A DNA stretch of 64,000 nt from positions 1-64,000 of the forward strand of contig NZ_NPEV01000007.1 in assembly GCF_003258835.1 (NCBI RefSeq). Direction: 5' to 3'. The notes under the pieces were generated by a model. That model searched no databases. It was not told the DNA's origin and was given only the letters and a program-made list of their open reading frames with translations. This DNA comes from Rhodobium orientis. Its GTDB lineage: Bacteria > Pseudomonadota > Alphaproteobacteria > Rhizobiales > Rhodobiaceae. Positions 1-64,000 of this stretch are shown here, piece after piece. The first letter of the stretch is position 1. Each line of letters opens with the position of its first letter. The translations under genes and the position numbers were made by a program.

Positions 1-161
1 CGGAAGGTCTGCGAGCAGGTGCCGTGGTGGCGGTAAAAGGCCCCGACCGTGGCAAAGGCCGACGACCGGCCGGCCTTGACCTCCTCATATTCCCTGATCA
101 GGAAACGCCACTTCTGAACATAGTTCCGTTCAATCGTCCGGTCATAGCTGTTGTCGCGCAT
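1..161 (-). CDS. Transposase-like N-terminal fragment (runs off left edge)
   Basis: An ATG at 159-161 on the minus strand opens a frame that stays open to the window edge (53 codons). It is preceded by a strong ribosome binding site, AAGGAG, six bases upstream. The visible protein begins MRDNSYDRTIERNYVQKWRF and continues with a basic, helical stretch ending near HHGTCSQTF. From memory this resembles the helix-turn-helix N-terminus of insertion-sequence transposases, where a YVQKWRFLI-type helix precedes a conserved HGxCxQTF motif. The catalytic part would lie outside the window. It sits at the edge of an accessory glycan island, which fits a mobile-element remnant. The identity is an inference. 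The start codon and ribosome binding site are seen directly. Confidence 0.5.
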   Translation of the reverse strand, partial: MRDNSYDRTIERNYVQKWRFLIREYEEVKAGRSSAFATVGAFYRHHGTCSQTF

Positions 162-231
162 GGGTCGCTCCTTTCCGCAATCCCATCAGCGAATATCTGA
201 ACTTGCACAGCAATGACGACAGAATGCGTGG

Positions 232-272
232 CGTCATTGTGAGGAGGCCGCGAGGCCGACGCGGCAATCCAG
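232..272 (+). repeat. REP-like intergenic repeat, family A
   Basis: A 41-bp sequence running from CGTCATTGTGAGGAGG to GCGGCAATCCAG. Closely matching copies lie at 38331-38371 (inverted) and 59231-59269. It contains short inverted repeats around GGCC and falls between genes in all three places. Function is unknown. It looks like a REP-type extragenic element. Confidence 0.6.
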
Positions 273-291
273 ACCTTCTTGCTCCGGCATA

Positions 292-2361
292 TCACAAACC
301 CAACAGCCGCCGCAGGCGCGCCCAGAACCCCGTCTTGCGCACAGGCGCCGGCGGCGGCTCCGTTCCTTGCGAGGGATCGACGCCGCCGCGGTGGAAGAGG
401 CCCTGGGCATAGAGCAGCGCGAGCTGCGTGTCGCGCGGGTCGATTCCTGCGAGCAGCCGGAACACCTGGTGCCGGGCGCCCTCGTGGTTGGCCTTCTTCC
501 AGTTCTTCTTGACCGCCCCGGCGCTTTCGCGGAACAGCACCACCGCCTCGGGCAACACGCCGATGCGCTGGCCGTGGGCGCTGAGGAGCGCCATCAGGTA
601 CCAGTCCTCGCTGACATAGCTGTAGCCCGGATCGGGAAAGCGGCCGACGGCCTCGAACGCCTTGCGGGTGACGACCATGTTGGTGTCGCCCATGGCGTTG
701 GAAAACAGCGACAGCGCCCCGGCGCTGCCGGCAAAGAGCTGGCGCCGGTGGATGCCGGCCGCGTCCGAAGGCGGGGCGTCGCCCTCGAAACAGTCGAGCG
801 GCGAGGCGACGGCATCGAACCGGCCGCTATCGACAGCCTTTGCATAGGCCCGAAGCGCATCCGGCGTCAGCGCGTTGTCGTCATCGAGGAAAACGATGGC
901 CTCGCCCGTCGATGCGTCGAAACCGGCATTGCGGGCAAGCATCGGCGATAGGTGTTCGTCGAGCCGGACGATCTTCCAATCCTTGTCGGCGAATTCTGTT
1001 TCGAGGTCGGCGAGGAGTTTACACGCGGCCTCCGTCTCGCTGGCATTGTCGACGAGGACGACTTCGTCCGGCAGCCGGGTCTGGGCATCGAGGCTTTCCA
1101 GCGCCTGGCGCAGATAATCCGGCCGGTCGCGGTGCAGGATGATGACCGAGAGGTCGTGATTGAGCGGTGCTGGCGACGCGGTGCGGCCGGCAAGCGTGGT
1201 CGCATGGGCCGACCAAGCGGCGGCGATCCCGTCACGAGGAAGCGCCGGCATGGGCGCCGCAAAACCGTCGGCAAGCGCCGCGGAGATCGTGTCGGCAAGC
1301 GCGGTCATCTTCGGCGCCACCGCAGCGCTTCGGCTTTCCGGCGCCAACATGTCGGCAACGCCGTCGATGTCGGTGGTGACGAACGAAAAGCTCCCGGCAA
1401 GGAGATCGGCAATCAGCCGCCGGTCGGGCGCGGCGAGGAACGGCGCGACGACGAGGGCATTGTCGCGACGCTCTGCCAGAACGGCGATGGCCCCGTCGTA
1501 GCTCTCCGCCGGAACGTGGTCGAAATCGATCCCCCAGCGCGCCGTACGGTAGCCCAGCGAGCGGGCGGACAGCCCGTCGCCGCCGCGCTCCAGCGGCCCT
1601 ATCGCCGTCACCTTGACGCCGGAGAGCGCGCCGCGGGCGATCAGCGTTTCGATGACATCGCAGAACAGCCAGACGCCCGAAGCCGCGTCGAGCCGGCCGA
1701 AAAAGACGATTTCCCCGATCGGCGCGGCCTGCGCCGTCGTTGTCCGTCGCCCCGCCATGGGGACCGGCAGCACGGCGGGCTGCGGCGCTTCCGGAACGAT
1801 CCCGGTGAGGCGGTCGGCGACGGCCGGGTCGGGAACGACGACGGCATCGGCGAGGCGGACGACGTCGCGCTCCAGCGCATCCGAGAGCAGAAGCTCAGGG
1901 TGCGCGAGCGTCGCGTCCTGCAGCAGAACCGGATCGGCGACCGGCGCGTCCAGGACGGCCACCACGGGCATCGTGATGCCGCCAAGGCCCATCGCCCGGT
2001 CCATCGCGGCGACCGCCGCGCATTCCGGCGCGCCGACCGCATAAACCGCATCGAAGCTCTGCTCTTTGAGCCAGCGATGGAAGGTCTCGGCACGGATGAG
2101 CGCCGAACCGGGAGAACTCATATGCGGCTGAAAATCGCGGCGCGGGGCCTGCGGCGCGGAGATTTCCACAAGGCGGATGCCGTCATCGCCGGACAGAGAT
2201 GACATCGCGCCCGGCCAATGGGCCAGCGTCACCTTGTGGCCGGCATCCGCGAAGGTTCGCGCCAGTGCCTCCGCGTCGGCCATGGCCTGCCAGCGGCGCC
2301 CCATGCCGGGAGCGGCCGGATCGACGGGAACGGCAACGCAAAGGGAAAGCGGGGCGGCCAT
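292..2361 (-). CDS. Two-domain glycosyltransferase (GT-B-like N-terminus, GT2 C-terminus)
   Basis: A 689-residue protein with two apparent glycosyltransferase halves. Residues 1 to about 395 look like a GT-B (GT4-like) fold, with a stretch GEIVFFGRLDAASGVWLF that resembles the start of the C-terminal Rossmann domain. From about residue 403 a family 2 (GT-A) domain begins with LSVIILHRDRPDYLRQALES. It has EVVLVDNAS, the metal-binding FLDDDN near 490, and a later SEDWYL motif. The substrate cannot be read from the sequence. It is transcribed away from the neighbouring sulfotransferase gene. The start is the ATG at 2361. A bifunctional glycan-assembly enzyme is the best reading, although the N-terminal half lacks an obvious EX7E motif and could be inactive. 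Confidence 0.8.
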   Translation of the reverse strand: MAAPLSLCVAVPVDPAAPGMGRRWQAMADAEALARTFADAGHKVTLAHWPGAMSSLSGDDGIRLVEISAPQAPRRDFQPHMSSPGSALIRAETFHRWLKEQSFDAVYAVGAPECAAVAAMDRAMGLGGITMPVVAVLDAPVADPVLLQDATLAHPELLLSDALERDVVRLADAVVVPDPAVADRLTGIVPEAPQPAVLPVPMAGRRTTTAQAAPIGEIVFFGRLDAASGVWLFCDVIETLIARGALSGVKVTAIGPLERGGDGLSARSLGYRTARWGIDFDHVPAESYDGAIAVLAERRDNALVVAPFLAAPDRRLIADLLAGSFSFVTTDIDGVADMLAPESRSAAVAPKMTALADTISAALADGFAAPMPALPRDGIAAAWSAHATTLAGRTASPAPLNHDLSVIILHRDRPDYLRQALESLDAQTRLPDEVVLVDNASETEAACKLLADLETEFADKDWKIVRLDEHLSPMLARNAGFDASTGEAIVFLDDDNALTPDALRAYAKAVDSGRFDAVASPLDCFEGDAPPSDAAGIHRRQLFAGSAGALSLFSNAMGDTNMVVTRKAFEAVGRFPDPGYSYVSEDWYLMALLSAHGQRIGVLPEAVVLFRESAGAVKKNWKKANHEGARHQVFRLLAGIDPRDTQLALLYAQGLFHRGGVDPSQGTEPPPAPVRKTGFWARLRRLLGL

Positions 2362-2568
2362 GGCGATCGGTCGGGGCGTCCTTGTTGCGGCGGAATGCCG
2401 CCCGCCGGATGTAGCCCGCTTTCGCGCCCATGTGCAATCACCGGGCCGTTGACCCGCATCGCGGATCGTCCTCTCGACAGCGACGGGCGCCCGGAGTAAG
2501 TCTCTCGCGCCCGACCCGCCCGGCCCTGTTGCGGCGGGCCTGTTTACTCCGCGTTATCACGGGATCCC

Positions 2569-3603
2569 ATGTCCGGATCAAGCGCTCCCCGCGAAATCGT
2601 CTTCGTCCATATCCCCAAGACCGCCGGGACGGCGGTGCGCAGCGCGCTCGTCAAGGCGCTTTCGGACTACGAGACCGTCTTCGACTACGGGCCCAAGTCG
2701 CCGGCGACGTCGGAAGCCTGGCGCGAGGCGCTCGCCGTTGCCGACAATCCGATGGCGCTCACCGGGTTTCGCCAGGCAATCGCGGACGTCGACCGGGTGC
2801 TGCTGGCCGGGCATTTCCCGGCCTTCAAATACTGGCACCTCTTTGCCCCGGAGAGCTTCATTGCGATCCTGCGCGATCCCGTCGAGCGGGTGCTGTCGGA
2901 GTTTTCCCACCATCGCGGCCGTTACGGCTACGAGGACCCGATCGAGGTCTTCATCGAGCGGCCGCGGCTGCGCAACGTCATGGCGCGTTATCTGCGCGGC
3001 ACCGACCCGCGCCGCTTCGGCTTCATCGGCATATCGGAGCGCCTGGAGCGCGACATTCCACGCCTTTCGGAGCGTCTCGGCGTCAAGCTGAAGGTGCCGC
3101 GGACCAATATCGGCGTCCATGACGAGGTGGTCGCCGGCCACATGAAGGATGCCGCGTTGCGGCAGCTGATCCGCGAGCTCAACGCCGAGGACCAGGCGCT
3201 CTACGACTTCTTCCTCGACCGCGCACCGGGGCAAACGGTGCGCGACGCCCTGCCAGGCGTGCTCGCCGGCCTCGGCGTCATCGGCCGCGCTCGGGTGACG
3301 CTTGACGGCGAACTGCTCGGCTGGGCCGTCGACGGCGCGGACGAGACAATCGTCGAGCTGGAGGTACTCTCCGGCGAGCGTGTCATCGGCCGTATCCGGG
3401 CCGACGGCTTCGGCAAATGGCTGCTCATGCGCCAGCTTTCCCGCAATGGCATCGGCATGTTCTCGTTCGACCTGAAATCCGCTCTGATGGGGCTGCCCGA
3501 AGCCGAGCGGCTCGCCACCGTCACCGTTCGGCCCGTCGGCGGCCAGATGCCGATCGCCGGCACCCTGCGCGAAAAGCGCCTGTCGCTGGTGCTCGGCGGC
3601 TGA
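2569..3603 (+). CDS. Sulfotransferase family protein with extra C-terminal domain
   Basis: A 344-residue protein. Residues 14-21 read HIPKTAGT, the 5'-phosphosulfate-binding loop of the HIPKTAGT-type (Sulfotransfer_2-like) sulfotransferases that use PAPS. Residues 99-116 (AILRDPVERVLSEFSHH) fit the 3'-phosphate-binding segment with its Arg and Ser. After the catalytic domain (to about 225) there is a beta-rich tail of roughly 110 residues (VTLDGELLGWAVDG onward) that is not part of the usual family. It may be a binding module. The ATG at 2569 places the loop at the expected distance. The likely role is sulfation of a surface glycan. The acceptor is unknown. The upstream gene is divergent. Confidence 0.8.
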   Translation: MSGSSAPREIVFVHIPKTAGTAVRSALVKALSDYETVFDYGPKSPATSEAWREALAVADNPMALTGFRQAIADVDRVLLAGHFPAFKYWHLFAPESFIAILRDPVERVLSEFSHHRGRYGYEDPIEVFIERPRLRNVMARYLRGTDPRRFGFIGISERLERDIPRLSERLGVKLKVPRTNIGVHDEVVAGHMKDAALRQLIRELNAEDQALYDFFLDRAPGQTVRDALPGVLAGLGVIGRARVTLDGELLGWAVDGADETIVELEVLSGERVIGRIRADGFGKWLLMRQLSRNGIGMFSFDLKSALMGLPEAERLATVTVRPVGGQMPIAGTLREKRLSLVLGG

Positions 3604-4014
3604 CGGACGGACAACCGAAACCCGATCGGCGAGGCCCGCAATGTCCCGGCATGGCAACCTCGGGATCCACGCCGCCTTGCCCGAAGCATTGTCGCTTCGC
3701 CCGGAACACACGACCCGCTTCAGTCCGTTGTTCCGACGCCGTTTCGTGGCCCCGAAACACATCGCCTTTTGAGGGCACACGCTCGTCCCGCACCTTCCTG
3801 CTGTGCCCTGGAAACACGCCGGCCCGGCCACGACCTTTGGCCCGGGACAGCGCGCCCGCGAAGCGGTTGACTACCTTTCGGTCTACGCTTATCACTGCTC
3901 CACAAATCGCCGATGTTGTCGATCTGCAAGTATGCAGCAAGTACAAATTATCGAGTGATTAGCATTTGCTCGTGCGAACAGGCAGCCTGAAGGCTCCTTG
4001 CAAAGGAAAATCCG
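3604..4014. other. Intergenic region, 411 bp, no gene; degenerate repeat and AT-rich leader
   Basis: No convincing gene is seen. The first two thirds hold a degenerate repeat (about 3708-3775) with a relative at 12845-12912. From about 3890 the composition becomes much more AT-rich than its surroundings, which probably contains the promoter for the downstream sugar operon. The ribosome binding site AAAGGA (about 4002-4007) serves the TTG start at 4015. Confidence 0.5.
3708..3775. repeat. Degenerate intergenic repeat, copy 1 of 2
   Basis: A stretch of about 70 bp that aligns collinearly, with roughly 70% identity by eye, to 12845-12912. Shared blocks include CCCGRAACA, CCGTTGTTCCGACG versus CTTTGTTGTGACG, and CCRAAACAC. 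Both copies lie next to sulfotransferase genes. Confidence 0.4.
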
Positions 4015-5004
4015 TTGTCGCTGAATTGTAAAAATGTAGTCGTAACTGGCGGCGCCGGTTTTGCTGGCTCACATATCGTTGATTTAGTGTGCCAGAGATT
4101 TCCCGATGCGGAAGTTCGCGTTGCAGACAAAATGACTTATGCGGGAGACATTCGCAATATTCTCCCCCTTATTTCGGCAAACCGGGTCAACCTCATGGTT
4201 GGCGACGTCAGCGACACCGATTTTTGCCACAGGGTCGTCAAGGGAGCGGATCTCGTCATCCACGCGGCGGCCGAAAGCCACGTCGACAACTCCTTCCACA
4301 GCTCGTTGAATTTCACGAAATCGAACGCCCTTGGCACCCACGCGATGGTAGAAGCCTGCCGCGATCTGGAGGTGCCCGCCTTCGTCCATATCTCAACGGA
4401 CGAAGTCTACGGCGAGGTCATCGACGGATCGGCGCCGGAGGATGCGCCGTTGCTGCCGACGAATCCGTATTCGGCCTCCAAGGCGGCCGCCGAGATGATC
4501 GTGCGCGGCTATGCACAGAGTTTCAAGCTGCCGGTCAAGATCATCCGCGCGAACAATCTGTACGGCCCGCGCCAATACCCCGAAAAGATCATTCCCAGGT
4601 TCATCTGCCACATGATGCTGGGTCGGCCGTTGACGCTGCACGGCGATGGCTCGAACCGGCGCCACTACCTGGCGGTGGAGGATTTTGCCGAGGCGGTCCT
4701 GCACGTGGCGGAGCACGGGACGGTCGGCGAGACCTACAATATCGGCACGGATGAGGAATACCGGAACATCCATATTGCCGAGACCATCGCCGGGTTCTTT
4801 CAGAAGGACCTGGCATCGGTCGTCGAATACGTGCCGGATCGCCCGTTCAACGACGCCCGCTATTCGGTCGATGCCTCCAAACTGGAACGTCTCGGCTGGA
4901 AGCCCCGGCGCCGGCTCGCGGACAACCTGCCGGACGTGGTTGCCTGGTACAAGGAGAACTTCTTCCGATACGAACCGCTGTTCGGAACGATCGGCGACTT
5001 CTAG
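4015..5004 (+). CDS. rmlB: dTDP-glucose 4,6-dehydratase-like NAD-dependent sugar dehydratase (RmlB family)
   Basis: A 329-residue extended short-chain dehydrogenase. The NAD-binding motif GGAGFAG is at about 12-18. The pattern AAAESHVDNSF matches the RmlB segment AAESHVDRS. The active-site segment STDEVYGE is at 127-134, and the catalytic YSASK is Tyr152-Lys156. Later segments NNLYGPRQYPEKIIPRF and RPFNDARYSVD are also RmlB-like. The reaction would convert an NDP-glucose to its 4-keto-6-deoxy form, the entry point to deoxy and amino sugars. The start is TTG at 4015, with AAAGGA seven bases upstream. It leads the operon toward 10826. No RmlA, C or D partner is in the window. The first 150 bases are unusually AT-rich. 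GDP-mannose or UDP-sugar relatives are alternatives. Confidence 0.85.
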   Translation: MSLNCKNVVVTGGAGFAGSHIVDLVCQRFPDAEVRVADKMTYAGDIRNILPLISANRVNLMVGDVSDTDFCHRVVKGADLVIHAAAESHVDNSFHSSLNFTKSNALGTHAMVEACRDLEVPAFVHISTDEVYGEVIDGSAPEDAPLLPTNPYSASKAAAEMIVRGYAQSFKLPVKIIRANNLYGPRQYPEKIIPRFICHMMLGRPLTLHGDGSNRRHYLAVEDFAEAVLHVAEHGTVGETYNIGTDEEYRNIHIAETIAGFFQKDLASVVEYVPDRPFNDARYSVDASKLERLGWKPRRRLADNLPDVVAWYKENFFRYEPLFGTIGDF

Positions 5005-5030
5005 AGCGCGGTCCCCGACCGAAGGTTCCC

Positions 5031-5130
5031 GCCAGCGCAAGGCGGGCACCGGTAGCCGGACGAGAATACGCGCTAAAACAAAAGGTTAGAGCATTTCGCG
5101 TGGGCCCGCATTCGCGACGAATGCTCTCGA
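5031..5130 (+). repeat. Intergenic mosaic repeat, family D, copy 1
   Basis: This contains GAGAATACGCG, CTAAAACAAAAGGTTAGAGC and a terminal hairpin (GAGCATTTCGCG pairing with CGCGACGAATGCTC, about 5089-5127). The same modules occur in the same order at 20229-20322. The AACAAAAGGTTAGAGCA core is familiar from Rhizobiales intergenic repeats (RIME-like). It lies between the dehydratase gene and the next epimerase gene. Confidence 0.6.
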
Positions 5131-5148
5131 TCAAAGAGCTGGACAGGC

Positions 5149-5970
5149 ATGATCATCCTGGTGGGAGCGCATTCCTTCATTGGTCGGGCGATATCGACGA
5201 TAGCCCCGCAATGGCAGGTCCTGTCCCACCGCGACGTGCTCGCCGATCCGTCCTGTCTCGACCGCGCCGCGGTCGTCGTCAATGCCAGCTACAACAAGGG
5301 CCTGGTGCATGACGGCTATCGCGAGGACCGGGATTTCGATCTGACGGTTGCCCGGCGCCTTGCGGAGCGGCAGGACGCTCGCATGGTGATGCTGAGCTCG
5401 CGCGCCGCCTATGGGCCCGCGCAGCCCGGACGGGCATTTTTCGAAGAAGATCCGTGCGCGCCGGCAGCGCCGTACGGGGTCGCCAAGCTGAAGGCCGAGC
5501 AAGCGGCCGGGGCCGTCCTGGGGGACCGCCTGACCGTCCTGCGCCTGGCCAATATTTTCGGCGACGAGCTTGAGGACGGGCGGCGCAGTTTCCTGTCCAT
5601 CGCCCAGGGCGCCCTGAAGGCCAGCAACCGCATGGTCTTCGACATGAGCCCGTGCGTGGAGCGCGATTTCCTTCCGGTCGAGAAATGCGCCGAAGATATC
5701 GTGCGGATCGCGAGCGGGCCGAAGCCGGGCGTGTTCAATATCGGGTCGGGTTTCGGAACGCCGGTGGGCCGCATCGCGCAATGGCTTTCGGAAGGCTTTG
5801 GCGGCGGCGAGCTGCTGGTTACGGACCTTCGCGATTTCGACAATTTCCGGCTCGATATGTCGAAGAGCCGGGAGGCCTTCGACCTTGGCCCGGTCCATCC
5901 CGACGACATCAGAAAGGCTTGCCTTAAGGCAGGCGCCGCCCTGTTGCCATCAAGCAATCGCACAAGGTGA
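5149..5970 (+). CDS. NAD-dependent epimerase/dehydratase (sugar-nucleotide reductase type)
   Basis: A 273-residue short-chain dehydrogenase of the extended type. The nucleotide-binding motif GAHSFIG is at residues 6-12, a catalytic serine region LSSRAAYG follows, and the active-site YGVAK is Tyr109-Lys113. It is shorter than typical epimerases and closer in size to RmlD-like reductases. It probably acts on the 4-keto sugar made by the RmlB-like enzyme just upstream. The next gene begins four bases after its stop, so the two are translationally close. The exact product (epimer or reduced sugar) cannot be read from the sequence. The start is the ATG at 5149. Confidence 0.8.
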   Translation: MIILVGAHSFIGRAISTIAPQWQVLSHRDVLADPSCLDRAAVVVNASYNKGLVHDGYREDRDFDLTVARRLAERQDARMVMLSSRAAYGPAQPGRAFFEEDPCAPAAPYGVAKLKAEQAAGAVLGDRLTVLRLANIFGDELEDGRRSFLSIAQGALKASNRMVFDMSPCVERDFLPVEKCAEDIVRIASGPKPGVFNIGSGFGTPVGRIAQWLSEGFGGGELLVTDLRDFDNFRLDMSKSREAFDLGPVHPDDIRKACLKAGAALLPSSNRTR

Positions 5971-5974
5971 ACAC

Positions 5975-8539
5975 ATGACGTCTGCTGACGATACGCAAGT
6001 TTCGCACGATGACAGCATATCGTATTGGGCCGAAGCGCTTTTTTTTGAACCCTTTTACGCAGAAAAGAAAATCGAGAAGAAGTTTCGCGATAACGATTCC
6101 ACGTTGGAGAATTTCATTAGCTTCGGCGCGGAGCGGAATATTGCTCCCAGTCCGCTCTTCTCCATCCAGTATTATCGCCGTCTTCGAAGTGCGGACGCGG
6201 ACGCCGGACCGGACCTGGCCAAGGGCGCGTTTTTCGACTGGGTCCGCCATGGCGTCGCCAGGCGGATCGTGCCGACCATCCATTTCGACAACGAATGGTA
6301 CGAGGTCCAGTACGCCGACGACTTGGCCGACGGCCAGTGGGGCTTTGAGCATTACCTGACCCGCGGGCGTCTGGAGCCGCTTCGGTTTCAGCCCAATCCC
6401 TGGTTTTCGCCCGAGCAGCTTCTTGAGCCGGGGGCCAACACCTTCCCGCCCGACCGCGTCTATGAGGCTTGCCTACAAGCCGGCAACAAGCTGGGCCGGC
6501 CATTCAATCCGTACTTGCGAACCTGGGGTCGCCCCTACGGCCCGGCCTGGACGCCGGAAAATGCGCCACCGGTGGAGCATGTGAGCGGGATGCCGCCGAG
6601 ACGCCTCCTGGATTCCCTGTGCCGGGGATGGGAGGGCGAGGAGGTGCGGCGCTACCTCCAGCATGTCTCGGTGCTGGTGACGATCTTTCAACGGGAATTC
6701 TACGTCCGGGTTGCCGAACTGGACCCGATGACGCCGCATGTGGATGCCTTTTTCGACTTCCTGCGCAACGGCATGGACCAAGGGTTGCCGCCGACCCCCT
6801 TCTTTGACCCCGACATCTATTTCGAACGGCTCGCCGAGGCCGGTCATGCGCTGCCGGAGCCGGAGCATGCGTTTCGGCATTGGCTGGAGCACCGCAAGGA
6901 CCATGGCATCGTTCCGACGCTGTTGTTCGAGCGTGACTACTACATCAGCCAGCTCGAGGGTGCCGACGCCGAGGCCGCGGCGCGAGACCCGTTGATCCAC
7001 TATCTGACCGCAGGGATCGTATCCCGTCTGTTGCCGGCACCCGATGTGACGAGGATCATTCTCGACAAGGCGATGCGCATCAACCCCGGCGACATTCCCG
7101 CTATTTATCGCTATCTGCTCTTCGCAGAGACCCACGAGGAGTATTTCGATGCCGGTCCGTCGGTCGCGGCGGTCATGGAGCGAACCTATCCCAACGGCGT
7201 ATCGTTCGCGCTCAGCCGGCTTGAGACATACCTCATACAGGCGCGGCCGACACATATCCGCGAGCGCCTGAATGGGCCGGTCATTTCGGAGATATGGCGC
7301 CGCGCGGCGGCCCTGGAGCCCCGTGTCGGCCACACCGATTACACGTTTCGCGTGGCGATACCCCCTTTTCAGTCCGCCCTGGCGAAGGCAGTCAAGCAGG
7401 TACGTTCCTCGCTGGAAAAATCGCAATACGACACGGTGGTGTGCGTACCGCATTGCCGCATGTCGGGTGCGGCCCTGGTTGCGGGCGCGTTCTGCAAGGC
7501 GATGCGTGCCGCCTATCCGGAACGCTCCATGTTGCTGGTGCGCACCGACGGACCCTATTTCCAGCGACCGGAATGGTTTCCCGACGACATCGACAACCTC
7601 GATTTAAGCACGATCGCCAAAGAGGTCCCGAACCATGACCGGGACAGATTGCTGATGGATCTCCTGATCGGGGTGGCGCCCTCGACGATCGTCAACGTCA
7701 ACAGCTACCTGGCATGGGAAACATTTCTGGAGTTCGGCGACCGCTTGAAGCTTTTCGCGGACCTCTACGCCTATATGTTCTGTTTCGATCACAACAAAAA
7801 GGACGTACTGACCGGCTACCCGGCGCGTTTCTTCGATACAACGATCGAGCATGTGAAAGGGATGATGTTCGATACGCAGTATCTGAAGGGTCAGTTGACC
7901 GACATCTTCAAGCTGCCGACAGCTATCCAGGACAAGCTTTGGCCGATCTACTCCTATGTTCCCATGGAGCCCCTGGACGAGCCGCTCGTGAACACCCTTG
8001 CCGACCGAGAGCGGCCGAACGACCGCTGGCGGGTGTTCTGGGGCGGACGCCTCGACCGCCAGAAACGCTTCGATCTGGTGATCGAGATTGCCCGGGCCAT
8101 GCCCGACGTGGATTTTGTCTGCTGGGGCGCGGCGGTGTTGGACGAAAGTCCCTACGACCCGAGCACGTTCCCGGAGAACCTTACGCTCAACGAGCCCTAC
8201 GAATCCTTTGCCAAATTGCCGATCGATGCGTGTGACCTCTGGCTTTACACATCGCAGTGGGACGGTCTGCCGACGGTGCTGATAGAAGTCGGGCTTGCCG
8301 GCCTGCCGATCGTTGCGTCCCGGGTGGGAGGCGTCGGCGAACTCGTCTCCGAAGAGACGGGCTATCCGGTCGACGACTACGCCGACCCCAGTGCCTATGT
8401 GGACCAGATCAGGGCCATTCAGCAGGCGCCGGGCGTCGCACGGGAACGAACCCTCCGGCTGCATGAACTCGCCATCACGCGGCATTCGCAGGGCCGATAT
8501 GTGGAAGAGCTGAGGCTGATGCTGGGAGAACCATCATGA
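5975..8539 (+). CDS. Large glycosyltransferase: FY/HY repeat N-terminus plus GT4 domain
   Basis: An 854-residue protein. The ATG at 5975 is preferred because it lies four bases after the previous stop. The C-terminal part (about 683-854) is a GT4 retaining glycosyltransferase domain: RVFWGGRLDRQKRFDLVIE, then WDGLPTVLIEVGLAGLPIVAS near 760-780 with the conserved Glu. Residues about 20-400 contain repeated modules of about 45 residues built as FY/YY, then HYL or FWL, then G-x(6)-P-x-P-x-F, for example FFDPDIYFERLAEAG and ERDYYISQLEGA. The middle (about 480-680) is unassigned and could be the N-terminal half of the GT-B fold. The next gene overlaps its stop (ATGA). A role in surface glycan assembly is likely. 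Confidence 0.8.
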   Translation: MTSADDTQVSHDDSISYWAEALFFEPFYAEKKIEKKFRDNDSTLENFISFGAERNIAPSPLFSIQYYRRLRSADADAGPDLAKGAFFDWVRHGVARRIVPTIHFDNEWYEVQYADDLADGQWGFEHYLTRGRLEPLRFQPNPWFSPEQLLEPGANTFPPDRVYEACLQAGNKLGRPFNPYLRTWGRPYGPAWTPENAPPVEHVSGMPPRRLLDSLCRGWEGEEVRRYLQHVSVLVTIFQREFYVRVAELDPMTPHVDAFFDFLRNGMDQGLPPTPFFDPDIYFERLAEAGHALPEPEHAFRHWLEHRKDHGIVPTLLFERDYYISQLEGADAEAAARDPLIHYLTAGIVSRLLPAPDVTRIILDKAMRINPGDIPAIYRYLLFAETHEEYFDAGPSVAAVMERTYPNGVSFALSRLETYLIQARPTHIRERLNGPVISEIWRRAAALEPRVGHTDYTFRVAIPPFQSALAKAVKQVRSSLEKSQYDTVVCVPHCRMSGAALVAGAFCKAMRAAYPERSMLLVRTDGPYFQRPEWFPDDIDNLDLSTIAKEVPNHDRDRLLMDLLIGVAPSTIVNVNSYLAWETFLEFGDRLKLFADLYAYMFCFDHNKKDVLTGYPARFFDTTIEHVKGMMFDTQYLKGQLTDIFKLPTAIQDKLWPIYSYVPMEPLDEPLVNTLADRERPNDRWRVFWGGRLDRQKRFDLVIEIARAMPDVDFVCWGAAVLDESPYDPSTFPENLTLNEPYESFAKLPIDACDLWLYTSQWDGLPTVLIEVGLAGLPIVASRVGGVGELVSEETGYPVDDYADPSAYVDQIRAIQQAPGVARERTLRLHELAITRHSQGRYVEELRLMLGEPS

Positions 8540-9282
8540 CCGACGAAGTCGACATCACGGTCATCGTGACGGGTCATCACGAGGGCGTGCTCATGGGGCC
8601 GACGCTGGCAAGCCTTTGCGAAGCAGCCGATACCGCGCGCGACGACGGGCTTGTCGTTGAATGCATCGCCGTCCTCGACCGGGCGAGCGACCGCACCCGC
8701 GCCATGTTCGCAGCCGGTGCACCGATGGAAGGTGTTTTCCGCGTCGAGGAAGTCGATCTCGGCGATCAGGGGCTGGCGCGCAACCACGGCGTCTCTAAGG
8801 CGCGCGGCCGTTACCTGGCGATGCTCGACGGGGACGATCTGTGGAGTTTCAATTGGCTTTCCGCCGCCTACAAGCTTTGCCGGGAGGCCAGCACGCCCAT
8901 TATTGTTCAACCTGAGTTCAATATCTTTTTTGAAAATTATCACGGCACCTATGTAAATGTCTCGTCGGAGTCCGAGCTGTTCGATGAGGATGCGTTCCGC
9001 GCCTTCAATTACTGGGATGCTCTGTGCTTTTGTGAACGATCGATCTTTCTCGACTATCCCTACGAGCGCCGCGACATCGCGAATGGATTCGCTCTGGAAG
9101 ATTGGCATTGGGCTTGGGAGACCTATTGCGCGGGCATCAAGCACGTGGTTGCCCCCGATACGGTCCATTTCAAACGGCGCCGGATCCGGTCGCAGAGCGT
9201 TGAAGCCAAGGCGCGCCGGGCTTTGCCGCCCTTTCATCCCATTCAACGTTACGCCTGGCACGATCGCGCCAAGCAAGGGTAG
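8536..9282 (+). CDS. Family 2 glycosyltransferase
   Basis: A 248-residue GT-A enzyme. It opens with DITVIVTGHHEG, the nucleotide-binding strand of family 2, followed by the AIVLDxx-like AVLDRASD. The metal-binding motif MLDGDD is at residues 96-101. A segment ANGFALEDWHWAWE provides the later acidic ED motif typical of the family. The start codon overlaps the stop of the preceding glycosyltransferase gene (ATGA), so the two are translationally coupled. It probably adds a single sugar to the same glycan. The donor and acceptor are unknown. It lacks membrane segments, so it should act in the cytoplasm. Confidence 0.85.
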   Translation: MTDEVDITVIVTGHHEGVLMGPTLASLCEAADTARDDGLVVECIAVLDRASDRTRAMFAAGAPMEGVFRVEEVDLGDQGLARNHGVSKARGRYLAMLDGDDLWSFNWLSAAYKLCREASTPIIVQPEFNIFFENYHGTYVNVSSESELFDEDAFRAFNYWDALCFCERSIFLDYPYERRDIANGFALEDWHWAWETYCAGIKHVVAPDTVHFKRRRIRSQSVEAKARRALPPFHPIQRYAWHDRAKQG

Positions 9283-9305
9283 GTGACATCGACACGGGCG
9301 CCGTG

Positions 9306-10826
9306 ATGCGAAAAGCGGTCATTGGGCCGCGGCCCGCTTTCGCACGCAGTCGAAATTCGCTACGTACGGCCGTTCGGTCTTGGTCTGGAGAAATCGAAGT
9401 GATTGGAAGCGGTGAGCTGAGCGAGGACTCGCGCAGGAAACTTGAGGTTTCGCACGACGCGGCATTCCTGGAAATCTGGGATGCCGTTCAGCCCCTTACG
9501 ACCACCTCGGTCGAGCATGGGCTCGGGCTTTTCCGGGCCTGCCGCTATCTGGCGGAGCGGCCCGTGCCGGGCTCGATCGTCCAGTGCGGCCTCGAGGACG
9601 TCGGATCGGCAATGATTGCCATGGCGACGTTGAAGACGTTCGGCTCTGCAGACCGGGCGTTTTTCCTGCTGGACGCATTCGACGCGGCGACGAACGACAC
9701 CGGCGAGACGCCAGCGCCGGGCGCGCACGGGTCGCTCGATCAGCTTCGAGAGACCCTTGCCAAGACCGGATATGACATGGATCGCGTGGTCTTCGTCGAA
9801 GGCGACGTTGCCGAGACCCTTGCGAAAACACGGACCGGAGTGGCGGCGCTGATCAAACTCGATGCCGCATCCTATGACGTTACCCTCCTGGAGATCGAGG
9901 AGCTTTACCCGCGGCTTACCCAGCACGGCGTGATTGCGGTCGACGGCGGCGACCGTTGGCAAGGGATGCGCAAGGCGCTCGACACGTATTTCTCGCGCGA
10001 TGAAACCGCGGACGGTTACCAGGTCAAGAAGCCGCTCTTTCAGCACACCGACCTCACGGCGTGTATCGCGATACGCTCGGCTCCGACGCCGCGGCGCCAG
10101 GTTTGGCGGTACGACTACGTTCCGCCGAACCTTGAGAAAATCGACCTCCTTCCGCATTTTCCATCGCTCGCGGAGACGGACACCAGGACGATCGGCTGGC
10201 GCTACCTGCGCAAGGAAGTGCCGCATATCTTCCGCACCGATCTGCGTTCCATCGTGCCCAATATCGGCGTCCTCTCCATGGAGGAGGCCCACATCCTCTA
10301 TAACCTGGCAAGGGCGTTCGCCGGCAAACGCGGCCTTGAAATCGGCTGCCATCTCGGCTGGTCGACCGCCCATATCCTGGCCGGCGGGATCGACCTCGAC
10401 GTCATAGATCCCCGATTGATCAAAGCCGAGCACCGCACGTCCGTGGAGGACTCCATTAGGCGCAGCAATCCCGAGGCAGCCGTGCGGCTTTGGGCCGGCT
10501 TCTCGCCTTCCATCGTTCCCGCCATCGCAGCCGCCGATGAGCGGCCGTTTTCCTTTGCCTTTATCGATGGCGACCATGACGGCGAGGCGCCGCGCCTGGA
10601 CGTGGAAGCCGTTGCGCCCCTTTGTGCCGAAACAGCGTGCCTCGTGTTCCACGATCTGGTTTCCCCGGCCGTTGCAGCCGGCTTCCAGGCGGCGGGCAAG
10701 ATGGGCTGGAACACCAGGATCTTCAATACGATGCAAGTCATGGGCGTTGCCTGGCGCGGCGATTTCACCCCGTTCGAACATATCCCGGACGAACGAACGC
10801 CCCCGTTCTCCCTGCAGGCTTCCTGA
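9306..10826 (+). CDS. Double methyltransferase: degenerate TylF-like domain fused to class I SAM methyltransferase
   Basis: A 506-residue protein with two halves. Residues 1 to about 245 align with the TylF/MycF sugar O-methyltransferase encoded at 12930-13700, sharing IGSGELSEDSRRK, LFRACRYLAERPVPG and LYPRLTQHGVIAVD. The metal-binding acidic residues are altered: DTD has become DAA (Asp186 remains) and VDDYG has become VDGGD (near 213). From about 335 a second methyltransferase domain starts, with SAM motif GLEIGCHLGWST (about 343-354) and FIDGDHDG near 420, resembling Methyltransf_24. The first half may therefore be a structural or binding domain. ATG 9306 or the overlapping GTG 9303 could be the start. 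It lies 23 bases after the GT2 gene. Confidence 0.75.
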   Translation: MRKAVIGPRPAFARSRNSLRTAVRSWSGEIEVIGSGELSEDSRRKLEVSHDAAFLEIWDAVQPLTTTSVEHGLGLFRACRYLAERPVPGSIVQCGLEDVGSAMIAMATLKTFGSADRAFFLLDAFDAATNDTGETPAPGAHGSLDQLRETLAKTGYDMDRVVFVEGDVAETLAKTRTGVAALIKLDAASYDVTLLEIEELYPRLTQHGVIAVDGGDRWQGMRKALDTYFSRDETADGYQVKKPLFQHTDLTACIAIRSAPTPRRQVWRYDYVPPNLEKIDLLPHFPSLAETDTRTIGWRYLRKEVPHIFRTDLRSIVPNIGVLSMEEAHILYNLARAFAGKRGLEIGCHLGWSTAHILAGGIDLDVIDPRLIKAEHRTSVEDSIRRSNPEAAVRLWAGFSPSIVPAIAAADERPFSFAFIDGDHDGEAPRLDVEAVAPLCAETACLVFHDLVSPAVAAGFQAAGKMGWNTRIFNTMQVMGVAWRGDFTPFEHIPDERTPPFSLQAS

Positions 10827-11065
10827 GGCACCTGAAGACCGAGGCAGCGGGCGGAAACCGGGCACCAGCGACCGCAGCGGCAGACGCCATCCGGCACCGC
10901 CCCGCCCCTGTAGCGGAACCGCCCGAGCGCCTGCTCGGAGCCATGGCGGCCAGGCTTGCGAAAGGCTGTTCGAGTGGCTATCACCGCGATTGATTTTTCT
11001 CATGAGCGCGCAATGGGCGGCAGCCCGCCAATGCCTCTCCTGAGATTTGGCAGAGGTGCCAGGAT

Positions 11066-11737
11066 ATGACGGAAGACGATCTGGAACTGGCCGGTCGAAT
11101 TGTCTCCCTCGGGGACAATTGCGAGTTCGGCTTCGTGCAACGGCATCTTGGCCTTGAGCCGTCAGGTCTCCTCCGCTGGGCCATCGCTTGGCCGGAAAAC
11201 GTCATCGCGCTTCTTGAAAGGATCGCCGCTGGCGACCCCCTGGAGGGCTTTTTTGCCTTTCCCGGGATTGAGCCCTACAACGCCGGCATGGTTCGCGAAC
11301 CCGTCACGGGGCTTTTGTTCCATTCCCAAATGCGGTCTTCCAAGGACCCTGAGACCGGTGTTTTTTCCTTCCAGCTGCCAGACGACGCCCGGCGCGAGAT
11401 ACACAGCACCGAGGAAAGCAAGTTTTCCTACCTTTTACAGAAATTCCAGAGCACCTTGCGGGACGAGGCGCGCCTTTACGTCATCCGCGGCACCAAGAAG
11501 CTGACCGATGCGGAGATCAGCCGGGTGGACATGCTGCTGCGCGGGTTCAATCCGGGCAACCGTCTGCTGGTGCAGACGGCGGATCCGGAACGGCCGGGCA
11601 CATTCGAGACCCGGGACGACGGCATCCTCATCGGCTATGTCAGGCAACTGGCGACATATGTGCAGGCCGACTGCTACGACCGCGAAGGCTGGGCGGATTT
11701 GATCAAGGCGCTCCGCGCCGAACTCAAGGCGTATTGA
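11066..11737 (+). CDS. Uncharacterised conserved protein with N-terminal SLGDNCEFG motif
   Basis: A 223-residue protein I cannot assign. Near the start it carries IVSLGDNCEFGFVQRHLG, followed by GLLRWA. This combination of Ser-Leu-Gly, Asn-Cys-Glu and Gln-Arg resembles small proteins of glycan clusters sometimes annotated as papain-like peptidase (DUF1796-like). A matching catalytic His is not obvious. No signal peptide or membrane segment is visible. The protein looks soluble and rich in charged residues. A spacer of 239 bases separates it from the operon upstream, and only 16 bases separate its stop from that of the convergent sulfotransferase gene. A ribosome binding site is weak (AGGATATG). 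Confidence 0.6.
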   Translation: MTEDDLELAGRIVSLGDNCEFGFVQRHLGLEPSGLLRWAIAWPENVIALLERIAAGDPLEGFFAFPGIEPYNAGMVREPVTGLLFHSQMRSSKDPETGVFSFQLPDDARREIHSTEESKFSYLLQKFQSTLRDEARLYVIRGTKKLTDAEISRVDMLLRGFNPGNRLLVQTADPERPGTFETRDDGILIGYVRQLATYVQADCYDREGWADLIKALRAELKAY

Positions 11738-11753
11738 ACGGTTTCAGGGACCG

Positions 11754-12734
11754 CTATTTGCTGAGCAGCATCCAGGCGAGGGCCGCTACCGCCTTATCGG
11801 CCTCGACGCCGCCATAGGGCCGTTCCGGCTCGCGCGCTCGAGGCGGCTTTTCGAAAAGCGGCCCGCCGTCAAAGTAGATCCGGGCGACCTCGCCGTTGCC
11901 GTCCTCAAAGCCAGCCAGCAGGTCGTCGAGTTCGGCCCCGCTCGCCACGGGGGCATCGGAGAAAAACCCGTCCATCTGCGTCGTCAGTTTCATCAGCTCA
12001 TGGTGGAAGCGGCGCTTCTCGACGATTTCCAGCGGCAGGCGGTTGATGATGCGCTGGATTTCAAGGAGATCGCGATTGAGGCTGACATTGGTGCTCTGCC
12101 CCATCGCCTGTTGCGCGTCGGCAGCGATCGCCGGACACGCCAGCCCCCAGAAATCCGACATCAATCCCGGGCCGTCGACGTCCTGGCTCGGATAGCGGCG
12201 CACCAGCATGGTCTCCCTACCGAAGGCGTTCGACCAGCGCGCAAGCTGGCTCCGGTAGTCGCCCAGCCACATCTGCGCATGGAGCGCGTCCGCGAACGTG
12301 CCCGAAAACCCCTGGGCCTTCACGAGCTGATTGTACCAGGACACCAGCAGGTCGTCCTGGCGGCGCAGATAGACAATGACCTTGACCGCACGCCCCTCGA
12401 GAAGTCCGGTGTCGCGGACGAACTCAAACAGCCTTTCGGGCTGCGGAAAGAGGTAGAAATTCTCGCTCGAAAGAAGGACGTCGCCGTCGAATTCCAGGCA
12501 CTCGGAACGAAGCGCGCCGGCAAGGTCGCCAAGAGGCCGATCCTGCGGCTTCGCCCAATCGGGGTAGCCTCCGTTCAGGAGAAAGGCGACGTCGTGGTGT
12601 CCAAAACCACGCAATGCCGCCGATGGATAAAGCAGGCCCTTCTCGCGCAGCAGTTGACGGTTCTCCGTGGCAAAGTGCTGGATCGCCGTGGAACCGGTTT
12701 TCGGAACGCCAATATGGATGTAGGTGGTGGACAT
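11754..12734 (-). CDS. Sulfotransferase family protein
   Basis: A 326-residue protein. The N-terminus MSTTYIHIGVPKTGSTAIQ gives the PAPS 5'-phosphosulfate loop PKTGST at residues 11-16, right at the start as expected. The segment VIVYLRRQDDLLVSWYNQL (about 116-134) supplies the Arg and Ser of the 3'-phosphate site. It is cytoplasmic by sequence. It belongs to the P-loop sulfotransferase/carbohydrate sulfotransferase superfamily, but the acceptor is unknown. Some bacterial members are not proven to use PAPS. It is convergent with the 11066 gene and shares its strand with the TylF-type gene upstream. Confidence 0.8.
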   Translation of the reverse strand: MSTTYIHIGVPKTGSTAIQHFATENRQLLREKGLLYPSAALRGFGHHDVAFLLNGGYPDWAKPQDRPLGDLAGALRSECLEFDGDVLLSSENFYLFPQPERLFEFVRDTGLLEGRAVKVIVYLRRQDDLLVSWYNQLVKAQGFSGTFADALHAQMWLGDYRSQLARWSNAFGRETMLVRRYPSQDVDGPGLMSDFWGLACPAIAADAQQAMGQSTNVSLNRDLLEIQRIINRLPLEIVEKRRFHHELMKLTTQMDGFFSDAPVASGAELDDLLAGFEDGNGEVARIYFDGGPLFEKPPRAREPERPYGGVEADKAVAALAWMLLSK

Positions 12735-12844
12735 ACGCGCGCGATCGCTAAGAAATTTCGTCTAGAGCCGTACTCGTGACGGCGGGCTCACTTGAAATGC
12801 TCCGACCCGCGGGTCGGAAATACACTCACGCGCGGGTTGCGTTT

Positions 12845-12912
12845 TTCCCGAAACAGACAACGTGCCTCAGCCCTTTGTTGTGACGCGATTTCCCATCCAA
12901 AACACCGCTCGC
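12845..12912. repeat. Degenerate intergenic repeat, copy 2 of 2
   Basis: The relative of 3708-3775, lying in the 195-bp gap between the TylF-type and sulfotransferase genes. Identity is partial but collinear over about 68 bases. Confidence 0.4.
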
Positions 12913-12929
12913 CTCCCTTGGAACGCATG

Positions 12930-13700
12930 CTAGAGGCGAACCGCCATCCGACCCGTATAGTCGATCCAATGAAACAGCGGCGGCGGCGGCGCGTCCGGGA
13001 ATTGGTCGCCGCTTCGCGAAAAGTATTCGTCGACAGCGCGGCGCGCGCCCTGCCAATGGCCGTAGTCGTCAACGATCAACACGCCCTGCGGCGTTAGCCG
13101 GGGATATAAGATGACCAGCTCGTCCAATGTGCTTCTATAGAAATCGGTATCCAGGCGAAGGATGGATATCGCTCCCGTATCGGTCTTCGGGAGCGTATCA
13201 CTCACATCCCCTTCGATGAACGTCACCAAACCGGTATTGTAACCGGTCTTTGCGATGTTTTCGCGCACGACATCTATCGATGCCATCGCCCAGACGAGGG
13301 ACTGCTCCCGGTTGCCGGAATCCTTTTCCAGCAGGTCTTCCGCATCGTGACCCTGCCAGTCCATGTCCTCTGTCGTGGGCGGCGTCATGCCATCGAACGT
13401 ATCGAAGAGGAAGAACTCCCGATCGCCCGCGCCGAGCCGTTGCAACGCCAACATGGCGATCATCGCAGATCCGCCCTGCCAAACGCCGCATTCGACGAAT
13501 GCGCCCGGCAACTGGCGCTCGACCACGTAGCGGCAGGCGCGGAAAAGGGCGTGACCGCGCTCGAACGATGTCATCGTATGAGGCTTGGCCATTTCCCAGA
13601 TCGGCAGAAAATCCGCGTCCTCCGACGCCTCGAATTTCCTGCGCAGATCGGTCGTCAGCTCTCCGCGTCCAATCACGTCCCGCTCCCGAGAAAACCGCAT
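12930..13700 (-). CDS. TylF/MycF-type sugar O-methyltransferase
   Basis: A 256-residue SAM-dependent methyltransferase of the macrocin O-methyltransferase family. The SAM motif is GAFVECGVWQGGSAMIAM, followed by FFLFDTFDGM. The metal-binding acidic residues are intact: LRLDTDFYRST and VLIVDDYGHWQG. These are the residues lost in the paralogous first half of the 9306 gene. The family methylates hydroxyls of deoxy sugars, consistent with the RmlB-like gene nearby. An open frame extends to a TTG at 13871, but that extension is low-complexity (Ala, Gly, Arg) and unlike a protein. The ATG at 13700 is therefore preferred, although no strong ribosome binding site precedes it. Confidence 0.85.
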   Translation of the reverse strand: MRFSRERDVIGRGELTTDLRRKFEASEDADFLPIWEMAKPHTMTSFERGHALFRACRYVVERQLPGAFVECGVWQGGSAMIAMLALQRLGAGDREFFLFDTFDGMTPPTTEDMDWQGHDAEDLLEKDSGNREQSLVWAMASIDVVRENIAKTGYNTGLVTFIEGDVSDTLPKTDTGAISILRLDTDFYRSTLDELVILYPRLTPQGVLIVDDYGHWQGARRAVDEYFSRSGDQFPDAPPPPLFHWIDYTGRMAVRL

Positions 13701-13951
13701 TGGGCTTGTGTTTAGTCGGAACCTGATGGAACCGCAATGTCGGCCGCATGGAGCCGCCGCACCCGCCGCTGCCGGCGACGCTGACCGAGACGCCGATTTC
13801 GTGGCCACGCCGCCGTCACCCCCCTGGTCCCCGACCCGCAAACTCGTGATGAACCGGATTCCATCATGCAATGGCGCCGGGTCGTTTTACTGGCTATATG
13901 AGGCATGATATGAAGCCCGTGAATTCACGTCGAACGCTGGAGAAGCCTTAA

Positions 13952-14644
13952 ATGCCTAGCCTGGAAGGTGCCTATGAAAGGCACGCGAGAAACTGCGACG
14001 AGCAGGATTTCTGGCGCCAAGTTCGACGGACGATCAACGGCCAGCCGGTCCCGGAAGACCAGATCCAAATGATCATTCGGGAAATGATCTCCTTGATGGA
14101 TCTGGAGAGCGACGACGTTCTCCTGGATATTTGCTGCGGGAATGGCGCTCTCAGCACCTATTTCTGGGAGAAATGCAGCGGCGGCCTCGGCATCGATTAT
14201 TCCGAGACGCTTATCGGCGTTGCCCAGAAGTATTTTTGCGACAAACCGTCGGTCAGTTATCGGGCGGGTGAGGCGATTGAGTTTTTGAGCAACGAGGAGA
14301 ACCCGGAACGGTTCAGCAAAGCCGTCATCTTCGGCTCGATTTGCTTGTTCACACGGGAAAACGCCGAACGATTGCTGAAAATCACGCGTGACCGGTTTGT
14401 TAACATCAAGAGATTCGTCATCGGCAACGTCGTCGATCGCACCGGCATGGACGATTTTTACAAGCCCGGGGAATACGAACCGGGCATGGAAGATCGTCCC
14501 GACACCGCCATTGGCGTCTGGTGGTGGCCGGAGGACTTCAGCGAGATGGCGAAGCGCGCCGGATGGCGCACCGAGATCGTTAAAATGCCGGAAGACTTTT
14601 ATCAGAGGCACTACCGTTTCGACGCGATCTTGCGGCCAATGTGA
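13952..14644 (+). CDS. Class I SAM-dependent methyltransferase
   Basis: A 230-residue protein. Motif I reads DVLLDICCGNGALST (about 53-67), followed by motif II LGIDYSETLIGVAQ, both diagnostic of class I Rossmann methyltransferases. The later part (VVDRTGMDDFYKPGEY and WWPEDFSEMAKRAGW) fits the beta-4 to beta-5 region. The substrate is unknown. Its position at the head of the aminotransferase operon suggests N- or O-methylation of an amino sugar. The next gene starts with a GTG that overlaps its stop (GTGA). Base composition is lower in GC than the core genes, consistent with acquired DNA. Confidence 0.8.
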   Translation: MPSLEGAYERHARNCDEQDFWRQVRRTINGQPVPEDQIQMIIREMISLMDLESDDVLLDICCGNGALSTYFWEKCSGGLGIDYSETLIGVAQKYFCDKPSVSYRAGEAIEFLSNEENPERFSKAVIFGSICLFTRENAERLLKITRDRFVNIKRFVIGNVVDRTGMDDFYKPGEYEPGMEDRPDTAIGVWWWPEDFSEMAKRAGWRTEIVKMPEDFYQRHYRFDAILRPM

Positions 14645-16734
14645 TTGAAAGACCGGAAATGCTCGAAACGGCTATCTGGGTCACCGGCACGCCATTTTCC
14701 GGCGTGGAACTCGTCGCCAGTGCGCTCGCCGAAAAATGCCAGTCATCCGCCGTGGCCATCGACCCGTATCTGCGGTCGAATGCGGACATCGCAGATGTAA
14801 CTGCGAACGGTTTCGAATGGGAAAGCGTCATCCGTTCGGCGATTGGTTCCCCGCAAGGGCGCCAGGGTTTCGGCACCGACGACCCTGCCGGAACCGGCCG
14901 TCCGGCAATCGTGCATTCGTTGCGCCATCACGAAGCTTATTCAGACATACTTGCAAAGGTCGGCTCGCTGAAAATACTCGCGGTCGTCGCCAATCCCGTC
15001 GCCTCGATTGCGACCTGGCTTGACGAAATCGGACCTGCAGCGGGGTCCGACGGCGCATCGCCCGACTGGCGCGGTGGGGCAGCGGAAGGCACCGGCAACG
15101 GAGCCTTTGGCGGTTTTGAGGACTGGAAACGGATCACGAGCCTTCAAATCGACGGCGCCCGACGGCACCCGGACCGCTTCAGGGTCATCCCCCTCGATGC
15201 ATTCCAGGAAAACCGCGATGCCGTCGTTGAGGACGTGTTGAACTGGCTTGGCATTGAGCCCGGCCAGGCCCGCGCCCATCTCACGAGCGACGCCGACGCA
15301 CCCGCGTTCGACGGACCTGCGTACGCCGCCAACGCCCTTGACGCGGTGGACCCGGCCGTTCGTTTCGAGATCGGGCGCGAGCTGGTCGGCACTCCCCTGG
15401 CACGGTTCTGTGACACCAGGACACTGGCGGTCGGAGCGGGTTGGACCGGACCGCCCGCCGACCGGAACGTTGGCAAAGCCAAGGCCGGCATCGATGACCT
15501 CGCTTTTTTTGGCGGCCCCGCCCTATTCCAGCGCGGCGCTCCCAGGCCGATTGGTCAACTGGTACAGCCGAGCGCCGAGGCTTTCAGCGATGCGGTCGAT
15601 ACGATTTACGAAACCCAGCGCATTTCCAACAATGGTCATCTGGTCCAGAGCCTGGAGGAACGCCTAAAAGCCTACCATTCGGTACGCAACTGCGTTGTCA
15701 TGGCAAGTGCCTCGCTGGCGATCATCGGCCTGCTGCAACTGGCAAGCCGGACAGACCGCCGGAACATCGTTCTGCCGGCGTTTACATATGTTGGGTTGCC
15801 CCATTTGGCCCGCTGGGCGGGTTTCGAACCCCTCTTTTGCGATGTCGACCGGACCACGCACACGATTTCCCCAACGGACCTCGAGAGATTGATCGGAGAC
15901 GATGTCGCTGCGGTGCTCGCCGTCCATCAGGTCAACGCACCGTGCCACCACGCCGAACTGACGGAGATCGGCGACCGGCACGGTGTGCCCATCATCTACG
16001 ACTCGGTCCATGCGCTGGGGTGTACGTTGCCGGACGGAACGCCTATCGGCGCACTTGGCGTGGCGGAAGTCTTCAGTCTCCATGCAACGAAAATGCTGAA
16101 TGGATTTGAAGGCGGCTACATCACGACCAACGACGACGACCTCGCCGAGAGACTTCGCAAAGTCAGGAACTTCGGGTACCGCAACGAAATTTCCACCGAG
16201 ATGATCGGCCTGAACGCCAAGCTCAACGAGATTCACGCCGGCTTCGCGCTCGCCTCCCTCGATGAGATCGATGACGTCATTCGGCGCAACAAGGAACGAT
16301 ATGATCGCTACAAAGCCGCATTCGATGGCATTCCGGGCGTGACGATCCTGCCCTATGGCGAAGGCTATCGGGACAAGAACTTCGAATTCGCGCTGATTGA
16401 TGTTTCCGAAAGCTGGCCATTGGGCCGCGACGAAACCGTGCAGCTGCTGCGCGCGGAAAATGCGCTGGCCCGCCAGTATTACAATGAGCCGCTCTATCTG
16501 CATTCGGACTATCCGAGCGCAGGGAACCGTCAAAAGCCCAACCTTCCGCAGTCGGTGGTGATGCCGCTGATGCCTGTGACGGACGCCCTGTCGCGGCGCA
16601 TCATTCAGATGCCGGTCGGAGAATCCGTTTCCCTGGAAGACATTGACGCGATGGGTGAATGGTTCCGTTTCATTTCGTCAACGGCCTCGGATATCATCCC
16701 GCGGCTGCGTGAGACGGGAGCGCCGGTGTGGTAG
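14641..16734 (+). CDS. Fusion: sulfotransferase-like domain plus DegT/DnrJ/EryC1/StrS aminotransferase
   Basis: A 697-residue protein starting at a GTG that overlaps the previous stop. Residues 1 to about 280 resemble a P-loop sulfotransferase: VTGTPFSGVELVASAL in the place of the PAPS loop, VVANPVASIATWLDE like the 3'-phosphate segment, and FRVIPLDAFQENRDAVVEDVLNWLGIEP like the family C-terminus. The loop lacks the usual KTG/RSG signature and may be inactive. From residue 281 (KAGIDDLAFFGG) it is a complete PLP sugar aminotransferase, with IIYDSVHALG and the Schiff-base lysine Lys484 in LHATKML. This half is a paralogue of the next gene, whose own N-terminus begins exactly here. It would aminate a keto sugar. 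Confidence 0.8.
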   Translation: MIERPEMLETAIWVTGTPFSGVELVASALAEKCQSSAVAIDPYLRSNADIADVTANGFEWESVIRSAIGSPQGRQGFGTDDPAGTGRPAIVHSLRHHEAYSDILAKVGSLKILAVVANPVASIATWLDEIGPAAGSDGASPDWRGGAAEGTGNGAFGGFEDWKRITSLQIDGARRHPDRFRVIPLDAFQENRDAVVEDVLNWLGIEPGQARAHLTSDADAPAFDGPAYAANALDAVDPAVRFEIGRELVGTPLARFCDTRTLAVGAGWTGPPADRNVGKAKAGIDDLAFFGGPALFQRGAPRPIGQLVQPSAEAFSDAVDTIYETQRISNNGHLVQSLEERLKAYHSVRNCVVMASASLAIIGLLQLASRTDRRNIVLPAFTYVGLPHLARWAGFEPLFCDVDRTTHTISPTDLERLIGDDVAAVLAVHQVNAPCHHAELTEIGDRHGVPIIYDSVHALGCTLPDGTPIGALGVAEVFSLHATKMLNGFEGGYITTNDDDLAERLRKVRNFGYRNEISTEMIGLNAKLNEIHAGFALASLDEIDDVIRRNKERYDRYKAAFDGIPGVTILPYGEGYRDKNFEFALIDVSESWPLGRDETVQLLRAENALARQYYNEPLYLHSDYPSAGNRQKPNLPQSVVMPLMPVTDALSRRIIQMPVGESVSLEDIDAMGEWFRFISSTASDIIPRLRETGAPVW

Positions 16735-17960
16735 CAAAACGCAGTATCGACGACCTGGCCCTCTTTGGCGGGGCGCCTCTATTCCAGACCGTTCGGCCCG
16801 TCGGCCAAATCTATATGCCGGCGCGGGATACGTTCGATACCTGGTTCGACGCGATAATCGAGCGACGTTATTACACCAATCACGGTCCGTTGGTTTCCCG
16901 TTTGGATCGTGCGATCGCCGAACGCCTTGACGTGAAACATGCCGTCTCCGTAACCAATGGGACGGTGGCGTTGATGGTTGCGCTGGTCGCCCTGGAACTG
17001 TCCGGCGACGTTATCGTGCCCGCGTTCACCTTCCCCGCGACGGTGCAAGCGTTGCATTGGGCCGGATTAACCCCGGTCTTTGCCGACGTCGACAGCAGGA
17101 CGCATATGCTGACGGCGGAAAGCGTCGCCAAGGTGAAGACGGACCGCACCAGCGCCGTGCTGGGCGTTCACGTCTGGGGCCGCGCCTGCGCGCCTGCGGA
17201 ATTGGAGGCCTATTGCCGGCAAAACGATCTCCGTCTCCTGTACGATGCTTGCCACGCATTCGGCTGCTCGTTCGACGGCAAGATGATCGGGAATTTCGGC
17301 GATGCGGAGGTGTTTTCGTTTCACGCGACGAAGATCGTCAACGCGGCGGAAGGCGGGTGCATCACCACCAACGACGACGACCTCGCCGCCCGCCTGATAA
17401 CCGCTCGAAATTTCCATCGCTCACCGAAGGACCAATCCGTCTACGTTCGGTTGAACGGGAAAATGAGCGAAGCGCAGGCGGCAATGGCCTTGATGGCACT
17501 GTCGCAATTCGAGGAATTCGTCGACCGGAACGAGGCCATTTATTCGACCTATGAGCGCGGCCTTGAGGGCACGAGCGGAATAAAGGCAATTCGTTACGAC
17601 AGACGTAATCGTAACAATTTCCAATATGCGGTTTTCGAGATTGAACCGGAAAGCTCCCTGTCCAGGGACCAGATTCTGGACGTTCTGCGCGCTGAAAACA
17701 TCTACGCGCGCCGATATTTCTTTCCGAGCGTCCACCGATTGTCGCCCTATTGCGATGCCCTGGACGGCGAAAAACGCGAGCTCCCCGTAACAACGTCGCT
17801 GTGTCAGACCGTATTGCAGCTGCCGCTGGGCGCCCAAATCAATCCCGAGGACGCGGAGCTGATCGCGGCACTACTCGATCTTATTTTGGAAAATGGTGAT
17901 GAAATAAAAGCAAGGGCTGAGGCCACGGCAGGTGCAAATAGTTTGCGAAGCGGTTGGTGA
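16728..17960 (+). CDS. DegT/DnrJ/EryC1/StrS family PLP-dependent sugar aminotransferase
   Basis: A 410-residue enzyme. Features include SVTNGTVALMVALVAL (PLP phosphate region), VIVPAFTFPAT, LLYDACHAFG with the PLP-contacting Asp, and the Schiff-base lysine Lys202 in SFHATKIVNAAEGG. The C-terminal part has NFQYAVFEI and ARRYFFPSVH, as in sugar aminotransferases that act on 4-keto or 3-keto NDP-sugars. The start is a GTG at 16728, overlapping the preceding gene by seven bases. It is clearly a tandem duplicate of the C-terminal half of the upstream fusion. The amino donor is normally glutamate. Regiochemistry (C3 or C4) cannot be judged by eye. Confidence 0.9.
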   Translation: MVAKRSIDDLALFGGAPLFQTVRPVGQIYMPARDTFDTWFDAIIERRYYTNHGPLVSRLDRAIAERLDVKHAVSVTNGTVALMVALVALELSGDVIVPAFTFPATVQALHWAGLTPVFADVDSRTHMLTAESVAKVKTDRTSAVLGVHVWGRACAPAELEAYCRQNDLRLLYDACHAFGCSFDGKMIGNFGDAEVFSFHATKIVNAAEGGCITTNDDDLAARLITARNFHRSPKDQSVYVRLNGKMSEAQAAMALMALSQFEEFVDRNEAIYSTYERGLEGTSGIKAIRYDRRNRNNFQYAVFEIEPESSLSRDQILDVLRAENIYARRYFFPSVHRLSPYCDALDGEKRELPVTTSLCQTVLQLPLGAQINPEDAELIAALLDLILENGDEIKARAEATAGANSLRSGW

Positions 17961-17965
17961 CGCAA

Positions 17966-18682
17966 ATGCGCTTGGGCATCATGCAGCCGTACTTCTTTCC
18001 GTATATTGGCTATTTCGACGTCATCGGCAAAACGGATCAGTGGATCGTCTTCGACGTAGTTAAATACCAGCCGAAGCACTGGATGAATCGCAACCGCATA
18101 CTTGAGCCAAACAAGGGCGAACAATACATCACCGTTCCCGTCGACAAAGCATCGGGGAGCCTCCTGACCGAGGTTCGGACCAAGGACGCTGACGCGGCGC
18201 GGGACAAGATACTCCGCCAGCTCTCCCTTTACAGATCAGTCGCACCGTTTTTCGACGATGTGTATGCCTTGGTCGATGAAACGTTCGCCAGATTTGACGG
18301 CGGCCTCCTGCGCGACCTGAATGTTATCGGCTTGCAGCTTGTTTGCGCGCGCCTCGAAATTCCGTTCAATTATAGTTTGTGCTCCAGCCACGATTTCGAT
18401 TTTTCAAATGTTTCTCACGCCGGTCAGTGGGCGCTTGAAATCTGCGACCAGTGTGGGGCAACGGGCTACGTCAACCCGCCGGGCGGGCGACCGATTTTCA
18501 AAATCGAAGAATGGCGCGAGCGCCAGATCGATATCGCGTTCACGTCCATGCCGGATTTCCGCTATGACGTCCGCAACCGATGGCAGTTCGTGCCGAACCT
18601 TTCCATACTCGACTGCATGATGTGGTCATCGCCGGATCGCATTCGCAGCTATCTCGCTGGCCTGAGCCTCGACCATCCATAA
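17966..18682 (+). CDS. WbqC-like family protein
   Basis: A 238-residue protein with the family opening MRLGIMQPYFFPYIGYFDVI. The downstream segment YQPKHWMNRNRIL and the ending around SILDCMMWSS (near DPxPxY-like positions) also fit WbqC. Members are found in O-antigen and aminosugar clusters beside aminotransferases and are thought to act as N-acyl or glycine-type transferases, but the mechanism is not firmly established. The ATG at 17966 gives the conserved N-terminus. A TTG at 17954 would overlap the preceding stop. Its place right after two DegT aminotransferases fits acylation of the new amino group. Confidence 0.85.
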   Translation: MRLGIMQPYFFPYIGYFDVIGKTDQWIVFDVVKYQPKHWMNRNRILEPNKGEQYITVPVDKASGSLLTEVRTKDADAARDKILRQLSLYRSVAPFFDDVYALVDETFARFDGGLLRDLNVIGLQLVCARLEIPFNYSLCSSHDFDFSNVSHAGQWALEICDQCGATGYVNPPGGRPIFKIEEWRERQIDIAFTSMPDFRYDVRNRWQFVPNLSILDCMMWSSPDRIRSYLAGLSLDHP

Positions 18683-18697
18683 CATTTGAACGCCGGC

Positions 18698-20221
18698 ATG
18701 CGACCTCCACGATTTCTCAGATCCGTTTTCACCCGATCGGCGAAGGGCATCGATGCGCCCGTTGATGATGCCTTCTACAACAAGAATTATGCCTACGATC
18801 TTCGCGGAATAGCGCCGTCCAAACACTACAGAAAATATGGTCGGGAGCGCGGGTTTCTGCCATCCCAGGACGTCGATCCCGACGCACAAGCACTTCTGGG
18901 GGGCCTCGGCGGCGGTGCCGAAGCGGATTTAAGTCCGGCGGAAATCTACGAAAAGCTTTGTCGGCATATTCTCGTTCACTTCCCGGAGTATGACGGTTTT
19001 TTCTGGACGTTCCTGGACACTCAGGCGCCGCCCGTGGCGGGCGCCCGCCGCTCCTACGATGAGGACCAGATGCGCCGCCGGGAACGACTCGCCGAGATGT
19101 CGTTCACGCTCGGCGGGCGCACCTGCCAGATCGATCAGCCGTCGACAGACGAGTTCCTGTCGTCACTGTCGTCCTCGACCCCGGTCTTCCATGGCCGCTT
19201 GCCGCACGGGTTCTGGGATGCGCTCTCCAGGACCTTCACGATCCGGCGCATTCTGGCGGACCAGTTCAGTCAAGATCCCGCCGATGAAAAGACGCTTCGG
19301 CTCGCCATTCGCATCACGCGGGCGATCGCACCGCATACACCGGTCCTGTTTGAGAACGTCATTTCAGAGACCTTCGATATCGCGAACAAATTGCCGACGG
19401 ATCTGGAAATCGCGTTGGCCTTCAAATCCTTCCCGGATGGCGGCCCGGGTATTTTCGGCAGCGCAGCGGAATTGCCGCCGCGCGCGCCGTTCGTGTTCGA
19501 GGCCGCCGCAGAATGCCTGGGCGAACGACGCGTGTTCGGCGACGCCATGCTGCTGAAGCGGGTTGTCATGGCCGGCGAGTTCAACGCCTTCATCGACACC
19601 ATCCGCGGCCGGCCTGTTCTGTTGATTGCGAACGAGGGGCTTGCCGACTTTGGCCGGCGTTTTGATATCCCGAATTGCCTTTTCATAGAGATCCCCCCCT
19701 TCGACTCGCAGGAATTCCGGCAACAGATCCTGCAGAGGTGCCGCGAGGGGCTTCGCCACCTGTCGGATCAGAGCTCGCGCCAGACGCCGCCTATTGTCCT
19801 CACGCGGTGTGGCGGGTCGTTCAGCTTCTGGCTTTTCGGTCAGTTGCACGCCGAATTTCCGTCGGCATCCTATGTCGACATCGGACAAGCGATAAATCTC
19901 TGGTTCCTCGACAAAGAGGGCATCGTGTTGCCCGGCGGCTTGCCGTGGACAGCCGGGTTGGAAAAACAGCTCGCGCTCAACAAGTTGCAGGAATTCTACA
20001 GAGAGAAACTGCGCATCGATGATTTCAAATCATTCCATATCGAGCGCCACGGCGTTGCCGACCCGCAAACCCGTTGGCGCAGCGGCAGCCGCTTCATGGA
20101 CTACGCCCGACTCCTGTCTCGTTTCGGCTTGATGGAGAACGTGCGCGTTTGCGTGGAGCGTGCATTGGAAGAACGCCCGGACGACCCAGCCGCACTGCAA
20201 ATGCTGTCAAGATTGTCATAG
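18698..20221 (+). CDS. Uncharacterised glycan-island protein, paralogue of the 20334 gene
   Basis: A 507-residue protein with no firm family. Near residues 25-55 it has one FY...HY...G module (DDAFYNKNYAYDL, SKHYRKYGRERGFLP) like those in the 854-residue glycosyltransferase. The rest aligns along its length with the convergent 20334 gene. The best-conserved block is GRPVLLIANEGLADFGRRF (from about 304), then IEIPPFDS, then PIVLTRCGGSFSFWLFGQL (about 365) and YVDIGQAINLWFLD (about 391-405). The last two resemble the end of GT-D-fold glycosyltransferases (DUF1792), where a LxxLG...DIGH pattern occurs. This link is weak. The start could also be TTG 18686. It ends the 13952-20221 operon. Confidence 0.6.
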   Translation: MRPPRFLRSVFTRSAKGIDAPVDDAFYNKNYAYDLRGIAPSKHYRKYGRERGFLPSQDVDPDAQALLGGLGGGAEADLSPAEIYEKLCRHILVHFPEYDGFFWTFLDTQAPPVAGARRSYDEDQMRRRERLAEMSFTLGGRTCQIDQPSTDEFLSSLSSSTPVFHGRLPHGFWDALSRTFTIRRILADQFSQDPADEKTLRLAIRITRAIAPHTPVLFENVISETFDIANKLPTDLEIALAFKSFPDGGPGIFGSAAELPPRAPFVFEAAAECLGERRVFGDAMLLKRVVMAGEFNAFIDTIRGRPVLLIANEGLADFGRRFDIPNCLFIEIPPFDSQEFRQQILQRCREGLRHLSDQSSRQTPPIVLTRCGGSFSFWLFGQLHAEFPSASYVDIGQAINLWFLDKEGIVLPGGLPWTAGLEKQLALNKLQEFYREKLRIDDFKSFHIERHGVADPQTRWRSGSRFMDYARLLSRFGLMENVRVCVERALEERPDDPAALQMLSRLS

Positions 20222-20228
20222 CGCGGAT

Positions 20229-20322
20229 TCCCGAAAAGCGGAAACCGGTTTGCCGGCAAGAATACGCGTCAAAACAAAAGGTTAGAGCAGTTCGGGCGAT
20301 TCCGTAATCGCCTGAAATCATC
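20229..20322 (+). repeat. Intergenic mosaic repeat, family D, copy 2
   Basis: Same modules as 5031-5130: AAGAATACGCG, CAAAACAAAAGGTTAGAGC and a terminal hairpin (TTCGGGCGATT pairing with AATCGCCTGAA, 20291-20313). It sits between two convergent genes and may double as a transcription end. Confidence 0.6.
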
Positions 20323-20333
20323 CAAGCGTGCGG

Positions 20334-22133
20334 TCACGCACCCTGTTTTTTTACCAATTGGTTCAACCGGTTCGTAAATTGCGGTTTCTCGCCGAGTTGC
20401 CGCATTGCCTCCGTCAGCACGGCGATTGCCCGGTCGGCCCTGCCCGTCTTTTCATAGGCTATGGTCAATTGGATGACCGGGACACGCGATAGGTCGTCGC
20501 CAATACGCGAGGTCAAGTCGATGAACTCTTCAAACCGCCGTTCGTCGAATAGAATGGCGGCGTATATTTGCTTTGCGACAATGAGCGAGTCGTCCAGGTG
20601 AATCGCTCGCTCGGCGGAGAGCTTCGCTTCCGGAAGATTTCCGATGCGCCTGTAAAGGCGCGCAAGCAGAACATGCGTTCTGGACAGGTCCGGCGCCGTC
20701 TCCCTGGAGCGCTCCGCGAAAACCACAGCCCGTTCGTACAGTTCGAAACGATTAAGAAGGTTGGCAAAGTCGAGGTTGCCATCGAATTTTGGCAGGGATT
20801 TCAAATAGGTCCCATCGAAAAACCGCTGACGTAGAACATCCCTGCTGTCGGAAACGCCTAAGAGCTCGTCGTAGAACGAAAAAAGATCATTGGATTCAAG
20901 GATCTTCTCCCAAAAATCCTGCAACCAGAGCATATCCGGTTTGCCCGCCTCGGCATCATCGAGAAACCAGATGTTGATGGCCTGCCCGATGTCAAAATAG
21001 GCAGCATCCGGACAGCGCTGTGAGAGATGAAACAACAGCCAGAAGGCGAAGGACCCGCCGGCCTGGGTCAGCACGATCGGCACCTCCGTCGACCGCGATT
21101 CAGCTCGGACGGACGCCATGAATTCGCACACCTCATCGAGAATCCGGTGCCGTATCGCAAGGCTGTCCCAGGGCGGGATCTCGAAGTGATGGAAATCTCT
21201 CAATCCCCATCTGCGACCGAGATCGGCAAAGCCCGAATTCGCGATCAGAATGACGGTTCGGTCCCTCATGGCATCGATCAGGCGCCGGATGCTGCCGGTG
21301 GAGGCGTATCGCTTCCAGGCAATGCCATCTTCAAAGACAAAGCCGTCGGGAAAGTGCTTGATCAAGAACGCGGTCGTCGCCTCGAAGCGGCGCTGCGTGG
21401 GCGGAGCCGACCCGAACAAACCATCCGGAATCTCCGGATGCGCCTTCAGGGCCAGACACACCGAAAAGGTCCCGCCATTTTCGAGGAGGATCGATTCGAC
21501 CTCCTCGACGAAATTCTCCGTGAACAATGGGTGATTGGGAAAGACCTGCTTGAGGATCCGGAGCCCCAGTCTCTGCGCTTTCTCTTCGGTGTCGACGATC
21601 GGCCATAGTCGTCCAATGATCGGCGAAATGACGTTGAGGCGCGCAATCATGTCCAGAAAGCCATGCGGCAAACGGGGAAACAGGCAGGCCTTGCCGGACG
21701 CGATTATCTCGCAGAGATCGTCGGGAGCCCGCTTTCTTAGCTGGAATTTCTTGTCGCCAGCGGCGAAGGAAATCGTGCCTGCCGCGTCGACCTTGTCCCA
21801 TTGTCGCAACGTCGACCTGTTGCGCTTGAAATGATCCTTCTCGATCTGGGTATCGGAGAACCGCCAAAAAAAGGCGTCCGCATCCTCGACGCACGCCAGG
21901 ACATCGCGCGCGATCGATTTGAGGAGCGCGTCCAGTCCGGCCTCGGCGATGCCGCGCGCCTGGGACTCTTCATCCAGATCCGGATAGCAAATCGCGGCGA
22001 CCAACGGATCGAACGCCGCATTCGGCATCAGGCCTTTCGAGCGACCGTCCCGTTCGTAGTGTTCGCCAGGTGTCAGCGGCCCGCTCAGAAGTTTGTAATG
22101 CTGACGGTAAAAGACGTCATCAACGAACATCAT
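20334..22133 (-). CDS. Uncharacterised glycan-island protein with C-terminal TPR-like repeats
   Basis: A 599-residue paralogue of the 18698 gene. Near the N-terminus is a single FY/HY module (VDDVFYRQHYKLL, GEHYERDGRSKGLMP). The middle matches its paralogue: RLPHGFLDMIARL, RTVILIANSGFADLGRRW, FEIPPWDS, PIVLTQAGGSFAFWLLFHL and YFDIGQAINIWFLDD. The last 130 residues, absent from the paralogue, look like tetratricopeptide repeats (LARLYRRIGNLPEAKLSAERAI and AYEKTGRADRAIAVLTEA). Two ATGs (22133, 22130) are possible starts. An upstream TTG (22151) is less likely. It follows the 22160 methyltransferase gene by 26 bases on the same strand. A sugar-transfer role is inferred only from its neighbours and the weak GT-D resemblance. 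Confidence 0.6.
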   Translation of the reverse strand: MMFVDDVFYRQHYKLLSGPLTPGEHYERDGRSKGLMPNAAFDPLVAAICYPDLDEESQARGIAEAGLDALLKSIARDVLACVEDADAFFWRFSDTQIEKDHFKRNRSTLRQWDKVDAAGTISFAAGDKKFQLRKRAPDDLCEIIASGKACLFPRLPHGFLDMIARLNVISPIIGRLWPIVDTEEKAQRLGLRILKQVFPNHPLFTENFVEEVESILLENGGTFSVCLALKAHPEIPDGLFGSAPPTQRRFEATTAFLIKHFPDGFVFEDGIAWKRYASTGSIRRLIDAMRDRTVILIANSGFADLGRRWGLRDFHHFEIPPWDSLAIRHRILDEVCEFMASVRAESRSTEVPIVLTQAGGSFAFWLLFHLSQRCPDAAYFDIGQAINIWFLDDAEAGKPDMLWLQDFWEKILESNDLFSFYDELLGVSDSRDVLRQRFFDGTYLKSLPKFDGNLDFANLLNRFELYERAVVFAERSRETAPDLSRTHVLLARLYRRIGNLPEAKLSAERAIHLDDSLIVAKQIYAAILFDERRFEEFIDLTSRIGDDLSRVPVIQLTIAYEKTGRADRAIAVLTEAMRQLGEKPQFTNRLNQLVKKQGA

Positions 22134-22159
22134 GCACTCGCGGGAACACAAGGGTTTCT

Positions 22160-23110
22160 TTATTTTTTCTTCGTGAAGATCATCGCATAATCAGCGGGAA
22201 ACTTTTCCGATTGCTGGCTCTTGTAGTCCCGGTTGATGTAGCGAGAGAGCATTCCATTCATTCGGGACAGTTCCCGATCGTTTGCGGCTTGCGCAAAATG
22301 TCCCATCGCGAACAGGGCCAGCGACAGGAAAAGATCGCCGTTTGGTCTGACCTCGAGGTTCAGGTCGTTGCGTTCGGCGTATTCGTGATAGATGTCGATT
22401 GTCGGTGTCCCGCACTCCAAGTGCTCGACAATCCACTGGAGCGGCCCGAAAACTTCGAGCAAGAATTTCTGACGTTCGACGGCATCCCCGGTATCGACGG
22501 GATTGCAGAGGATCACGCCCTTTTTTCCAAGCGCCAGCAAGGATTGGAAAAAATCTTCCTTATCGTCGTCGGGAATATGTTCGAAGACATGGACAGCGAG
22601 AGCGACGTCGAATTCGTAGCCAGCGGCCACAAGATCCGTCGACATCATGTTGTTGATCGTCGGCTCGCATAACAGGTAATTCGCATTTTTCAAGAACTGC
22701 GCGATGAAACCGGTGTGGCCGCCAATGTCGACGATGCTGAGGTCGTCATGGCCAAAATGCTCGAAGACGAGATCGGCCGTTCTCTGGTTCCTGGCGTAGC
22801 GCACCCCCTGATTGAGGAGCTGATCCCCGGTCATTTGTGTCGATGCAAGGTCATCCTGGTCGACGTCGGCACCGAGGAACTTGGCCGAGCGGAGCATGGA
22901 ATGCGCGAGCACGATTTGCCCCGACGCCTTCGCACGCCTTGCGGCATCGACGTAAGCATTCGCATCGAAAATGTCTTCTTTTTCAATCCAAAGTTGGTTT
23001 TCGTTGCCAGGCACGTGACGCGACCAATCCTCTGTGAGGGAAAACTTGTCGGCAGAAATGGCGCCGCCAATCCCCCCGTTTAACCGTATCGATCCTTTAC
23101 CATAAGCCAC
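22160..23110 (-). CDS. Class I SAM-dependent methyltransferase
   Basis: A 316-residue protein. About 120 residues precede the methyltransferase core, which begins with LSIVDIGGHTGFIAQFL (motif I). It continues with LLCEPTINNM, VALAVHVFEHIPDDDK (the HVFEH motif common in Methyltransf_11/23 proteins) and KGVILCNPVD. The substrate is unknown, presumably a sugar or lipid of the local glycan pathway. The start is a GTG at 23110. No in-frame ATG is near. It is the first gene of a two-gene minus-strand unit with the 20334 gene, pointing away from the tRNA boundary. The DNA is AT-rich relative to the core genes to its right. Confidence 0.75.
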   Translation of the reverse strand: MAYGKGSIRLNGGIGGAISADKFSLTEDWSRHVPGNENQLWIEKEDIFDANAYVDAARRAKASGQIVLAHSMLRSAKFLGADVDQDDLASTQMTGDQLLNQGVRYARNQRTADLVFEHFGHDDLSIVDIGGHTGFIAQFLKNANYLLCEPTINNMMSTDLVAAGYEFDVALAVHVFEHIPDDDKEDFFQSLLALGKKGVILCNPVDTGDAVERQKFLLEVFGPLQWIVEHLECGTPTIDIYHEYAERNDLNLEVRPNGDLFLSLALFAMGHFAQAANDRELSRMNGMLSRYINRDYKSQQSEKFPADYAMIFTKKK

Positions 23111-23493
23111 GCGAACGCGGCTATGACTTTCTCACCGGCCGCCCCGGAACAAGACAGCATTGTCTCGTCCGTTCGGGGGCCGGCCTCAAGGAGAAACACC
23201 GCACCGGAAAATGCTCGTGCAATGGCACGTTTCTTTTTTCATGAAATCGGTTTATTCGCAGGCGCCATGCCGCCGACACACCTTTCGAGGTTCAGCATAG
23301 ATCTCGCGTCAACGGAACCGGAAACATAAGAATGCTTGGGGAAACCTGTGGATGCACCCGACGTGCATCGAAACCAATTGGCGGCGCACCCCGCGACTGC
23401 TGCGCATTGTCTCCGAAAACGAGGCCGCGGCCCGCGCCTTCGCCCGCCTCCGCGGAGCAAGGGAATGAACGGAGCTTCGTGGCCGGAAAACGG

Positions 23494-23577
23494 GTGGATG
23501 TGACCGGAACGATTTCCAGCCCCGTGGGCTCGCAAGGCCGAACGGCCGGCCCGGCCGCCCCCGCGGGGCCGCGAACA
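23494..23577 (+). repeat. Hairpin-rich intergenic repeat, family E, copy 1
   Basis: Layout: GTGGATGTGACCGG, hairpin AGCCCcgtGGGCT, the constant CGCAAG, hairpin GGCCGaacGGCC, then further GC-rich palindromes. Copies lie at 23614, 25579, 32341, 32445 and 59120. Stem sequences differ between copies while staying self-complementary. Confidence 0.6.
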
Positions 23578-23613
23578 AGGTGAGCTGGCGTGAGCGGGAC
23601 TATTGGAGAAATG

Positions 23614-23713
23614 GTGGACGTAACTGGAGTGAATTCGAACCCGCAGGGTTCGCAAGCGCGACCGCGCGCCGGTCGGTCAGACCGCCCCATCGGAGACCTG
23701 AGCGAAGCGAAGA
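23614..23713 (+). repeat. Hairpin-rich intergenic repeat, family E, copy 2
   Basis: A tandem neighbour of copy 1. It starts GTGGACGTAACTGG, then has hairpin GAACCCgcaGGGTTC, constant CGCAAG, hairpin GCGCGaccGCGCGC, CCCATCGGAG and a GAGCGAAGCGA tail. Confidence 0.6.
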
Positions 23714-23734
23714 TACGTCGCGAGATATGGAAAC

Positions 23735-23810
23735 TGGTGGAGCCGAGGGGAATCGAACCCCTGACCTCTGCAGTGCGATTGCAGCGCTCTCCCATCTGAG
23801 CTACGGCCCC
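23735..23810 (-). tRNA. tRNA-Ala (anticodon CGC)
   Basis: A 76-nt cloverleaf on the minus strand. The acceptor stem GGGGCCG pairs with CGGCTCC and includes a G3-U70 wobble pair, the hallmark of alanine tRNA. The D arm is GCTC/GAGC. The anticodon stem CTGCA/TGCAG encloses loop ATCGCAC, so the anticodon is CGC, reading GCG codons. The T arm is AGGGG-TTCGAAT-CCCCT, and the 3' ACCA is encoded. Its 3' end faces the glycan island. Confidence 0.97.
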
Positions 23811-23979
23811 GGAATGTCGGCCATTTAGAGTCCGGCCCCGGAAGCTGTCAAGCGCAATGCGGCGCACCGCCCCGTTTTCGCGCGGCAATTTGCGGGTGCC
23901 GCGGTCTTGCGGGGCGACGTCCGCACAGCTACATCTTGCCGAAATCAACGCAACACCCCAAAGCGAGCGGATCCGCTTC

Positions 23980-24273
23980 ATGTGCTCTGTCACCCAATTG
24001 CTGCTGGTTATCCTCAACCTGATGATCTGGATCGTGGTCGCCAGCGCGATCTTCTCCTGGCTCTACGCCTTCAACGTGGTCAACCCGCGCAACCAGTTCA
24101 TCGCCATGATCGGCAATGCGCTCTACCAGTTGACGGAGCCGCTCTACCGGCCGATCCGCCGCTTCCTGCCCGATCTCGGCGGGCTCGACCTGTCGCCGGT
24201 GATCGTGCTGCTCATCATCTTTTTCCTCGACATGCTGATCCGCAACAACCTGGTGCCGATGTTCTGCTACTGA
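23980..24273 (+). CDS. YggT family membrane protein
   Basis: A 97-residue membrane protein of the YggT family. It has two hydrophobic segments, [20 protein letters not shown] near the N-terminus and [15 protein letters not shown] near the C-terminus. Between them lies the conserved [23 protein letters not shown] motif with its Pro-Ile-Arg signature. The start is set at ATG 23980, because the frame upstream to 23857 is not membrane-like and does not match the family. In other bacteria yggT sits beside a DUF167 gene, as here. Its function has been linked to osmotic stress and membrane or division assembly, but this is not settled. Confidence 0.9.
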
Positions 24274-24290
24274 CCGGCGTCGCGGCGCCG

Positions 24291-24620
24291 ATGGCGGACC
24301 TTGCCGGAATAGCGGAGATCGGGCCGGATGCCCTGACGCTGACGGTCCGGCTGACGCCGAAGGCGTCGAAAGACGGCATCGACGGCGTCAAGGCGCTGTC
24401 CGACGGCCGCCAGGTCCTGGCCGCCCGGGTCAGGGCGGTGCCGGAAAAGGGTGCGGCCAATGCGGCGCTGGAAAAGCTGCTCGCCAAGGCGCTCGGCGTC
24501 GGCAAGAGCCAAGTGGCCGTCGTTTCCGGCGCAACGTCGCGGCTGAAGACGGTCAGGATCGCGGGCGACGGCGCCGCGATCTCATCGGCGCTGCAGCGGG
24601 CGCTCGACGACACGGCGTGA
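24291..24620 (+). CDS. DUF167 (YggU) family protein
   Basis: A 109-residue soluble protein. The family signature is [19 protein letters not shown] at the N-terminus, then [27 protein letters not shown] and [18 protein letters not shown]. The conserved PxKGxAN and SGxxSRxK blocks are both present. Function is unknown across the family. The frame is open further upstream (from 23907), but that part overlaps yggT and is a shadow. ATG 24291 is right for the family length. It lies 17 bases after yggT, as in many bacteria. Confidence 0.9.
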
Positions 24621-24663
24621 GCTGCGCAAGCGCCAACAGTTTTCATTGCAGGGGAGTGGGGCC

Positions 24664-25557
24664 ATGACGGCGACGATCATCGACGGAAAGGCGCGGGCGG
24701 CGGCCCTTCGCGAGGACGTGGCCGGCGAGGTCGCGACCCTGAAGCGGGACCATGACGTGACGCCCGGGCTCGCCGTCGTGCTGGTCGGCGAGGACCCGGC
24801 CTCCAAGGTCTATGTCGCCAACAAGGCCAAGCAAACGGTCGCCGCCGGCATGGTCTCCTTCGAGCACAAGCTGACGGAAGAGACCTCCGAGGCGGCGCTC
24901 CTGGAGCTCGTCGCCCATCTCAACGCCGATCCGGACGTCGACGGCATCCTGGTGCAGATGCCGCTGCCCAGGCACATCGACACCGACCGCGTCGTGGAGG
25001 CCATCGATCCGGCCAAGGACGTCGACGGCCTGCACCCGATGAACGCCGGCAAGATCGTGCTCGGCCGGCCGGGGCTCGTCCCGTGCACGCCGCGCGGCTG
25101 CGTGATCCTCGCCAAGGAGGCCATCGGCAATCTTGCCGGCAAGCACGCCGTCGTCGTCGGCCGCTCGATCCTCGTCGGCAAGCCGGTCTCGCTCTTGCTG
25201 CAGAACGAGAACTGCACGGTCTCCATGGCGCACAGCCGCACCGTCGACCTGCCGTCGCTCTGCCGCCAGGCGGATATCCTCGTCGCCGCCGTCGGCCGGC
25301 AGGAGATGATCCGGGGCGACTGGGTGAAGCCGGGCGCGTGCGTCATCGACGTCGGTATCAACCGCATCCCCGCGCCGGAAAAGGGCGACGGCAAGACGCG
25401 CCTCGTCGGCGACGTGGCGTTCGAGGAGGCGGTCGAGGTCGCCGGCGCGATCACGCCGGTGCCCGGCGGCGTCGGCCCGATGACCATCGCGTGCCTCCTC
25501 GCCAACACGGTAACGGCCGCGCGGCTCAGGCGCGGATTGCCGGCCGTGGATTTGTAG
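24664..25557 (+). CDS. folD: Bifunctional methylenetetrahydrofolate dehydrogenase/cyclohydrolase
   Basis: A 297-residue cytoplasmic enzyme. It oxidises 5,10-methylenetetrahydrofolate with NADP and hydrolyses the product to 10-formyltetrahydrofolate, supplying one-carbon units for purine synthesis. Visible signatures: [16 protein letters not shown] with the catalytic Tyr and Lys, [11 protein letters not shown], the [16 protein letters not shown] nucleotide-binding region, and [17 protein letters not shown] near the end. The ATG at 24664 has GGGGAGTGGGG just upstream. An in-frame codon at 24646 is disfavoured. purH, which uses the product, is 5 kb downstream. Confidence 0.97.
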
Positions 25558-25578
25558 AAGGCCCCACACACAAAATAC

Positions 25579-25679
25579 GTGCGCGATTCAAGGGCGATCG
25601 AGCCCAACGGGCTCGCAAGGCCGAACGGCCGCCCGAGCCGTTGCGAGGCCCCATCGGAGGCCAGCGAGCGTCAGCGAGC
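25579..25679 (+). repeat. Hairpin-rich intergenic repeat, family E, copy 3
   Basis: Layout: GCGATCGAGCCC, hairpin GAGCCCaacGGGCTC, CGCAAG, hairpin GGCCGaacGGCC, then CCATCGGAGGCCAGCGAGCG. It lies between the convergent folD and sdhAF4-like genes and may end transcription from both. Confidence 0.6.
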
Positions 25680-25704
25680 ACTCCGCCGCGAGACAAACAA
25701 CTTC

Positions 25705-25944
25705 TCAAAAATCGACGGCGATGCCCTTTTTCTCCCAGTCGCCATAGCGGACCGGTTCGAGCCCCTTGCGCCGGCCGCCGATCTCCTTGGGCTGCGGTTC
25801 GGCGGCATCGGCCAGGCGCCGCCGTTCGTCGGCCTCGGCAAGCGCCCGCTGCGCGGCCGGCGACAGTTTCGCCCGGCGGGCCTTCTCGGCGTCCGAAAGC
25901 GCGAGCCCGGCCCCATCTGTGCTTTTGTCTCCATCGTCCGCCAT
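25705..25944 (-). CDS. DUF1674 protein, succinate dehydrogenase assembly factor 4-like
   Basis: A 79-residue protein ending in EPVRYGDWEKKGIAVDF, the conserved GDWE...DF C-terminus of DUF1674 (SdhAF4). In eukaryotes SdhAF4 binds flavinated succinate dehydrogenase subunit A before it joins its partner. Bacterial members are inferred to do the same. The N-terminal two thirds is charged and probably disordered (ARRAKLSPAAQRALAEADER). The ATG at 25944 gives the usual family length, and an open extension to 26028 is not conserved-looking. It is convergent with folD and divergent from htpX. Confidence 0.85.
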   Translation of the reverse strand: MADDGDKSTDGAGLALSDAEKARRAKLSPAAQRALAEADERRRLADAAEPQPKEIGGRRKGLEPVRYGDWEKKGIAVDF

Positions 25945-26120
25945 CGCCGTTTCTCCACTGAACGCTGCACCTTGCACAAACGTCTCCGGCCGCGGCGCCT
26001 TGCAGCAAGCCATGGCCGAACCCATCATATACTATGGCGCTCGCGCGGCAGGGCAAATCCCCGGAGGGGTCCGCCGCGCCGCGGTGCCTTTGTGTGATGG
26101 TGTTGGAGACGAACGACGCG

Positions 26121-27140
26121 ATGAACTATTTCCGCACGGCCCTTCTGCTGGCCGCCATGACGGCGCTGTTCATGGGGCTCGGCTACCTGATCGGCGGCCC
26201 GACCGGCATGACGATCGCCTTCGTCGTCGCGGCCCTGATGAACGTGTTCAGCTACTGGAACGCGGACAAGCTCGTCCTCCGGATGCACAACGCCGTCGAG
26301 GTCGACGCCCGGACCGAGCCGCGTTTCTACAATCTCGTCGCCCGACTGGCTGAGAACGCCGGCCTGCCGATGCCGCGGGTCTTCGTCATCGAGGAGGCCC
26401 AGCCAAACGCTTTCGCCACCGGCCGCAACCCGGAAAACGCCGCCGTCGCGGCGACCCGAGGCCTGCTGCAGTCGCTGAGCGAGGAGGAAGTGGCCGGCGT
26501 CATGGCCCACGAACTCGCCCATGTGAAGAATCACGACACGCTGATCATGACGATCACGGCGACCATCGCCGGCGCCATCTCCATGCTCGCCAATTTCGCG
26601 CTGTTCTTCGGCGGCAACCGCAACAACAACCCGCTCGGCATCATTGGCGTCATCGCCGCCATGATCGTCGCGCCGCTCGCCGCCATGCTGGTGCAGATGG
26701 CAATCAGCCGGACACGGGAATACGCGGCCGACAAGGCCGGCGCGGAGATCTGCGGCCAGCCCCTGTGGCTCGCCTCCGCCCTCGGCAAGATCGCCGGCGG
26801 CGCGGCCCATATCCCCAACCGCAACGCGGAGGACAATCCGGCGACCGCCCACATGTTCATCGTCAACCCGCTCAGCGGCCAGAACATGGACAATCTGTTC
26901 TCCACCCACCCGGCAACGGAAAACCGCATCGCCGCATTGCAGGACATGGCGCGCAATGCACCGCCGTCGCGGCCCGCATCGCCTCCGAGGCCCGAGCCGT
27001 CCGGCACCAGCTCCGCACCGACCAGCGGATCGTCCTCCGGCCCGTGGGGCGGCAGCGGCCCCGCGCGGCCGCACGGCACCGGCAGCAGCAATCCGGGGCG
27101 TCCGCCCCGCACCGGCCGGCGCCGCGGACCCTGGGGGTGA
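26121..27140 (+). CDS. htpX: HtpX membrane zinc metalloprotease
   Basis: A 339-residue M48B family protease that degrades damaged membrane proteins. The N-terminus [25 protein letters not shown] gives the first membrane segment. The zinc motif HELAH is at 130-134 in [12 protein letters not shown]. Further membrane segments are [18 protein letters not shown] and [17 protein letters not shown], followed by [15 protein letters not shown] with the third zinc ligand. The last 60 residues form a Pro/Ser/Gly/Arg-rich tail ending RRRGPWG, longer than in E. coli HtpX. ATG 26121 is chosen over 26034 because it starts the membrane segment. The downstream rsmB start overlaps its stop (GTGA). Confidence 0.95.
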
Positions 27141-28483
27141 GGCCAAAACGCTCAAAATCCGCAGAGCTCGCCCAGGTGGGACTTGCTGCCCGCCGCGCTG
27201 CCGTCGATATCGTGGAAGCCGTCACCGATCGCGGACGCCGGCTTGAAGACGTCCTGGAAGGCGAACTGGCGTCGGGCGCGGCAAGCGCCCTCATCGCCAA
27301 GGACCGGGCGCTGGTCCGCGCCATCGTCGGCACCACGCTCCGCCGCAAGGGCCAGATAACTGATGCCCTCGACAGGCTGATGAAATCGTCGCTGCCGGCC
27401 AAGGCCCACCGCCTCGACCACATCCTTGCCGTCGGCGCCGCCCAGATCCTCTTCATGGACGTGCCGGACCATGCCGCCGTCTCGCTGGCGGTGACGCAGG
27501 CCGTCGCCGAGCCGCGCCTCCGCCCGTTCAAGAACCTCGCCAACGGCGTGCTCCGCAATCTCGGGCGCCAGCGCGATACCATCCTCGCCGACCAGGACGC
27601 CGAAAGGCTCAACACGCCGGACTGGCTGTGGCAGCGCTGGCGGAAGACCTACGGCGCGGAAAACGCGCACCATTTCGCGGCCATGCACGCGATCGAGCCG
27701 ACCCTCGACATCACGGTGCGGAGCGATCCGGCAGGCTGGGCCGAGCGCCTCGGCGCGACGGTCCTGCCGACCGGCTCCCTGAGGCTCGTCCCCTCCGGCC
27801 CTATCGAGCGGCTGGACGGCTTCGACGAGGGCGCCTGGTGGGTGCAGGACGCCGCCGCCGCATTGCCGGCCCGGCTCCTGGGCGACGTTGCGGGAATGCG
27901 CGTTGCCGACCTTTGCGCGGCTCCCGGCGGCAAGACGGCGCAGCTCGCCGCCGCCGGGGCGGCGGTCACCGCCGTCGACATCTCCGCCGCGCGTCTCACC
28001 CGGCTCGAACAGAACCTTGCCCGCCTCGGCCTTGCCGCGGAAATCGTCGCCGCCGACCTCACGGACTGGACGCCCGCCGCGCCGTTCGACGCCATTCTGC
28101 TCGACGCCCCCTGTTCGGCGACCGGCACGGTGCGCCGCCATCCTGACCTTCCCTGGCGCCGCTCCGGCGCGGAGATCGACTCGCTCGCCGCCCTGCAGGC
28201 GCGGATGCTGCAGCGGGCAATTTCCTGGCTGAAACCGGGCGGTGAGATCGTCTACTGCACCTGCTCGCTGGAGCCGGAAGAGGGCGAGGCGCAGATCGCG
28301 CGCTTCTTGCAGGAGACGCCCGGCTTCGAACGCCGCCCGATCGCGGCGAGCGACATCGGCGGCCTCACAAAGCCGATTACCCCCGACGGCGACCTGCGCA
28401 CCCTGCCGTACCACCTTGCCGCCGATGAGCCGCGCCTTTCCGGCCTCGACGGCTTTTTTGCCGCGCGACTCCGCCGGCTCTGA
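27137..28483 (+). CDS. rsmB: RsmB-type rRNA (cytosine-5) methyltransferase
   Basis: A 448-residue enzyme. The N-terminal 150 residues are a NusB-like RNA-binding domain ([20 protein letters not shown]). The C-terminal methyltransferase has motif [16 protein letters not shown], the PCS motif [15 protein letters not shown] with Cys326, and the second catalytic region [12 protein letters not shown] with Cys376. It is predicted to methylate cytosine 967 of 16S rRNA (E. coli numbering). The start is a GTG at 27137 overlapping the htpX stop by four bases, giving [13 protein letters not shown]. Upstream in-frame sequence belongs to the htpX gene read in another frame. A related RNA m5C enzyme is the only alternative. 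Confidence 0.9.
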
Positions 28484-28619
28484 TTTCTGGATTGCAAAGT
28501 CGGATAAATATCAACGATCTCGTAACCTTAATGATTGATTATGACCGAGCGGAAGGTGTGCTCGGACCGCCCGAATCAGCCGCACCGCCAGGAAATAAAG
28601 GAAAGGGCAGACTGACCCG

Positions 28620-30398
28620 ATGGTAGCGCGCGTCCTGTCCGAGCAGCTACAGATCTGGCGGCTCGTGCTCAGCCACATGTCACGTCATGCCATGGGCTGG
28701 ATGCGCGCCGGCCTTGTCGGGCGGATTCTGCCCGGCACGCCGCTGCCCGACCGCCTGGTCATCGCGCCGCAGGATATCCGCACCGCCGATCCGATCATCG
28801 CCGAGGACATCTATGCCGGCCGCTTTGCCTTTGTCGGCCAGCTCGTCGAGGTCGGCGGCCAGTCGCCCTTCGAGATCCGGCCGCCCTCGGCCGAATGGTC
28901 GCGGGCGCTGCACGAGTTCGGCTGGCTGCGCCACCTGCGCGTCTCCGACCGGGCGCTGTCCCAATCCAACGCCCGGGCGCTGATCGAGGACTGGATCCGG
29001 TTGACCCCGCGCAAGCACCCCATCGCCTGGGCGCCGGAGGTGGTGGCGCGGCGCGTCCAGTCGTGGCTCTCCCAGTCACCGCTGTTCCTGGAAGGCTGCA
29101 ACCGCACCTTCTACCGCCGCTTCATGCGCTCCCTGCACAAGCAGATCGTCTATCTGCGCAACATCATCAACGAGGCGCCGGAGGGCATGGCGCGCATGCG
29201 CGTCGCCATTGCGCTCGCCGCCGCCTCGGCCTCGGCCTCCGGCTCGTCCCGCTTCGTGCGCCAGGCGGCAAAGCGCCTCGACTACGAGCTGGAGCACCAG
29301 ATCCTGCCGGACGGCGGGCATATCTCGCGCAGCCCCGGCGCCATCATCGAGATCCTCGCCGACCTTTTGCCGGTCCGCCAGGCCTTCAACGCCCGCGGCA
29401 TTGCCCCCTCCCAGGCGATGATGAACGCCATCGACCGCATGATGCCGATGCTGCGCTTCTTCTGGCACGGCGACGGCAGCTTTGCGCTCTTCAACGGCAT
29501 GAGCACGACGCCGACGGACCTCGTCGCAACCATCCTGGCCTATGACGACGCCCGCGGCGCCCCGCCCAACAACGCCTCCCATTCCGGCTACCAGCGCATC
29601 GCCTCGGGCCGCACCGTGGTCATCCTCGATGCCGGTCCGCCGCCGCCGGCCGCGGTCAGCCACCGCGCCCATGCCGGGTGCCTGTCCTTCGAGATGAGCT
29701 CCGGGCGCAACATCATCGTCGTCAATTGCGGCGCCCCGACCCGCGACCGCGAGGCCCTGTGGCAGGTGGTGCGCGCCACCGCCGCCCATTCCACCGCCGT
29801 CCTCAACGACACCTCGTCCTGCCGCTTCCTGCGGGCCGCCTGGCTGCGCCGCTGGATCGGCACGCCGATCCTGTCCGGCCCCAAGAAGATCGACGTCGAC
29901 CGGCGCGAGGACGACGGCGTCATCAGCGTCACCGCCAGCCATGACGGCTACGCAAGGCGCTTCAACGTGATCCACGAGCGCGGCCTGCTGATGACCGCCG
30001 ACGGCGGCCGCATCATCGGCGTCGACCGCTTCCGCACGGTCGGCAAGGGCCCGCGCCGCGACGCCGACCAGTACGCGATCCGCTTCCACCTGCACCCGAC
30101 GGTGAAGGCGAGCCGGCTGCGCAGCGGCGATGCCATCCTCATCGTCTGCCCCGACGGCGAGGCCTGGGAATTCACCGCCCATTCCAGCGAGCCGGGTGAT
30201 CCGGATGCCGAGCAGCTCGACGCCATGCTGGAGGAATCGATCTACCTCTCCGACACCCACGGCCACCGGCGCACCGAGCAGATCGTCGTCTACGGCCGCA
30301 TCCGCCACGCGCCCACCGTCACCTGGTCGCTGACCCGCCAGGCGGCCGCCACCGCAACCCGCGGCCGCACTTACGGCGAACCCGAACTGCCCCTGTGA
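28620..30398 (+). CDS. Heparinase II/III family protein
   Basis: A 592-residue protein. The N-terminal half is an alpha-helical toroid-like region with IEDWIRLTPRKHPIAWAPEVVARRVQSWL and RSPGAIIEILADLLPVRQ. The C-terminal half, from about residue 330, is beta-rich and contains HAGCLSFEMSSGRNIIVVNCG, typical of the Heparinase_II_III domain. Proteins like this are conserved in Rhizobiales between rsmB and purH. Their polysaccharide substrate is unknown. No signal peptide is evident at the ATG at 28620, so the location (cytoplasm or periplasm) is uncertain. Lyase activity is inferred from the family only. Confidence 0.85.
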   Translation: MVARVLSEQLQIWRLVLSHMSRHAMGWMRAGLVGRILPGTPLPDRLVIAPQDIRTADPIIAEDIYAGRFAFVGQLVEVGGQSPFEIRPPSAEWSRALHEFGWLRHLRVSDRALSQSNARALIEDWIRLTPRKHPIAWAPEVVARRVQSWLSQSPLFLEGCNRTFYRRFMRSLHKQIVYLRNIINEAPEGMARMRVAIALAAASASASGSSRFVRQAAKRLDYELEHQILPDGGHISRSPGAIIEILADLLPVRQAFNARGIAPSQAMMNAIDRMMPMLRFFWHGDGSFALFNGMSTTPTDLVATILAYDDARGAPPNNASHSGYQRIASGRTVVILDAGPPPPAAVSHRAHAGCLSFEMSSGRNIIVVNCGAPTRDREALWQVVRATAAHSTAVLNDTSSCRFLRAAWLRRWIGTPILSGPKKIDVDRREDDGVISVTASHDGYARRFNVIHERGLLMTADGGRIIGVDRFRTVGKGPRRDADQYAIRFHLHPTVKASRLRSGDAILIVCPDGEAWEFTAHSSEPGDPDAEQLDAMLEESIYLSDTHGHRRTEQIVVYGRIRHAPTVTWSLTRQAAATATRGRTYGEPELPL

Positions 30399-30522
30399 CC
30401 GCAGCGGCCGTTCCCAACGGCCATGATCCCCGGTTAAGACCATCCGCCCGCTGTTCGCGGACGGAATTTCATGCTATCGCGCGGCCATCCCTCATCCCCA
30501 TCCCTGAATGGTTGCCCGATCC

Positions 30523-32139
30523 ATGTCCGTTACCGTGAAAGCCGTCGCCACTCCCGATCACGTCGCCGCCAGGCGCGCGCTCCTGTCCGTCTCAGACAAG
30601 GCCGGGCTCGTCGATTTCGCCCGCGCTCTCGCGAACCGCGGCGTCGAGCTCGTCTCCACCGGCGGCACCAGGAAGGCAATTGCGGACGCCGGCATTGCGG
30701 TCATCGACGTTGCCGAGGTCACCGGCTTTCCGGAGATCATGGACGGACGGGTGAAGACCCTGCACCCCAAGGTCCATGGCGGCCTCTTGGCCGTGCGCGA
30801 CGACCCGGAGCATGCCGCGGCCATGGAAGAGCACGGCATTTCCGGCTTCGACATCGTCGCCATCAACCTCTACCCGTTCGAAAAAACGGTGGCCGGCGGC
30901 GCCGACGCGGCGACCGCGATCGAGAACATCGACATCGGCGGGCCGGCGATGATCCGCGCCGCCGCCAAGAACCACGCCTATGTCGCCGTCCTCACCGACC
31001 CGGCCGACTATGCGGACCTGCTTTCGGCCCTGGAAGAGACCGGCGGCGCCACCACCAAGGAGCTGCGCACCCGGCTCGCGGCAAAAGCCTTCCAGCGCAC
31101 GGCCGCCTATGACGCGGCGATCACCAGTTGGTTCGCCGGCCACCTCAATGACGCCGCTCCGGACCGGCGCATCTTTGCCGGCACCCTTGCCCAGACCCTT
31201 CGCTACGGCGAGAACCCGCACCAGAGCGCCGCCTTCTACCGCACGGGCGACGACCGGCCGGGCGTTGCCACGGCCCGCCAGCTCCAGGGCAAGGAACTCT
31301 CCTACAACAACATCAACGACACCGACGCCGCCTATGAGCTGGTCGCCGAATTCGATCCGGGCCGCACGGCGGCAGTCGCCATCATCAAGCACGCCAACCC
31401 TTGCGGCGTTGCCGAGGGCGCGACACTCTTAGAGGCCTATGAGAAGGCCCTGCGCTGCGACCCGGTCTCGGCCTTCGGCGGCATCGTCGCCCTCAACCGC
31501 ACGCTCGACGCCGAGGCGGCCGAAAAGATCGTCGAAATCTTCACCGAGGTGATCATCGCGCCGGACGCCACCGACGAGGCGATCGAGATCGTCGCGAAAA
31601 AGAAGAACCTGCGGCTCTTGCTCGTCGGCGCCCTGCCGGAGGCCCGCGCCGCCGGCCTCACCTTCAAGTCGGTCGCCGGCGGCATGCTGGTGCAGACCCG
31701 CGACAACGCCGTCGTCGACGATCTCGACCTGAAGACCGTGACCAAGCGCGCACCCAGTGACCGGGAGCAGTCCGACCTGCGCTTTGCCTTCCGCATCGCT
31801 AAGCACGTGAAATCAAACACCATCGTCTATGTCCGCGACGGCGCCACGGTCGGCATCGGCGCCGGCCAGATGAGCCGGGTCGATTCCGCCCGCATCGCGG
31901 CGCGCAAGGCCGCCGACGCAACTGAGGCCGCAGGCCTCGACGAACTTCTCACCAAGGGATGCGTGGTCGCCTCCGACGCCTTCTTCCCGTTCGCCGACGG
32001 GCTGATGGCGGCCGTCGAGGCGGGCGCCACGGCGGTCGTCCAGCCGGGCGGCTCGATGCGCGACGACGAGGTCATCAAGGCCGCCGACGAGGCCGGTATC
32101 GCCATGGTCTTCACGGGCGTCCGCCACTTCCGGCACTAG
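30523..32139 (+). CDS. purH: Bifunctional AICAR transformylase/IMP cyclohydrolase
   Basis: A 538-residue enzyme for the last two steps of IMP synthesis. The N-terminal MGS-like cyclohydrolase domain shows [39 protein letters not shown] and INLYPFEKT. The C-terminal transformylase domain shows [26 protein letters not shown] (catalytic Lys-His) and [10 protein letters not shown]. The end [14 protein letters not shown] matches the family C-terminus. It uses 10-formyltetrahydrofolate from FolD. ATG 30523 and ATG 30508 are both in frame. The second is possible. Confidence 0.96.
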
Positions 32140-32210
32140 GACGGGGTGCTTGGCCTTCCACCAAGCCGCGGGGACGGGGATTTTCCTTGCTGTCTCGCCC
32201 CTCTCATGCG

Positions 32211-32318
32211 TCATTGCCGGGCTTGATCCGGCAATCCATAGGGCCTTTATTTCAAACCGTTAGGCTGGATTTTGCCGCACCTCATCATGGACCACCGGGT
32301 CAAGCCCGGTGGTGACGC
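32211..32318 (+). repeat. Intergenic repeat, family C, copy 1
   Basis: A 108-bp element with two outer hairpins (TGCCGGgcttgatCCGGCA and ACCGGGtcaaGCCCGGT) joined by an AT-richer core (CCATAGGGCCTTTATTTCAA). A near-identical copy lies at 54301-54408. It occupies the gap between purH and the OmpA-like gene together with family E copies. Confidence 0.7.
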
Positions 32319-32340
32319 GGAGGAGGTGGCGTCGGAGCGA

Positions 32341-32432
32341 AAAGCCGAAGCCGTTAGGCTTCGCAAGCCCGAACGGGCGCCGCGCGAAGGTGCGCTCCGT
32401 CGGAGGCCAGTAAGCGTAAGCGAACGCTCGGC
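32341..32432 (+). repeat. Hairpin-rich intergenic repeat, family E, copy 4
   Basis: Hairpin GAAGCCgttaGGCTTC, constant CGCAAG, hairpin GCCCGaaCGGGC, then CGTCGGAGGCCAGTAAGCG. The stem differs from other copies but pairs perfectly. Confidence 0.6.
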
Positions 32433-32444
32433 CGGGAGACACCC

Positions 32445-32514
32445 CGAAGCCACGAGGCTTCGCAAGGGCGACCGCCCGCCGGCGCCGATGCGCCGCCCCG
32501 CGGAGCCGCGAGCG
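32445..32514 (+). repeat. Hairpin-rich intergenic repeat, family E, copy 5 (partial)
   Basis: Hairpin GAAGCCacgaGGCTTC, CGCAAG, hairpin GGGCGaccGCCC, then GC-rich palindromes. It directly follows copy 4. The OmpA-like gene stop lies about 20 bases beyond. Confidence 0.6.
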
Positions 32515-32534
32515 AAAAAAAACGCGAAAAACCC

Positions 32535-33062
32535 TTAACTCTCGAACTCATCGCGCAGATTGGTGATCGCGCGTCGGTTCTGGGACTTGCAGACGAGGTC
32601 GGCGCAATCGCGCACGATGCGCTCCTTGCCGTAACCCTTGATCCACATCCGCTTGGCATCGACGCCCTGGGCCACCAGATAGTCGCGGACGTTGGCCGCC
32701 CGCTTCTCCGACAGCGCCTTGTTGGCCGCGTCCGAGCCCGGATCGTCGGCAAAGCCCTGGACCTTGATCTTCCAGCGGGTGTGTTCGTTGAGCCAGACCG
32801 CCTGTTTGTCGAGGGTCACCCTGGCGGTGTCGTCGAGCTCCGCCGAGCCGGCCTTGAAATAGGTCCGCCGGCCGACATTCAGCATGAAGTCCTCTTCGCT
32901 GCCGGCCCGCATGTTCTCAAACCCGGGTGCCGGCGCGTTGGTCTTGTCGGGCGTTGCCACGGACGAAAGCCCGCCCTCGCAGGCGCCGAGCGCCAATGCG
33001 GCGGCAATCGCCAATGCGAACAGGCCGATCCGCCGGCCGCCTTCCCCCGTGAACATGCTCAT
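32535..33062 (-). CDS. OmpA/Pal-type peptidoglycan-associated lipoprotein
   Basis: A 175-residue lipoprotein. The N-terminus has a hydrophobic signal ending in lipobox LGAC (ALALGACEG). The OmpA domain starts at about residue 65: YFKAGSAELDDTARVTLDKQAVWLN, then VQGFADDPGSDAANKALSEKRAANVRDYL and MWIKGYGKE, with NRRAITNL at the end. It should anchor the outer membrane to peptidoglycan. The spacing Cys-Ala-Asp-Leu-Val-Cys near the end is unusual, since Pal normally has fewer cysteines. GGGGGAG lies seven bases before the ATG at 33062. It is not in a tol cluster, so it is probably a Pal paralogue. It is separated by 17 bases from the L,D-transpeptidase gene upstream. Confidence 0.9.
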   Translation of the reverse strand: MSMFTGEGGRRIGLFALAIAAALALGACEGGLSSVATPDKTNAPAPGFENMRAGSEEDFMLNVGRRTYFKAGSAELDDTARVTLDKQAVWLNEHTRWKIKVQGFADDPGSDAANKALSEKRAANVRDYLVAQGVDAKRMWIKGYGKERIVRDCADLVCKSQNRRAITNLRDEFES

Positions 33063-33079
33063 CTGGACTCCCCCGGGGC

Positions 33080-33712
33080 TTAGCCCTTGTGCTCGGCGAT
33101 ATGCTTCAGGACCAGGACCTCCGTGCCGATCGGGCAGCGCTGGTAGAGGTCGATGACGTCCTCGTTGAACATGCGGATGCAGCCGGACGAGACGTCGCCG
33201 CCGATCGTCCACGGCTCCGTCGTTCCGTGCAGCCGGTAACCGAGGTCGCCGCCGTTTCGATAGAGATAAAGCGCGCGCGGGCCGAGCGGATTGCGGGCGC
33301 CCCCCTCGACGGCCGTCGGCAGGTTCGGCTGGCGCTTGCGCATCTCCGGCGGCGGCACCCAGCGCGGCCAGATCGCCTTGCGGTCGATGCGCGCGCGCCC
33401 GTACCATTTGAAGCCCTCGCGACCGACGCCGACGCCGTAGCGCAGCGCCGTCTGGTTCTCCCAGATGACGTAGAGGAAATGGTGCTTGGTATCGACGACG
33501 ACGGTGCCGGGCTTCTCCGAGCTGAGGTATTTGACCATCTGCCGCTGCCAGCGCTTGTCGATCTTCTTGAAGTTCGTCGAGCGGAAGGTGATGCCGTTGT
33601 CGGTGACCGGTGCGCCGTAATAGGCGGCCGCGGATGCATGGGCGCCGCCGCTGGTGCCGACGGCCGCGGCAGCGGCCGCGCCGGCGACGAAGTCCCGTCG
33701 GGAAAGCTCCAC
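33080..33712 (-). CDS. L,D-transpeptidase (YkuD/ErfK family) with Tat signal
   Basis: A 210-residue exported enzyme. The N-terminus MELSRRDFVAGAAAAAAVG carries a twin-arginine motif (SRRDF) and a hydrophobic stretch ending near AHAS, so it should be folded before export. The catalytic signature is HGTTEPWTIGGDVSSGCIRM with His and the nucleophile Cys178. It is predicted to form 3-3 cross-links in peptidoglycan or attach outer-membrane proteins to it. Its partner downstream on the same strand is the OmpA-type lipoprotein, 17 bases away, a combination found in Rhizobiales. The ATG at 33712 is consistent with the signal peptide. Confidence 0.92.
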   Translation of the reverse strand: MELSRRDFVAGAAAAAAVGTSGGAHASAAAYYGAPVTDNGITFRSTNFKKIDKRWQRQMVKYLSSEKPGTVVVDTKHHFLYVIWENQTALRYGVGVGREGFKWYGRARIDRKAIWPRWVPPPEMRKRQPNLPTAVEGGARNPLGPRALYLYRNGGDLGYRLHGTTEPWTIGGDVSSGCIRMFNEDVIDLYQRCPIGTEVLVLKHIAEHKG

Positions 33713-34031
33713 GATGATTTCCTCCCTGGCGGCCTCTATGCCCGCTTCTCTGCCCCGTCCCGTGCGGTATTAGGCGCAGAGAACGCGAAAGGGTCAAGTC
33801 GTCGCAGCCCCGGCCGTCGCGCCGGGGTTAATACATCGCAGTTAAAAAGACGAGGGGCGGACGGGCCGGTCCCGCTCGGGGCCGAAGACACCGTCGCGGC
33901 CGCACAACAGGGCTCCGGCAAATGGCCAAAAAGACGCGTTGACCGGCCCATGCCATTGACCGTTGACCCGGTTTCTGGTGAAGGTCGCGCCACCGAACGT
34001 CCCTCATACTCCGAAAGACACGACAGGCACG
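33713..34031. other. Divergent promoter region between L,D-transpeptidase and leuS
   Basis: No gene seen in 319 bp. It must carry both divergent promoters. The stretch around 33830-33850 (GTTAATACATCGCAGTTAAAA) is AT-rich relative to its surroundings. An open frame into leuS begins at 33963 but lacks family sequence before 34032. Confidence 0.4.
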
Positions 34032-36647
34032 ATGGCGAGCGCGCGATACAACGCCCGCGAGGCGGAACCGAAATGGCAGAAGATCTGGGACGAGGCGGGC
34101 GTCTTTCGCACCGACAATGACGACCCGCGTCCGAAATACTACGTCCTGGAGATGTTCCCCTATCCGTCCGGGCGCATCCATATGGGCCATGTGCGCAACT
34201 ACACCATGGGCGACGTCGTCGCCCGCTACAAGCGCGCAAGGGGCTTCAACGTGCTGCACCCGATGGGCTGGGACGCCTTCGGCATGCCGGCGGAAAACGC
34301 GGCGATGCAGAACAAGGTCCACCCCAAGGAATGGACCTACGCCAACATCGCGGCGATGCGCGCGCAGTTGAAGTCGATGGGCCTGTCGCTCGACTGGGCC
34401 CGCGAATTCGCCACCTGCGACGTCGATTACTACCACCGCCAGCAGAAGCTGTTCCTGGATTTCCTGAAGGCCGGCCTTGCCTATCGCCGCAAGTCCAAGG
34501 TCAACTGGGACCCGGTCGACCACACCGTGCTCGCCAACGAGCAGGTCATCGACGGCCGCGGCTGGCGCTCCGGCGCCCTCGTCGAACAGCGCGACCTGAC
34601 CCAGTGGTTCTTCAAGATCACCGACTTTTCCGAGGACCTTCTGAAAGCGCTCGGTACCCTCGACCGCTGGCCGGACAAGGTGCGCCTGATGCAGGCCAAC
34701 TGGATCGGCCGCTCCGAAGGCCTGCATGTCCGCTTCGAGTTCACCAACACGCCGCCCTCGGGCGATGCCGCGCTGGAAGTCTTCACCACCCGCCCGGACA
34801 CGCTCTTCGGCGCCAGCTTCATGGCGCTGTCGTCGGAGCATCCCGTCGCCAGGGCGCTCGCCGAGACCAATCCGGAAATCGCCGCCTTTGCCGAGGAATG
34901 CCGGCGCATGGGCACCAGCGTCGTCGCCATCGAGACGGCGGAAAAGAAGGGCATCGACACCAGCCTTCGCGTCAAGCACCCGTTCGATCCGGACAAGACC
35001 CTGCCGGTCTATATCGCCAATTTCATCCTCATGGACTACGGCACCGGCGCTATCTTCGGCTGCCCGGCCCACGACCAGCGCGACCTCGACTTCGCCCGCA
35101 AATACGGCCTGCCGGTGACGCCCGTGGTTGCCCCGGCGGACGCAGACGCCGCAAGCTTTGAGGTCGCAGACGAGGCCTTCGTCGACGACGGCCGGATGAT
35201 CAATTCCGAGTTCCTCGATGGCATGTCGATCCCGGAGGCCAAGGAGGAAGTGGCGAGCCGCCTGGAAGCCGTCACCATCGACGGCACGCCGCAGGCGACC
35301 CGCAAGGTCAATTTCCGCCTGCGCGACTGGGGCATTTCCCGGCAGCGCTACTGGGGCTGCCCGATCCCGGTGATCCATTGCGAGAGCTGCGGCACCGTGC
35401 CGGTGCCCGAAGCCGACCTGCCGGTGAAGCTGCCCGAGGACGTTTCCTTCGACACGCCCGGCAACCCGCTCGACCGCCATCCGACCTGGAAGGACGTGCC
35501 TTGCCCCGAATGCGGCAAGCCGGCGCGGCGCGAGACCGACACCATGGACACCTTCGTCGACTCGTCCTGGTATTTCGCCCGCTTCACCGACCCGAAGAAC
35601 GATGCCCCGACCGACCCTGCGGTCGCCGACGCCTGGCTGCCCGTCGATCAGTATATCGGCGGCATCGAGCACGCGATCCTGCACCTGCTCTATTCGCGCT
35701 TCTTCACCCGGGCCATGAAGGCGACCGGCCATCTGGACCTGAAGGAGCCGTTCGGCGGCCTCTTCACGCAAGGAATGGTCACCCATGAGACCTACCGCTC
35801 GGCGGGCGGAGACTGGGTCAATCCGGCCGACATCCGCATCCTCGAGGACGGCGGCGCGCGGCGCGCGGAAATGCTCGACGGCGGTGCCCCGGTCGAGATC
35901 GGCCCGGTCGAAAAGATGTCGAAGTCGAAGAAGAACACCGTCGACCCCACCGACATCCTGCAGACCTACGGCGCCGACACGGCGCGTTGGTTCATGCTCT
36001 CCGACACCCCGCCGGACCGCGACATCCAGTGGACCGATGCCGGCGCGGAAGGCGCCCATCGCTTCGTCCAGAGGGTCTGGCGCATCGCCACCGAGGTCGC
36101 CGAGCTGGACAACGTGCCCGCCGAGCGCCCGGCCGACTTCTCCGCCCCGGCGCTGGAGGTCCGCAAGCTCGCCCACAAGACCCTTGCCGCCGTTGAGAGC
36201 GACATCGACCAGCTCGCCTTCAACCGCGCCGTCGCCCGGCTCTACGAACTCGGCAACGGCCTCGGCAAGGCGCTGGCGGCAGCCAAGTCCCCGTCCGCGG
36301 ACACCGCCTTTGCGCTCCGCGAAGCGGCGGAGATGATGATCCGGATGATGGCGCCGATGACGCCGCATCTGGCCGAGGAATGCTGGAAAGCTTTGGGCCA
36401 CGGCAGCCTGCTCGCCTCCGCCGACTGGCCGGCGATCGAAAAGGACCTTCTGGCGGAGGACACCGTCGTCCTGCCAGTTCAGGTCAACGGCAAGCGTCGC
36501 GGCGAAGTCACGGTTTCCCGCGATGCCGCCAACGACGAGATCGAATCGGCCGCCCTTGAGATCGACGCCGTGCAGAAAGCCTTGCAGGGCAAGCCGCCGC
36601 GCCGCATCATTGTCGTCCCGCAACGCATCGTGAACGTGGTCGCCTGA
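34032..36647 (+). CDS. leuS: Leucyl-tRNA synthetase
   Basis: An 871-residue class I aminoacyl-tRNA synthetase. The start [21 protein letters not shown] matches the family. The HIGH-type motif is [16 protein letters not shown] near residue 44. The editing domain includes [12 protein letters not shown] and [20 protein letters not shown]. The zinc-like Cys pairs are CESCG and CPECG. The KMSKS motif is [17 protein letters not shown] 34032 is chosen over the upstream 33963. lptE follows after one base, suggesting one operon with holA. A large open frame on the opposite strand is a GC-bias artefact. Confidence 0.97.
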
Positions 36648-36648
36648 T

Positions 36649-37182
36649 ATGTCTCATCGACGGGAGCCGACACGCCGGGCCCTGGTCCTCGGTATGCTTG
36701 CTGCGGCGGGCCTCGGCCTTGCCGGCTGCCAGATCCGCCCGCTCTACGGCACGCTGCCGTCCGGCGGCACGGTCCGCGACGATACAAGGGCGATCCGCAT
36801 CGAAGCGGCGACGACGCGCGTCGGCCAGGAACTGCGCAACGAGCTGATCTTCGCCTTTACCGGCGGCGGCAGCGCCGCGGCCCAGCCGCTCTACAGCCTC
36901 CGGATCGTGCTGTCCGAGCACGAATCGGCCGTTGGCGTCGAAAAGCTCGCCGACGTCCCGGCCGCCTATTTCATTCTCGTGCGCGCGTCCTTCGTCCTCA
37001 CCGAGATCGCCACCGGCACCACCGTCCTGTCCGGGTCGAGCTTCGCCAGCGCCTCCTACGACTTCTCCACCCAGCGCTTCGCCAATCTGCGCGCCAAGCG
37101 CGACGCGGAAGACCGTGCGGTCAAGGTGATTTCCGACGACATCCGCACCCGCATCGCCGCCCATTTCGCCACCGCCGGCTGA
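36649..37182 (+). CDS. lptE: LPS assembly lipoprotein LptE-like
   Basis: A 177-residue lipoprotein. A short signal ends in lipobox LAGC (LGLAGCQIRPLYG), and the RPLYG segment after the cysteine is typical of alphaproteobacterial LptE. The remaining sequence is an alternating beta pattern. LptE plugs the LptD pore in the outer membrane and helps deliver lipopolysaccharide to the surface. The position between leuS and holA is conserved from E. coli to Rhizobiales and strongly supports the call. It begins one base after the leuS stop, and holA starts 33 bases further on. Confidence 0.9.
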   Translation: MSHRREPTRRALVLGMLAAAGLGLAGCQIRPLYGTLPSGGTVRDDTRAIRIEAATTRVGQELRNELIFAFTGGGSAAAQPLYSLRIVLSEHESAVGVEKLADVPAAYFILVRASFVLTEIATGTTVLSGSSFASASYDFSTQRFANLRAKRDAEDRAVKVISDDIRTRIAAHFATAG

Positions 37183-37215
37183 TCCGGCCGCAAAGCCCGA
37201 CCCCGGGAGCCCGCC

Positions 37216-38247
37216 ATGGCCTTGATCAAGGGCCGCGACATCGACCGGTTCCTGAAGTCCCCGCCCGCCGACCTTGCGCTGGTTCTCGTCTTCGGGCCCG
37301 ACACCGGCCTCGTCAACGAGCGCTGCAAGGCGCTGGTGACGACGGCGACGGCCGGCTCCGAGGATCCCTTCGCCCTCGTCACCCTCGATGCCTCGGAAAT
37401 CGCGTCCGATCCGAGCCGGCTCGCCGACGAGGCGCTGCAGATCGCCATGTTCGGCGACCGCCGCACGGTCTGGGTGCGGAATGCCGGCACCCAGAACATC
37501 GTCCCCGCCGTCGAGCCGCTCATCGCCGAGCCGCCGACCGATTCCCTCGTCGTCATCGAGGCTGGAGACCTTAAAAAAGGTACGGGATTGCGGCGTCGTT
37601 TCGAAGCCGATTCGAAAGCCGTGGCGATCGCCTGCTACGCCGATGCCGCCGCCGACCTCGATCGCCTGATGGACGAAGAGGCAAGTGCCGCCGGCCTTGA
37701 GATCGACCGCGACGCGCGTCAGGCGCTCCATGCCCTGATCGGCGCAGACCGCCTCGCCTCGCGCGGCGAACTCGCAAAACTCTGTCTTTATGCCCGCGGC
37801 GACAAACGCATCACCATCGAGCACGTGGCGGCCGTCGTCGGCGACGCCTCCGGTCTTGCCGTCGACGAACTCATCGACGCGGTCTTTGCCGGCAACATCG
37901 ACCAGGTCGTGCGCAACTATCGCCGCATGATCGCCGCCGGCACCTCGCCCGCGTCCATCGGCACAGCAACGCTCCGACACATGCAGATGCTGCACCGCGC
38001 CCGCGCCGACGTCGATGCCGGCAGTAGCGCGGAATCGGTCGTCGCCAGGGCCCGCCCGCCGATCTTCTTCCGCCGCCGGCCGCACATCACCCGCGCGCTC
38101 GCGCGCTGGAGCTCGCACCGGCTGGAACATGCCATGGGCGTGTTGAACGAGGCGATCCTCAACGCAAGGCGCCTGCGCGAGCTCGAGGACGACATCCTCG
38201 GCGAGGCCTTGCTGCTGATCGCCAGGGCGGCGCGGGCGCCGGGGTAG
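37216..38247 (+). CDS. holA: DNA polymerase III delta subunit
   Basis: A 343-residue subunit of the clamp loader that opens the beta clamp. It has the N-terminal AAA+-like fold (LVLVFGPDTGLVNERCKAL), the region TVWVRNAGTQNIVPAVEPL and a helical C-terminus (RRRPHITRALARWSSHRLEHAMGVLNEA) typical of HolA. As expected for delta, there is no intact Walker A site. The ATG at 37216 has CCCGGGAGCC upstream. It closes the leuS-lptE-holA unit. Confidence 0.94.
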   Translation: MALIKGRDIDRFLKSPPADLALVLVFGPDTGLVNERCKALVTTATAGSEDPFALVTLDASEIASDPSRLADEALQIAMFGDRRTVWVRNAGTQNIVPAVEPLIAEPPTDSLVVIEAGDLKKGTGLRRRFEADSKAVAIACYADAAADLDRLMDEEASAAGLEIDRDARQALHALIGADRLASRGELAKLCLYARGDKRITIEHVAAVVGDASGLAVDELIDAVFAGNIDQVVRNYRRMIAAGTSPASIGTATLRHMQMLHRARADVDAGSSAESVVARARPPIFFRRRPHITRALARWSSHRLEHAMGVLNEAILNARRLRELEDDILGEALLLIARAARAPG

Positions 38248-38330
38248 GGGACAGCAGGCCTTCCGAAAGATTTGCTCGCCGCCATTGCCGCGCTTGATAG
38301 GGCCACTTCGGACCAATCTGCTGACGCTGA

Positions 38331-38416
38331 CTGGATCGCCGCGTCGGCCTTACGGCCTCCTCGCGATGACGCCGAGAGGAAATATACGTCATTACGAGCG
38401 CAGCGAAGCAATCCAG
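38331..38416 (-). repeat. REP-like repeat family A (inverted copy) with adjoining family B unit
   Basis: 38331-38371 is the reverse complement of the 41-bp unit at 232-272. After a 15-bp spacer, 38387-38416 is a related 30-bp unit (CGTCATTACGAGCG...GAAGCAATCCAG). Both are also found together at 59231-59333. The surrounding 350-bp gap between holA and parB shows no gene. Confidence 0.6.
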
Positions 38417-38597
38417 AAACGGCCTTTCGACACCCTCGCCGTGAGAGGGGATGCCGGCACACGGGGTCGAACAGCCCCGATGCCAAGTGAGCGCTGGCCA
38501 TCATCGCGTCGTTTCGGACCCGAACCGAGGCAGGGAAAGCTGCCGCCTCGCGACCGTGTACCAGCCTAAAACCTAGTCGCCAGGCTCGTCGGAGGAA

Positions 38598-39470
38598 TTA
38601 CCCCCTGAGCCGCGCGCTGATCTCGTCGAGCTGTTCCAATGTCTTGTAGCGGATCTGGACCGAGCCGCCGGCCTCGCCGCGATGGTCGATGACCACGTTT
38701 AGGCCGATGGCATCGGTCAGGCTCTTTTCCAGCGCGCGGGTGTCGGCGTCCTTTTCCGGCTTGGCCCTGGCCGCCTTCTTCGGCCGGTCCGACACGGTCT
38801 GGGTCATCAGCTCCGCCTCGCGGACGCTGAGATTGCCGTCGACGATCTGCCTGGCGAGGTCTTCCGCATCGTCGCGCGTGATCAGGGTGCGCGCGTGACC
38901 AGCCGTGAGCTTGCCGTCGAGCACATAGGTCCGCACCACCTCCGGCAGGCGCAGGAGGCGCATGGTATTGGCGACGTGGCTGCGGCTCTTGCCGATGACC
39001 TTGGCGAGTTCGGCCTGGGAATAGGAGAATTCCTCGGTCAGCCGCTCATAGCCGAGCGCCTCTTCGATGGCGTTGAGGTCGGAACGCTGCACGTTCTCGA
39101 TGATCGCCAGCTCCAGCGCCTCGCGGTCGGTGACGTTGAGGACAACCACCGGCACGTCGTGGAGGCCGGCACGTTGCGCCGCCCGCCAGCGTCGCTCACC
39201 GGCGATGATCTCGTAGGACCGGCCACTGTCGTCGACGGGGCGCACCACGATCGGCTGGACGATGCCCTTTTCCTTGACGGAAGCGACGAGATCGGCGAGG
39301 TCGTCCTCGTTGAAATTGCGCCGCGGGTTGCGCGGGTTGCCGCGCAGGAATTCCACGGGAAGCCGGCGCTGGCTGTGCGCGCGCTCGACCGCGGCGTCTT
39401 CCGTCTCCACATCGCCGAGCAGGGCGGCAAGCCCCCGGCCGAGCCGCTTTTTCGATGCTGCCTCGCTCAT
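38598..39470 (-). CDS. parB: Chromosome partitioning protein ParB
   Basis: A 290-residue CTP-dependent DNA clamp that loads at parS. It starts MSEAASKKRLGRGLAALLGD (ParA-interacting N-terminus). It continues with LVASVKEKGIVQPIVVRP, box II GERRWRAAQRAG and the helix-turn-helix SQAELAKVIGKSRSHVANTMRLL. The C-terminal dimerisation domain ends LEQLDEISARLRG. GGAG lies six bases before the ATG at 39470. parS-like sites lie within 1.5 to 7.5 kb. It is downstream of parA on the same strand, the standard order. Confidence 0.97.
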   Translation of the reverse strand: MSEAASKKRLGRGLAALLGDVETEDAAVERAHSQRRLPVEFLRGNPRNPRRNFNEDDLADLVASVKEKGIVQPIVVRPVDDSGRSYEIIAGERRWRAAQRAGLHDVPVVVLNVTDREALELAIIENVQRSDLNAIEEALGYERLTEEFSYSQAELAKVIGKSRSHVANTMRLLRLPEVVRTYVLDGKLTAGHARTLITRDDAEDLARQIVDGNLSVREAELMTQTVSDRPKKAARAKPEKDADTRALEKSLTDAIGLNVVIDHRGEAGGSVQIRYKTLEQLDEISARLRG

Positions 39471-39557
39471 CGATTTCTCCTCAAAGGTCATTCCAGCAAG
39501 CAGACTCCGAATCATTTCGGATGCGAATCCGCCCTTCGCCAGTCTACATCGTTTCGG

Positions 39558-40388
39558 TTATGCTGCGGCGTTGTTCAGGCGCTTTTCGCGCTGGATGATC
39601 TCCGAGGCCAGCTTCAGGTAGGCCTGACTGCCGGCGCAGTTGAGATCGTAGAGCAGCGCCGGCTTGCCGTAGGACGGCGCTTCCGACACCCGGACATTGC
39701 GCGGGATGACGGTCTGGTAGACCTTGTCGCCGAGGGTCTCGCGCACATCGGCCGCCACCTGGTCCGACAGATTATTGCGGCTGTCATACATGGTCAGCAC
39801 GATGCCGTGGATGGAAAGGCCCGGGTTGAGTGCCGTCTTGACCTGCTCGACCGTGGAGAGGAGCTGGGTCAGGCCTTCCAGCGCAAAGAACTCGCACTGC
39901 AGCGGCACGAGGATGGCGTTGGAGGCGACGAGCGCGTTGATGGTGAGGAGATTGAGCGAGGGCGGGCAGTCGATGAGCACGTAGGAGAACCGCTCCTCCG
40001 GCTCCAGCGCCGACATCTTTTCCTCAAGCCCGGCGATCGCCTTCTTGAGCCTGACGGACCGATCCCGGTCCTGGGAGATCTCAAGCTCGACGCCGAGCAG
40101 GTCGAGCGTCGACGGTGCGATCCAGAGCCGCGGCACCGATGTCTCCAGGATGACGCGGGCCAAAGGCGCCTCACCGGTCATGACGTCGTAGGTCGAGGCC
40201 TCGCGCGCCTTGCGGTCGATGCCGAGACCGGTCGATGCGTTGCCCTGGGGATCGATATCGAGGATCAGCACCCGCTCGCCGATCGCCGCCAGCGCCGTGC
40301 CGAGATTGATTGCCGTCGTCGTCTTGCCGACCCCGCCCTTCTGATTGGCAAGGGACAGGATACGCAAACCCTTCGTCTTCGAAATCAT
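39558..40388 (-). CDS. parA: Chromosome partitioning ATPase ParA
   Basis: A 276-residue ATPase of the ParA/MinD family. The deviant Walker A is NQKGGVGKTTTAINLG near residue 15. DIDPQGNASTGLG follows, and the Walker B region contains YVLIDCPPSLNLLTIN. It binds DNA non-specifically as an ATP dimer and moves ParB-parS complexes. The ATG at 40388 is supported by GAGG about eight bases upstream. An in-frame GTG at 40397 is possible. It sits between rsmG (upstream) and parB (downstream). Confidence 0.97.
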   Translation of the reverse strand: MISKTKGLRILSLANQKGGVGKTTTAINLGTALAAIGERVLILDIDPQGNASTGLGIDRKAREASTYDVMTGEAPLARVILETSVPRLWIAPSTLDLLGVELEISQDRDRSVRLKKAIAGLEEKMSALEPEERFSYVLIDCPPSLNLLTINALVASNAILVPLQCEFFALEGLTQLLSTVEQVKTALNPGLSIHGIVLTMYDSRNNLSDQVAADVRETLGDKVYQTVIPRNVRVSEAPSYGKPALLYDLNCAGSQAYLKLASEIIQREKRLNNAAA

Positions 40389-40418
40389 GGTGGTCACCTC
40401 TCGTAACCGGCCCGCTTG

Positions 40419-41060
40419 TTACCGCCGCTGCAGGTGTCGAATCACGACGATCCGACTGTCCGGTTCGATACTGCTCGCCTTTTCTACCAGATCGATGATC
40501 CAGAAACGATTTGCTTCTTCCAGTTCCCGGGAAAAATCCCGTCCCTTGTGGAAAACGGCAACAGCGCCTTGCACGACAAGTGGTGCGGCGAATCCGCAAA
40601 GCTCGGAAAGCGAGGCGAGCGCCCGGGCCGAAACCGCATCGACCGGGGCGTCCCAGTCGGCAACCACGTCCTCGATACGGGCCACATGGACCGTCGCGGG
40701 AATACCGGTTTCACGTGAAACCGTTCGTAAAAACGAGGCCTTGCGCTGATCGCTTTCGACCAGATCGACGTTGGCTCCGGGCGTCTCGGCAAGCAGGATC
40801 GCGGTGACGATGCCGGGGAATCCGGCGCCGCTGCCAAGGTCCATCCAGCGCTTCGCATGGGGGGTGGCGGCAAGTGCCTGGGCGCTGTCTGCCACATGCC
40901 GTGTCCACAAGTTCTCCACAGTCTTTCCAGAGACGAGGTTGATACGTTTCTGCCAGCGCCTCAGCAGATCGACATAGATCGACAGCCGTTCGGCCGATTC
41001 ACGTGAAACATCGAGAATGGATCGGACGGCCTCGACACTCTCCGGCAGCGGCTTGGTCAC
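40419..41060 (-). CDS. rsmG: 16S rRNA (guanine-527-N7) methyltransferase
   Basis: A 213-residue SAM enzyme (GidB). Motif I is [19 protein letters not shown], followed by [16 protein letters not shown] and [14 protein letters not shown]. The start is a GTG at 41060 that overlaps the mnmG stop by four bases (GTGA), giving [14 protein letters not shown]. Two parS-like sites lie inside the coding region and encode VSRET (40707-40722) and DVSRE (about 40995-41010). So it serves as both gene and centromere sequence. Upstream frame extension into mnmG is a shadow. Confidence 0.95.
40707..40722. other. parS site 1 (GGTTTCACGTGAAACC)
   Basis: A perfect 16-bp palindrome with the parS core TTTCACGTGAAA, compared with the consensus TGTTTCACGTGAAACA. 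It is inside rsmG, close to parA. ParB is expected to load here. Confidence 0.9.
40995..41010. other. parS site 2 (CGATTCACGTGAAACA)
   Basis: The right half GTGAAACA is perfect. The left half has two changes from consensus. It is inside rsmG near its start. Confidence 0.85.
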
Positions 41061-42931
41061 GCCGCATCCTCGCTCGCCCGCCGGCGCCTCGCATGGGCGA
41101 GAAGCAGGGTCAGCGCCGCCGGCGTCATGCCGTCGATGCGCGCGGCCTGGCCGAGCGTTTCCGGCCGGACGCGCTCCAGCTTGTGGCGCACCTCGTTGGA
41201 AAGCCCGGAAATGGACCCGTAGTCGAGATCGGCCGCAAGTCTCAAATCCTCGTCGCGCCGGAACGCGGCGATGTCGGCGTCCTGGCGCTTCAGATAGACG
41301 GCGTAGACCGCCTCGATCTGGAGCTGTTCGCGGATTTCCGGAGACAGAGCACCGACCTCCGGCCAGATGGCGGCAAGCCGGTCCGCATCGATATCCGGAA
41401 AGGAAAGGAGTTCCAGCGCTGTCCGCCGCGTGCCGTCCTGATTGAGAGAAAGGCCGTGGCGCTGGCCTTCGCTGGGCGTCAGGCTGAGAGCGCTCAGCAT
41501 CTCCCGGCCTCGCTCCAGGACCGCCATCTTCTCGGAGAAACGTCCTGACCGCTCCGGGCCGACACAGCCCCACGCCTCCCCGAGTGGGGTGAGTCTCTGA
41601 TCCGCATTGTCCGCCCGCAGCGACAGCCGGTATTCGGCCCGCGAGGTGAACATCCGGTAGGGCTCCGAAACACCCCGCGTCACGAGATCGTCGACCATGA
41701 CCCCGAGATAGCCCTCGTCGCGCCCGACTGTGACGCCGTCGCCGCCGCCCGCAAGGCGCGCCGCATTGACGCCGGCCAAGAGCCCCTGCGCCGCCGCTTC
41801 CTCATAGCCCGTGGTGCCGTTGATCTGGCCGGCGAGGAAAAGACCCGCGACGCGGTTGGTCTCAAGCGTCGGCCGCAGCTCGCGCGGATCGATGTGGTCG
41901 TATTCGATGGCGTAGCCAGGCTGCAGGATCGTCGCGCGCTCAAGGCCGGGAATGGTCCGCACATAGGCTTCCTGCACCTCTTCCGGCAGGCCGGTGGAAA
42001 TCCCGTTCGGATAAACGGCGTGATCGTCGAGACCTTCCGGCTCCAAAAAAATCTGGTGGCCGTCCCGGTCGCCGAACCGGACCACCTTGTCCTCGATGGA
42101 TGGGCAATAGCGCGGACCGGTGGAATCGATCTGGCCGGAATAGATCGGCGACAGCCCGATATTGTCGCGGATGATGTCGTGGGTCTGTTCCGTCGTCCGG
42201 GTGATGTGGCAGACGATCTGCGGCGTCGAAATCCGATCCGTCAGCGTGGAGAACGGCATCGGCGGATCGTCGCCTTCCTGCACGGCAAGCGCATTCCGGT
42301 CGATCGTCCGCCCGTCGAGCCGGGGCGGGGTCCCGGTCTTCAGCCGCCCGAGCCGGAACCCGAACCGTTCGAGGCTGGCGGACAGGCCCGTCGCCGGCGC
42401 CTCGCCGACCCGCCCCGCCGGTATCTTTTTCCGGCCGATATGGATCATACCGCGCAGGAACGTGCCCGTCGTGAGCACGACCGCGCCGCAGGCAAAGGAC
42501 CGACCATCGGAGAGCACGAGCCCAGTCACCCGCTCACCCGCGAACGAAATATCCTCCGCCCCGCCCTCGATCACCGTCAGGTTTTCCGTTGCGGCGATTT
42601 CGGTCTGCATCGCCTCGCGATAGAGCTTGCGGTCGATCTGGGCGCGCGGCCCGCGCACGGCCGGACCCTTGCGCCGGTTGAGGAGGCGGAACTGTATCCC
42701 GGCCCTGTCGGCCATTCGGCCCATGAGCCCGTCGAGGGCATCGACCTCGCGCACCAGGTGGCCCTTGCCGAGACCGCCGATCGCCGGATTGCAGGACATC
42801 GCGCCGACCGTATCGAACCGGTGGGTGACGAGGGCCGTGCGTGCGCCGAGCCGCGCGGAAGCGCTTGCGGCCTCCACGCCGGCATGCCCGCCGCCGATCA
42901 CCATCACGTCGAAATCGGTCGCTCTCGTCAT
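41057..42931 (-). CDS. mnmG: tRNA uridine 5-carboxymethylaminomethyl modification enzyme MnmG
   Basis: A 624-residue FAD protein (GidA). It starts [22 protein letters not shown] with the dinucleotide-binding motif. [23 protein letters not shown] and [15 protein letters not shown] follow. The C-terminal part has [25 protein letters not shown], the conserved GidA signature. It works with MnmE to modify the wobble uridine of several tRNAs. The ATG at 42931 is preceded by GGAAAG. The frame is open to 43063, but the extension is not family sequence. Order mnmE-mnmG-rsmG-parA-parB is the classic origin-proximal cluster. Confidence 0.97.
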
Positions 42932-43055
42932 CCGCTTTCCGTAAATCCATCGCGCGCCGGGAGCAAATCGCCCCGCCGCTTTGCCCCGGTTATGGGTACA
43001 AACATGTGGAAAATCAATTCGCAAACCCGGTTTTGAGTCGACTTTTGGGAAAACC

Positions 43056-43071
43056 TGTTTCACGTGAATCC
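43056..43071. other. parS site 3 (TGTTTCACGTGAATCC)
   Basis: The left half TGTTTCAC is perfect. The right half has two changes. It is in the mnmE-mnmG intergenic gap, 19 bases from site 4. Confidence 0.85.
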
Positions 43072-43090
43072 GGCGTCTCGGCCGTATATC

Positions 43091-43106
43091 GGATTCACGT
43101 GAAACA
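43091..43106. other. parS site 4 (GGATTCACGTGAAACA)
   Basis: The right half is perfect. The left half has two changes. Together with site 3 it forms a mirror-image pair just after the mnmE stop codon. Confidence 0.85.
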
Positions 43107-43112
43107 TACGGC

Positions 43113-44444
43113 CTATTTGCCGATACAGAACTCCGCGAAGATCACGTCCAGCACATCCTCCACATCGATCCGCCCCGTGATCCGCCCGAGCGCATCGCCC
43201 GCGTGCCGCAGTTCTTCCGCCATCAGCTCCGCGTCGCCAACGGCTTCCGCCCGCACCAGCGCGTCCCGGCATGCCGTAAGCGCCGCCCGATGCCGCTCCC
43301 GCGTCGCCATCGCAGACCCAAGCCCCGCGAATTTTTCTCCGGCAAACGCCGCAAGCTTCTCCTGAAGACGGTCGAGGCCCGCACCAGTCTTCACCGAAAT
43401 CGCGAGTGCATCGTCTCCGGCATCAAAACCGTCCCCGACCAGATCGGCCTTGTTGGCAATCGGCCAGACCGTTCCCGCCGCTGACACGACCCCGTCCGGC
43501 ACACCCGTCCTCCGCCCGGATGCATCCTCCATCCACAACACGAGGTCCGCGTCACTCCCCCGCGCCAGTGCCCGGCGGATGCCCTCGCGCTCGACGATCC
43601 CTTCCGCTTCACGAAGCCCGGCCGTGTCGATCAGCATCACCGGATAGCCGGAAAGGTCGAGATGGACCTCCAGCACATCCCGCGTCGTGCCCGCCTCCTC
43701 CGTGACGATAGCCACGTCGCGCTTTGCCAGCGCATTCATCAGGCTCGATTTGCCCGCATTGGGCGGTCCCATCAGAGCGACCTGCAGCCCGTCGCGCAGC
43801 CGCTCTCCGCTCCGGCCTTCTCCGAGCTTCGTTTCGATCCCGATTCGAAGATCGGAAAGAACCGCGCGGTCCGCATCCGTGACCGAGGCGAGCACATCCT
43901 CCTCCTCGGCAAAGTCGAGCCCGGCCTCGATACGGGCCCTCAGCCCGATCAGGCGGCGGCGCCAGCCTTCCACCAGATCGCCGAAGCTGCCGCAAAGCTG
44001 CGACAGCGCCTGGCGCCGCTGCGCCTCCGTCTCCGCAGCGATCAGATCGGCAAGCCCCTCGACCCGTGTCAGATCCAGCTTGCCGTTGTCGAAGGCGCGC
44101 CTGGAAAACTCTCCCGCCTCCGCCGGCCGCACCCCCTCGAACGATCCGAGCGCCTCGAGCACCGCCCCGACCACCGCCCGTCCGCCATGGACATGAAATT
44201 CCGCAACATCCTCGCCGGTCGCGCTCGCAGGCCCCTCGAAGAACAGCACCACGGCCTCGTCGAGCACGGCACCGTCGCGCGGATCCTTCAGCGCCCGCAG
44301 CATCGCCCGCCGCGGCTCCGGTACGATTCCAGCCATCGTTTCGAGGACGAATCGAACCCTCGGCCCGCTCAGCCGAACGACCGCGATGGCCGAGGGAAGC
44401 GCACCGCTCGATAGCGCGAAGATCGTTCCTGTCCGATTGTCCAC
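43113..44444 (-). CDS. mnmE: tRNA modification GTPase MnmE
   Basis: A 443-residue GTPase (TrmE) partner of MnmG. The N-terminal folate-binding domain starts [27 protein letters not shown]. The G domain has the P-loop [25 protein letters not shown] and [10 protein letters not shown]. The C-terminal CIGK corresponds to the catalytic CxGK, with the usual Phe replaced by Ile. The GTG at 44444 has AAGG five bases upstream and gives the right N-terminus. The frame is open to 44510. The stop lies six bases from parS site 4. It is divergent from the thioredoxin-domain gene. Confidence 0.96.
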
Positions 44445-44521
44445 GCTGGCCTTTTCTCCGTGGACCGTCCCGCTAGTTAGGAACGGAAGCCGTTTTTGCG
44501 ATTTCACCAAAAGGATTTCCC

Positions 44522-46537
<2,016 letters not shown>

Positions 46538-46540
46538 GCG

Positions 46541-47005
46541 TTAAGACGCGCCCGAACCCGCGGCTTTTTCATATGCCGCATGGTGGTCGATGCGGGCAAG
46601 AAACCGGTCCGCCCGCGCCACCGCATCGCCGAGATACTGATCGGGCCCGAGCATCTTGCGCCGGTTCAGCGCACCGGTGTCGAGGAGATCGAAATCGACA
46701 CGGTCGATCCGGCAATTCCACCCCGGCTGCTGCCGGCACCAACAATTCCGATGGTGACCGACAAGACGCTCACGCAGCGCATAGCCGTGGAAATCGAACA
46801 CCACCGTTCCGTCCGTCACGAAGATATGGTTTCCGGAAAAGCCGTCCCTAGGCACGACGCGCTCGCCATGGAATCCGGCAAGCGGCTGCCGCAACAGAAA
46901 AACGCCCGCCAGGATATGGCAGGCGCCGAAGCCGAAAAAGATGCGGTCGGGGAGAGCCCAGCGGCGTTCCGGATCGCGCTTGATGCCCGGTTTCAGGACA
47001 TACAT
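46541..47005 (-). CDS. Conserved hypothetical protein of the rho region
   Basis: A 154-residue protein of unknown function. Visible features: MYVLKPGIKRDPERRWALPDR, FFGFGACHILAGVFLL, HIFVTDGTVVFDFHGYA and LGPDQYLGDAVARADRFLARI. The combination ACHILAG, FHGY and GPDQYL feels familiar from alphaproteobacterial proteins near rho, but I can name no function. No signal peptide or membrane segment is seen. The ATG at 47005 is used. It begins just 24 bases after the end of rho on the same strand, so it is likely co-transcribed. Confidence 0.7.
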   Translation of the reverse strand: MYVLKPGIKRDPERRWALPDRIFFGFGACHILAGVFLLRQPLAGFHGERVVPRDGFSGNHIFVTDGTVVFDFHGYALRERLVGHHRNCWCRQQPGWNCRIDRVDFDLLDTGALNRRKMLGPDQYLGDAVARADRFLARIDHHAAYEKAAGSGAS

Positions 47006-47028
47006 GCCGCGCGACCCGAAATATCCCG

Positions 47029-48294
47029 CTAGGTGTTCATGGAGTCGAAGAACTCGTCGTTGTTCTTCGTCTGCTTCAGCTTGTCGAGCAGGAATTCGAT
47101 GGCGTCGACCGTGCCCATCGGATTGAGGATACGGCGCAGCACATACATCTTCTTGAGCTGCTTGGGATCGACCAGAAGCTCCTCCTTACGGGTGCCGGAG
47201 CGCTGGATGTCGATCGACGGGAAGACGCGCTTGTCCGCGACCTTGCGGTCGAGGATGATTTCGGAGTTACCCGTGCCCTTGAACTCTTCGAAGATGACCT
47301 CGTCCATGCGGCTGCCGGTATCGATGAGGGCCGTCGCGATGATCGTCAGCGAGCCGCCTTCCTCGATGTTCCGCGCCGCGCCGAAGAACCGCTTCGGCCG
47401 CTGCAGGGCGTTGGCGTCGACACCGCCGGTCAGCACCTTGCCCGAGGACGGCACGACCGTGTTGTAGGCGCGCCCGAGCCTTGTGATGGAGTCCAGCAGG
47501 ATCACCACGTCGCGGCCATGTTCGACCAGGCGCTTGGCCTTTTCGATGACCATTTCCGCCACCTGCACGTGCCGCGCGGCCGGCTCGTCGAAGGTCGAGG
47601 AGATCACCTCGCCGCGCACCGAGCGCTGCATGTCGGTAACTTCTTCCGGCCGCTCGTCGATCAGGAGCACGATGACGTAGCATTCCGGGTGATTGGTGGT
47701 GATGGAGTGGGCGATGTTCTGGAGAAGCACCGTTTTACCGGTGCGCGGCGGGGCCACGATCAGCCCGCGCTGGCCCTTGCCGAGCGGCGAGGTCAGGTCG
47801 ATCACCCGCGCCGACTTGTCCTTTCGCGTCGGATCTTCCGTTTCCATGTGGAACCGCTCGTCCGGATAGAGCGGCGTCAGATTGTCGAAATGGACCTTGT
47901 GACGGGTCTTGTCCGGATCCTCGAAATTGATCGTGTTGACCTTGAGGAGCGCGAAATAGCGTTCGCCCTCTTTCGGGCTGCGGATCTGGCCTTCGACCGT
48001 ATCGCCGGTCTTCAGCGAAAACCGCCGGATCTGCGACGGCGATACGTAGATGTCGTCCGGACCGGGCAGGTAGTTGGCGTCCGGCGAGCGCAGGAAGCCG
48101 AAACCGTCCTGCAGCACTTCCACGACGCCTTCGCCGATGATCTCGATATCGTTCGCCGCGAGCTGTTTCAAAATCGCGAACATCTGCTCCTGGCGGCGCA
48201 TGGTGCTCACATTTTCGACTTCGAGCTCTTCGCCGAAGGCAGCCAGATCGGTCGGCGTCTTCGCCTTCAATTCCTGAAGTTTGATTTCCCGCAT
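47029..48294 (-). CDS. rho: Transcription termination factor Rho
   Basis: A 421-residue hexameric RNA helicase. The N-terminus [25 protein letters not shown] and the cold-shock RNA-binding domain ([37 protein letters not shown]) precede the ATPase. Walker A is [15 protein letters not shown], and further signatures are [14 protein letters not shown] and TRLARAYN-like [23 protein letters not shown]. The length matches the family. ATG 48294 is chosen over a frame start at 48318. The 242-bp leader to hemJ may carry autoregulation, as rho genes often do, but no motif was identified. Rho is essential in most Proteobacteria. Confidence 0.97.
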
Positions 48295-48536
48295 GGGGTT
48301 GAGATTCCTTGGGACCACGACGTCGGGAAACGTCGCTGCTTTTGAGGGTTTGGGAAAATTCGACAGATCTTAGGTTCGATCGTTCGCCGAACCTCGGTGC
48401 CTCGTCGCGAATCGCTCGGGCGCCCGCCTGTCTTTCAGAGAGGTTTGATGGAACATAGTCGCTTCCGCGGGACCCGACAAGACCCGTGGTAATATAACCA
48501 AGGGGTGTTCTGCAGCCGCTTTTCGCCCCGACGCCG

Positions 48537-48971
48537 TCAGAACGGTTTGAAGATAACGAGGATAACCGCGACGATCATGATCAATGTGGGGATTTCATTG
48601 ATCACCCTGTAAAACCGTTCGGAATGCTCATTCGCATCGTCTGCAAAAGCTTTTCTAAGCTTCCCGAGCCACATATGATACCATGTCAACAGCCCAACAA
48701 ATACAACCTTAAGAATAAACCAGATATCGAAATAGTAATCCATATCCCAGGCGATCCAGAGACCGAATATCCAGCTTGAAATCATCGCCGGATTACCGAT
48801 CATCCTGAGAAGTTTCCGCTCCATGACCTTGAAGAGTTCGGACTGATCGGAGCCGACGGGTACCTTGGTATGGTAGACATAGAGCCGCGGCAGGTAAAAA
48901 AGCGCCGCCATCCAGGCAATGATCGAAATGATGTGAAGCGTTTTCAGCCAGGAATAAAGATCGTCGAACAC
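48537..48971 (-). CDS. hemJ: Protoporphyrinogen oxidase HemJ (UPF0093)
   Basis: A 144-residue membrane protein with four hydrophobic segments (LHIISIIAWMAALFYL, MISSWIFGLWIAW, IWFILKVVFVGLLTW and TLIMIVAVILVIF). The conserved Lys-Thr-Leu-His at the start and WYHMWLGKLRKAF with its Lys and His match HemJ, which oxidises protoporphyrinogen IX in heme synthesis. It is upstream of rho and near hemE. Base composition is lower in GC than neighbours, as often seen for membrane genes. Confidence 0.9.
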   Translation of the reverse strand: MFDDLYSWLKTLHIISIIAWMAALFYLPRLYVYHTKVPVGSDQSELFKVMERKLLRMIGNPAMISSWIFGLWIAWDMDYYFDIWFILKVVFVGLLTWYHMWLGKLRKAFADDANEHSERFYRVINEIPTLIMIVAVILVIFKPF

Positions 48972-49092
48972 CGTCGCACGCCCCTCTGTTCAATTGGAAC
49001 GGACATTGACCGCGGCGTGCCGGGCCGCCGGAAAAGCCATTTCTTTCCTGTCCTTCGCCCGTTCCGGAGCGAAGGTCCTCAATGTCCTTTGG

Positions 49093-50148
49093 TCAAACCG
49101 TTTCGCCGCGCACCAGCGCGACCATTTCCGCAACATTCTCCACCGGCGTGTCCGGCGTCACCCCGTGACCGAGATTGAAGATGAAAGGACCGGAGCCGAG
49201 CGCATCGACGACCCGTCGGACACCCGATTTCAGCGCCTCACCGCCGGCAACCAGACGCATCGGATCGAGATTGCCCTGTACCGCACAGGTCTTCTGCAGC
49301 CTCTTGGCGAAATCGAGCGGCACCGACCAGTCGAGGCCGACCGCATTGACGCCGGTCGCGTCCACATAGCGTTCCAGGAACATGCCGACGCCCTTCGGGA
49401 AGCCGATGATCCGCGCGCCCGGTATTTCCGCCCGCACGCCGGCGACAATACGCCGCATGGGATCCACCGCCCAGCGTTCGAAGCCTTCCTCGTCGAGCGC
49501 ACCGGCCCAACTGTCGAAGACCTGGACGGCATCCGCGCCGCGCTCGAACTGGGCGACGAGATAGCGGATCGAGGCTTCCACCAGCCGGTCGATCAGCCGG
49601 TCGAAGCCGGCGCTGTCGGAAAAGGCGACCCTGCGGGTCGGCGCCTGGTCGGACGAGCCGCGACCGGCAACCATATAGGTGGCAACGGTCCAGGGCGCCC
49701 CGCAAAAGCCGAGCAGCGTCGTCTCCGACGGCAGACTGGCGCGGATGAGCCCGACCGCATCGAGCACCGGCGCCAGCTTCTCCGTCACGACGCTCGGGTC
49801 GAGCTTGGCCGCCGCATCAAGGCCGATCGGCTCCAGGATCGGACCGATCCCTTCTTCGAAGCGCACCGGCTGGCCGAGCGCATCGGGAACGACGAGGATG
49901 TCGGAGAACAGGATCGCCGCATCGAAGCCGTAGCGCCGGATCGGCTGCAGCGTCACTTCGCACGCCAGCTCCGGGTTATAGCAGAGATCGAGAAAGCTGC
50001 CGGCCTCGGCCCGCGTCGCCTTGTATTCCGCCAGATAGCGTCCGGCCTGCCGCATCATCCAGACAGGCGGCGGAGACAGTGTCTTGCCATCCAGAGCCTG
50101 GACGATCCGGCGCTCGGTGCGGGTGTTTTCCTGACTGCGATAATCCAC
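49093..50148 (-). CDS. hemE: Uroporphyrinogen decarboxylase
   Basis: A 351-residue cytosolic enzyme that removes four carboxyls from uroporphyrinogen III. Conserved motifs are [46 protein letters not shown] and [14 protein letters not shown]. The start is a GTG at 50148, with AGAGGA five bases upstream. The gene faces away from the ppsR gene, and the gap between them is the probable replication origin. In Caulobacter the hemE promoter also overlaps the origin. An adjacent hemJ supports a heme block. Confidence 0.97.
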
Positions 50149-50533
50149 GGCGATCCTCTAATAGAGTCTAGAATCCAGACTGATTTTGTTGTTTGCGCGT
50201 GGATTATCGGGATAAAGCATCATCCACATACGATACAGTTTTTTCCGGGCCACCATTGCGCCATAGGGTCGCGAAACCCGAAAGGCTGTTAAGTTCGGGG
50301 ACAGGCACCCATGCCATATGGCATTCAAAGGGATGGCGGCGCTATTTCGGAAAACTCCGGGTTGACGAGGGGGGAAAGCGTGTCCCCAATCCCCGCTTTT
50401 CACCGTCCGGGCTTGTCCTTTTTCCCGCAAGCGGTTTTGTTGAAAACCGGACGGGCTGTCCCGCCCGCCGCTCCACCCGCCGCATCCGTCACGCGGTTTT
50501 CCGGATTTTGTACACAGCACTGGGGATGAAGGC
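50149..50533. other. Candidate chromosomal replication origin (hemE-ppsR intergenic region)
   Basis: 385 bp with no gene. DnaA-box-like sequences: TCATCCACA (50220-50228) and TTGTACACA (50508-50516), each one mismatch from TTATNCACA, plus the weaker CGTGGATTA (50198-50206). TCCCCA motifs lie at 50383-50388 and, inverted, at 50521-50526. Two GANTC methylation sites (50164-50168 and 50171-50175) sit near hemE. 50175-50245 is distinctly AT-rich. The location between hemE and the DUF299 (RP001-like) gene is that of the Caulobacter/Rickettsia origin. Nearby genes diverge from it. Confidence 0.75.
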
Positions 50534-51373
50534 GTGCGCAACAACCTCGACTACTTCCATCTCCACCTGGTCTCCGATTCCACCGGCGAGACGCTGATGA
50601 CGGTGGCCCGCGCCGCCGGCGTGCAGTACCGCGAGACCCAGCCCGTCGAGCATGTCTATCCGATGATCCGCTCCGACCGGGCGCTCGACCGGGTGCTGGT
50701 GGAATTGGAACATGCGCCGGGGATCGTCCTTTATACGGTCATGGACCTGGAAATCGCCGCCCGCCTGGAAAACCGCTGCCTGGAGCTGGGCCTTCCCTGC
50801 GTCAACGTGCTCGATCCCGTGCTCAACGTGTTCCAGAACTATCTGAACACGCCGCTCGCCCGCCGTGTCGGCGGCCAGCACGAGATGAACGCGGAATATT
50901 TCGACCGCATCGAGGCCCTCAATTTCACCATGGCCCATGACGACGGCCAGATCCCGGACAATGTGGATTCCGCCGACGTGGTCGTCATCGGCATCAGCCG
51001 GACTTCCAAGACCCCGACCTCGATCTATCTCGCCAACCGCGGCATCAAGGCGACCAACATCCCGATCGTGCCCGGCATCCCGCTGCCGCCGGCCCTGTTC
51101 GAGGCCAAGAAACCATTGATCGTGGCGCTGATCGCCACGGCCGAACGGATCGGTCAGATCCGCCAGAACCGGCTGCTGGCGCTGAATGCCAGCGACGCCA
51201 ATTCCAGCTATGTGGACCGCCGCGCCATCGCCGAGGAGGTGACCTACACGCGGCGCATGTGCGCGGAACACGGCTGGCCGCTGATCGACGTCACCCGCCG
51301 CTCCATCGAGGAGACCGCAGCGGAAATCCTGTCGCTCCTCAGCCAGCACCGGGCCCGCCAGCACGAGCAATAA
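50534..51373 (+). CDS. Pyruvate,water dikinase/PPDK regulatory protein (DUF299)
   Basis: A 279-residue bifunctional kinase/pyrophosphorylase of the DUF299 family. The P-loop is [18 protein letters not shown] near residue 155. The N-terminal [13 protein letters not shown] and the segment YTVMDLE also match. It regulates phosphoenolpyruvate synthase or pyruvate phosphate dikinase by phosphorylating a threonine. Which target applies here is unknown. The start is GTG 50534, with GGGGATG just upstream. It is the RP001 homologue that flanks the origin in alphaproteobacteria. It opens the ppsR-maf-aroE-coaE-dnaQ series. Confidence 0.95.
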
Positions 51374-51394
51374 GTAACTGAAAGGAAAAGGCCT

Positions 51395-51991
51395 TTGCCT
51401 TCGATTATCCTGGCCTCCGAAAGCACCACCAGGATCACGCTCCTGGAAAACGCCGGGGTCTCCTTTACGTCGCAAGGCGCTGCCGTCGATGAGGAGACCG
51501 TCAAGGCGCCGCTCCTCGTCAGCGGCATGCCGCCGGACGACATCGCCACGGTCCTTGCCGAAGCCAAGGCGCTGGCGGTTTCCGAACGCCATCCCGATGC
51601 CCTCGTCATCGGCGCCGACCAGACGCTCGCCTTTCGCGATGCGTGCCTGTCGAAGCCCGAGACCATGCAGGACGCTCGCCGGCTGCTGCTCGATCTCTCC
51701 GGCCAGAGCCATTCGCTCCATGCCGCCGTCGCCTGTGCCCGCAACGGCGAGACCCTGTGGCGGTTTCTGTCGACTGCGCACCTGAAGATGCGGGCCTTCT
51801 CGCCGGAATTCGTCGGCCGCTACCTCGCCGATGTCGGCGAGGCGGCGCTGACCAGCGTCGGCGCCTACCAGCTCGAGGGCTGCGGCGTTCAGCTCTTTGA
51901 AGAGATCGACGGCGACTTTTTCACGATTCTCGGACTGCCCATGCTGCCGCTTCTCGATTTCCTGCGCGCCGAGGGAGCGATCGACAAATGA
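51395..51991 (+). CDS. maf: Maf family nucleotide pyrophosphatase
   Basis: A 198-residue Maf/HAM1-type pyrophosphatase that hydrolyses dTTP, UTP or modified nucleotides. It starts PSIILASESTTRITLLENAG, with the Maf serine motif altered from SPRR to STTR. VIGADQTLAF and the GQSHSLHAAVA segment are present. The C-terminus FFTILGLPMLPLLDFLR also matches. The start is TTG at 51395 after GAAAGGAAAAGG. The next gene, aroE, overlaps its stop (ATGA). The altered motif could indicate a different substrate preference (Maf-like subgroup). Confidence 0.9.
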   Translation: MPSIILASESTTRITLLENAGVSFTSQGAAVDEETVKAPLLVSGMPPDDIATVLAEAKALAVSERHPDALVIGADQTLAFRDACLSKPETMQDARRLLLDLSGQSHSLHAAVACARNGETLWRFLSTAHLKMRAFSPEFVGRYLADVGEAALTSVGAYQLEGCGVQLFEEIDGDFFTILGLPMLPLLDFLRAEGAIDK

Positions 51992-52845
51992 CCACGGACG
52001 CCAAGACCGCACTTTTGCGCGCCGGTATCATCGGATGGCCGGTCGGCCATTCCCGCTCGCCGGTCATCCACAGCTATTGGATTGCCAGATACGGCATCGA
52101 CGGTGCCTACGACCGCTACGGCGTGCCGCCCGACCAGATCGAGGCGTTCCTTGGCCGGTTCTCTGACCACGGCCTCATCGGCTGCAATGTCACCCTGCCG
52201 CACAAGCAGGCCGCCTTTGCCGCCTGCGACGACGTCGACGAGGTCGGCCGCACCCTTGAGGCCGTCAACACATTGTGGCTCGACGAGGGCCGGCTGCACG
52301 GCGCCAACACCGACGCCTACGGCTTTCTCGCCAATCTCGACCAGGCCGCAAAGGGCTGGGACAAGAACCCGGGCGCGGCCGTGGTGCTGGGGGCGGGCGG
52401 TGCCGCCCGCGCCATCGTCTGGGCGCTGTTTTCCCGCGGTTTCGATCCCGTCCACATCGTCAACAGGACCGTGGAAAAGGCCGAAAGCCTCGCCGCCTTC
52501 TTCGGAACCGGGACCCGAGCCCATGCCTGGGACGCCCTTCCGGGCCTGCTTCAGACGGCCAATATTGTCGTCAACAGCACCTCGCTCGGCATGGCCGGCA
52601 ACCCGCCGCTGGAGATCGACCTTGCGCCCCTGCCGGAGACGAGCCTTGTCGCCGATGCCGTCTATGTGCCGCTCGAAACCAGCATCCTGAAGGCCGCCCG
52701 CGCCCGCGATCTCGTCGCCGTCGACGGCCTCGGCATGCTTCTCCACCAGGCCGTGCCGAGCTTTGCCAAATGGTTCGGCAAGGTCCCCGAAGTCACCGAC
52801 GAATTGCGCGCGCACGTCGTCGCCGATCTTTCCAAAGACGGATGA
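51988..52845 (+). CDS. aroE: Shikimate dehydrogenase
   Basis: A 285-residue NADP-dependent enzyme of aromatic amino acid synthesis. The substrate-binding GWPVGHSRSPVIHSYW is near residue 16. The catalytic Lys is in GCNVTLPHKQAAF, followed by NTLWLDEGRLHGANTDAYGF. The NADP site is GAGGAARAIVWALF, and the GLGMLLHQAVPSFAKWF end is conserved. It overlaps maf upstream and coaE downstream, each by the ATGA arrangement. Confidence 0.96.
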   Translation: MTTDAKTALLRAGIIGWPVGHSRSPVIHSYWIARYGIDGAYDRYGVPPDQIEAFLGRFSDHGLIGCNVTLPHKQAAFAACDDVDEVGRTLEAVNTLWLDEGRLHGANTDAYGFLANLDQAAKGWDKNPGAAVVLGAGGAARAIVWALFSRGFDPVHIVNRTVEKAESLAAFFGTGTRAHAWDALPGLLQTANIVVNSTSLGMAGNPPLEIDLAPLPETSLVADAVYVPLETSILKAARARDLVAVDGLGMLLHQAVPSFAKWFGKVPEVTDELRAHVVADLSKDG

Positions 52846-53459
52846 TCGTCCTCGGGCTGACCGGATCGATCGGCATGGGCAAGTCGACGACGGCCGCCAT
52901 GTTCGCCGCCGCCGGCCTGCCGGTCCACGATGCCGACGCCACCGTCCACAGGCTTTATTCCGGATCGGCCGCGCCGCTCATCGAGGTGGAATTTCCCGGC
53001 ACCACGCGGGACGGAACGGTCGATCGGGCAAGGCTCTCCGAAAAGGTCCTCGGCGACCGGAAGGCCCTGACGCGCCTTGAGGCCATCGTTCATCCGCTGG
53101 TTCGTGAGGCCGAACGGGAGTTCCTCAGACAAGCGGCGAGGGACCGCGCTGCCGCCGTCATCCTCGATATTCCGCTGCTGTTCGAGATCGGCGGTGATGC
53201 GCGGGTCGATGCCGTCGTTGTCGTCACCGCCGCTGCCGATATCCAGGCGACGCGTGTGCTCTCCCGCCCCGGCATGACCAGGGACCGCTTCGAGCAGATC
53301 CTCGCCCGCCAGATGCCGGATGCGGAAAAGCGCCGCCGCGCCCATTTCCTCATCGACAGCGGCCACGGCTTCGAGCCGGCCCGGCGCCAGGTCTGCGGCG
53401 TCTGCCGGGTGTTGGCGCAAATGGCGGGGAAAGGCATCGGGCCGGACTTGCGCGCATGA
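52842..53459 (+). CDS. coaE: Dephospho-CoA kinase
   Basis: A 205-residue P-loop kinase for the last step of coenzyme A synthesis. It starts MIVLGLTGSIGMGKSTTAAMF (Walker A). GLPVHDADATVHRLY with the conserved DAD, EAIVHPLV and DIPLLFEIG are all family signatures. The frame is open upstream, but the ATG at 52842 overlaps the aroE stop and is the natural start. dnaQ follows after 23 bases. Confidence 0.95.
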   Translation: MIVLGLTGSIGMGKSTTAAMFAAAGLPVHDADATVHRLYSGSAAPLIEVEFPGTTRDGTVDRARLSEKVLGDRKALTRLEAIVHPLVREAEREFLRQAARDRAAAVILDIPLLFEIGGDARVDAVVVVTAAADIQATRVLSRPGMTRDRFEQILARQMPDAEKRRRAHFLIDSGHGFEPARRQVCGVCRVLAQMAGKGIGPDLRA

Positions 53460-53482
53460 AGCTCCCGTGATTCCCTGCCGCC

Positions 53483-54187
53483 ATGCGGGAAATCGTCTTC
53501 GATACGGAAACCACCGGCCTCAAGGCCAATGGCGGCGATCGCGTCGTGGAAATCGGCGCCATTGAGCTCATCAATCACATTCCGACCGGCGCCGTCTTTC
53601 ACGAATATATCGACCCGGAACGGTCGATGCCGGTCGAGGCCTACAACGTCCACGGCCTTTCGGAAGAGTTCCTGACCGGCAAGCCGAAATTCGCCGAAGT
53701 CGCCGGTAAGTGGATCGATTTCATCGCCGATGCCCGGCTGATCGCCCACAACGCCTCCTTCGACATGGGTTTCATCAACGCCGAGCTTGCCCGCCTCGGC
53801 GTTGAGGCCATCGGCGAGGAGCGCGTCGTCGATACGCTGCAGATCTCGCGCCGGCGCAATCCGGGCGGCCAGCACTCCCTCGATGCGCTCTGCAGCCGCT
53901 TTGGCATCGACAATTCCCGCCGCACAAAGCACGGCGCGCTGCTCGACGCCGAATTGCTGGCCGAGGTCTATATCGAACTCATCGGCGGCAAGCAGGCCGC
54001 CCTCGGCTTTGCCACCGACCGTGACGCGGAAGACGCCTACGCCCCGCGGACGCGCCCCAAGGCCGCAGCCGCCAGGCCGCAGCCGCTGCCGCCGCGCGTC
54101 ACCCCCGACGAGACCGCCGCCCACCGGGCCTTTGTCGAGACCCTCGGCGACAAGGCCCTCTGGCGGCGCTACCGCGACGCGGACTGA
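53483..54187 (+). CDS. dnaQ: DNA polymerase III epsilon subunit (proofreading exonuclease)
   Basis: A 234-residue DEDDh 3'-5' exonuclease. Exo I is REIVFDTETTGL, with Asp7 and Glu9. Exo II lies in LIAHNASFDMGFIN. Exo III is RTKHGALLDAELLAEVY, with the catalytic His and Asp. The last 55 residues, after a Pro/Ala linker, should bind the polymerase alpha subunit. It closes the series from ppsR. The intergenic stretch after it holds a family C repeat. Confidence 0.95.
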   Translation: MREIVFDTETTGLKANGGDRVVEIGAIELINHIPTGAVFHEYIDPERSMPVEAYNVHGLSEEFLTGKPKFAEVAGKWIDFIADARLIAHNASFDMGFINAELARLGVEAIGEERVVDTLQISRRRNPGGQHSLDALCSRFGIDNSRRTKHGALLDAELLAEVYIELIGGKQAALGFATDRDAEDAYAPRTRPKAAAARPQPLPPRVTPDETAAHRAFVETLGDKALWRRYRDAD

Positions 54188-54300
54188 CCGTCTGAACCGG
54201 CGGCTTTTGGTCTCGATCTTTGTTGAAAAATGAAATGATATCGGAGATGCAAGCCAGCGGAGCACCCGGTTTTTCCGCGACTCCGCCCCTTCCTCCCCAT

Positions 54301-54408
54301 CATTGCCGGGCTTGACCCGGCAATCCATAGGGCCTTTCATTTCAAACCGTTAGTCTAGATTGCGCCGCAATTCATCATGGACCACCGGGTCGAGCCCGGT
54401 GGTGACGC
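54301..54408 (+). repeat. Intergenic repeat, family C, copy 2
   Basis: Nearly identical to 32211-32318, with paired outer hairpins (TGCCGGgcttgacCCGGCA and ACCGGGtcgaGCCCGGT). Most of the 425-bp dnaQ-secB gap is this element plus unassigned sequence and the secB terminator. Confidence 0.7.
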
Positions 54409-54540
54409 AGGGTGGGTGGCGCCGGGAGTGCGCGAGCCGTCACCCGGATCGCAAGTGGCTTGACCCGGAAATGATGCCGAGCGGGATGTCAGGCAGACGC
54501 CTGACCGCCTTCGCCGAAATCAATGCCCCACACGAACGCC

Positions 54541-54578
54541 AAACAAAAACGGCACCGCGGGGTTTTCCGCAGCGCCGT
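54541..54578 (-). terminator. Intrinsic terminator of secB
   Basis: On the minus strand ACGGCGCTGCGG pairs with CCGCGGTGCCGT (12 pairs, including two G-U pairs that only form in this orientation). A TTTTTGTTT tract follows. It lies 35 bases past the secB stop. Confidence 0.85.
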
Positions 54579-54612
54579 CTGAATGGTCGTAACCGGATTT
54601 ACCCGTTGCTCG

Positions 54613-55131
54613 TCAGGCGTTCGGCGTCGGCGCGGCACCTTCGCCGCCGGCATTCTTGGCGGCGTTGTGCTGGTAGAGCGCGGCGAAATCGATCGGGTCG
54701 ATCATCAGCGGCGGGAAGCCGCCGGCGCGCACCGCTTCCGCGACAATTTGACGCGCGAAGGGGAACAGCATCCGCGGGCACTCGATCAGCACGAAGGGGT
54801 GCAGGTGCTCCTGCGGCACGTTCTGGATCCGGAACACGCCGCAATAGGTCAGTTCCACGTTGAACATCAGGTCGTCGTCGGTGCCGCCCTTGGCGTTCAT
54901 CACCAGCGACACCTCGAACTCGTTGTCCGACAGCGGGTTGGCGTTGACGTTGACCTGGATGTTGATGGACGGGGAAGTCTCGCGCGGCGCCAGCGAGCGC
55001 GGCGCATTCGGGTTCTCGAACGAGAAGTCCTTCACATACTGCCCGAGGATGTTCATGCCCGGGGCGGCGTTCTGGGCGTTGGCGCCGCCGGCCGCGGCGG
55101 TACCGTCGCCGTTCTGGGAATTTGTGCTCAT
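54613..55131 (-). CDS. secB: Protein-export chaperone SecB
   Basis: A 172-residue tetrameric chaperone that keeps preproteins unfolded for SecA. A flexible Ala/Gly/Asn N-terminus precedes the core: [19 protein letters not shown], the strand [22 protein letters not shown], the LTYCGVFRI segment and [37 protein letters not shown], which is the family signature. ATG 55131 is used. The open frame to 55185 is not conserved. A strong terminator follows at 54541-54578. Confidence 0.96.
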
Positions 55132-55259
55132 GGTTTGTCGTGTCCGGTCTGGAACGTGATTGAAATGGCCGGCATGGGCCGCCACAGGATTTGGCCGGTG
55201 GCTAACACGGTGCCGGGGTTAAGTACAGGCGCCGCCCGCGAATTTCCGGCGCCTCAGCG

Positions 55260-55763
55260 CTATTTGCGGTCTTCCGGGCGCCACGGCGTGTCCGGGTTGG
55301 GCGTCTCCGCATAGTCGTCCGCATCGAGCTCGACGGTGCGCGGACCCTGGCGCGACTCCGGGCGCGGCGGCGCGCCCCGGCCCTGGCCGGCGCTGACCAC
55401 GGTCACCTTCAGGCGCGAGCGCACGAACGCCCAGATGCCCTCGCGCACCGGCGGGACGAACAGGAGGAAGCCGATCGCGTCGGTCACGAAACCCGGCGTC
55501 AAGAGCAGGATGCCGGCGACGAAGATCATCGCCGCATGGCCGATCTGTTCCCCCGGCAACCGCCCGGCATCCATTTCCGCACGGATCCTGTTGATCACCG
55601 AGTAGCTCTGGAACCTCAGGAGCGCGCTGCCGATGATTGCCGTGATGACGACCATGGCCAGCGTCCAGAAAAGACCTATCTTTCCGCCGATGACGACGAA
55701 GGCGGCGATTTCCGCCAGCGGCACGCCGAGGAACAGCAAAAACAGAAGAAAACCGAGCGGCAT
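55260..55763 (-). CDS. fxsA: FxsA family cytoplasmic membrane protein
   Basis: A 167-residue protein with three hydrophobic segments: the N-terminal LGFLLFLLFLGVPLAEIAAFVVI, then GLFWTLAMVVITAIIGSALL, and MIFVAGILLLTPGFVTDAIGFLLFVPP with the conserved TPGFxTD. FxsA in E. coli affects phage exclusion when overproduced. Its normal role is unclear. The charged C-terminal tail is probably cytoplasmic. The gene is divergent from the Tim44-domain gene, a pairing common in Rhizobiales. Confidence 0.9.
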   Translation of the reverse strand: MPLGFLLFLLFLGVPLAEIAAFVVIGGKIGLFWTLAMVVITAIIGSALLRFQSYSVINRIRAEMDAGRLPGEQIGHAAMIFVAGILLLTPGFVTDAIGFLLFVPPVREGIWAFVRSRLKVTVVSAGQGRGAPPRPESRQGPRTVELDADDYAETPNPDTPWRPEDRK

Positions 55764-56038
55764 AAAAAAACCTTGTCCTTTTGACCCTTTGGCGATCGGC
55801 CCTTGCTACCTACATAAGGAAAAAGACAAATCGCTCTTTGCCGTCCCTTGCGGCGTCGTTTAGGGTGGACGCTGCGAATGGGGGGTAAACGGCGGTTGCG
55901 GAATCGTGTGCGGATGCCGTATCGAGACATAGATAAGTGGTGCCTCGACAATAGAAAGACCGTCGGGACCGTTCTCTGCGACATCCGGCCACAAACCGCC
56001 CGGCCACAAATCGCTATGAAGGCTTCCGGTATCCGGTG

Positions 56039-56761
56039 ATGACCGAATTTCTCGACGTTTATAACATCTTCTTCCTGATCCTCGCGGTGGCCATTTTCCT
56101 GCGCCTGCGCAGCGTGCTCGGCCGGCGCACCGGCCATGAGCGGCCGCCCTTCGACCCCTATTCGTCGAGAGGCGAGCAGGAAAAGCCGTCCCGCTCCGGC
56201 GGCGACAACGTGGTCACATTGCCGCGCCACCGGGACGAGGCGCCGGCCACCGGCATCGAGACCGACGAGCGCATCGAGAATGTCGACCGCATGGCCCCGG
56301 AGGGCTCGGCCCTCAACAACGCCCTGCGCACGATCGTCTCGGCCGACCGGTCGTTCGATGCCAAGCACTTCCTCACCGGTGCCCGCAGCGCCTACGAGAT
56401 GATCGTCACGGCCTTTGCCGACGGCGACCGGCGTTCGCTGCAGAACCTTCTCGCCAACGACGTCTATGACAGCTTCGTCGGCGCCATCGCCGACCGGGAG
56501 TCCCGTGGCGAGACCATCGAATCCACCTTCATCGGCATCGACAAGGCGGAAATCGTGGAAGCCGGCCTGCAGGGCGCGACGGCGCAGATCACCGTGCGCT
56601 TCAAGAGCCAGCTCATCTCCGTCACCAAGGACAGCGAAGGCCGCATCGTCGAGGGCGATCCCAACGCCGTCAACGAGGTGACCGATATCTGGACCTTCGC
56701 CCGCGATACCGAATCGCCCGATCCGAACTGGAAGCTGGTGGCGACCGAAAGCGGCGACTGA
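56039..56761 (+). CDS. Tim44-like domain protein with N-terminal membrane anchor
   Basis: A 240-residue protein. One membrane segment lies at the N-terminus (FLDVYNIFFLILAVAIFLRL). A hydrophilic linker of about 60 residues follows, then a Tim44-like domain (FLTGARSAYEMIVTAFADGDRRSLQNLLANDVYDSF and GEWTF-like VTDIWTFARDTESPDPNWKLVATES). Bacterial members (TimA in Caulobacter) sit in the inner membrane. An import-related or lipid-binding role is inferred by analogy with mitochondria. The ATG at 56039 overlaps a possible GTG at 56036. Confidence 0.9.
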   Translation: MTEFLDVYNIFFLILAVAIFLRLRSVLGRRTGHERPPFDPYSSRGEQEKPSRSGGDNVVTLPRHRDEAPATGIETDERIENVDRMAPEGSALNNALRTIVSADRSFDAKHFLTGARSAYEMIVTAFADGDRRSLQNLLANDVYDSFVGAIADRESRGETIESTFIGIDKAEIVEAGLQGATAQITVRFKSQLISVTKDSEGRIVEGDPNAVNEVTDIWTFARDTESPDPNWKLVATESGD

Positions 56762-56782
56762 GCCGTTCCGGGGCCGGGTCCG

Positions 56783-58003
56783 ATGCGCCGATGCGGGCCG
56801 CGAACGCGCCGCGTTTCCCACGCGGCGCTTCTCGTTTTTATGACCGTCGGCCTTTCCCTTCAGGCAACGGCGCAAAACCGCGAGAAGGATCCCGTGTCTG
56901 CGATCGTCGCCGCCCCCTCCGATCTCGGTTTCGACGACCTGCCGGGATGGGCTGAGGACGATCACCTGGCGGCGCTGGAAACCTTCCGGCTGAGTTGCGG
57001 GCCGAATGCCAACCCGCCGGAGACGGGCAGCCTCAAGATCGATGCCGCCGCGATCCGCGCCCTCTGCGTGAAGGCGCAAGGCCTTGAGATCGAAGATGCC
57101 ATCGCGGCAAAGCGCTTTTTCGAGACCCATTTCGTGCCGGTCCGGATCGCCGATCCGGGAGCGGCCTTTTTCACCGGCTATTTCGAGCCGGAAGTCCCCG
57201 GCTCGCGGGAAAGAACCGAGCGTTTTTCCACGCCGCTCCTGAAGCGGCCCGACGACCTCGTCAAGCTGACCCCCGAGATCCACCCCGAAACCCTCGATCC
57301 CGCGCTCGAATGGGCGCGCCGGACGAAGAACGGCCTCGTCGAACACCCCGACCGGGCCGCGATCATGGACGGCGCCCTGGACGGCAGGGGTCTAGAACTG
57401 GTCTGGGTGGAGGATCCGGTCGATGCCTTCTTCGTCCATGTCCAGGGCTCGGCCCGGATCCGCCTTTCGGATGGCAGCGCGATGCGCGTCGGCTTTGCCG
57501 GCAAGACCGGCCATCCCTACTCCTCGGTCGCGCGGATGCTGGTCGAGGCCGGCGAGTTCGCCCCGGAGGACCTCACCGCCGACGTCCTGAAGGCCTGGCT
57601 GAAGGCGCATCCGGAGCGGGCCAGGCGCCTCATCGCGAAAAACCGCTCCTTCATCTTCTTTCGCGAATTGACCGGCCTCGATCCGGACCTCGGCCCCGTC
57701 GGTGCCGCCGGCGTGCAACTGACGGCCGGGCGCAGCATCGCCGTCGACAGGCGCTTCCACACGCTCGGAACGCCCGTCTATGTGGCCGTCGACCTCCCGC
57801 AGGAGTCCGGCGAGCAGCCGATGCCCTACCGGCGCCTGATGGTCGCTGAGGATACCGGATCGGCGATCGTCGGTGCGGCGAGGGGCGATCTCTTCATCGG
57901 ATCGGGCGAGGCCGCCGGCCTCTTTGCCGGCCGCATCCGCCACCGCGGCGATTTCTTTGTCCTCGTCCCCCGCACCGGAGCCGTATCCGATGGCCAGCGG
58001 TAG
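56783..58003 (+). CDS. mltA: Membrane-bound lytic murein transglycosylase A
   Basis: A 406-residue murein hydrolase. A signal peptide is likely (VSHAALLVFMTVGLSLQATAQ), without a clear lipobox. The MltA domain has FFTGYFEPEVPGSRERTERFSTPLLKRP and HVQGSARIRLSDGSAMRVGFAGKTGHPY. The C-terminal 3D domain has DRRFHTLGTPVYVAVDLP and AEDTGSAIVGAARGDLFIGSGEAAG with its three Asp residues. It cleaves peptidoglycan to 1,6-anhydro products. It overlaps the next gene (smr) by 14 bases. Confidence 0.93.
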   Translation: MRRCGPRTRRVSHAALLVFMTVGLSLQATAQNREKDPVSAIVAAPSDLGFDDLPGWAEDDHLAALETFRLSCGPNANPPETGSLKIDAAAIRALCVKAQGLEIEDAIAAKRFFETHFVPVRIADPGAAFFTGYFEPEVPGSRERTERFSTPLLKRPDDLVKLTPEIHPETLDPALEWARRTKNGLVEHPDRAAIMDGALDGRGLELVWVEDPVDAFFVHVQGSARIRLSDGSAMRVGFAGKTGHPYSSVARMLVEAGEFAPEDLTADVLKAWLKAHPERARRLIAKNRSFIFFRELTGLDPDLGPVGAAGVQLTAGRSIAVDRRFHTLGTPVYVAVDLPQESGEQPMPYRRLMVAEDTGSAIVGAARGDLFIGSGEAAGLFAGRIRHRGDFFVLVPRTGAVSDGQR

Positions 58004-58628
58004 GCGCCGGCGCGGCCAACTCTCCGAGGAGGACCGCGCCCTCTGGGATGCGGTGAAAAAGACCGTCAAGCCGCTTCGCGACGAGCGCGTTGTTGAGCGC
58101 ACGGCAAGAGCCCTGGAAGACGAGGTCTCGGCTCCGAAAGCCCCCGCGGACGGCGCCGCAAAGCGCACCGCCAAGACGGCGGCCGCCCTGAAGCCCGGCC
58201 GCAATCCGCCGCCGAAAAAAGCTGCGCCTCCGGAAAAGACCTACCATCCGCCCGCCCCGCCGACCCTCGACCGTCGCACCAGGCAGCGCATCGCCCGCGG
58301 CAACATCCCCATAGACGGCCGCCTCGACCTCCACGGCATGACCCAGCGGGAGGCGCACACGCGCCTGCGCGCCTTCCTCTCTGCCGCCCAGATGGAGGGC
58401 CGGCGCCATGTGCTGGTCATCACCGGCAAGGGCGGCAATGGCGGCGCCTGGGCTGCCGCCGACCGCTACGGTCACGATTTTTCCGAGCGCGGCGTGTTGC
58501 GCCGGGTCGTGCCCCACTGGCTGTCGATGCCGGAGTTCCGGCACTATGTTTCGAGTTTCGAGGAGGCGCACATCGCCCATGGCGGCGCCGGCGCCTTCTA
58601 TGTCCGCATCAAGAAGCGCAGGCCATAG
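57990..58628 (+). CDS. Smr domain protein
   Basis: A 212-residue protein. The first 110 residues are basic and Lys/Arg/Ala/Pro-rich (KRTAKTAAALKPGRNPPPKK), likely disordered. The C-terminal Smr (MutS2-like nuclease) domain has RLDLHGMTQREAHTRLRAFL with the LDLHG motif, VLVITGKGGNGG with TGxG, and GVLRRVVPHWL. The family includes RNA or DNA endonucleases, and the bacterial role is not settled. ATG 57990 gives an N-terminus within the mltA 3' end. It follows mltA in many Rhizobiales. Confidence 0.9.
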   Translation: MASGRRRRGQLSEEDRALWDAVKKTVKPLRDERVVERTARALEDEVSAPKAPADGAAKRTAKTAAALKPGRNPPPKKAAPPEKTYHPPAPPTLDRRTRQRIARGNIPIDGRLDLHGMTQREAHTRLRAFLSAAQMEGRRHVLVITGKGGNGGAWAAADRYGHDFSERGVLRRVVPHWLSMPEFRHYVSSFEEAHIAHGGAGAFYVRIKKRRP

Positions 58629-58738
58629 ACTTCCGCGCCTGCGGCCCCGCGCTTCCTGTACAAGGCCTTTTGCCGCTCATAGGCTTGCACCGGAGCGACA
58701 CCTACGGCAGAGCCCAAAAAGAAGCCACTGAAGAGACC

Positions 58739-59110
58739 ATGACCCCATTCGGCGCAAAAATCCGCCAGTTGCGGCGCGAACGCGGCATCACCCTGAAGGA
58801 GATGGCGGCGGCCCTCGACGTCACCAGCGCCTATCTCTCGGCCCTGGAGCACGGCAAGCGCGGCCGCCCGACCTGGTTCATGGTCCAGAGGATCATCGCC
58901 TTCTTCAACGTCATCTGGGACGAGGCGGAGGAATTGCAGCGGCTTGCGGAAATCTCAGATCCGCGCGTCGTTGTCGACACGGCCGGGCTCGACCCCAAGG
59001 CGACGGAACTCGCCAACTTGCTGGCCGACAAGATCGCCGGCCTCTCGGAAGCCTCGCTCACCCAGTTGTTGCACGACCTGCGCAGCGCCGCGGCCCACGA
59101 CGGGGCATAA
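58739..59110 (+). CDS. XRE family helix-turn-helix regulator
   Basis: A 123-residue protein. The helix-turn-helix is at the N-terminus: MTPFGAKIRQLRRERGITLKEMAAALDVTSAYLSALEHGKRGRP. A helical C-terminus (TELANLLADKIAGLSEASLTQLLHDL) probably dimerises. Targets are unknown. It is the last plus-strand gene before the trpS/murJ cluster. ATG 58739 is preferred over 58670, since the latter gives a non-conserved extension. No operator was identified. Confidence 0.9.
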   Translation: MTPFGAKIRQLRRERGITLKEMAAALDVTSAYLSALEHGKRGRPTWFMVQRIIAFFNVIWDEAEELQRLAEISDPRVVVDTAGLDPKATELANLLADKIAGLSEASLTQLLHDLRSAAAHDGA

Positions 59111-59119
59111 ATTTTTGTC

Positions 59120-59196
59120 TCACGGCAGGCTCGCTTCGCTCGCACCTCCGACGGGGCCTCGCAACAGCTCGGGCGGCCAGTCGGCCTTGCGAAACC
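59120..59196 (-). repeat. Hairpin-rich intergenic repeat, family E, copy 6 (inverted)
   Basis: Read on the minus strand it has TTTCGCAAGGCCGACTGGCC, CCCGAGCTGTTGCGAGG and CCGTCGGAGG, as in copy 3 (25579). Confidence 0.55.
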
Positions 59197-59230
59197 TCAC
59201 CGCTTCGATTGGCCTTGCATCACACTCAGG

Positions 59231-59333
59231 CGTCATCGCGAGGAGCCGTAGGCCGACGCGGCGATCCAGGTGGCATCTCAGCACGCTCAGAGCTTCGATT
59301 GCCCTGGATCGCTTCGCTACGCTCGTGATGACG
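59231..59333 (+). repeat. REP-like repeat family A with inverted family B unit
   Basis: A 39-bp family A unit (59231-59269) matches 232-272, and an inverted 30-bp family B unit lies at 59304-59333. Compare 38331-38416, where both orientations are switched. Confidence 0.6.
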
Positions 59334-59370
59334 GCAGAGGATCAGGCGGGCCGAGCCCGCAAGCGCCGCC

Positions 59371-59817
59371 TCAACTCCGCTTCAGCCGCTGCACCATGTT
59401 TTCCAGTTCATTGAGGAACCGTGAGCGGTCCTTCGGCGAGAAAGCCGGCCCGCCGCCGCGGATGGCGCCGCTATCGCGCAGTTCGGCGTTGAGGTCGCGC
59501 ATGGCGAGCGCCATGCCGATATTGTCGTCGGTGAACGGCTTGCCGGTGCCGGAAAGGGCGGCCGCGCCCTTCTTCAGCACCCGCGAGGCGAGCGGGATGT
59601 CGGCGGTAATCACGATGTCGCCGGCAGCAACGTTGTCCACGATCCAGTCGTCGGCCGCATCCGGCCCCTCGGAGACGATGACGCGCTTTATCAGCGGGTG
59701 GTCGTCGAGCCGCATCCAGCTATTGGCGACCATATGGACGGTAAGGTCGTGGCGGTCGGCGACGCGCAGCACCTCGTCCTTGACCGGGCAGGCATCCGCG
59801 TCGACGAAGATCTCCAA
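59371..59817 (-). CDS. YaiI/YqxD family protein (DUF188, UPF0178)
   Basis: A 148-residue protein starting MEIFVDADACPVKDEVLRVADRH, the signature of DUF188 with its VDADxCPVK motif. SEGPDAADDWIVDNVAAGDIVITADIPLASRVL has the conserved DWI and TADIPLA, and the C-terminal FLNELENMVQRLK is also family-like. The fold is PIN-like and may be a nuclease. No role is proven. The start is TTG at 59817, two bases after the trpS stop, so it is probably co-transcribed. Confidence 0.9.
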   Translation of the reverse strand: MEIFVDADACPVKDEVLRVADRHDLTVHMVANSWMRLDDHPLIKRVIVSEGPDAADDWIVDNVAAGDIVITADIPLASRVLKKGAAALSGTGKPFTDDNIGMALAMRDLNAELRDSGAIRGGGPAFSPKDRSRFLNELENMVQRLKRS

Positions 59818-59819
59818 CG

Positions 59820-60878
59820 CTACTTCTTCCGTCCGGAGACGAAGCCGACGATGGCGCCGACCTCGGCCATGACCTTTTCCGCGATCACCGCCGCCTTTTC
59901 CGCGCCGTCGGAGAGGATCGCATCGACGGTGCCGGGATCGGCGGTGAGCCGGCGCATTTCGTCGGCGATCGGGGCGATTTTCTCCACCGTCAGCTCGGCA
60001 AGCGCCGGCTTGAAGACGGAAAAGGCCGAGCCGCCATATTCCTTCAGCACATCGTCCCGCGACCGGTCAGACATGGCCGCAAAAAGGCCGACGAGGTTTT
60101 CCGCCTCGGCCCGGCCGGCAAGGCCCTCGGCCTCGCTCGGCAGCGGCTCCGGATCGGTCTTTGCCTTGCGGATCTTCTTGGCGATGGTGTCGGCGTCATC
60201 GGTCAGCACGATACGGCTGTAGTCGGAGGGGTCCGACTTCGACATCTTCTTGGAGCCGTCGCGAAGGCTCATGACCCGTGTCGCGGGGCCCGTGATCAGC
60301 GGCTCCGGCAGCGGGAAATAGGCATCCTCGAAGCCGTTCCTGGCGATCGAGCCGGCGAAGTCGTTGTTGAACTTCTGGGCGATGTCGCGGGTCAGCTCCA
60401 GGTGCTGCTTCTGGTCGTCGCCGACCGGCACATGAGTGGCACGATAGAGCAGAATGTCCGCGGCCATCAGTGTCGGATAGGCGAACAGGCCGACGGAGGC
60501 GTTCTCCTTGTCCTTGCCGGCCTTTTCCTTGAACTGGGTCATCCGGTTGAGCCAGCCCATGCGGGCAACGCAGTTGAACAGCCAGGCGAGCTCGGCGTGC
60601 TGCGGCACCTGGCTCTGGTTGAAGATGATCTGCGTCTTCGGGTCGATGCCGGCGGCCAGATAGGCGGCCGCGACCTCGCGGGTGTTGGCGGCAAGCCCCT
60701 CCGGCCCGCCCCAGACGGACGGCGGCTGGGTGATGGCGTGCAGGTCGACGACGCAGTAGAGGCAGGGATAGTCGTGCTGCAGTTCCGCAAAGCGCTTGAT
60801 GGCGCCGAGATAGTTGCCGAGGTGCAGGTTGCCCGTCGGCTGGACGCCGGAAAAGACGCGCTGTTCGAAAGCCGCCAT
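59820..60878 (-). CDS. trpS: Tryptophanyl-tRNA synthetase
   Basis: A 352-residue class I synthetase. The N-terminus has [22 protein letters not shown] (HIGH-type motif near residue 20), then CVVDLHAIT. The KMSKS-type motif is [20 protein letters not shown]. These are typical of bacterial TrpS. The order murJ-trpS on the minus strand, with a YaiI gene after it, is consistent with a core Rhizobiales block. The ATG at 60878 lies about 65 bases after murJ. Confidence 0.97.
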
Positions 60879-60945
60879 GGCTTCAAGTCCTTATGTTCTC
60901 AAAGGTTGCCGGGGTTATCGCCAAGCGGGCCGGCGAGATCAACCC

Positions 60946-62520
60946 TCAATCCTCTGCCGGCACCTTCCGCCGCTTCAGCATGGCGTAGTAGCGCCTGGCG
61001 TCGACCGCGCTGGTGGCGGTGGCGAGCACGAAGAAGGCTGCCGCGCCGATGACGACGACGAGGCCGAGGGTTGCGGCCCTGACGGCCAGCGATGCATCGG
61101 TGAGCCAGGGGGAAAGCAGCTCGGCCGCACCGTAGACGACCGCGCCCATGGCGACGCTGCAAAGCAGCGTCAGCGGCAGGCGCCGGACGAGCAGGTGATC
61201 CGCCTTGTAGTGGCCGCGCCGCCAGAGCGTCACCCCCAGGAGCAGGGCATTGACCCAGCCGGCGAGCGAGGTGGCGATGGCGATGCCGATATGGGCAAGG
61301 AACGGGAACAGGATCAGCGATCCGGCGACGTTGACGACCATTCCGGCGCCGGCGAACCACATCGGCGTTGCCGTGTCCTCGCGGGCAAAGAAGCCCGGCG
61401 ACAAGACCTTGATGAGGACGAAGGCCGGCAGGCCGGCACCGAAGGCGGCAAGCGCTGGTGCCGTTGCCGCGGTATCGGAGGCAAGGAACGCGCCGCGCTG
61501 AAACAGCACCTGGACGATCGGCCCGGCGATGACGATGAGGGCGACGGCCGCCGGCAGGGTCAGCACGAGGGCGAATTCCAGCGCCCGGTTCTGGGTGTGG
61601 AAGACGTTGGAATGATCGCCGGAGCGAAGCTGGCGGGCAAGGTCCGGCAGGAGCACGACGCCGATGGCGACCCCGACGACGCCGAGCGGCAACTGGTAGA
61701 CCCGGTCCGCATAATAAAGATAGGAGACCGCGCTCGCCGAAAACGAGGCGATGATCGTGCCGACCATGATGTTGAGCTGGGTGATGCCGCCGGCAATGAC
61801 GCCCGGAACGCCGAGCTTGACCAGCCGCCTGACGCCGGGGGTCACGCGGGGCCGGCGCAGGGTGAGGCGCATGCCGGTGGGCTTCAAGGCGAGCACCAGG
61901 GCAACGAGCTGAACGACGCCGGCGATGGCGACGGCAATCGACAGCAAGGTGCCGGACAAAAAACTCTGGCCGGTGTCGAGGAAGCCGATCACGATCAGAG
62001 TCGCGATGAACACCACATTGAGCAGCACCGGCGCGAAGGCGGCAGCGGCGAAGCGGCCGAGGCTGTTGAGAATGCCGGAGAGAAACGCCACCAGCGACAC
62101 GAACATCAGATAGGGAAAGCAGATCCGCGAAAAGGTGACGGTGGTCGCGAATTTGTCGGCGTCGTCGGCAAAGCCCGGCGCCAGCACGAAGACCAGAGCC
62201 GGCATGGCGATTTCGGCGACGATGCTGACGAGGATCAGGGTCGTCAGGAACGCGGCAAGGATTTCTTCCGCGAACTTTCGCGCGCCCTCCTCGCCCTTTT
62301 CCTCCAGCGCCCGGGCGAACAGCGGCACGAAGGCGGAGTTGAAGGCGCCCTCGGCGAACAGCCGGCGGAACAGGTTCGGCAGCTTGAAGGCGACGAAGAA
62401 GGCATCGGCGATCGGCCCGGCGCCGAGAGAGGCGGCGATCGCCACGTCGCGGATGAAGCCGAGCAGGCGGCTCACCATGGTGGCGCCGCCGACGGTCGCG
62501 AAATTGCGCAAGAGATTCAA
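60946..62520 (-). CDS. murJ: Lipid II flippase MurJ (MviN)
   Basis: A 524-residue multidrug/oligosaccharidyl-lipid/polysaccharide (MOP) family transporter with many hydrophobic helices. The N-terminus MNLLRNFATVGGATMVSRLLGFIRDVAIAASLGAG and FKLPNLFRRLFAEGAFNSAFVPLF are diagnostic of MurJ. It flips lipid II across the inner membrane for peptidoglycan synthesis. The start is a TTG at 62520, with GGAGG seven bases upstream, which makes the unusual start convincing. It is downstream of glnD, as in many Rhizobiales. Confidence 0.95.
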   Translation of the reverse strand: MNLLRNFATVGGATMVSRLLGFIRDVAIAASLGAGPIADAFFVAFKLPNLFRRLFAEGAFNSAFVPLFARALEEKGEEGARKFAEEILAAFLTTLILVSIVAEIAMPALVFVLAPGFADDADKFATTVTFSRICFPYLMFVSLVAFLSGILNSLGRFAAAAFAPVLLNVVFIATLIVIGFLDTGQSFLSGTLLSIAVAIAGVVQLVALVLALKPTGMRLTLRRPRVTPGVRRLVKLGVPGVIAGGITQLNIMVGTIIASFSASAVSYLYYADRVYQLPLGVVGVAIGVVLLPDLARQLRSGDHSNVFHTQNRALEFALVLTLPAAVALIVIAGPIVQVLFQRGAFLASDTAATAPALAAFGAGLPAFVLIKVLSPGFFAREDTATPMWFAGAGMVVNVAGSLILFPFLAHIGIAIATSLAGWVNALLLGVTLWRRGHYKADHLLVRRLPLTLLCSVAMGAVVYGAAELLSPWLTDASLAVRAATLGLVVVIGAAAFFVLATATSAVDARRYYAMLKRRKVPAED

Positions 62521-62641
62521 GGACGGCCCTCCGGGCGCCGGCAGCCTGCAGGTGGCGTCGTCGCGGCGCGAAAATCCGGCGAGTTATACTGCGGGCGGAG
62601 CAGGCGCGAAAGGGCTACGGCTCGGGCCCACAGCCCAAAAA

Positions 62642-64000
62642 TCACGCCACCGCCGCGCGTTCGTCCTTGGCCTCGTCGTCTTCTCCGGTGCCCTCGAAGG
62701 CGCGGGTCAGGCGGCGGCGGATCGCCGCCTGGCGGCTGCCATTGGTGATCTTGCCGTTGGTCAGGTCGGTCACGTAGAAGACGTCGACCGCGCGCTCGCC
62801 GAAGGTGGCGATGTGGGCCGAGCCGATGTCGAGGCGAAGATCGGACATTTCGCGCGTCAGGTCATAGAGGAGGCCCGGCCGGTCGAGCCCGGAGACCTCG
62901 ATGACGGTGAAGTGGTCCGAGGAATAGTTGTTGACCAGCACCTCGGTCGCCAGCCGGAACGCCTTGACCCGGCTGGAGCGCGATTCCACCGCCGCCGCGA
63001 TCCGCTTCGGCAGTTCCTCCTCGCCCTTCAGCGTCTGCTCGATGATGGTGCGGATGCGCTCCGCCCGCCGGTCCTCGTCCTCGTCGGTATCGAAGGCGCG
63101 GCGGATGAAGATGGTGTCCAGCGCAAAGCCGTCGGAGGTGGTGAAGACCTGGGCGTCGACGATGTTGGCGCCGGCGACCGTGCAGGCCCCGGCGATCGTC
63201 GACAGGACGCGCGGATGGTCGGGCGCAAAGACGGTCACCTCGGTGACGCCCTCCGCCTCGTGGCAGGTGCTGGTGGTGGCAAGCTTGGTGCCGGCCCTGT
63301 CCGCGGCGCGGATCAGTTCCGCATGCTCGATCTTGCGGTTGAGGTCGATCCTCAGCCAGTAGGCCGGATAGTGCCGCTCGGCATAGGCCTCGATCTCCGG
63401 TTTCGTCCAGCCTTCCAGCGCATTGCCGAGCTCCGCGCGTGCCGCTGCCACCCGCTGGTCGCGGGAGATGTGCGAGAAACCGCCGGCGACGACGGACTCG
63501 GTCTCGTAGTAGAGCGTCCTGAGGAGCTGGCCCTTCCAGGCATTCCAAACCCCCGGGCCGACGGCCGTGATGTCGGCGATCGTCAGGATCAGGAGCATCT
63601 GCAGCCGCACCGGGCTCTGCACGATATTGGCGAAATCGTTGATGGTCTTGCGGTCGCCGAGGTCGCGCGACTGGGCGACCATGCTCATCAAAAGGTGATG
63701 TTCGACCAGCCAGGCGACGGTCTCGGTCTCGGCCTGCGTGAAGCCGAAGCGCGGGCCGATCCGGCGCGCGATCTTCATGCCGGCGAGCGAATGGTCCTCC
63801 GGCCGGCCCTTGGCGATGTCATGTAAGAGGACGGCGAGGTAGAGCACCTTGCGGCTCGGCAGATTGTTCATTAGCTCGGTCGCCAGGCCCAGATCGTGCG
63901 GCACCTCGCCCTTTTCGATCTCCGACAGCATGCCGATGGCGCGTAGGAGGTGCTCGTCGACCGTGTAGTGATGGTACATGTTGAACTGCATCATCGCGAC
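62642..64000 (-). CDS. glnD: GlnD uridylyltransferase/uridylyl-removing enzyme (C-terminal part, cut by right edge)
   Basis: 453 codons of a longer protein, with the N-terminal nucleotidyltransferase outside the window. It starts inside the HD domain region (FNMYHHYTVDEHLLRAIG, then HDIAKGRPEDHS). That domain removes uridylyl groups from PII. Two ACT domains follow: VTVFAPDHPRVLSTIAGAC and VIEVSGLDRPGLLYDLTREM. These sense glutamine. GlnD controls nitrogen assimilation through PII. It is followed by murJ after a 121-bp gap. Confidence 0.96.
   Translation of the reverse strand, partial: VAMMQFNMYHHYTVDEHLLRAIGMLSEIEKGEVPHDLGLATELMNNLPSRKVLYLAVLLHDIAKGRPEDHSLAGMKIARRIGPRFGFTQAETETVAWLVEHHLLMSMVAQSRDLGDRKTINDFANIVQSPVRLQMLLILTIADITAVGPGVWNAWKGQLLRTLYYETESVVAGGFSHISRDQRVAAARAELGNALEGWTKPEIEAYAERHYPAYWLRIDLNRKIEHAELIRAADRAGTKLATTSTCHEAEGVTEVTVFAPDHPRVLSTIAGACTVAGANIVDAQVFTTSDGFALDTIFIRRAFDTDEDEDRRAERIRTIIEQTLKGEEELPKRIAAAVESRSSRVKAFRLATEVLVNNYSSDHFTVIEVSGLDRPGLLYDLTREMSDLRLDIGSAHIATFGERAVDVFYVTDLTNGKITNGSRQAAIRRRLTRAFEGTGEDDEAKDERAAVA

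Follow-up and report, generated by a model that had tools for sequence, protein, structure and literature searches.

A probable chromosomal origin of replication between hemE and ppsR in Rhodobium orientis

The 385 bp intergenic gap between the divergent genes hemE and ppsR is very probably oriC, the chromosomal replication origin, and would belong to the hemE type already known in Alphaproteobacteria; judging from the sequence, we assign to this reading a probability of about 0.92. The gap occupies positions 50149..50533 of the window, i.e., the 64-kb stretch of DNA that was analysed, which represents the beginning of the 125-kb contig C222 (genome of 5.19 Mb, 244 contigs). The first-pass annotation had already proposed it as a probable origin, and the proposal is supported by a gene context shared by most of the genomes of the order that harbor both genes, by a cluster of DnaA boxes detected with a model trained outside the genus, by the conservation of the hemE end of the gap, by the clustering of parS-like sites in the genus, and by the divergence of KOPS motifs in the relatives. 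The location agrees with that published for Alphaproteobacteria; the surprising part is only the one-armed GC skew, which is kept apart from this verdict.

According to the mechanism that we propose, DnaA would occupy an array of boxes, approximately 7 to 11 in number and mostly weak, distributed over the gap, and would open the AT-richer block on the hemE side (about 50150-50250), and two forks would depart from the gap in opposite directions. The new origins would be separated by ParAB acting on parS sites located hemE-ward, with a possible control of firing by CcrM methylation.

Gene organization around the gap

The hemE gene (49093..50148, minus strand; TIGR01464, 396 bits) has its start-codon side at 50148, and the frame of ppsR (50534..51373, plus strand; NF003742, 331 bits) starts at 50534; the NF003742 family (ppsR) corresponds to DUF299/COG1806. 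The flanking of the gap by hemE and RP001/DUF299, as previously annotated, is thus exact in its coordinates. On the hemE side, the family matches placed all the frames of named families (hemJ, rho, mnmE, mnmG, rsmG, parA, and parB) on the minus strand. On the ppsR side, maf, aroE, coaE, and a DnaQ-type exonuclease are located on the plus strand and are followed by secB and fxsA on the minus strand, so that the rightward plus run comprises five genes only. The idea that the genes are read away from the gap therefore holds for the named families from hemE to parB, and on the other side it stops after the fifth gene. The gene calls are rough, and at least the one at 44522-46537 on the plus strand is probably wrong, since an overlapping minus-strand frame is the conserved one.

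The same organization was searched for in 120 genomes of the order (own genus counted), 118 of which have a hemE match and 103 a ppsR match. In 94 of the 103 genomes harboring both, the two genes are adjacent and divergent, and 373-632 bp (median 444) separate them. The nine exceptions are represented by four genomes with hemE and ppsR on separate contigs, four genomes of one family (f11) with only a weak ppsR match, located on another contig, and G033, where the two genes are distant on a single contig.

In this latter genome, the two genes map at 956 kb and 7091 kb of the contig, and G072, belonging to the same family, keeps the adjacency; comparing the two genomes offers a natural experiment on whether the origin stays with hemE or with ppsR.

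Analysis of the DnaA boxes

The presence of DnaA-box-like sequences in the gap, suggested by the first-pass annotation, was corroborated by a search for TTWTNCACA at one mismatch, which retrieved four matches (50220, 50438, 50506, and 50508, the last two overlapping) against about 0.15 expected per 385 bp; the whole 64-kb window harbors 38 of them against 25.6 expected. The exact TTATNCACA box (the perfect DnaA box) did not occur in the gap. Consensus boxes were discarded as the sole criterion, the signal being too weak to decide.

A weight matrix for DnaA boxes was seeded with TTATCCACA, refined on hemE-ppsR gaps outside the genus, and then applied to the genus. The sites that it predicts in the gap are mostly weak, none of them being perfect. 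From the hemE side they are ATAATCCACGC (50197..50207, minus strand, 7.4 bits), TTTATCCCGAT (50206..50216, minus strand, 8.8 bits), ATCATCCACAT (50219..50229, plus strand, 11.9 bits), CCTGTCCCCGA (50295..50305, minus strand, 7.9 bits), the weak CGTGTCCCCAA (50379..50389, plus strand, 6.9 bits), GTTTTCAACAA (50437..50447, minus strand, 9.9 bits), TTTGTACACAG (50507..50517, plus strand, 9.5 bits), and the strongest one, TTCATCCCCAG (50520..50530, minus strand, 13.1 bits). In the congener G001, the second and the fourth sites are retained, the seventh is replaced by TTTGTTCACAG (12.5 bits), and the fifth has no listed counterpart; the first, the sixth, and the eighth each have a minus-strand site at approximately the same place in both G001 and G002, the other congener. 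The 13.1-bit predicted site stops 3 bp short of the ppsR start codon; because of this position, DnaA could influence ppsR expression.

The number of sites of at least 7 bits in the gap (seven) was not equaled in any of 1000 shuffles, whose mean was 1.1 and whose maximum was 6. Moreover, when 400-bp clusters of boxes were ranked in three stretches, the gap came first every time: in the 124 kb of the own contig (score of 101.7, next 68.3; mean 16.7, sd 11.7), the 240-kb contig of G001 (99.1, next 59.2), and 400 kb of G002 sampled to include the gap (93.6, next 64.0). The first scan model was based on 36 training gaps, among them the identical L002 and L030; in the word count and shuffle run on 38 gaps, which included those of the window and of G002, only L036 and L014 were dropped as near-duplicates and L002 and L030 were both kept. 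The final box model was trained on 34 gaps, none of them from the genus, with near-duplicates removed. The scans and counts were repeated on these 34 gaps and the outcome was unchanged, with scores (and next-best scores) of 100.2 (68.8) for the own contig, 97.6 (58.9) for G001, and 86.7 (59.9) for G002.

In the same 34 gaps, four DnaA-box core words are strongly enriched over shuffled sequences: TCCACAG (25 gaps, 36 sites vs. 1.6), TTATCCCC (13 gaps, 14 sites vs. 0.5), TGTCCACA (10 gaps, 13 sites vs. 0.3), and TCATCCACA (7 gaps, 7 sites vs. 0.2). The first three were not found in the gap of the window. Only TCATCCACA, the word listed with the third site, is present, and the boxes of this gap are therefore more divergent. 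The box model works even in the absence of consensus DnaA boxes.

The dnaA locus was also considered as a candidate origin and was rejected: no box cluster was found in 3.5 kb at dnaA (maximum 31.6), and in G002 dnaA lies approximately 196 kb from the gap.

Sequence conservation and other motifs

For the comparison with G001, 124 kb of the own contig were matched on both strands against a single 240-kb contig of this congener. The longest of the 438 exact runs of at least 40 bp is a 165-bp stretch (50085..50249) that embeds the first 64 bp of hemE together with the adjoining end of the gap. Over the 100 bp of the gap nearest to hemE, the identity to G001 is complete (100 out of 100 positions), the value for the enclosing 24-kb block being 89%. 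The run contains both GANTC sites, the AT-richest part of the gap, and three boxes; it is the strongest candidate for an unwinding core and likely includes the unwinding element together with the core boxes. Outside this hemE-side block, the box positions are hardly more conserved than the remainder of the gap (82 out of 86 positions matching G001 for the eight boxes, 276 out of 299 for the rest).

The most AT-rich part, which represents the candidate unwinding element, spans 50164..50208 (60-63% AT per 30 bp), with a maximum of 63% over the 30 bp at 50164-50193, adjacent to hemE. An AT-rich stretch, as earlier annotated, is present, but it is a modest one, not exceeding 63% AT per 30 bp in a gap of 44% AT.

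Two GANTC (CcrM-type) sites had been reported in the gap as well, and they were retrieved at 50164..50175 (starts at 50164 and 50171). The genome carries RAMA-domain (CcrM-like) and GcrA genes, and in the 34 gaps of the training set GANTC is over-represented, with 134 sites vs. 78.8 in shuffles; on this basis, methylation timing may bear on the firing of the origin. Caulobacter W-boxes read TCCCCA, and the TCCCCA motifs indicated in the gap by the first-pass annotation do exist, in two copies.

The same annotation had suggested a scan for DnaA and CtrA sites, the two halves of which differed in their outcome, the former returning the box cluster with seven sites of at least 7 bits and the latter, probed with TTAA-N7-TTAA, returning no match in the gap. 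This CtrA motif was not found in the gap of G001 either, and it occurs once in that of G002; in the gaps outside the genus, it was found in 12 out of 34 (13 sites vs. 0.1 in shuffles). The strict IHF site WATCAANNNNTTR has no match in the gap of the window and is present in 5 of the 34 gaps outside the genus. Strict CtrA control thus finds no support in this gap, which, lacking TTAA-N7-TTAA, is therefore not filed as a CtrA-controlled, Caulobacter-type Cori.

Position of the GC-skew minimum

The first-pass annotation had indicated a cumulative GC-skew minimum at the gap as support for the origin, an expectation only partly borne out: the hemE arm is skewed, but the ppsR arm shows little skew and the minimum falls 8-10 kb ppsR-ward of the gap, at about 60 kb of the own contig and about 170 kb of that of G001. 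This raises the possibility that the origin lies some kb ppsR-ward, at the turn of the cumulative skew near 60 kb of the window. It would agree with the strand-balanced skew at 4-fold sites, which between the gap and the minimum is still negative (-0.152 in the own contig and -0.121 in G001). However, no comparable box cluster exists there, the second-best one, at 52446 within aroE, scoring 68 vs. 102 for the gap, and the own skew value is carried by only 7 plus-strand and 3 minus-strand genes. Furthermore, a whole-strand component of the skew on the ppsR arm (see below) would be expected to displace the turning point anyway. We consider this displaced location very unlikely; placing the origin at the gap means that, in this genus, local GC skew alone would err by some kb.

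ParABS system and KOPS polarity

The parB gene (38598-39515, minus strand; Pfam ParB_N, HTH_ParB, and ParB_C) and a parA-like gene (39558-40397, minus strand; Pfam AAA_31) are located on the hemE side of the gap. A search for parS sites, allowing up to two mismatches from the 16-base pattern, covered all three genomes of the genus in full. The window harbors five parS-like sites (40707..46533, starting at 40707, 40995, 43056, 43091, and 46518), each with two mismatches, 3.6-9.4 kb hemE-ward of the gap. In total, 14 of the 15 sites of the genus fall on this side at 3-10 kb from the gap (5/6 in the own genome, 5/5 in G001, and 4/4 in G002), and a control search with the reversed pattern retrieved no site in any of the three genomes.

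The sixth parS-like site of the own genome, TGTTTCACATGAAACG, maps beyond the window on the ppsR side (70845-70860 of the own contig), and none of the five G001 matches is its counterpart.

Four of the five parS-like sites of the window (40995, 43056, 43091, and 46518) contain a GANTC (GATTCACGTGAAAC), possibly a CcrM site within parS. Among the parS matches listed for the order, 17 of the 30 one-mismatch sites carry this same change (hand count). GANTCs are mentioned at the parS locus of Caulobacter (PMC5172544).

The orientation of the KOPS motif (GGGNAGGG) was analysed in five relatives sampled on both sides of the gap, where 230 out of 285 motifs point away from it (34/42 in G002, 100/119 in G018, 33/37 in G038, 22/33 in G042, and 41/54 in G060). 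The same was observed for 22 out of 30 motifs in six genomes with a single stretch on each side; the own contig (4/6) and G001 (11/17) have too few. In G018 and G038 the orientation flips again approximately half a chromosome away. The divergence point is not sharp, the two nearest ppsR-side stretches of G018 giving 1 to 2 and 2 to 2, and on the hemE side of G002 the ratio is merely 10 to 7.

The parS and KOPS data also bear on the reading of the gap as a shared control region only, where DnaA would regulate the transcription of hemE and ppsR, with the origin lying elsewhere; the divergence of the two genes and the 13.1-bit site just upstream of ppsR fit with this, but the gap is the densest box cluster of each scanned stretch, the dnaA locus lacks one, and parS clustering together with KOPS divergence in the relatives mark the origin here, which leaves such a reading scarcely credible.

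One-armed GC skew

Raw GC skew was compared on the two arms, hemE and ppsR, always on the strand on which ppsR is plus. The near-gap stretches of G033, whose hemE and ppsR are not adjacent, and the gap-spanning stretches of G018 (L101) and G002 (L071) were left out. The values (hemE arm/ppsR arm) were -0.042/+0.004 for the own contig, -0.045/0.000 for G001, -0.060/-0.007 for G002, -0.052/-0.004 for G038, -0.033/-0.011 for G018, and -0.016/-0.012 for G060, whose skew is weak on both arms. An ordinary flip was observed in G042 (-0.038/+0.037), the hemE arm of which has one stretch of opposite sign, and four stretches of E. coli K-12, used as a control, gave the ordinary mirrored pattern (-0.044/+0.047).

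A gene-strand artefact was rejected as the cause of the flat ppsR arm, the asymmetry persisting at 4-fold sites split by gene strand. At these sites, the whole-strand component is -0.093 (se 0.008) in G002, -0.073 (0.009) in G018, and -0.072 (0.010) in G038, i.e., at least 7 standard errors in each. It is -0.065 (0.011) in G001, -0.052 (0.031) in the own contig, -0.026 (0.014) in G060, -0.021 (0.027) in G042, and +0.013 (0.020) in E. coli. Six more genomes, with single near-gap stretches, range from -0.116 (G107) to +0.031 (G052); among them, G047, G099, and G113 have little skew, G074 and G107 are strongly skewed on the hemE side, and G052 flips in the ordinary way in raw skew but not at 4-fold sites.

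A one-armed skew, oriented in the same way with respect to the origin, was thus observed in sampled members of three families (own genus, G018, and G038); G060 shows it weakly, and G042 does not show it as such. Since in these members of the three families the ppsR-plus strand has an excess of C over G on either side of the origin, the leading strand is G-rich on the hemE side and not on the ppsR side. The simplest cause of the whole-strand component in the sampled families would be a partly unidirectional replication of the main chromosome, with the hemE-ward fork having historically copied more than half of it and the KOPS being kept symmetric by selection; we regard such a lopsided replication as unlikely. 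Unidirectional replication is shown for the chromids of Pseudoalteromonas (PMC7858055). In the literature searched, no published account of the skew polarity relative to a hemE-type origin was found.

Comparison with known origins

The origins of Caulobacter and Rickettsia are described as sitting in a hemE-side gap of the same type (PMC1914354). The Cori of Caulobacter crescentus (hemE/CC0001) shares with the gap analysed here the flanking genes and a similar length (404 bp; PMC1914354), the prevalence of weak DnaA boxes, being provided with G- and W-boxes (PMC4468827), and the presence of GANTC sites (PMC3973325). It differs in its five CtrA sites and one IHF site (PMC1914354), the gap of the window lacking any full CtrA and strict IHF site.

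In Azorhizobium caulinodans and other rhizobia, the chromosomal origin is likewise surrounded by a conserved gene cluster, and in Azorhizobium the KOPS are oriented from origin to terminus, which supports the origin there (PMC2443382). The predicted origin of Azorhizobium coincides with the GC-skew shift (PMC2443382), whereas here the turn is displaced by 8-10 kb and the ppsR side is nearly skewless. The origin of Hyphomonas neptunium is also near hemE, with parAB about 7 kb away, and there too neither GC skew nor DnaA sites pointed clearly to a location (PMC6650430). That origin was mapped by marker frequency, with a peak close to hemE (PMC6650430), whereas the one proposed here is derived from sequence.

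Concerning the skew, SkewDB contains about 250 chromosomes with an at least threefold difference in GC skew between the strands, and its authors count highly asymmetric skew among the data that are hard to explain (PMC8941118). As in those chromosomes, one strand is here GC-skewed and the other has little or no skew (PMC8941118). Compared with the SkewDB cases, the skewed arm can here be oriented against the origin, being the hemE arm in the three families sampled (weak in G060). A one-armed skew of known polarity relative to the origin makes the SkewDB anomaly testable by marker frequency.

Other features of the contig

Beyond the window, a segment of the own contig (84637-88910) is inverted with respect to G001. 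Within the window, the region 4000-24000 has a lower GC content (56-63%) and harbors DegT-type aminotransferases, a glycosyltransferase, and a methyltransferase; it may be a polysaccharide cluster, close to the origin, that has been exchanged. The matched pieces between 14 and 21.5 kb share just 66-71% identity with G001.
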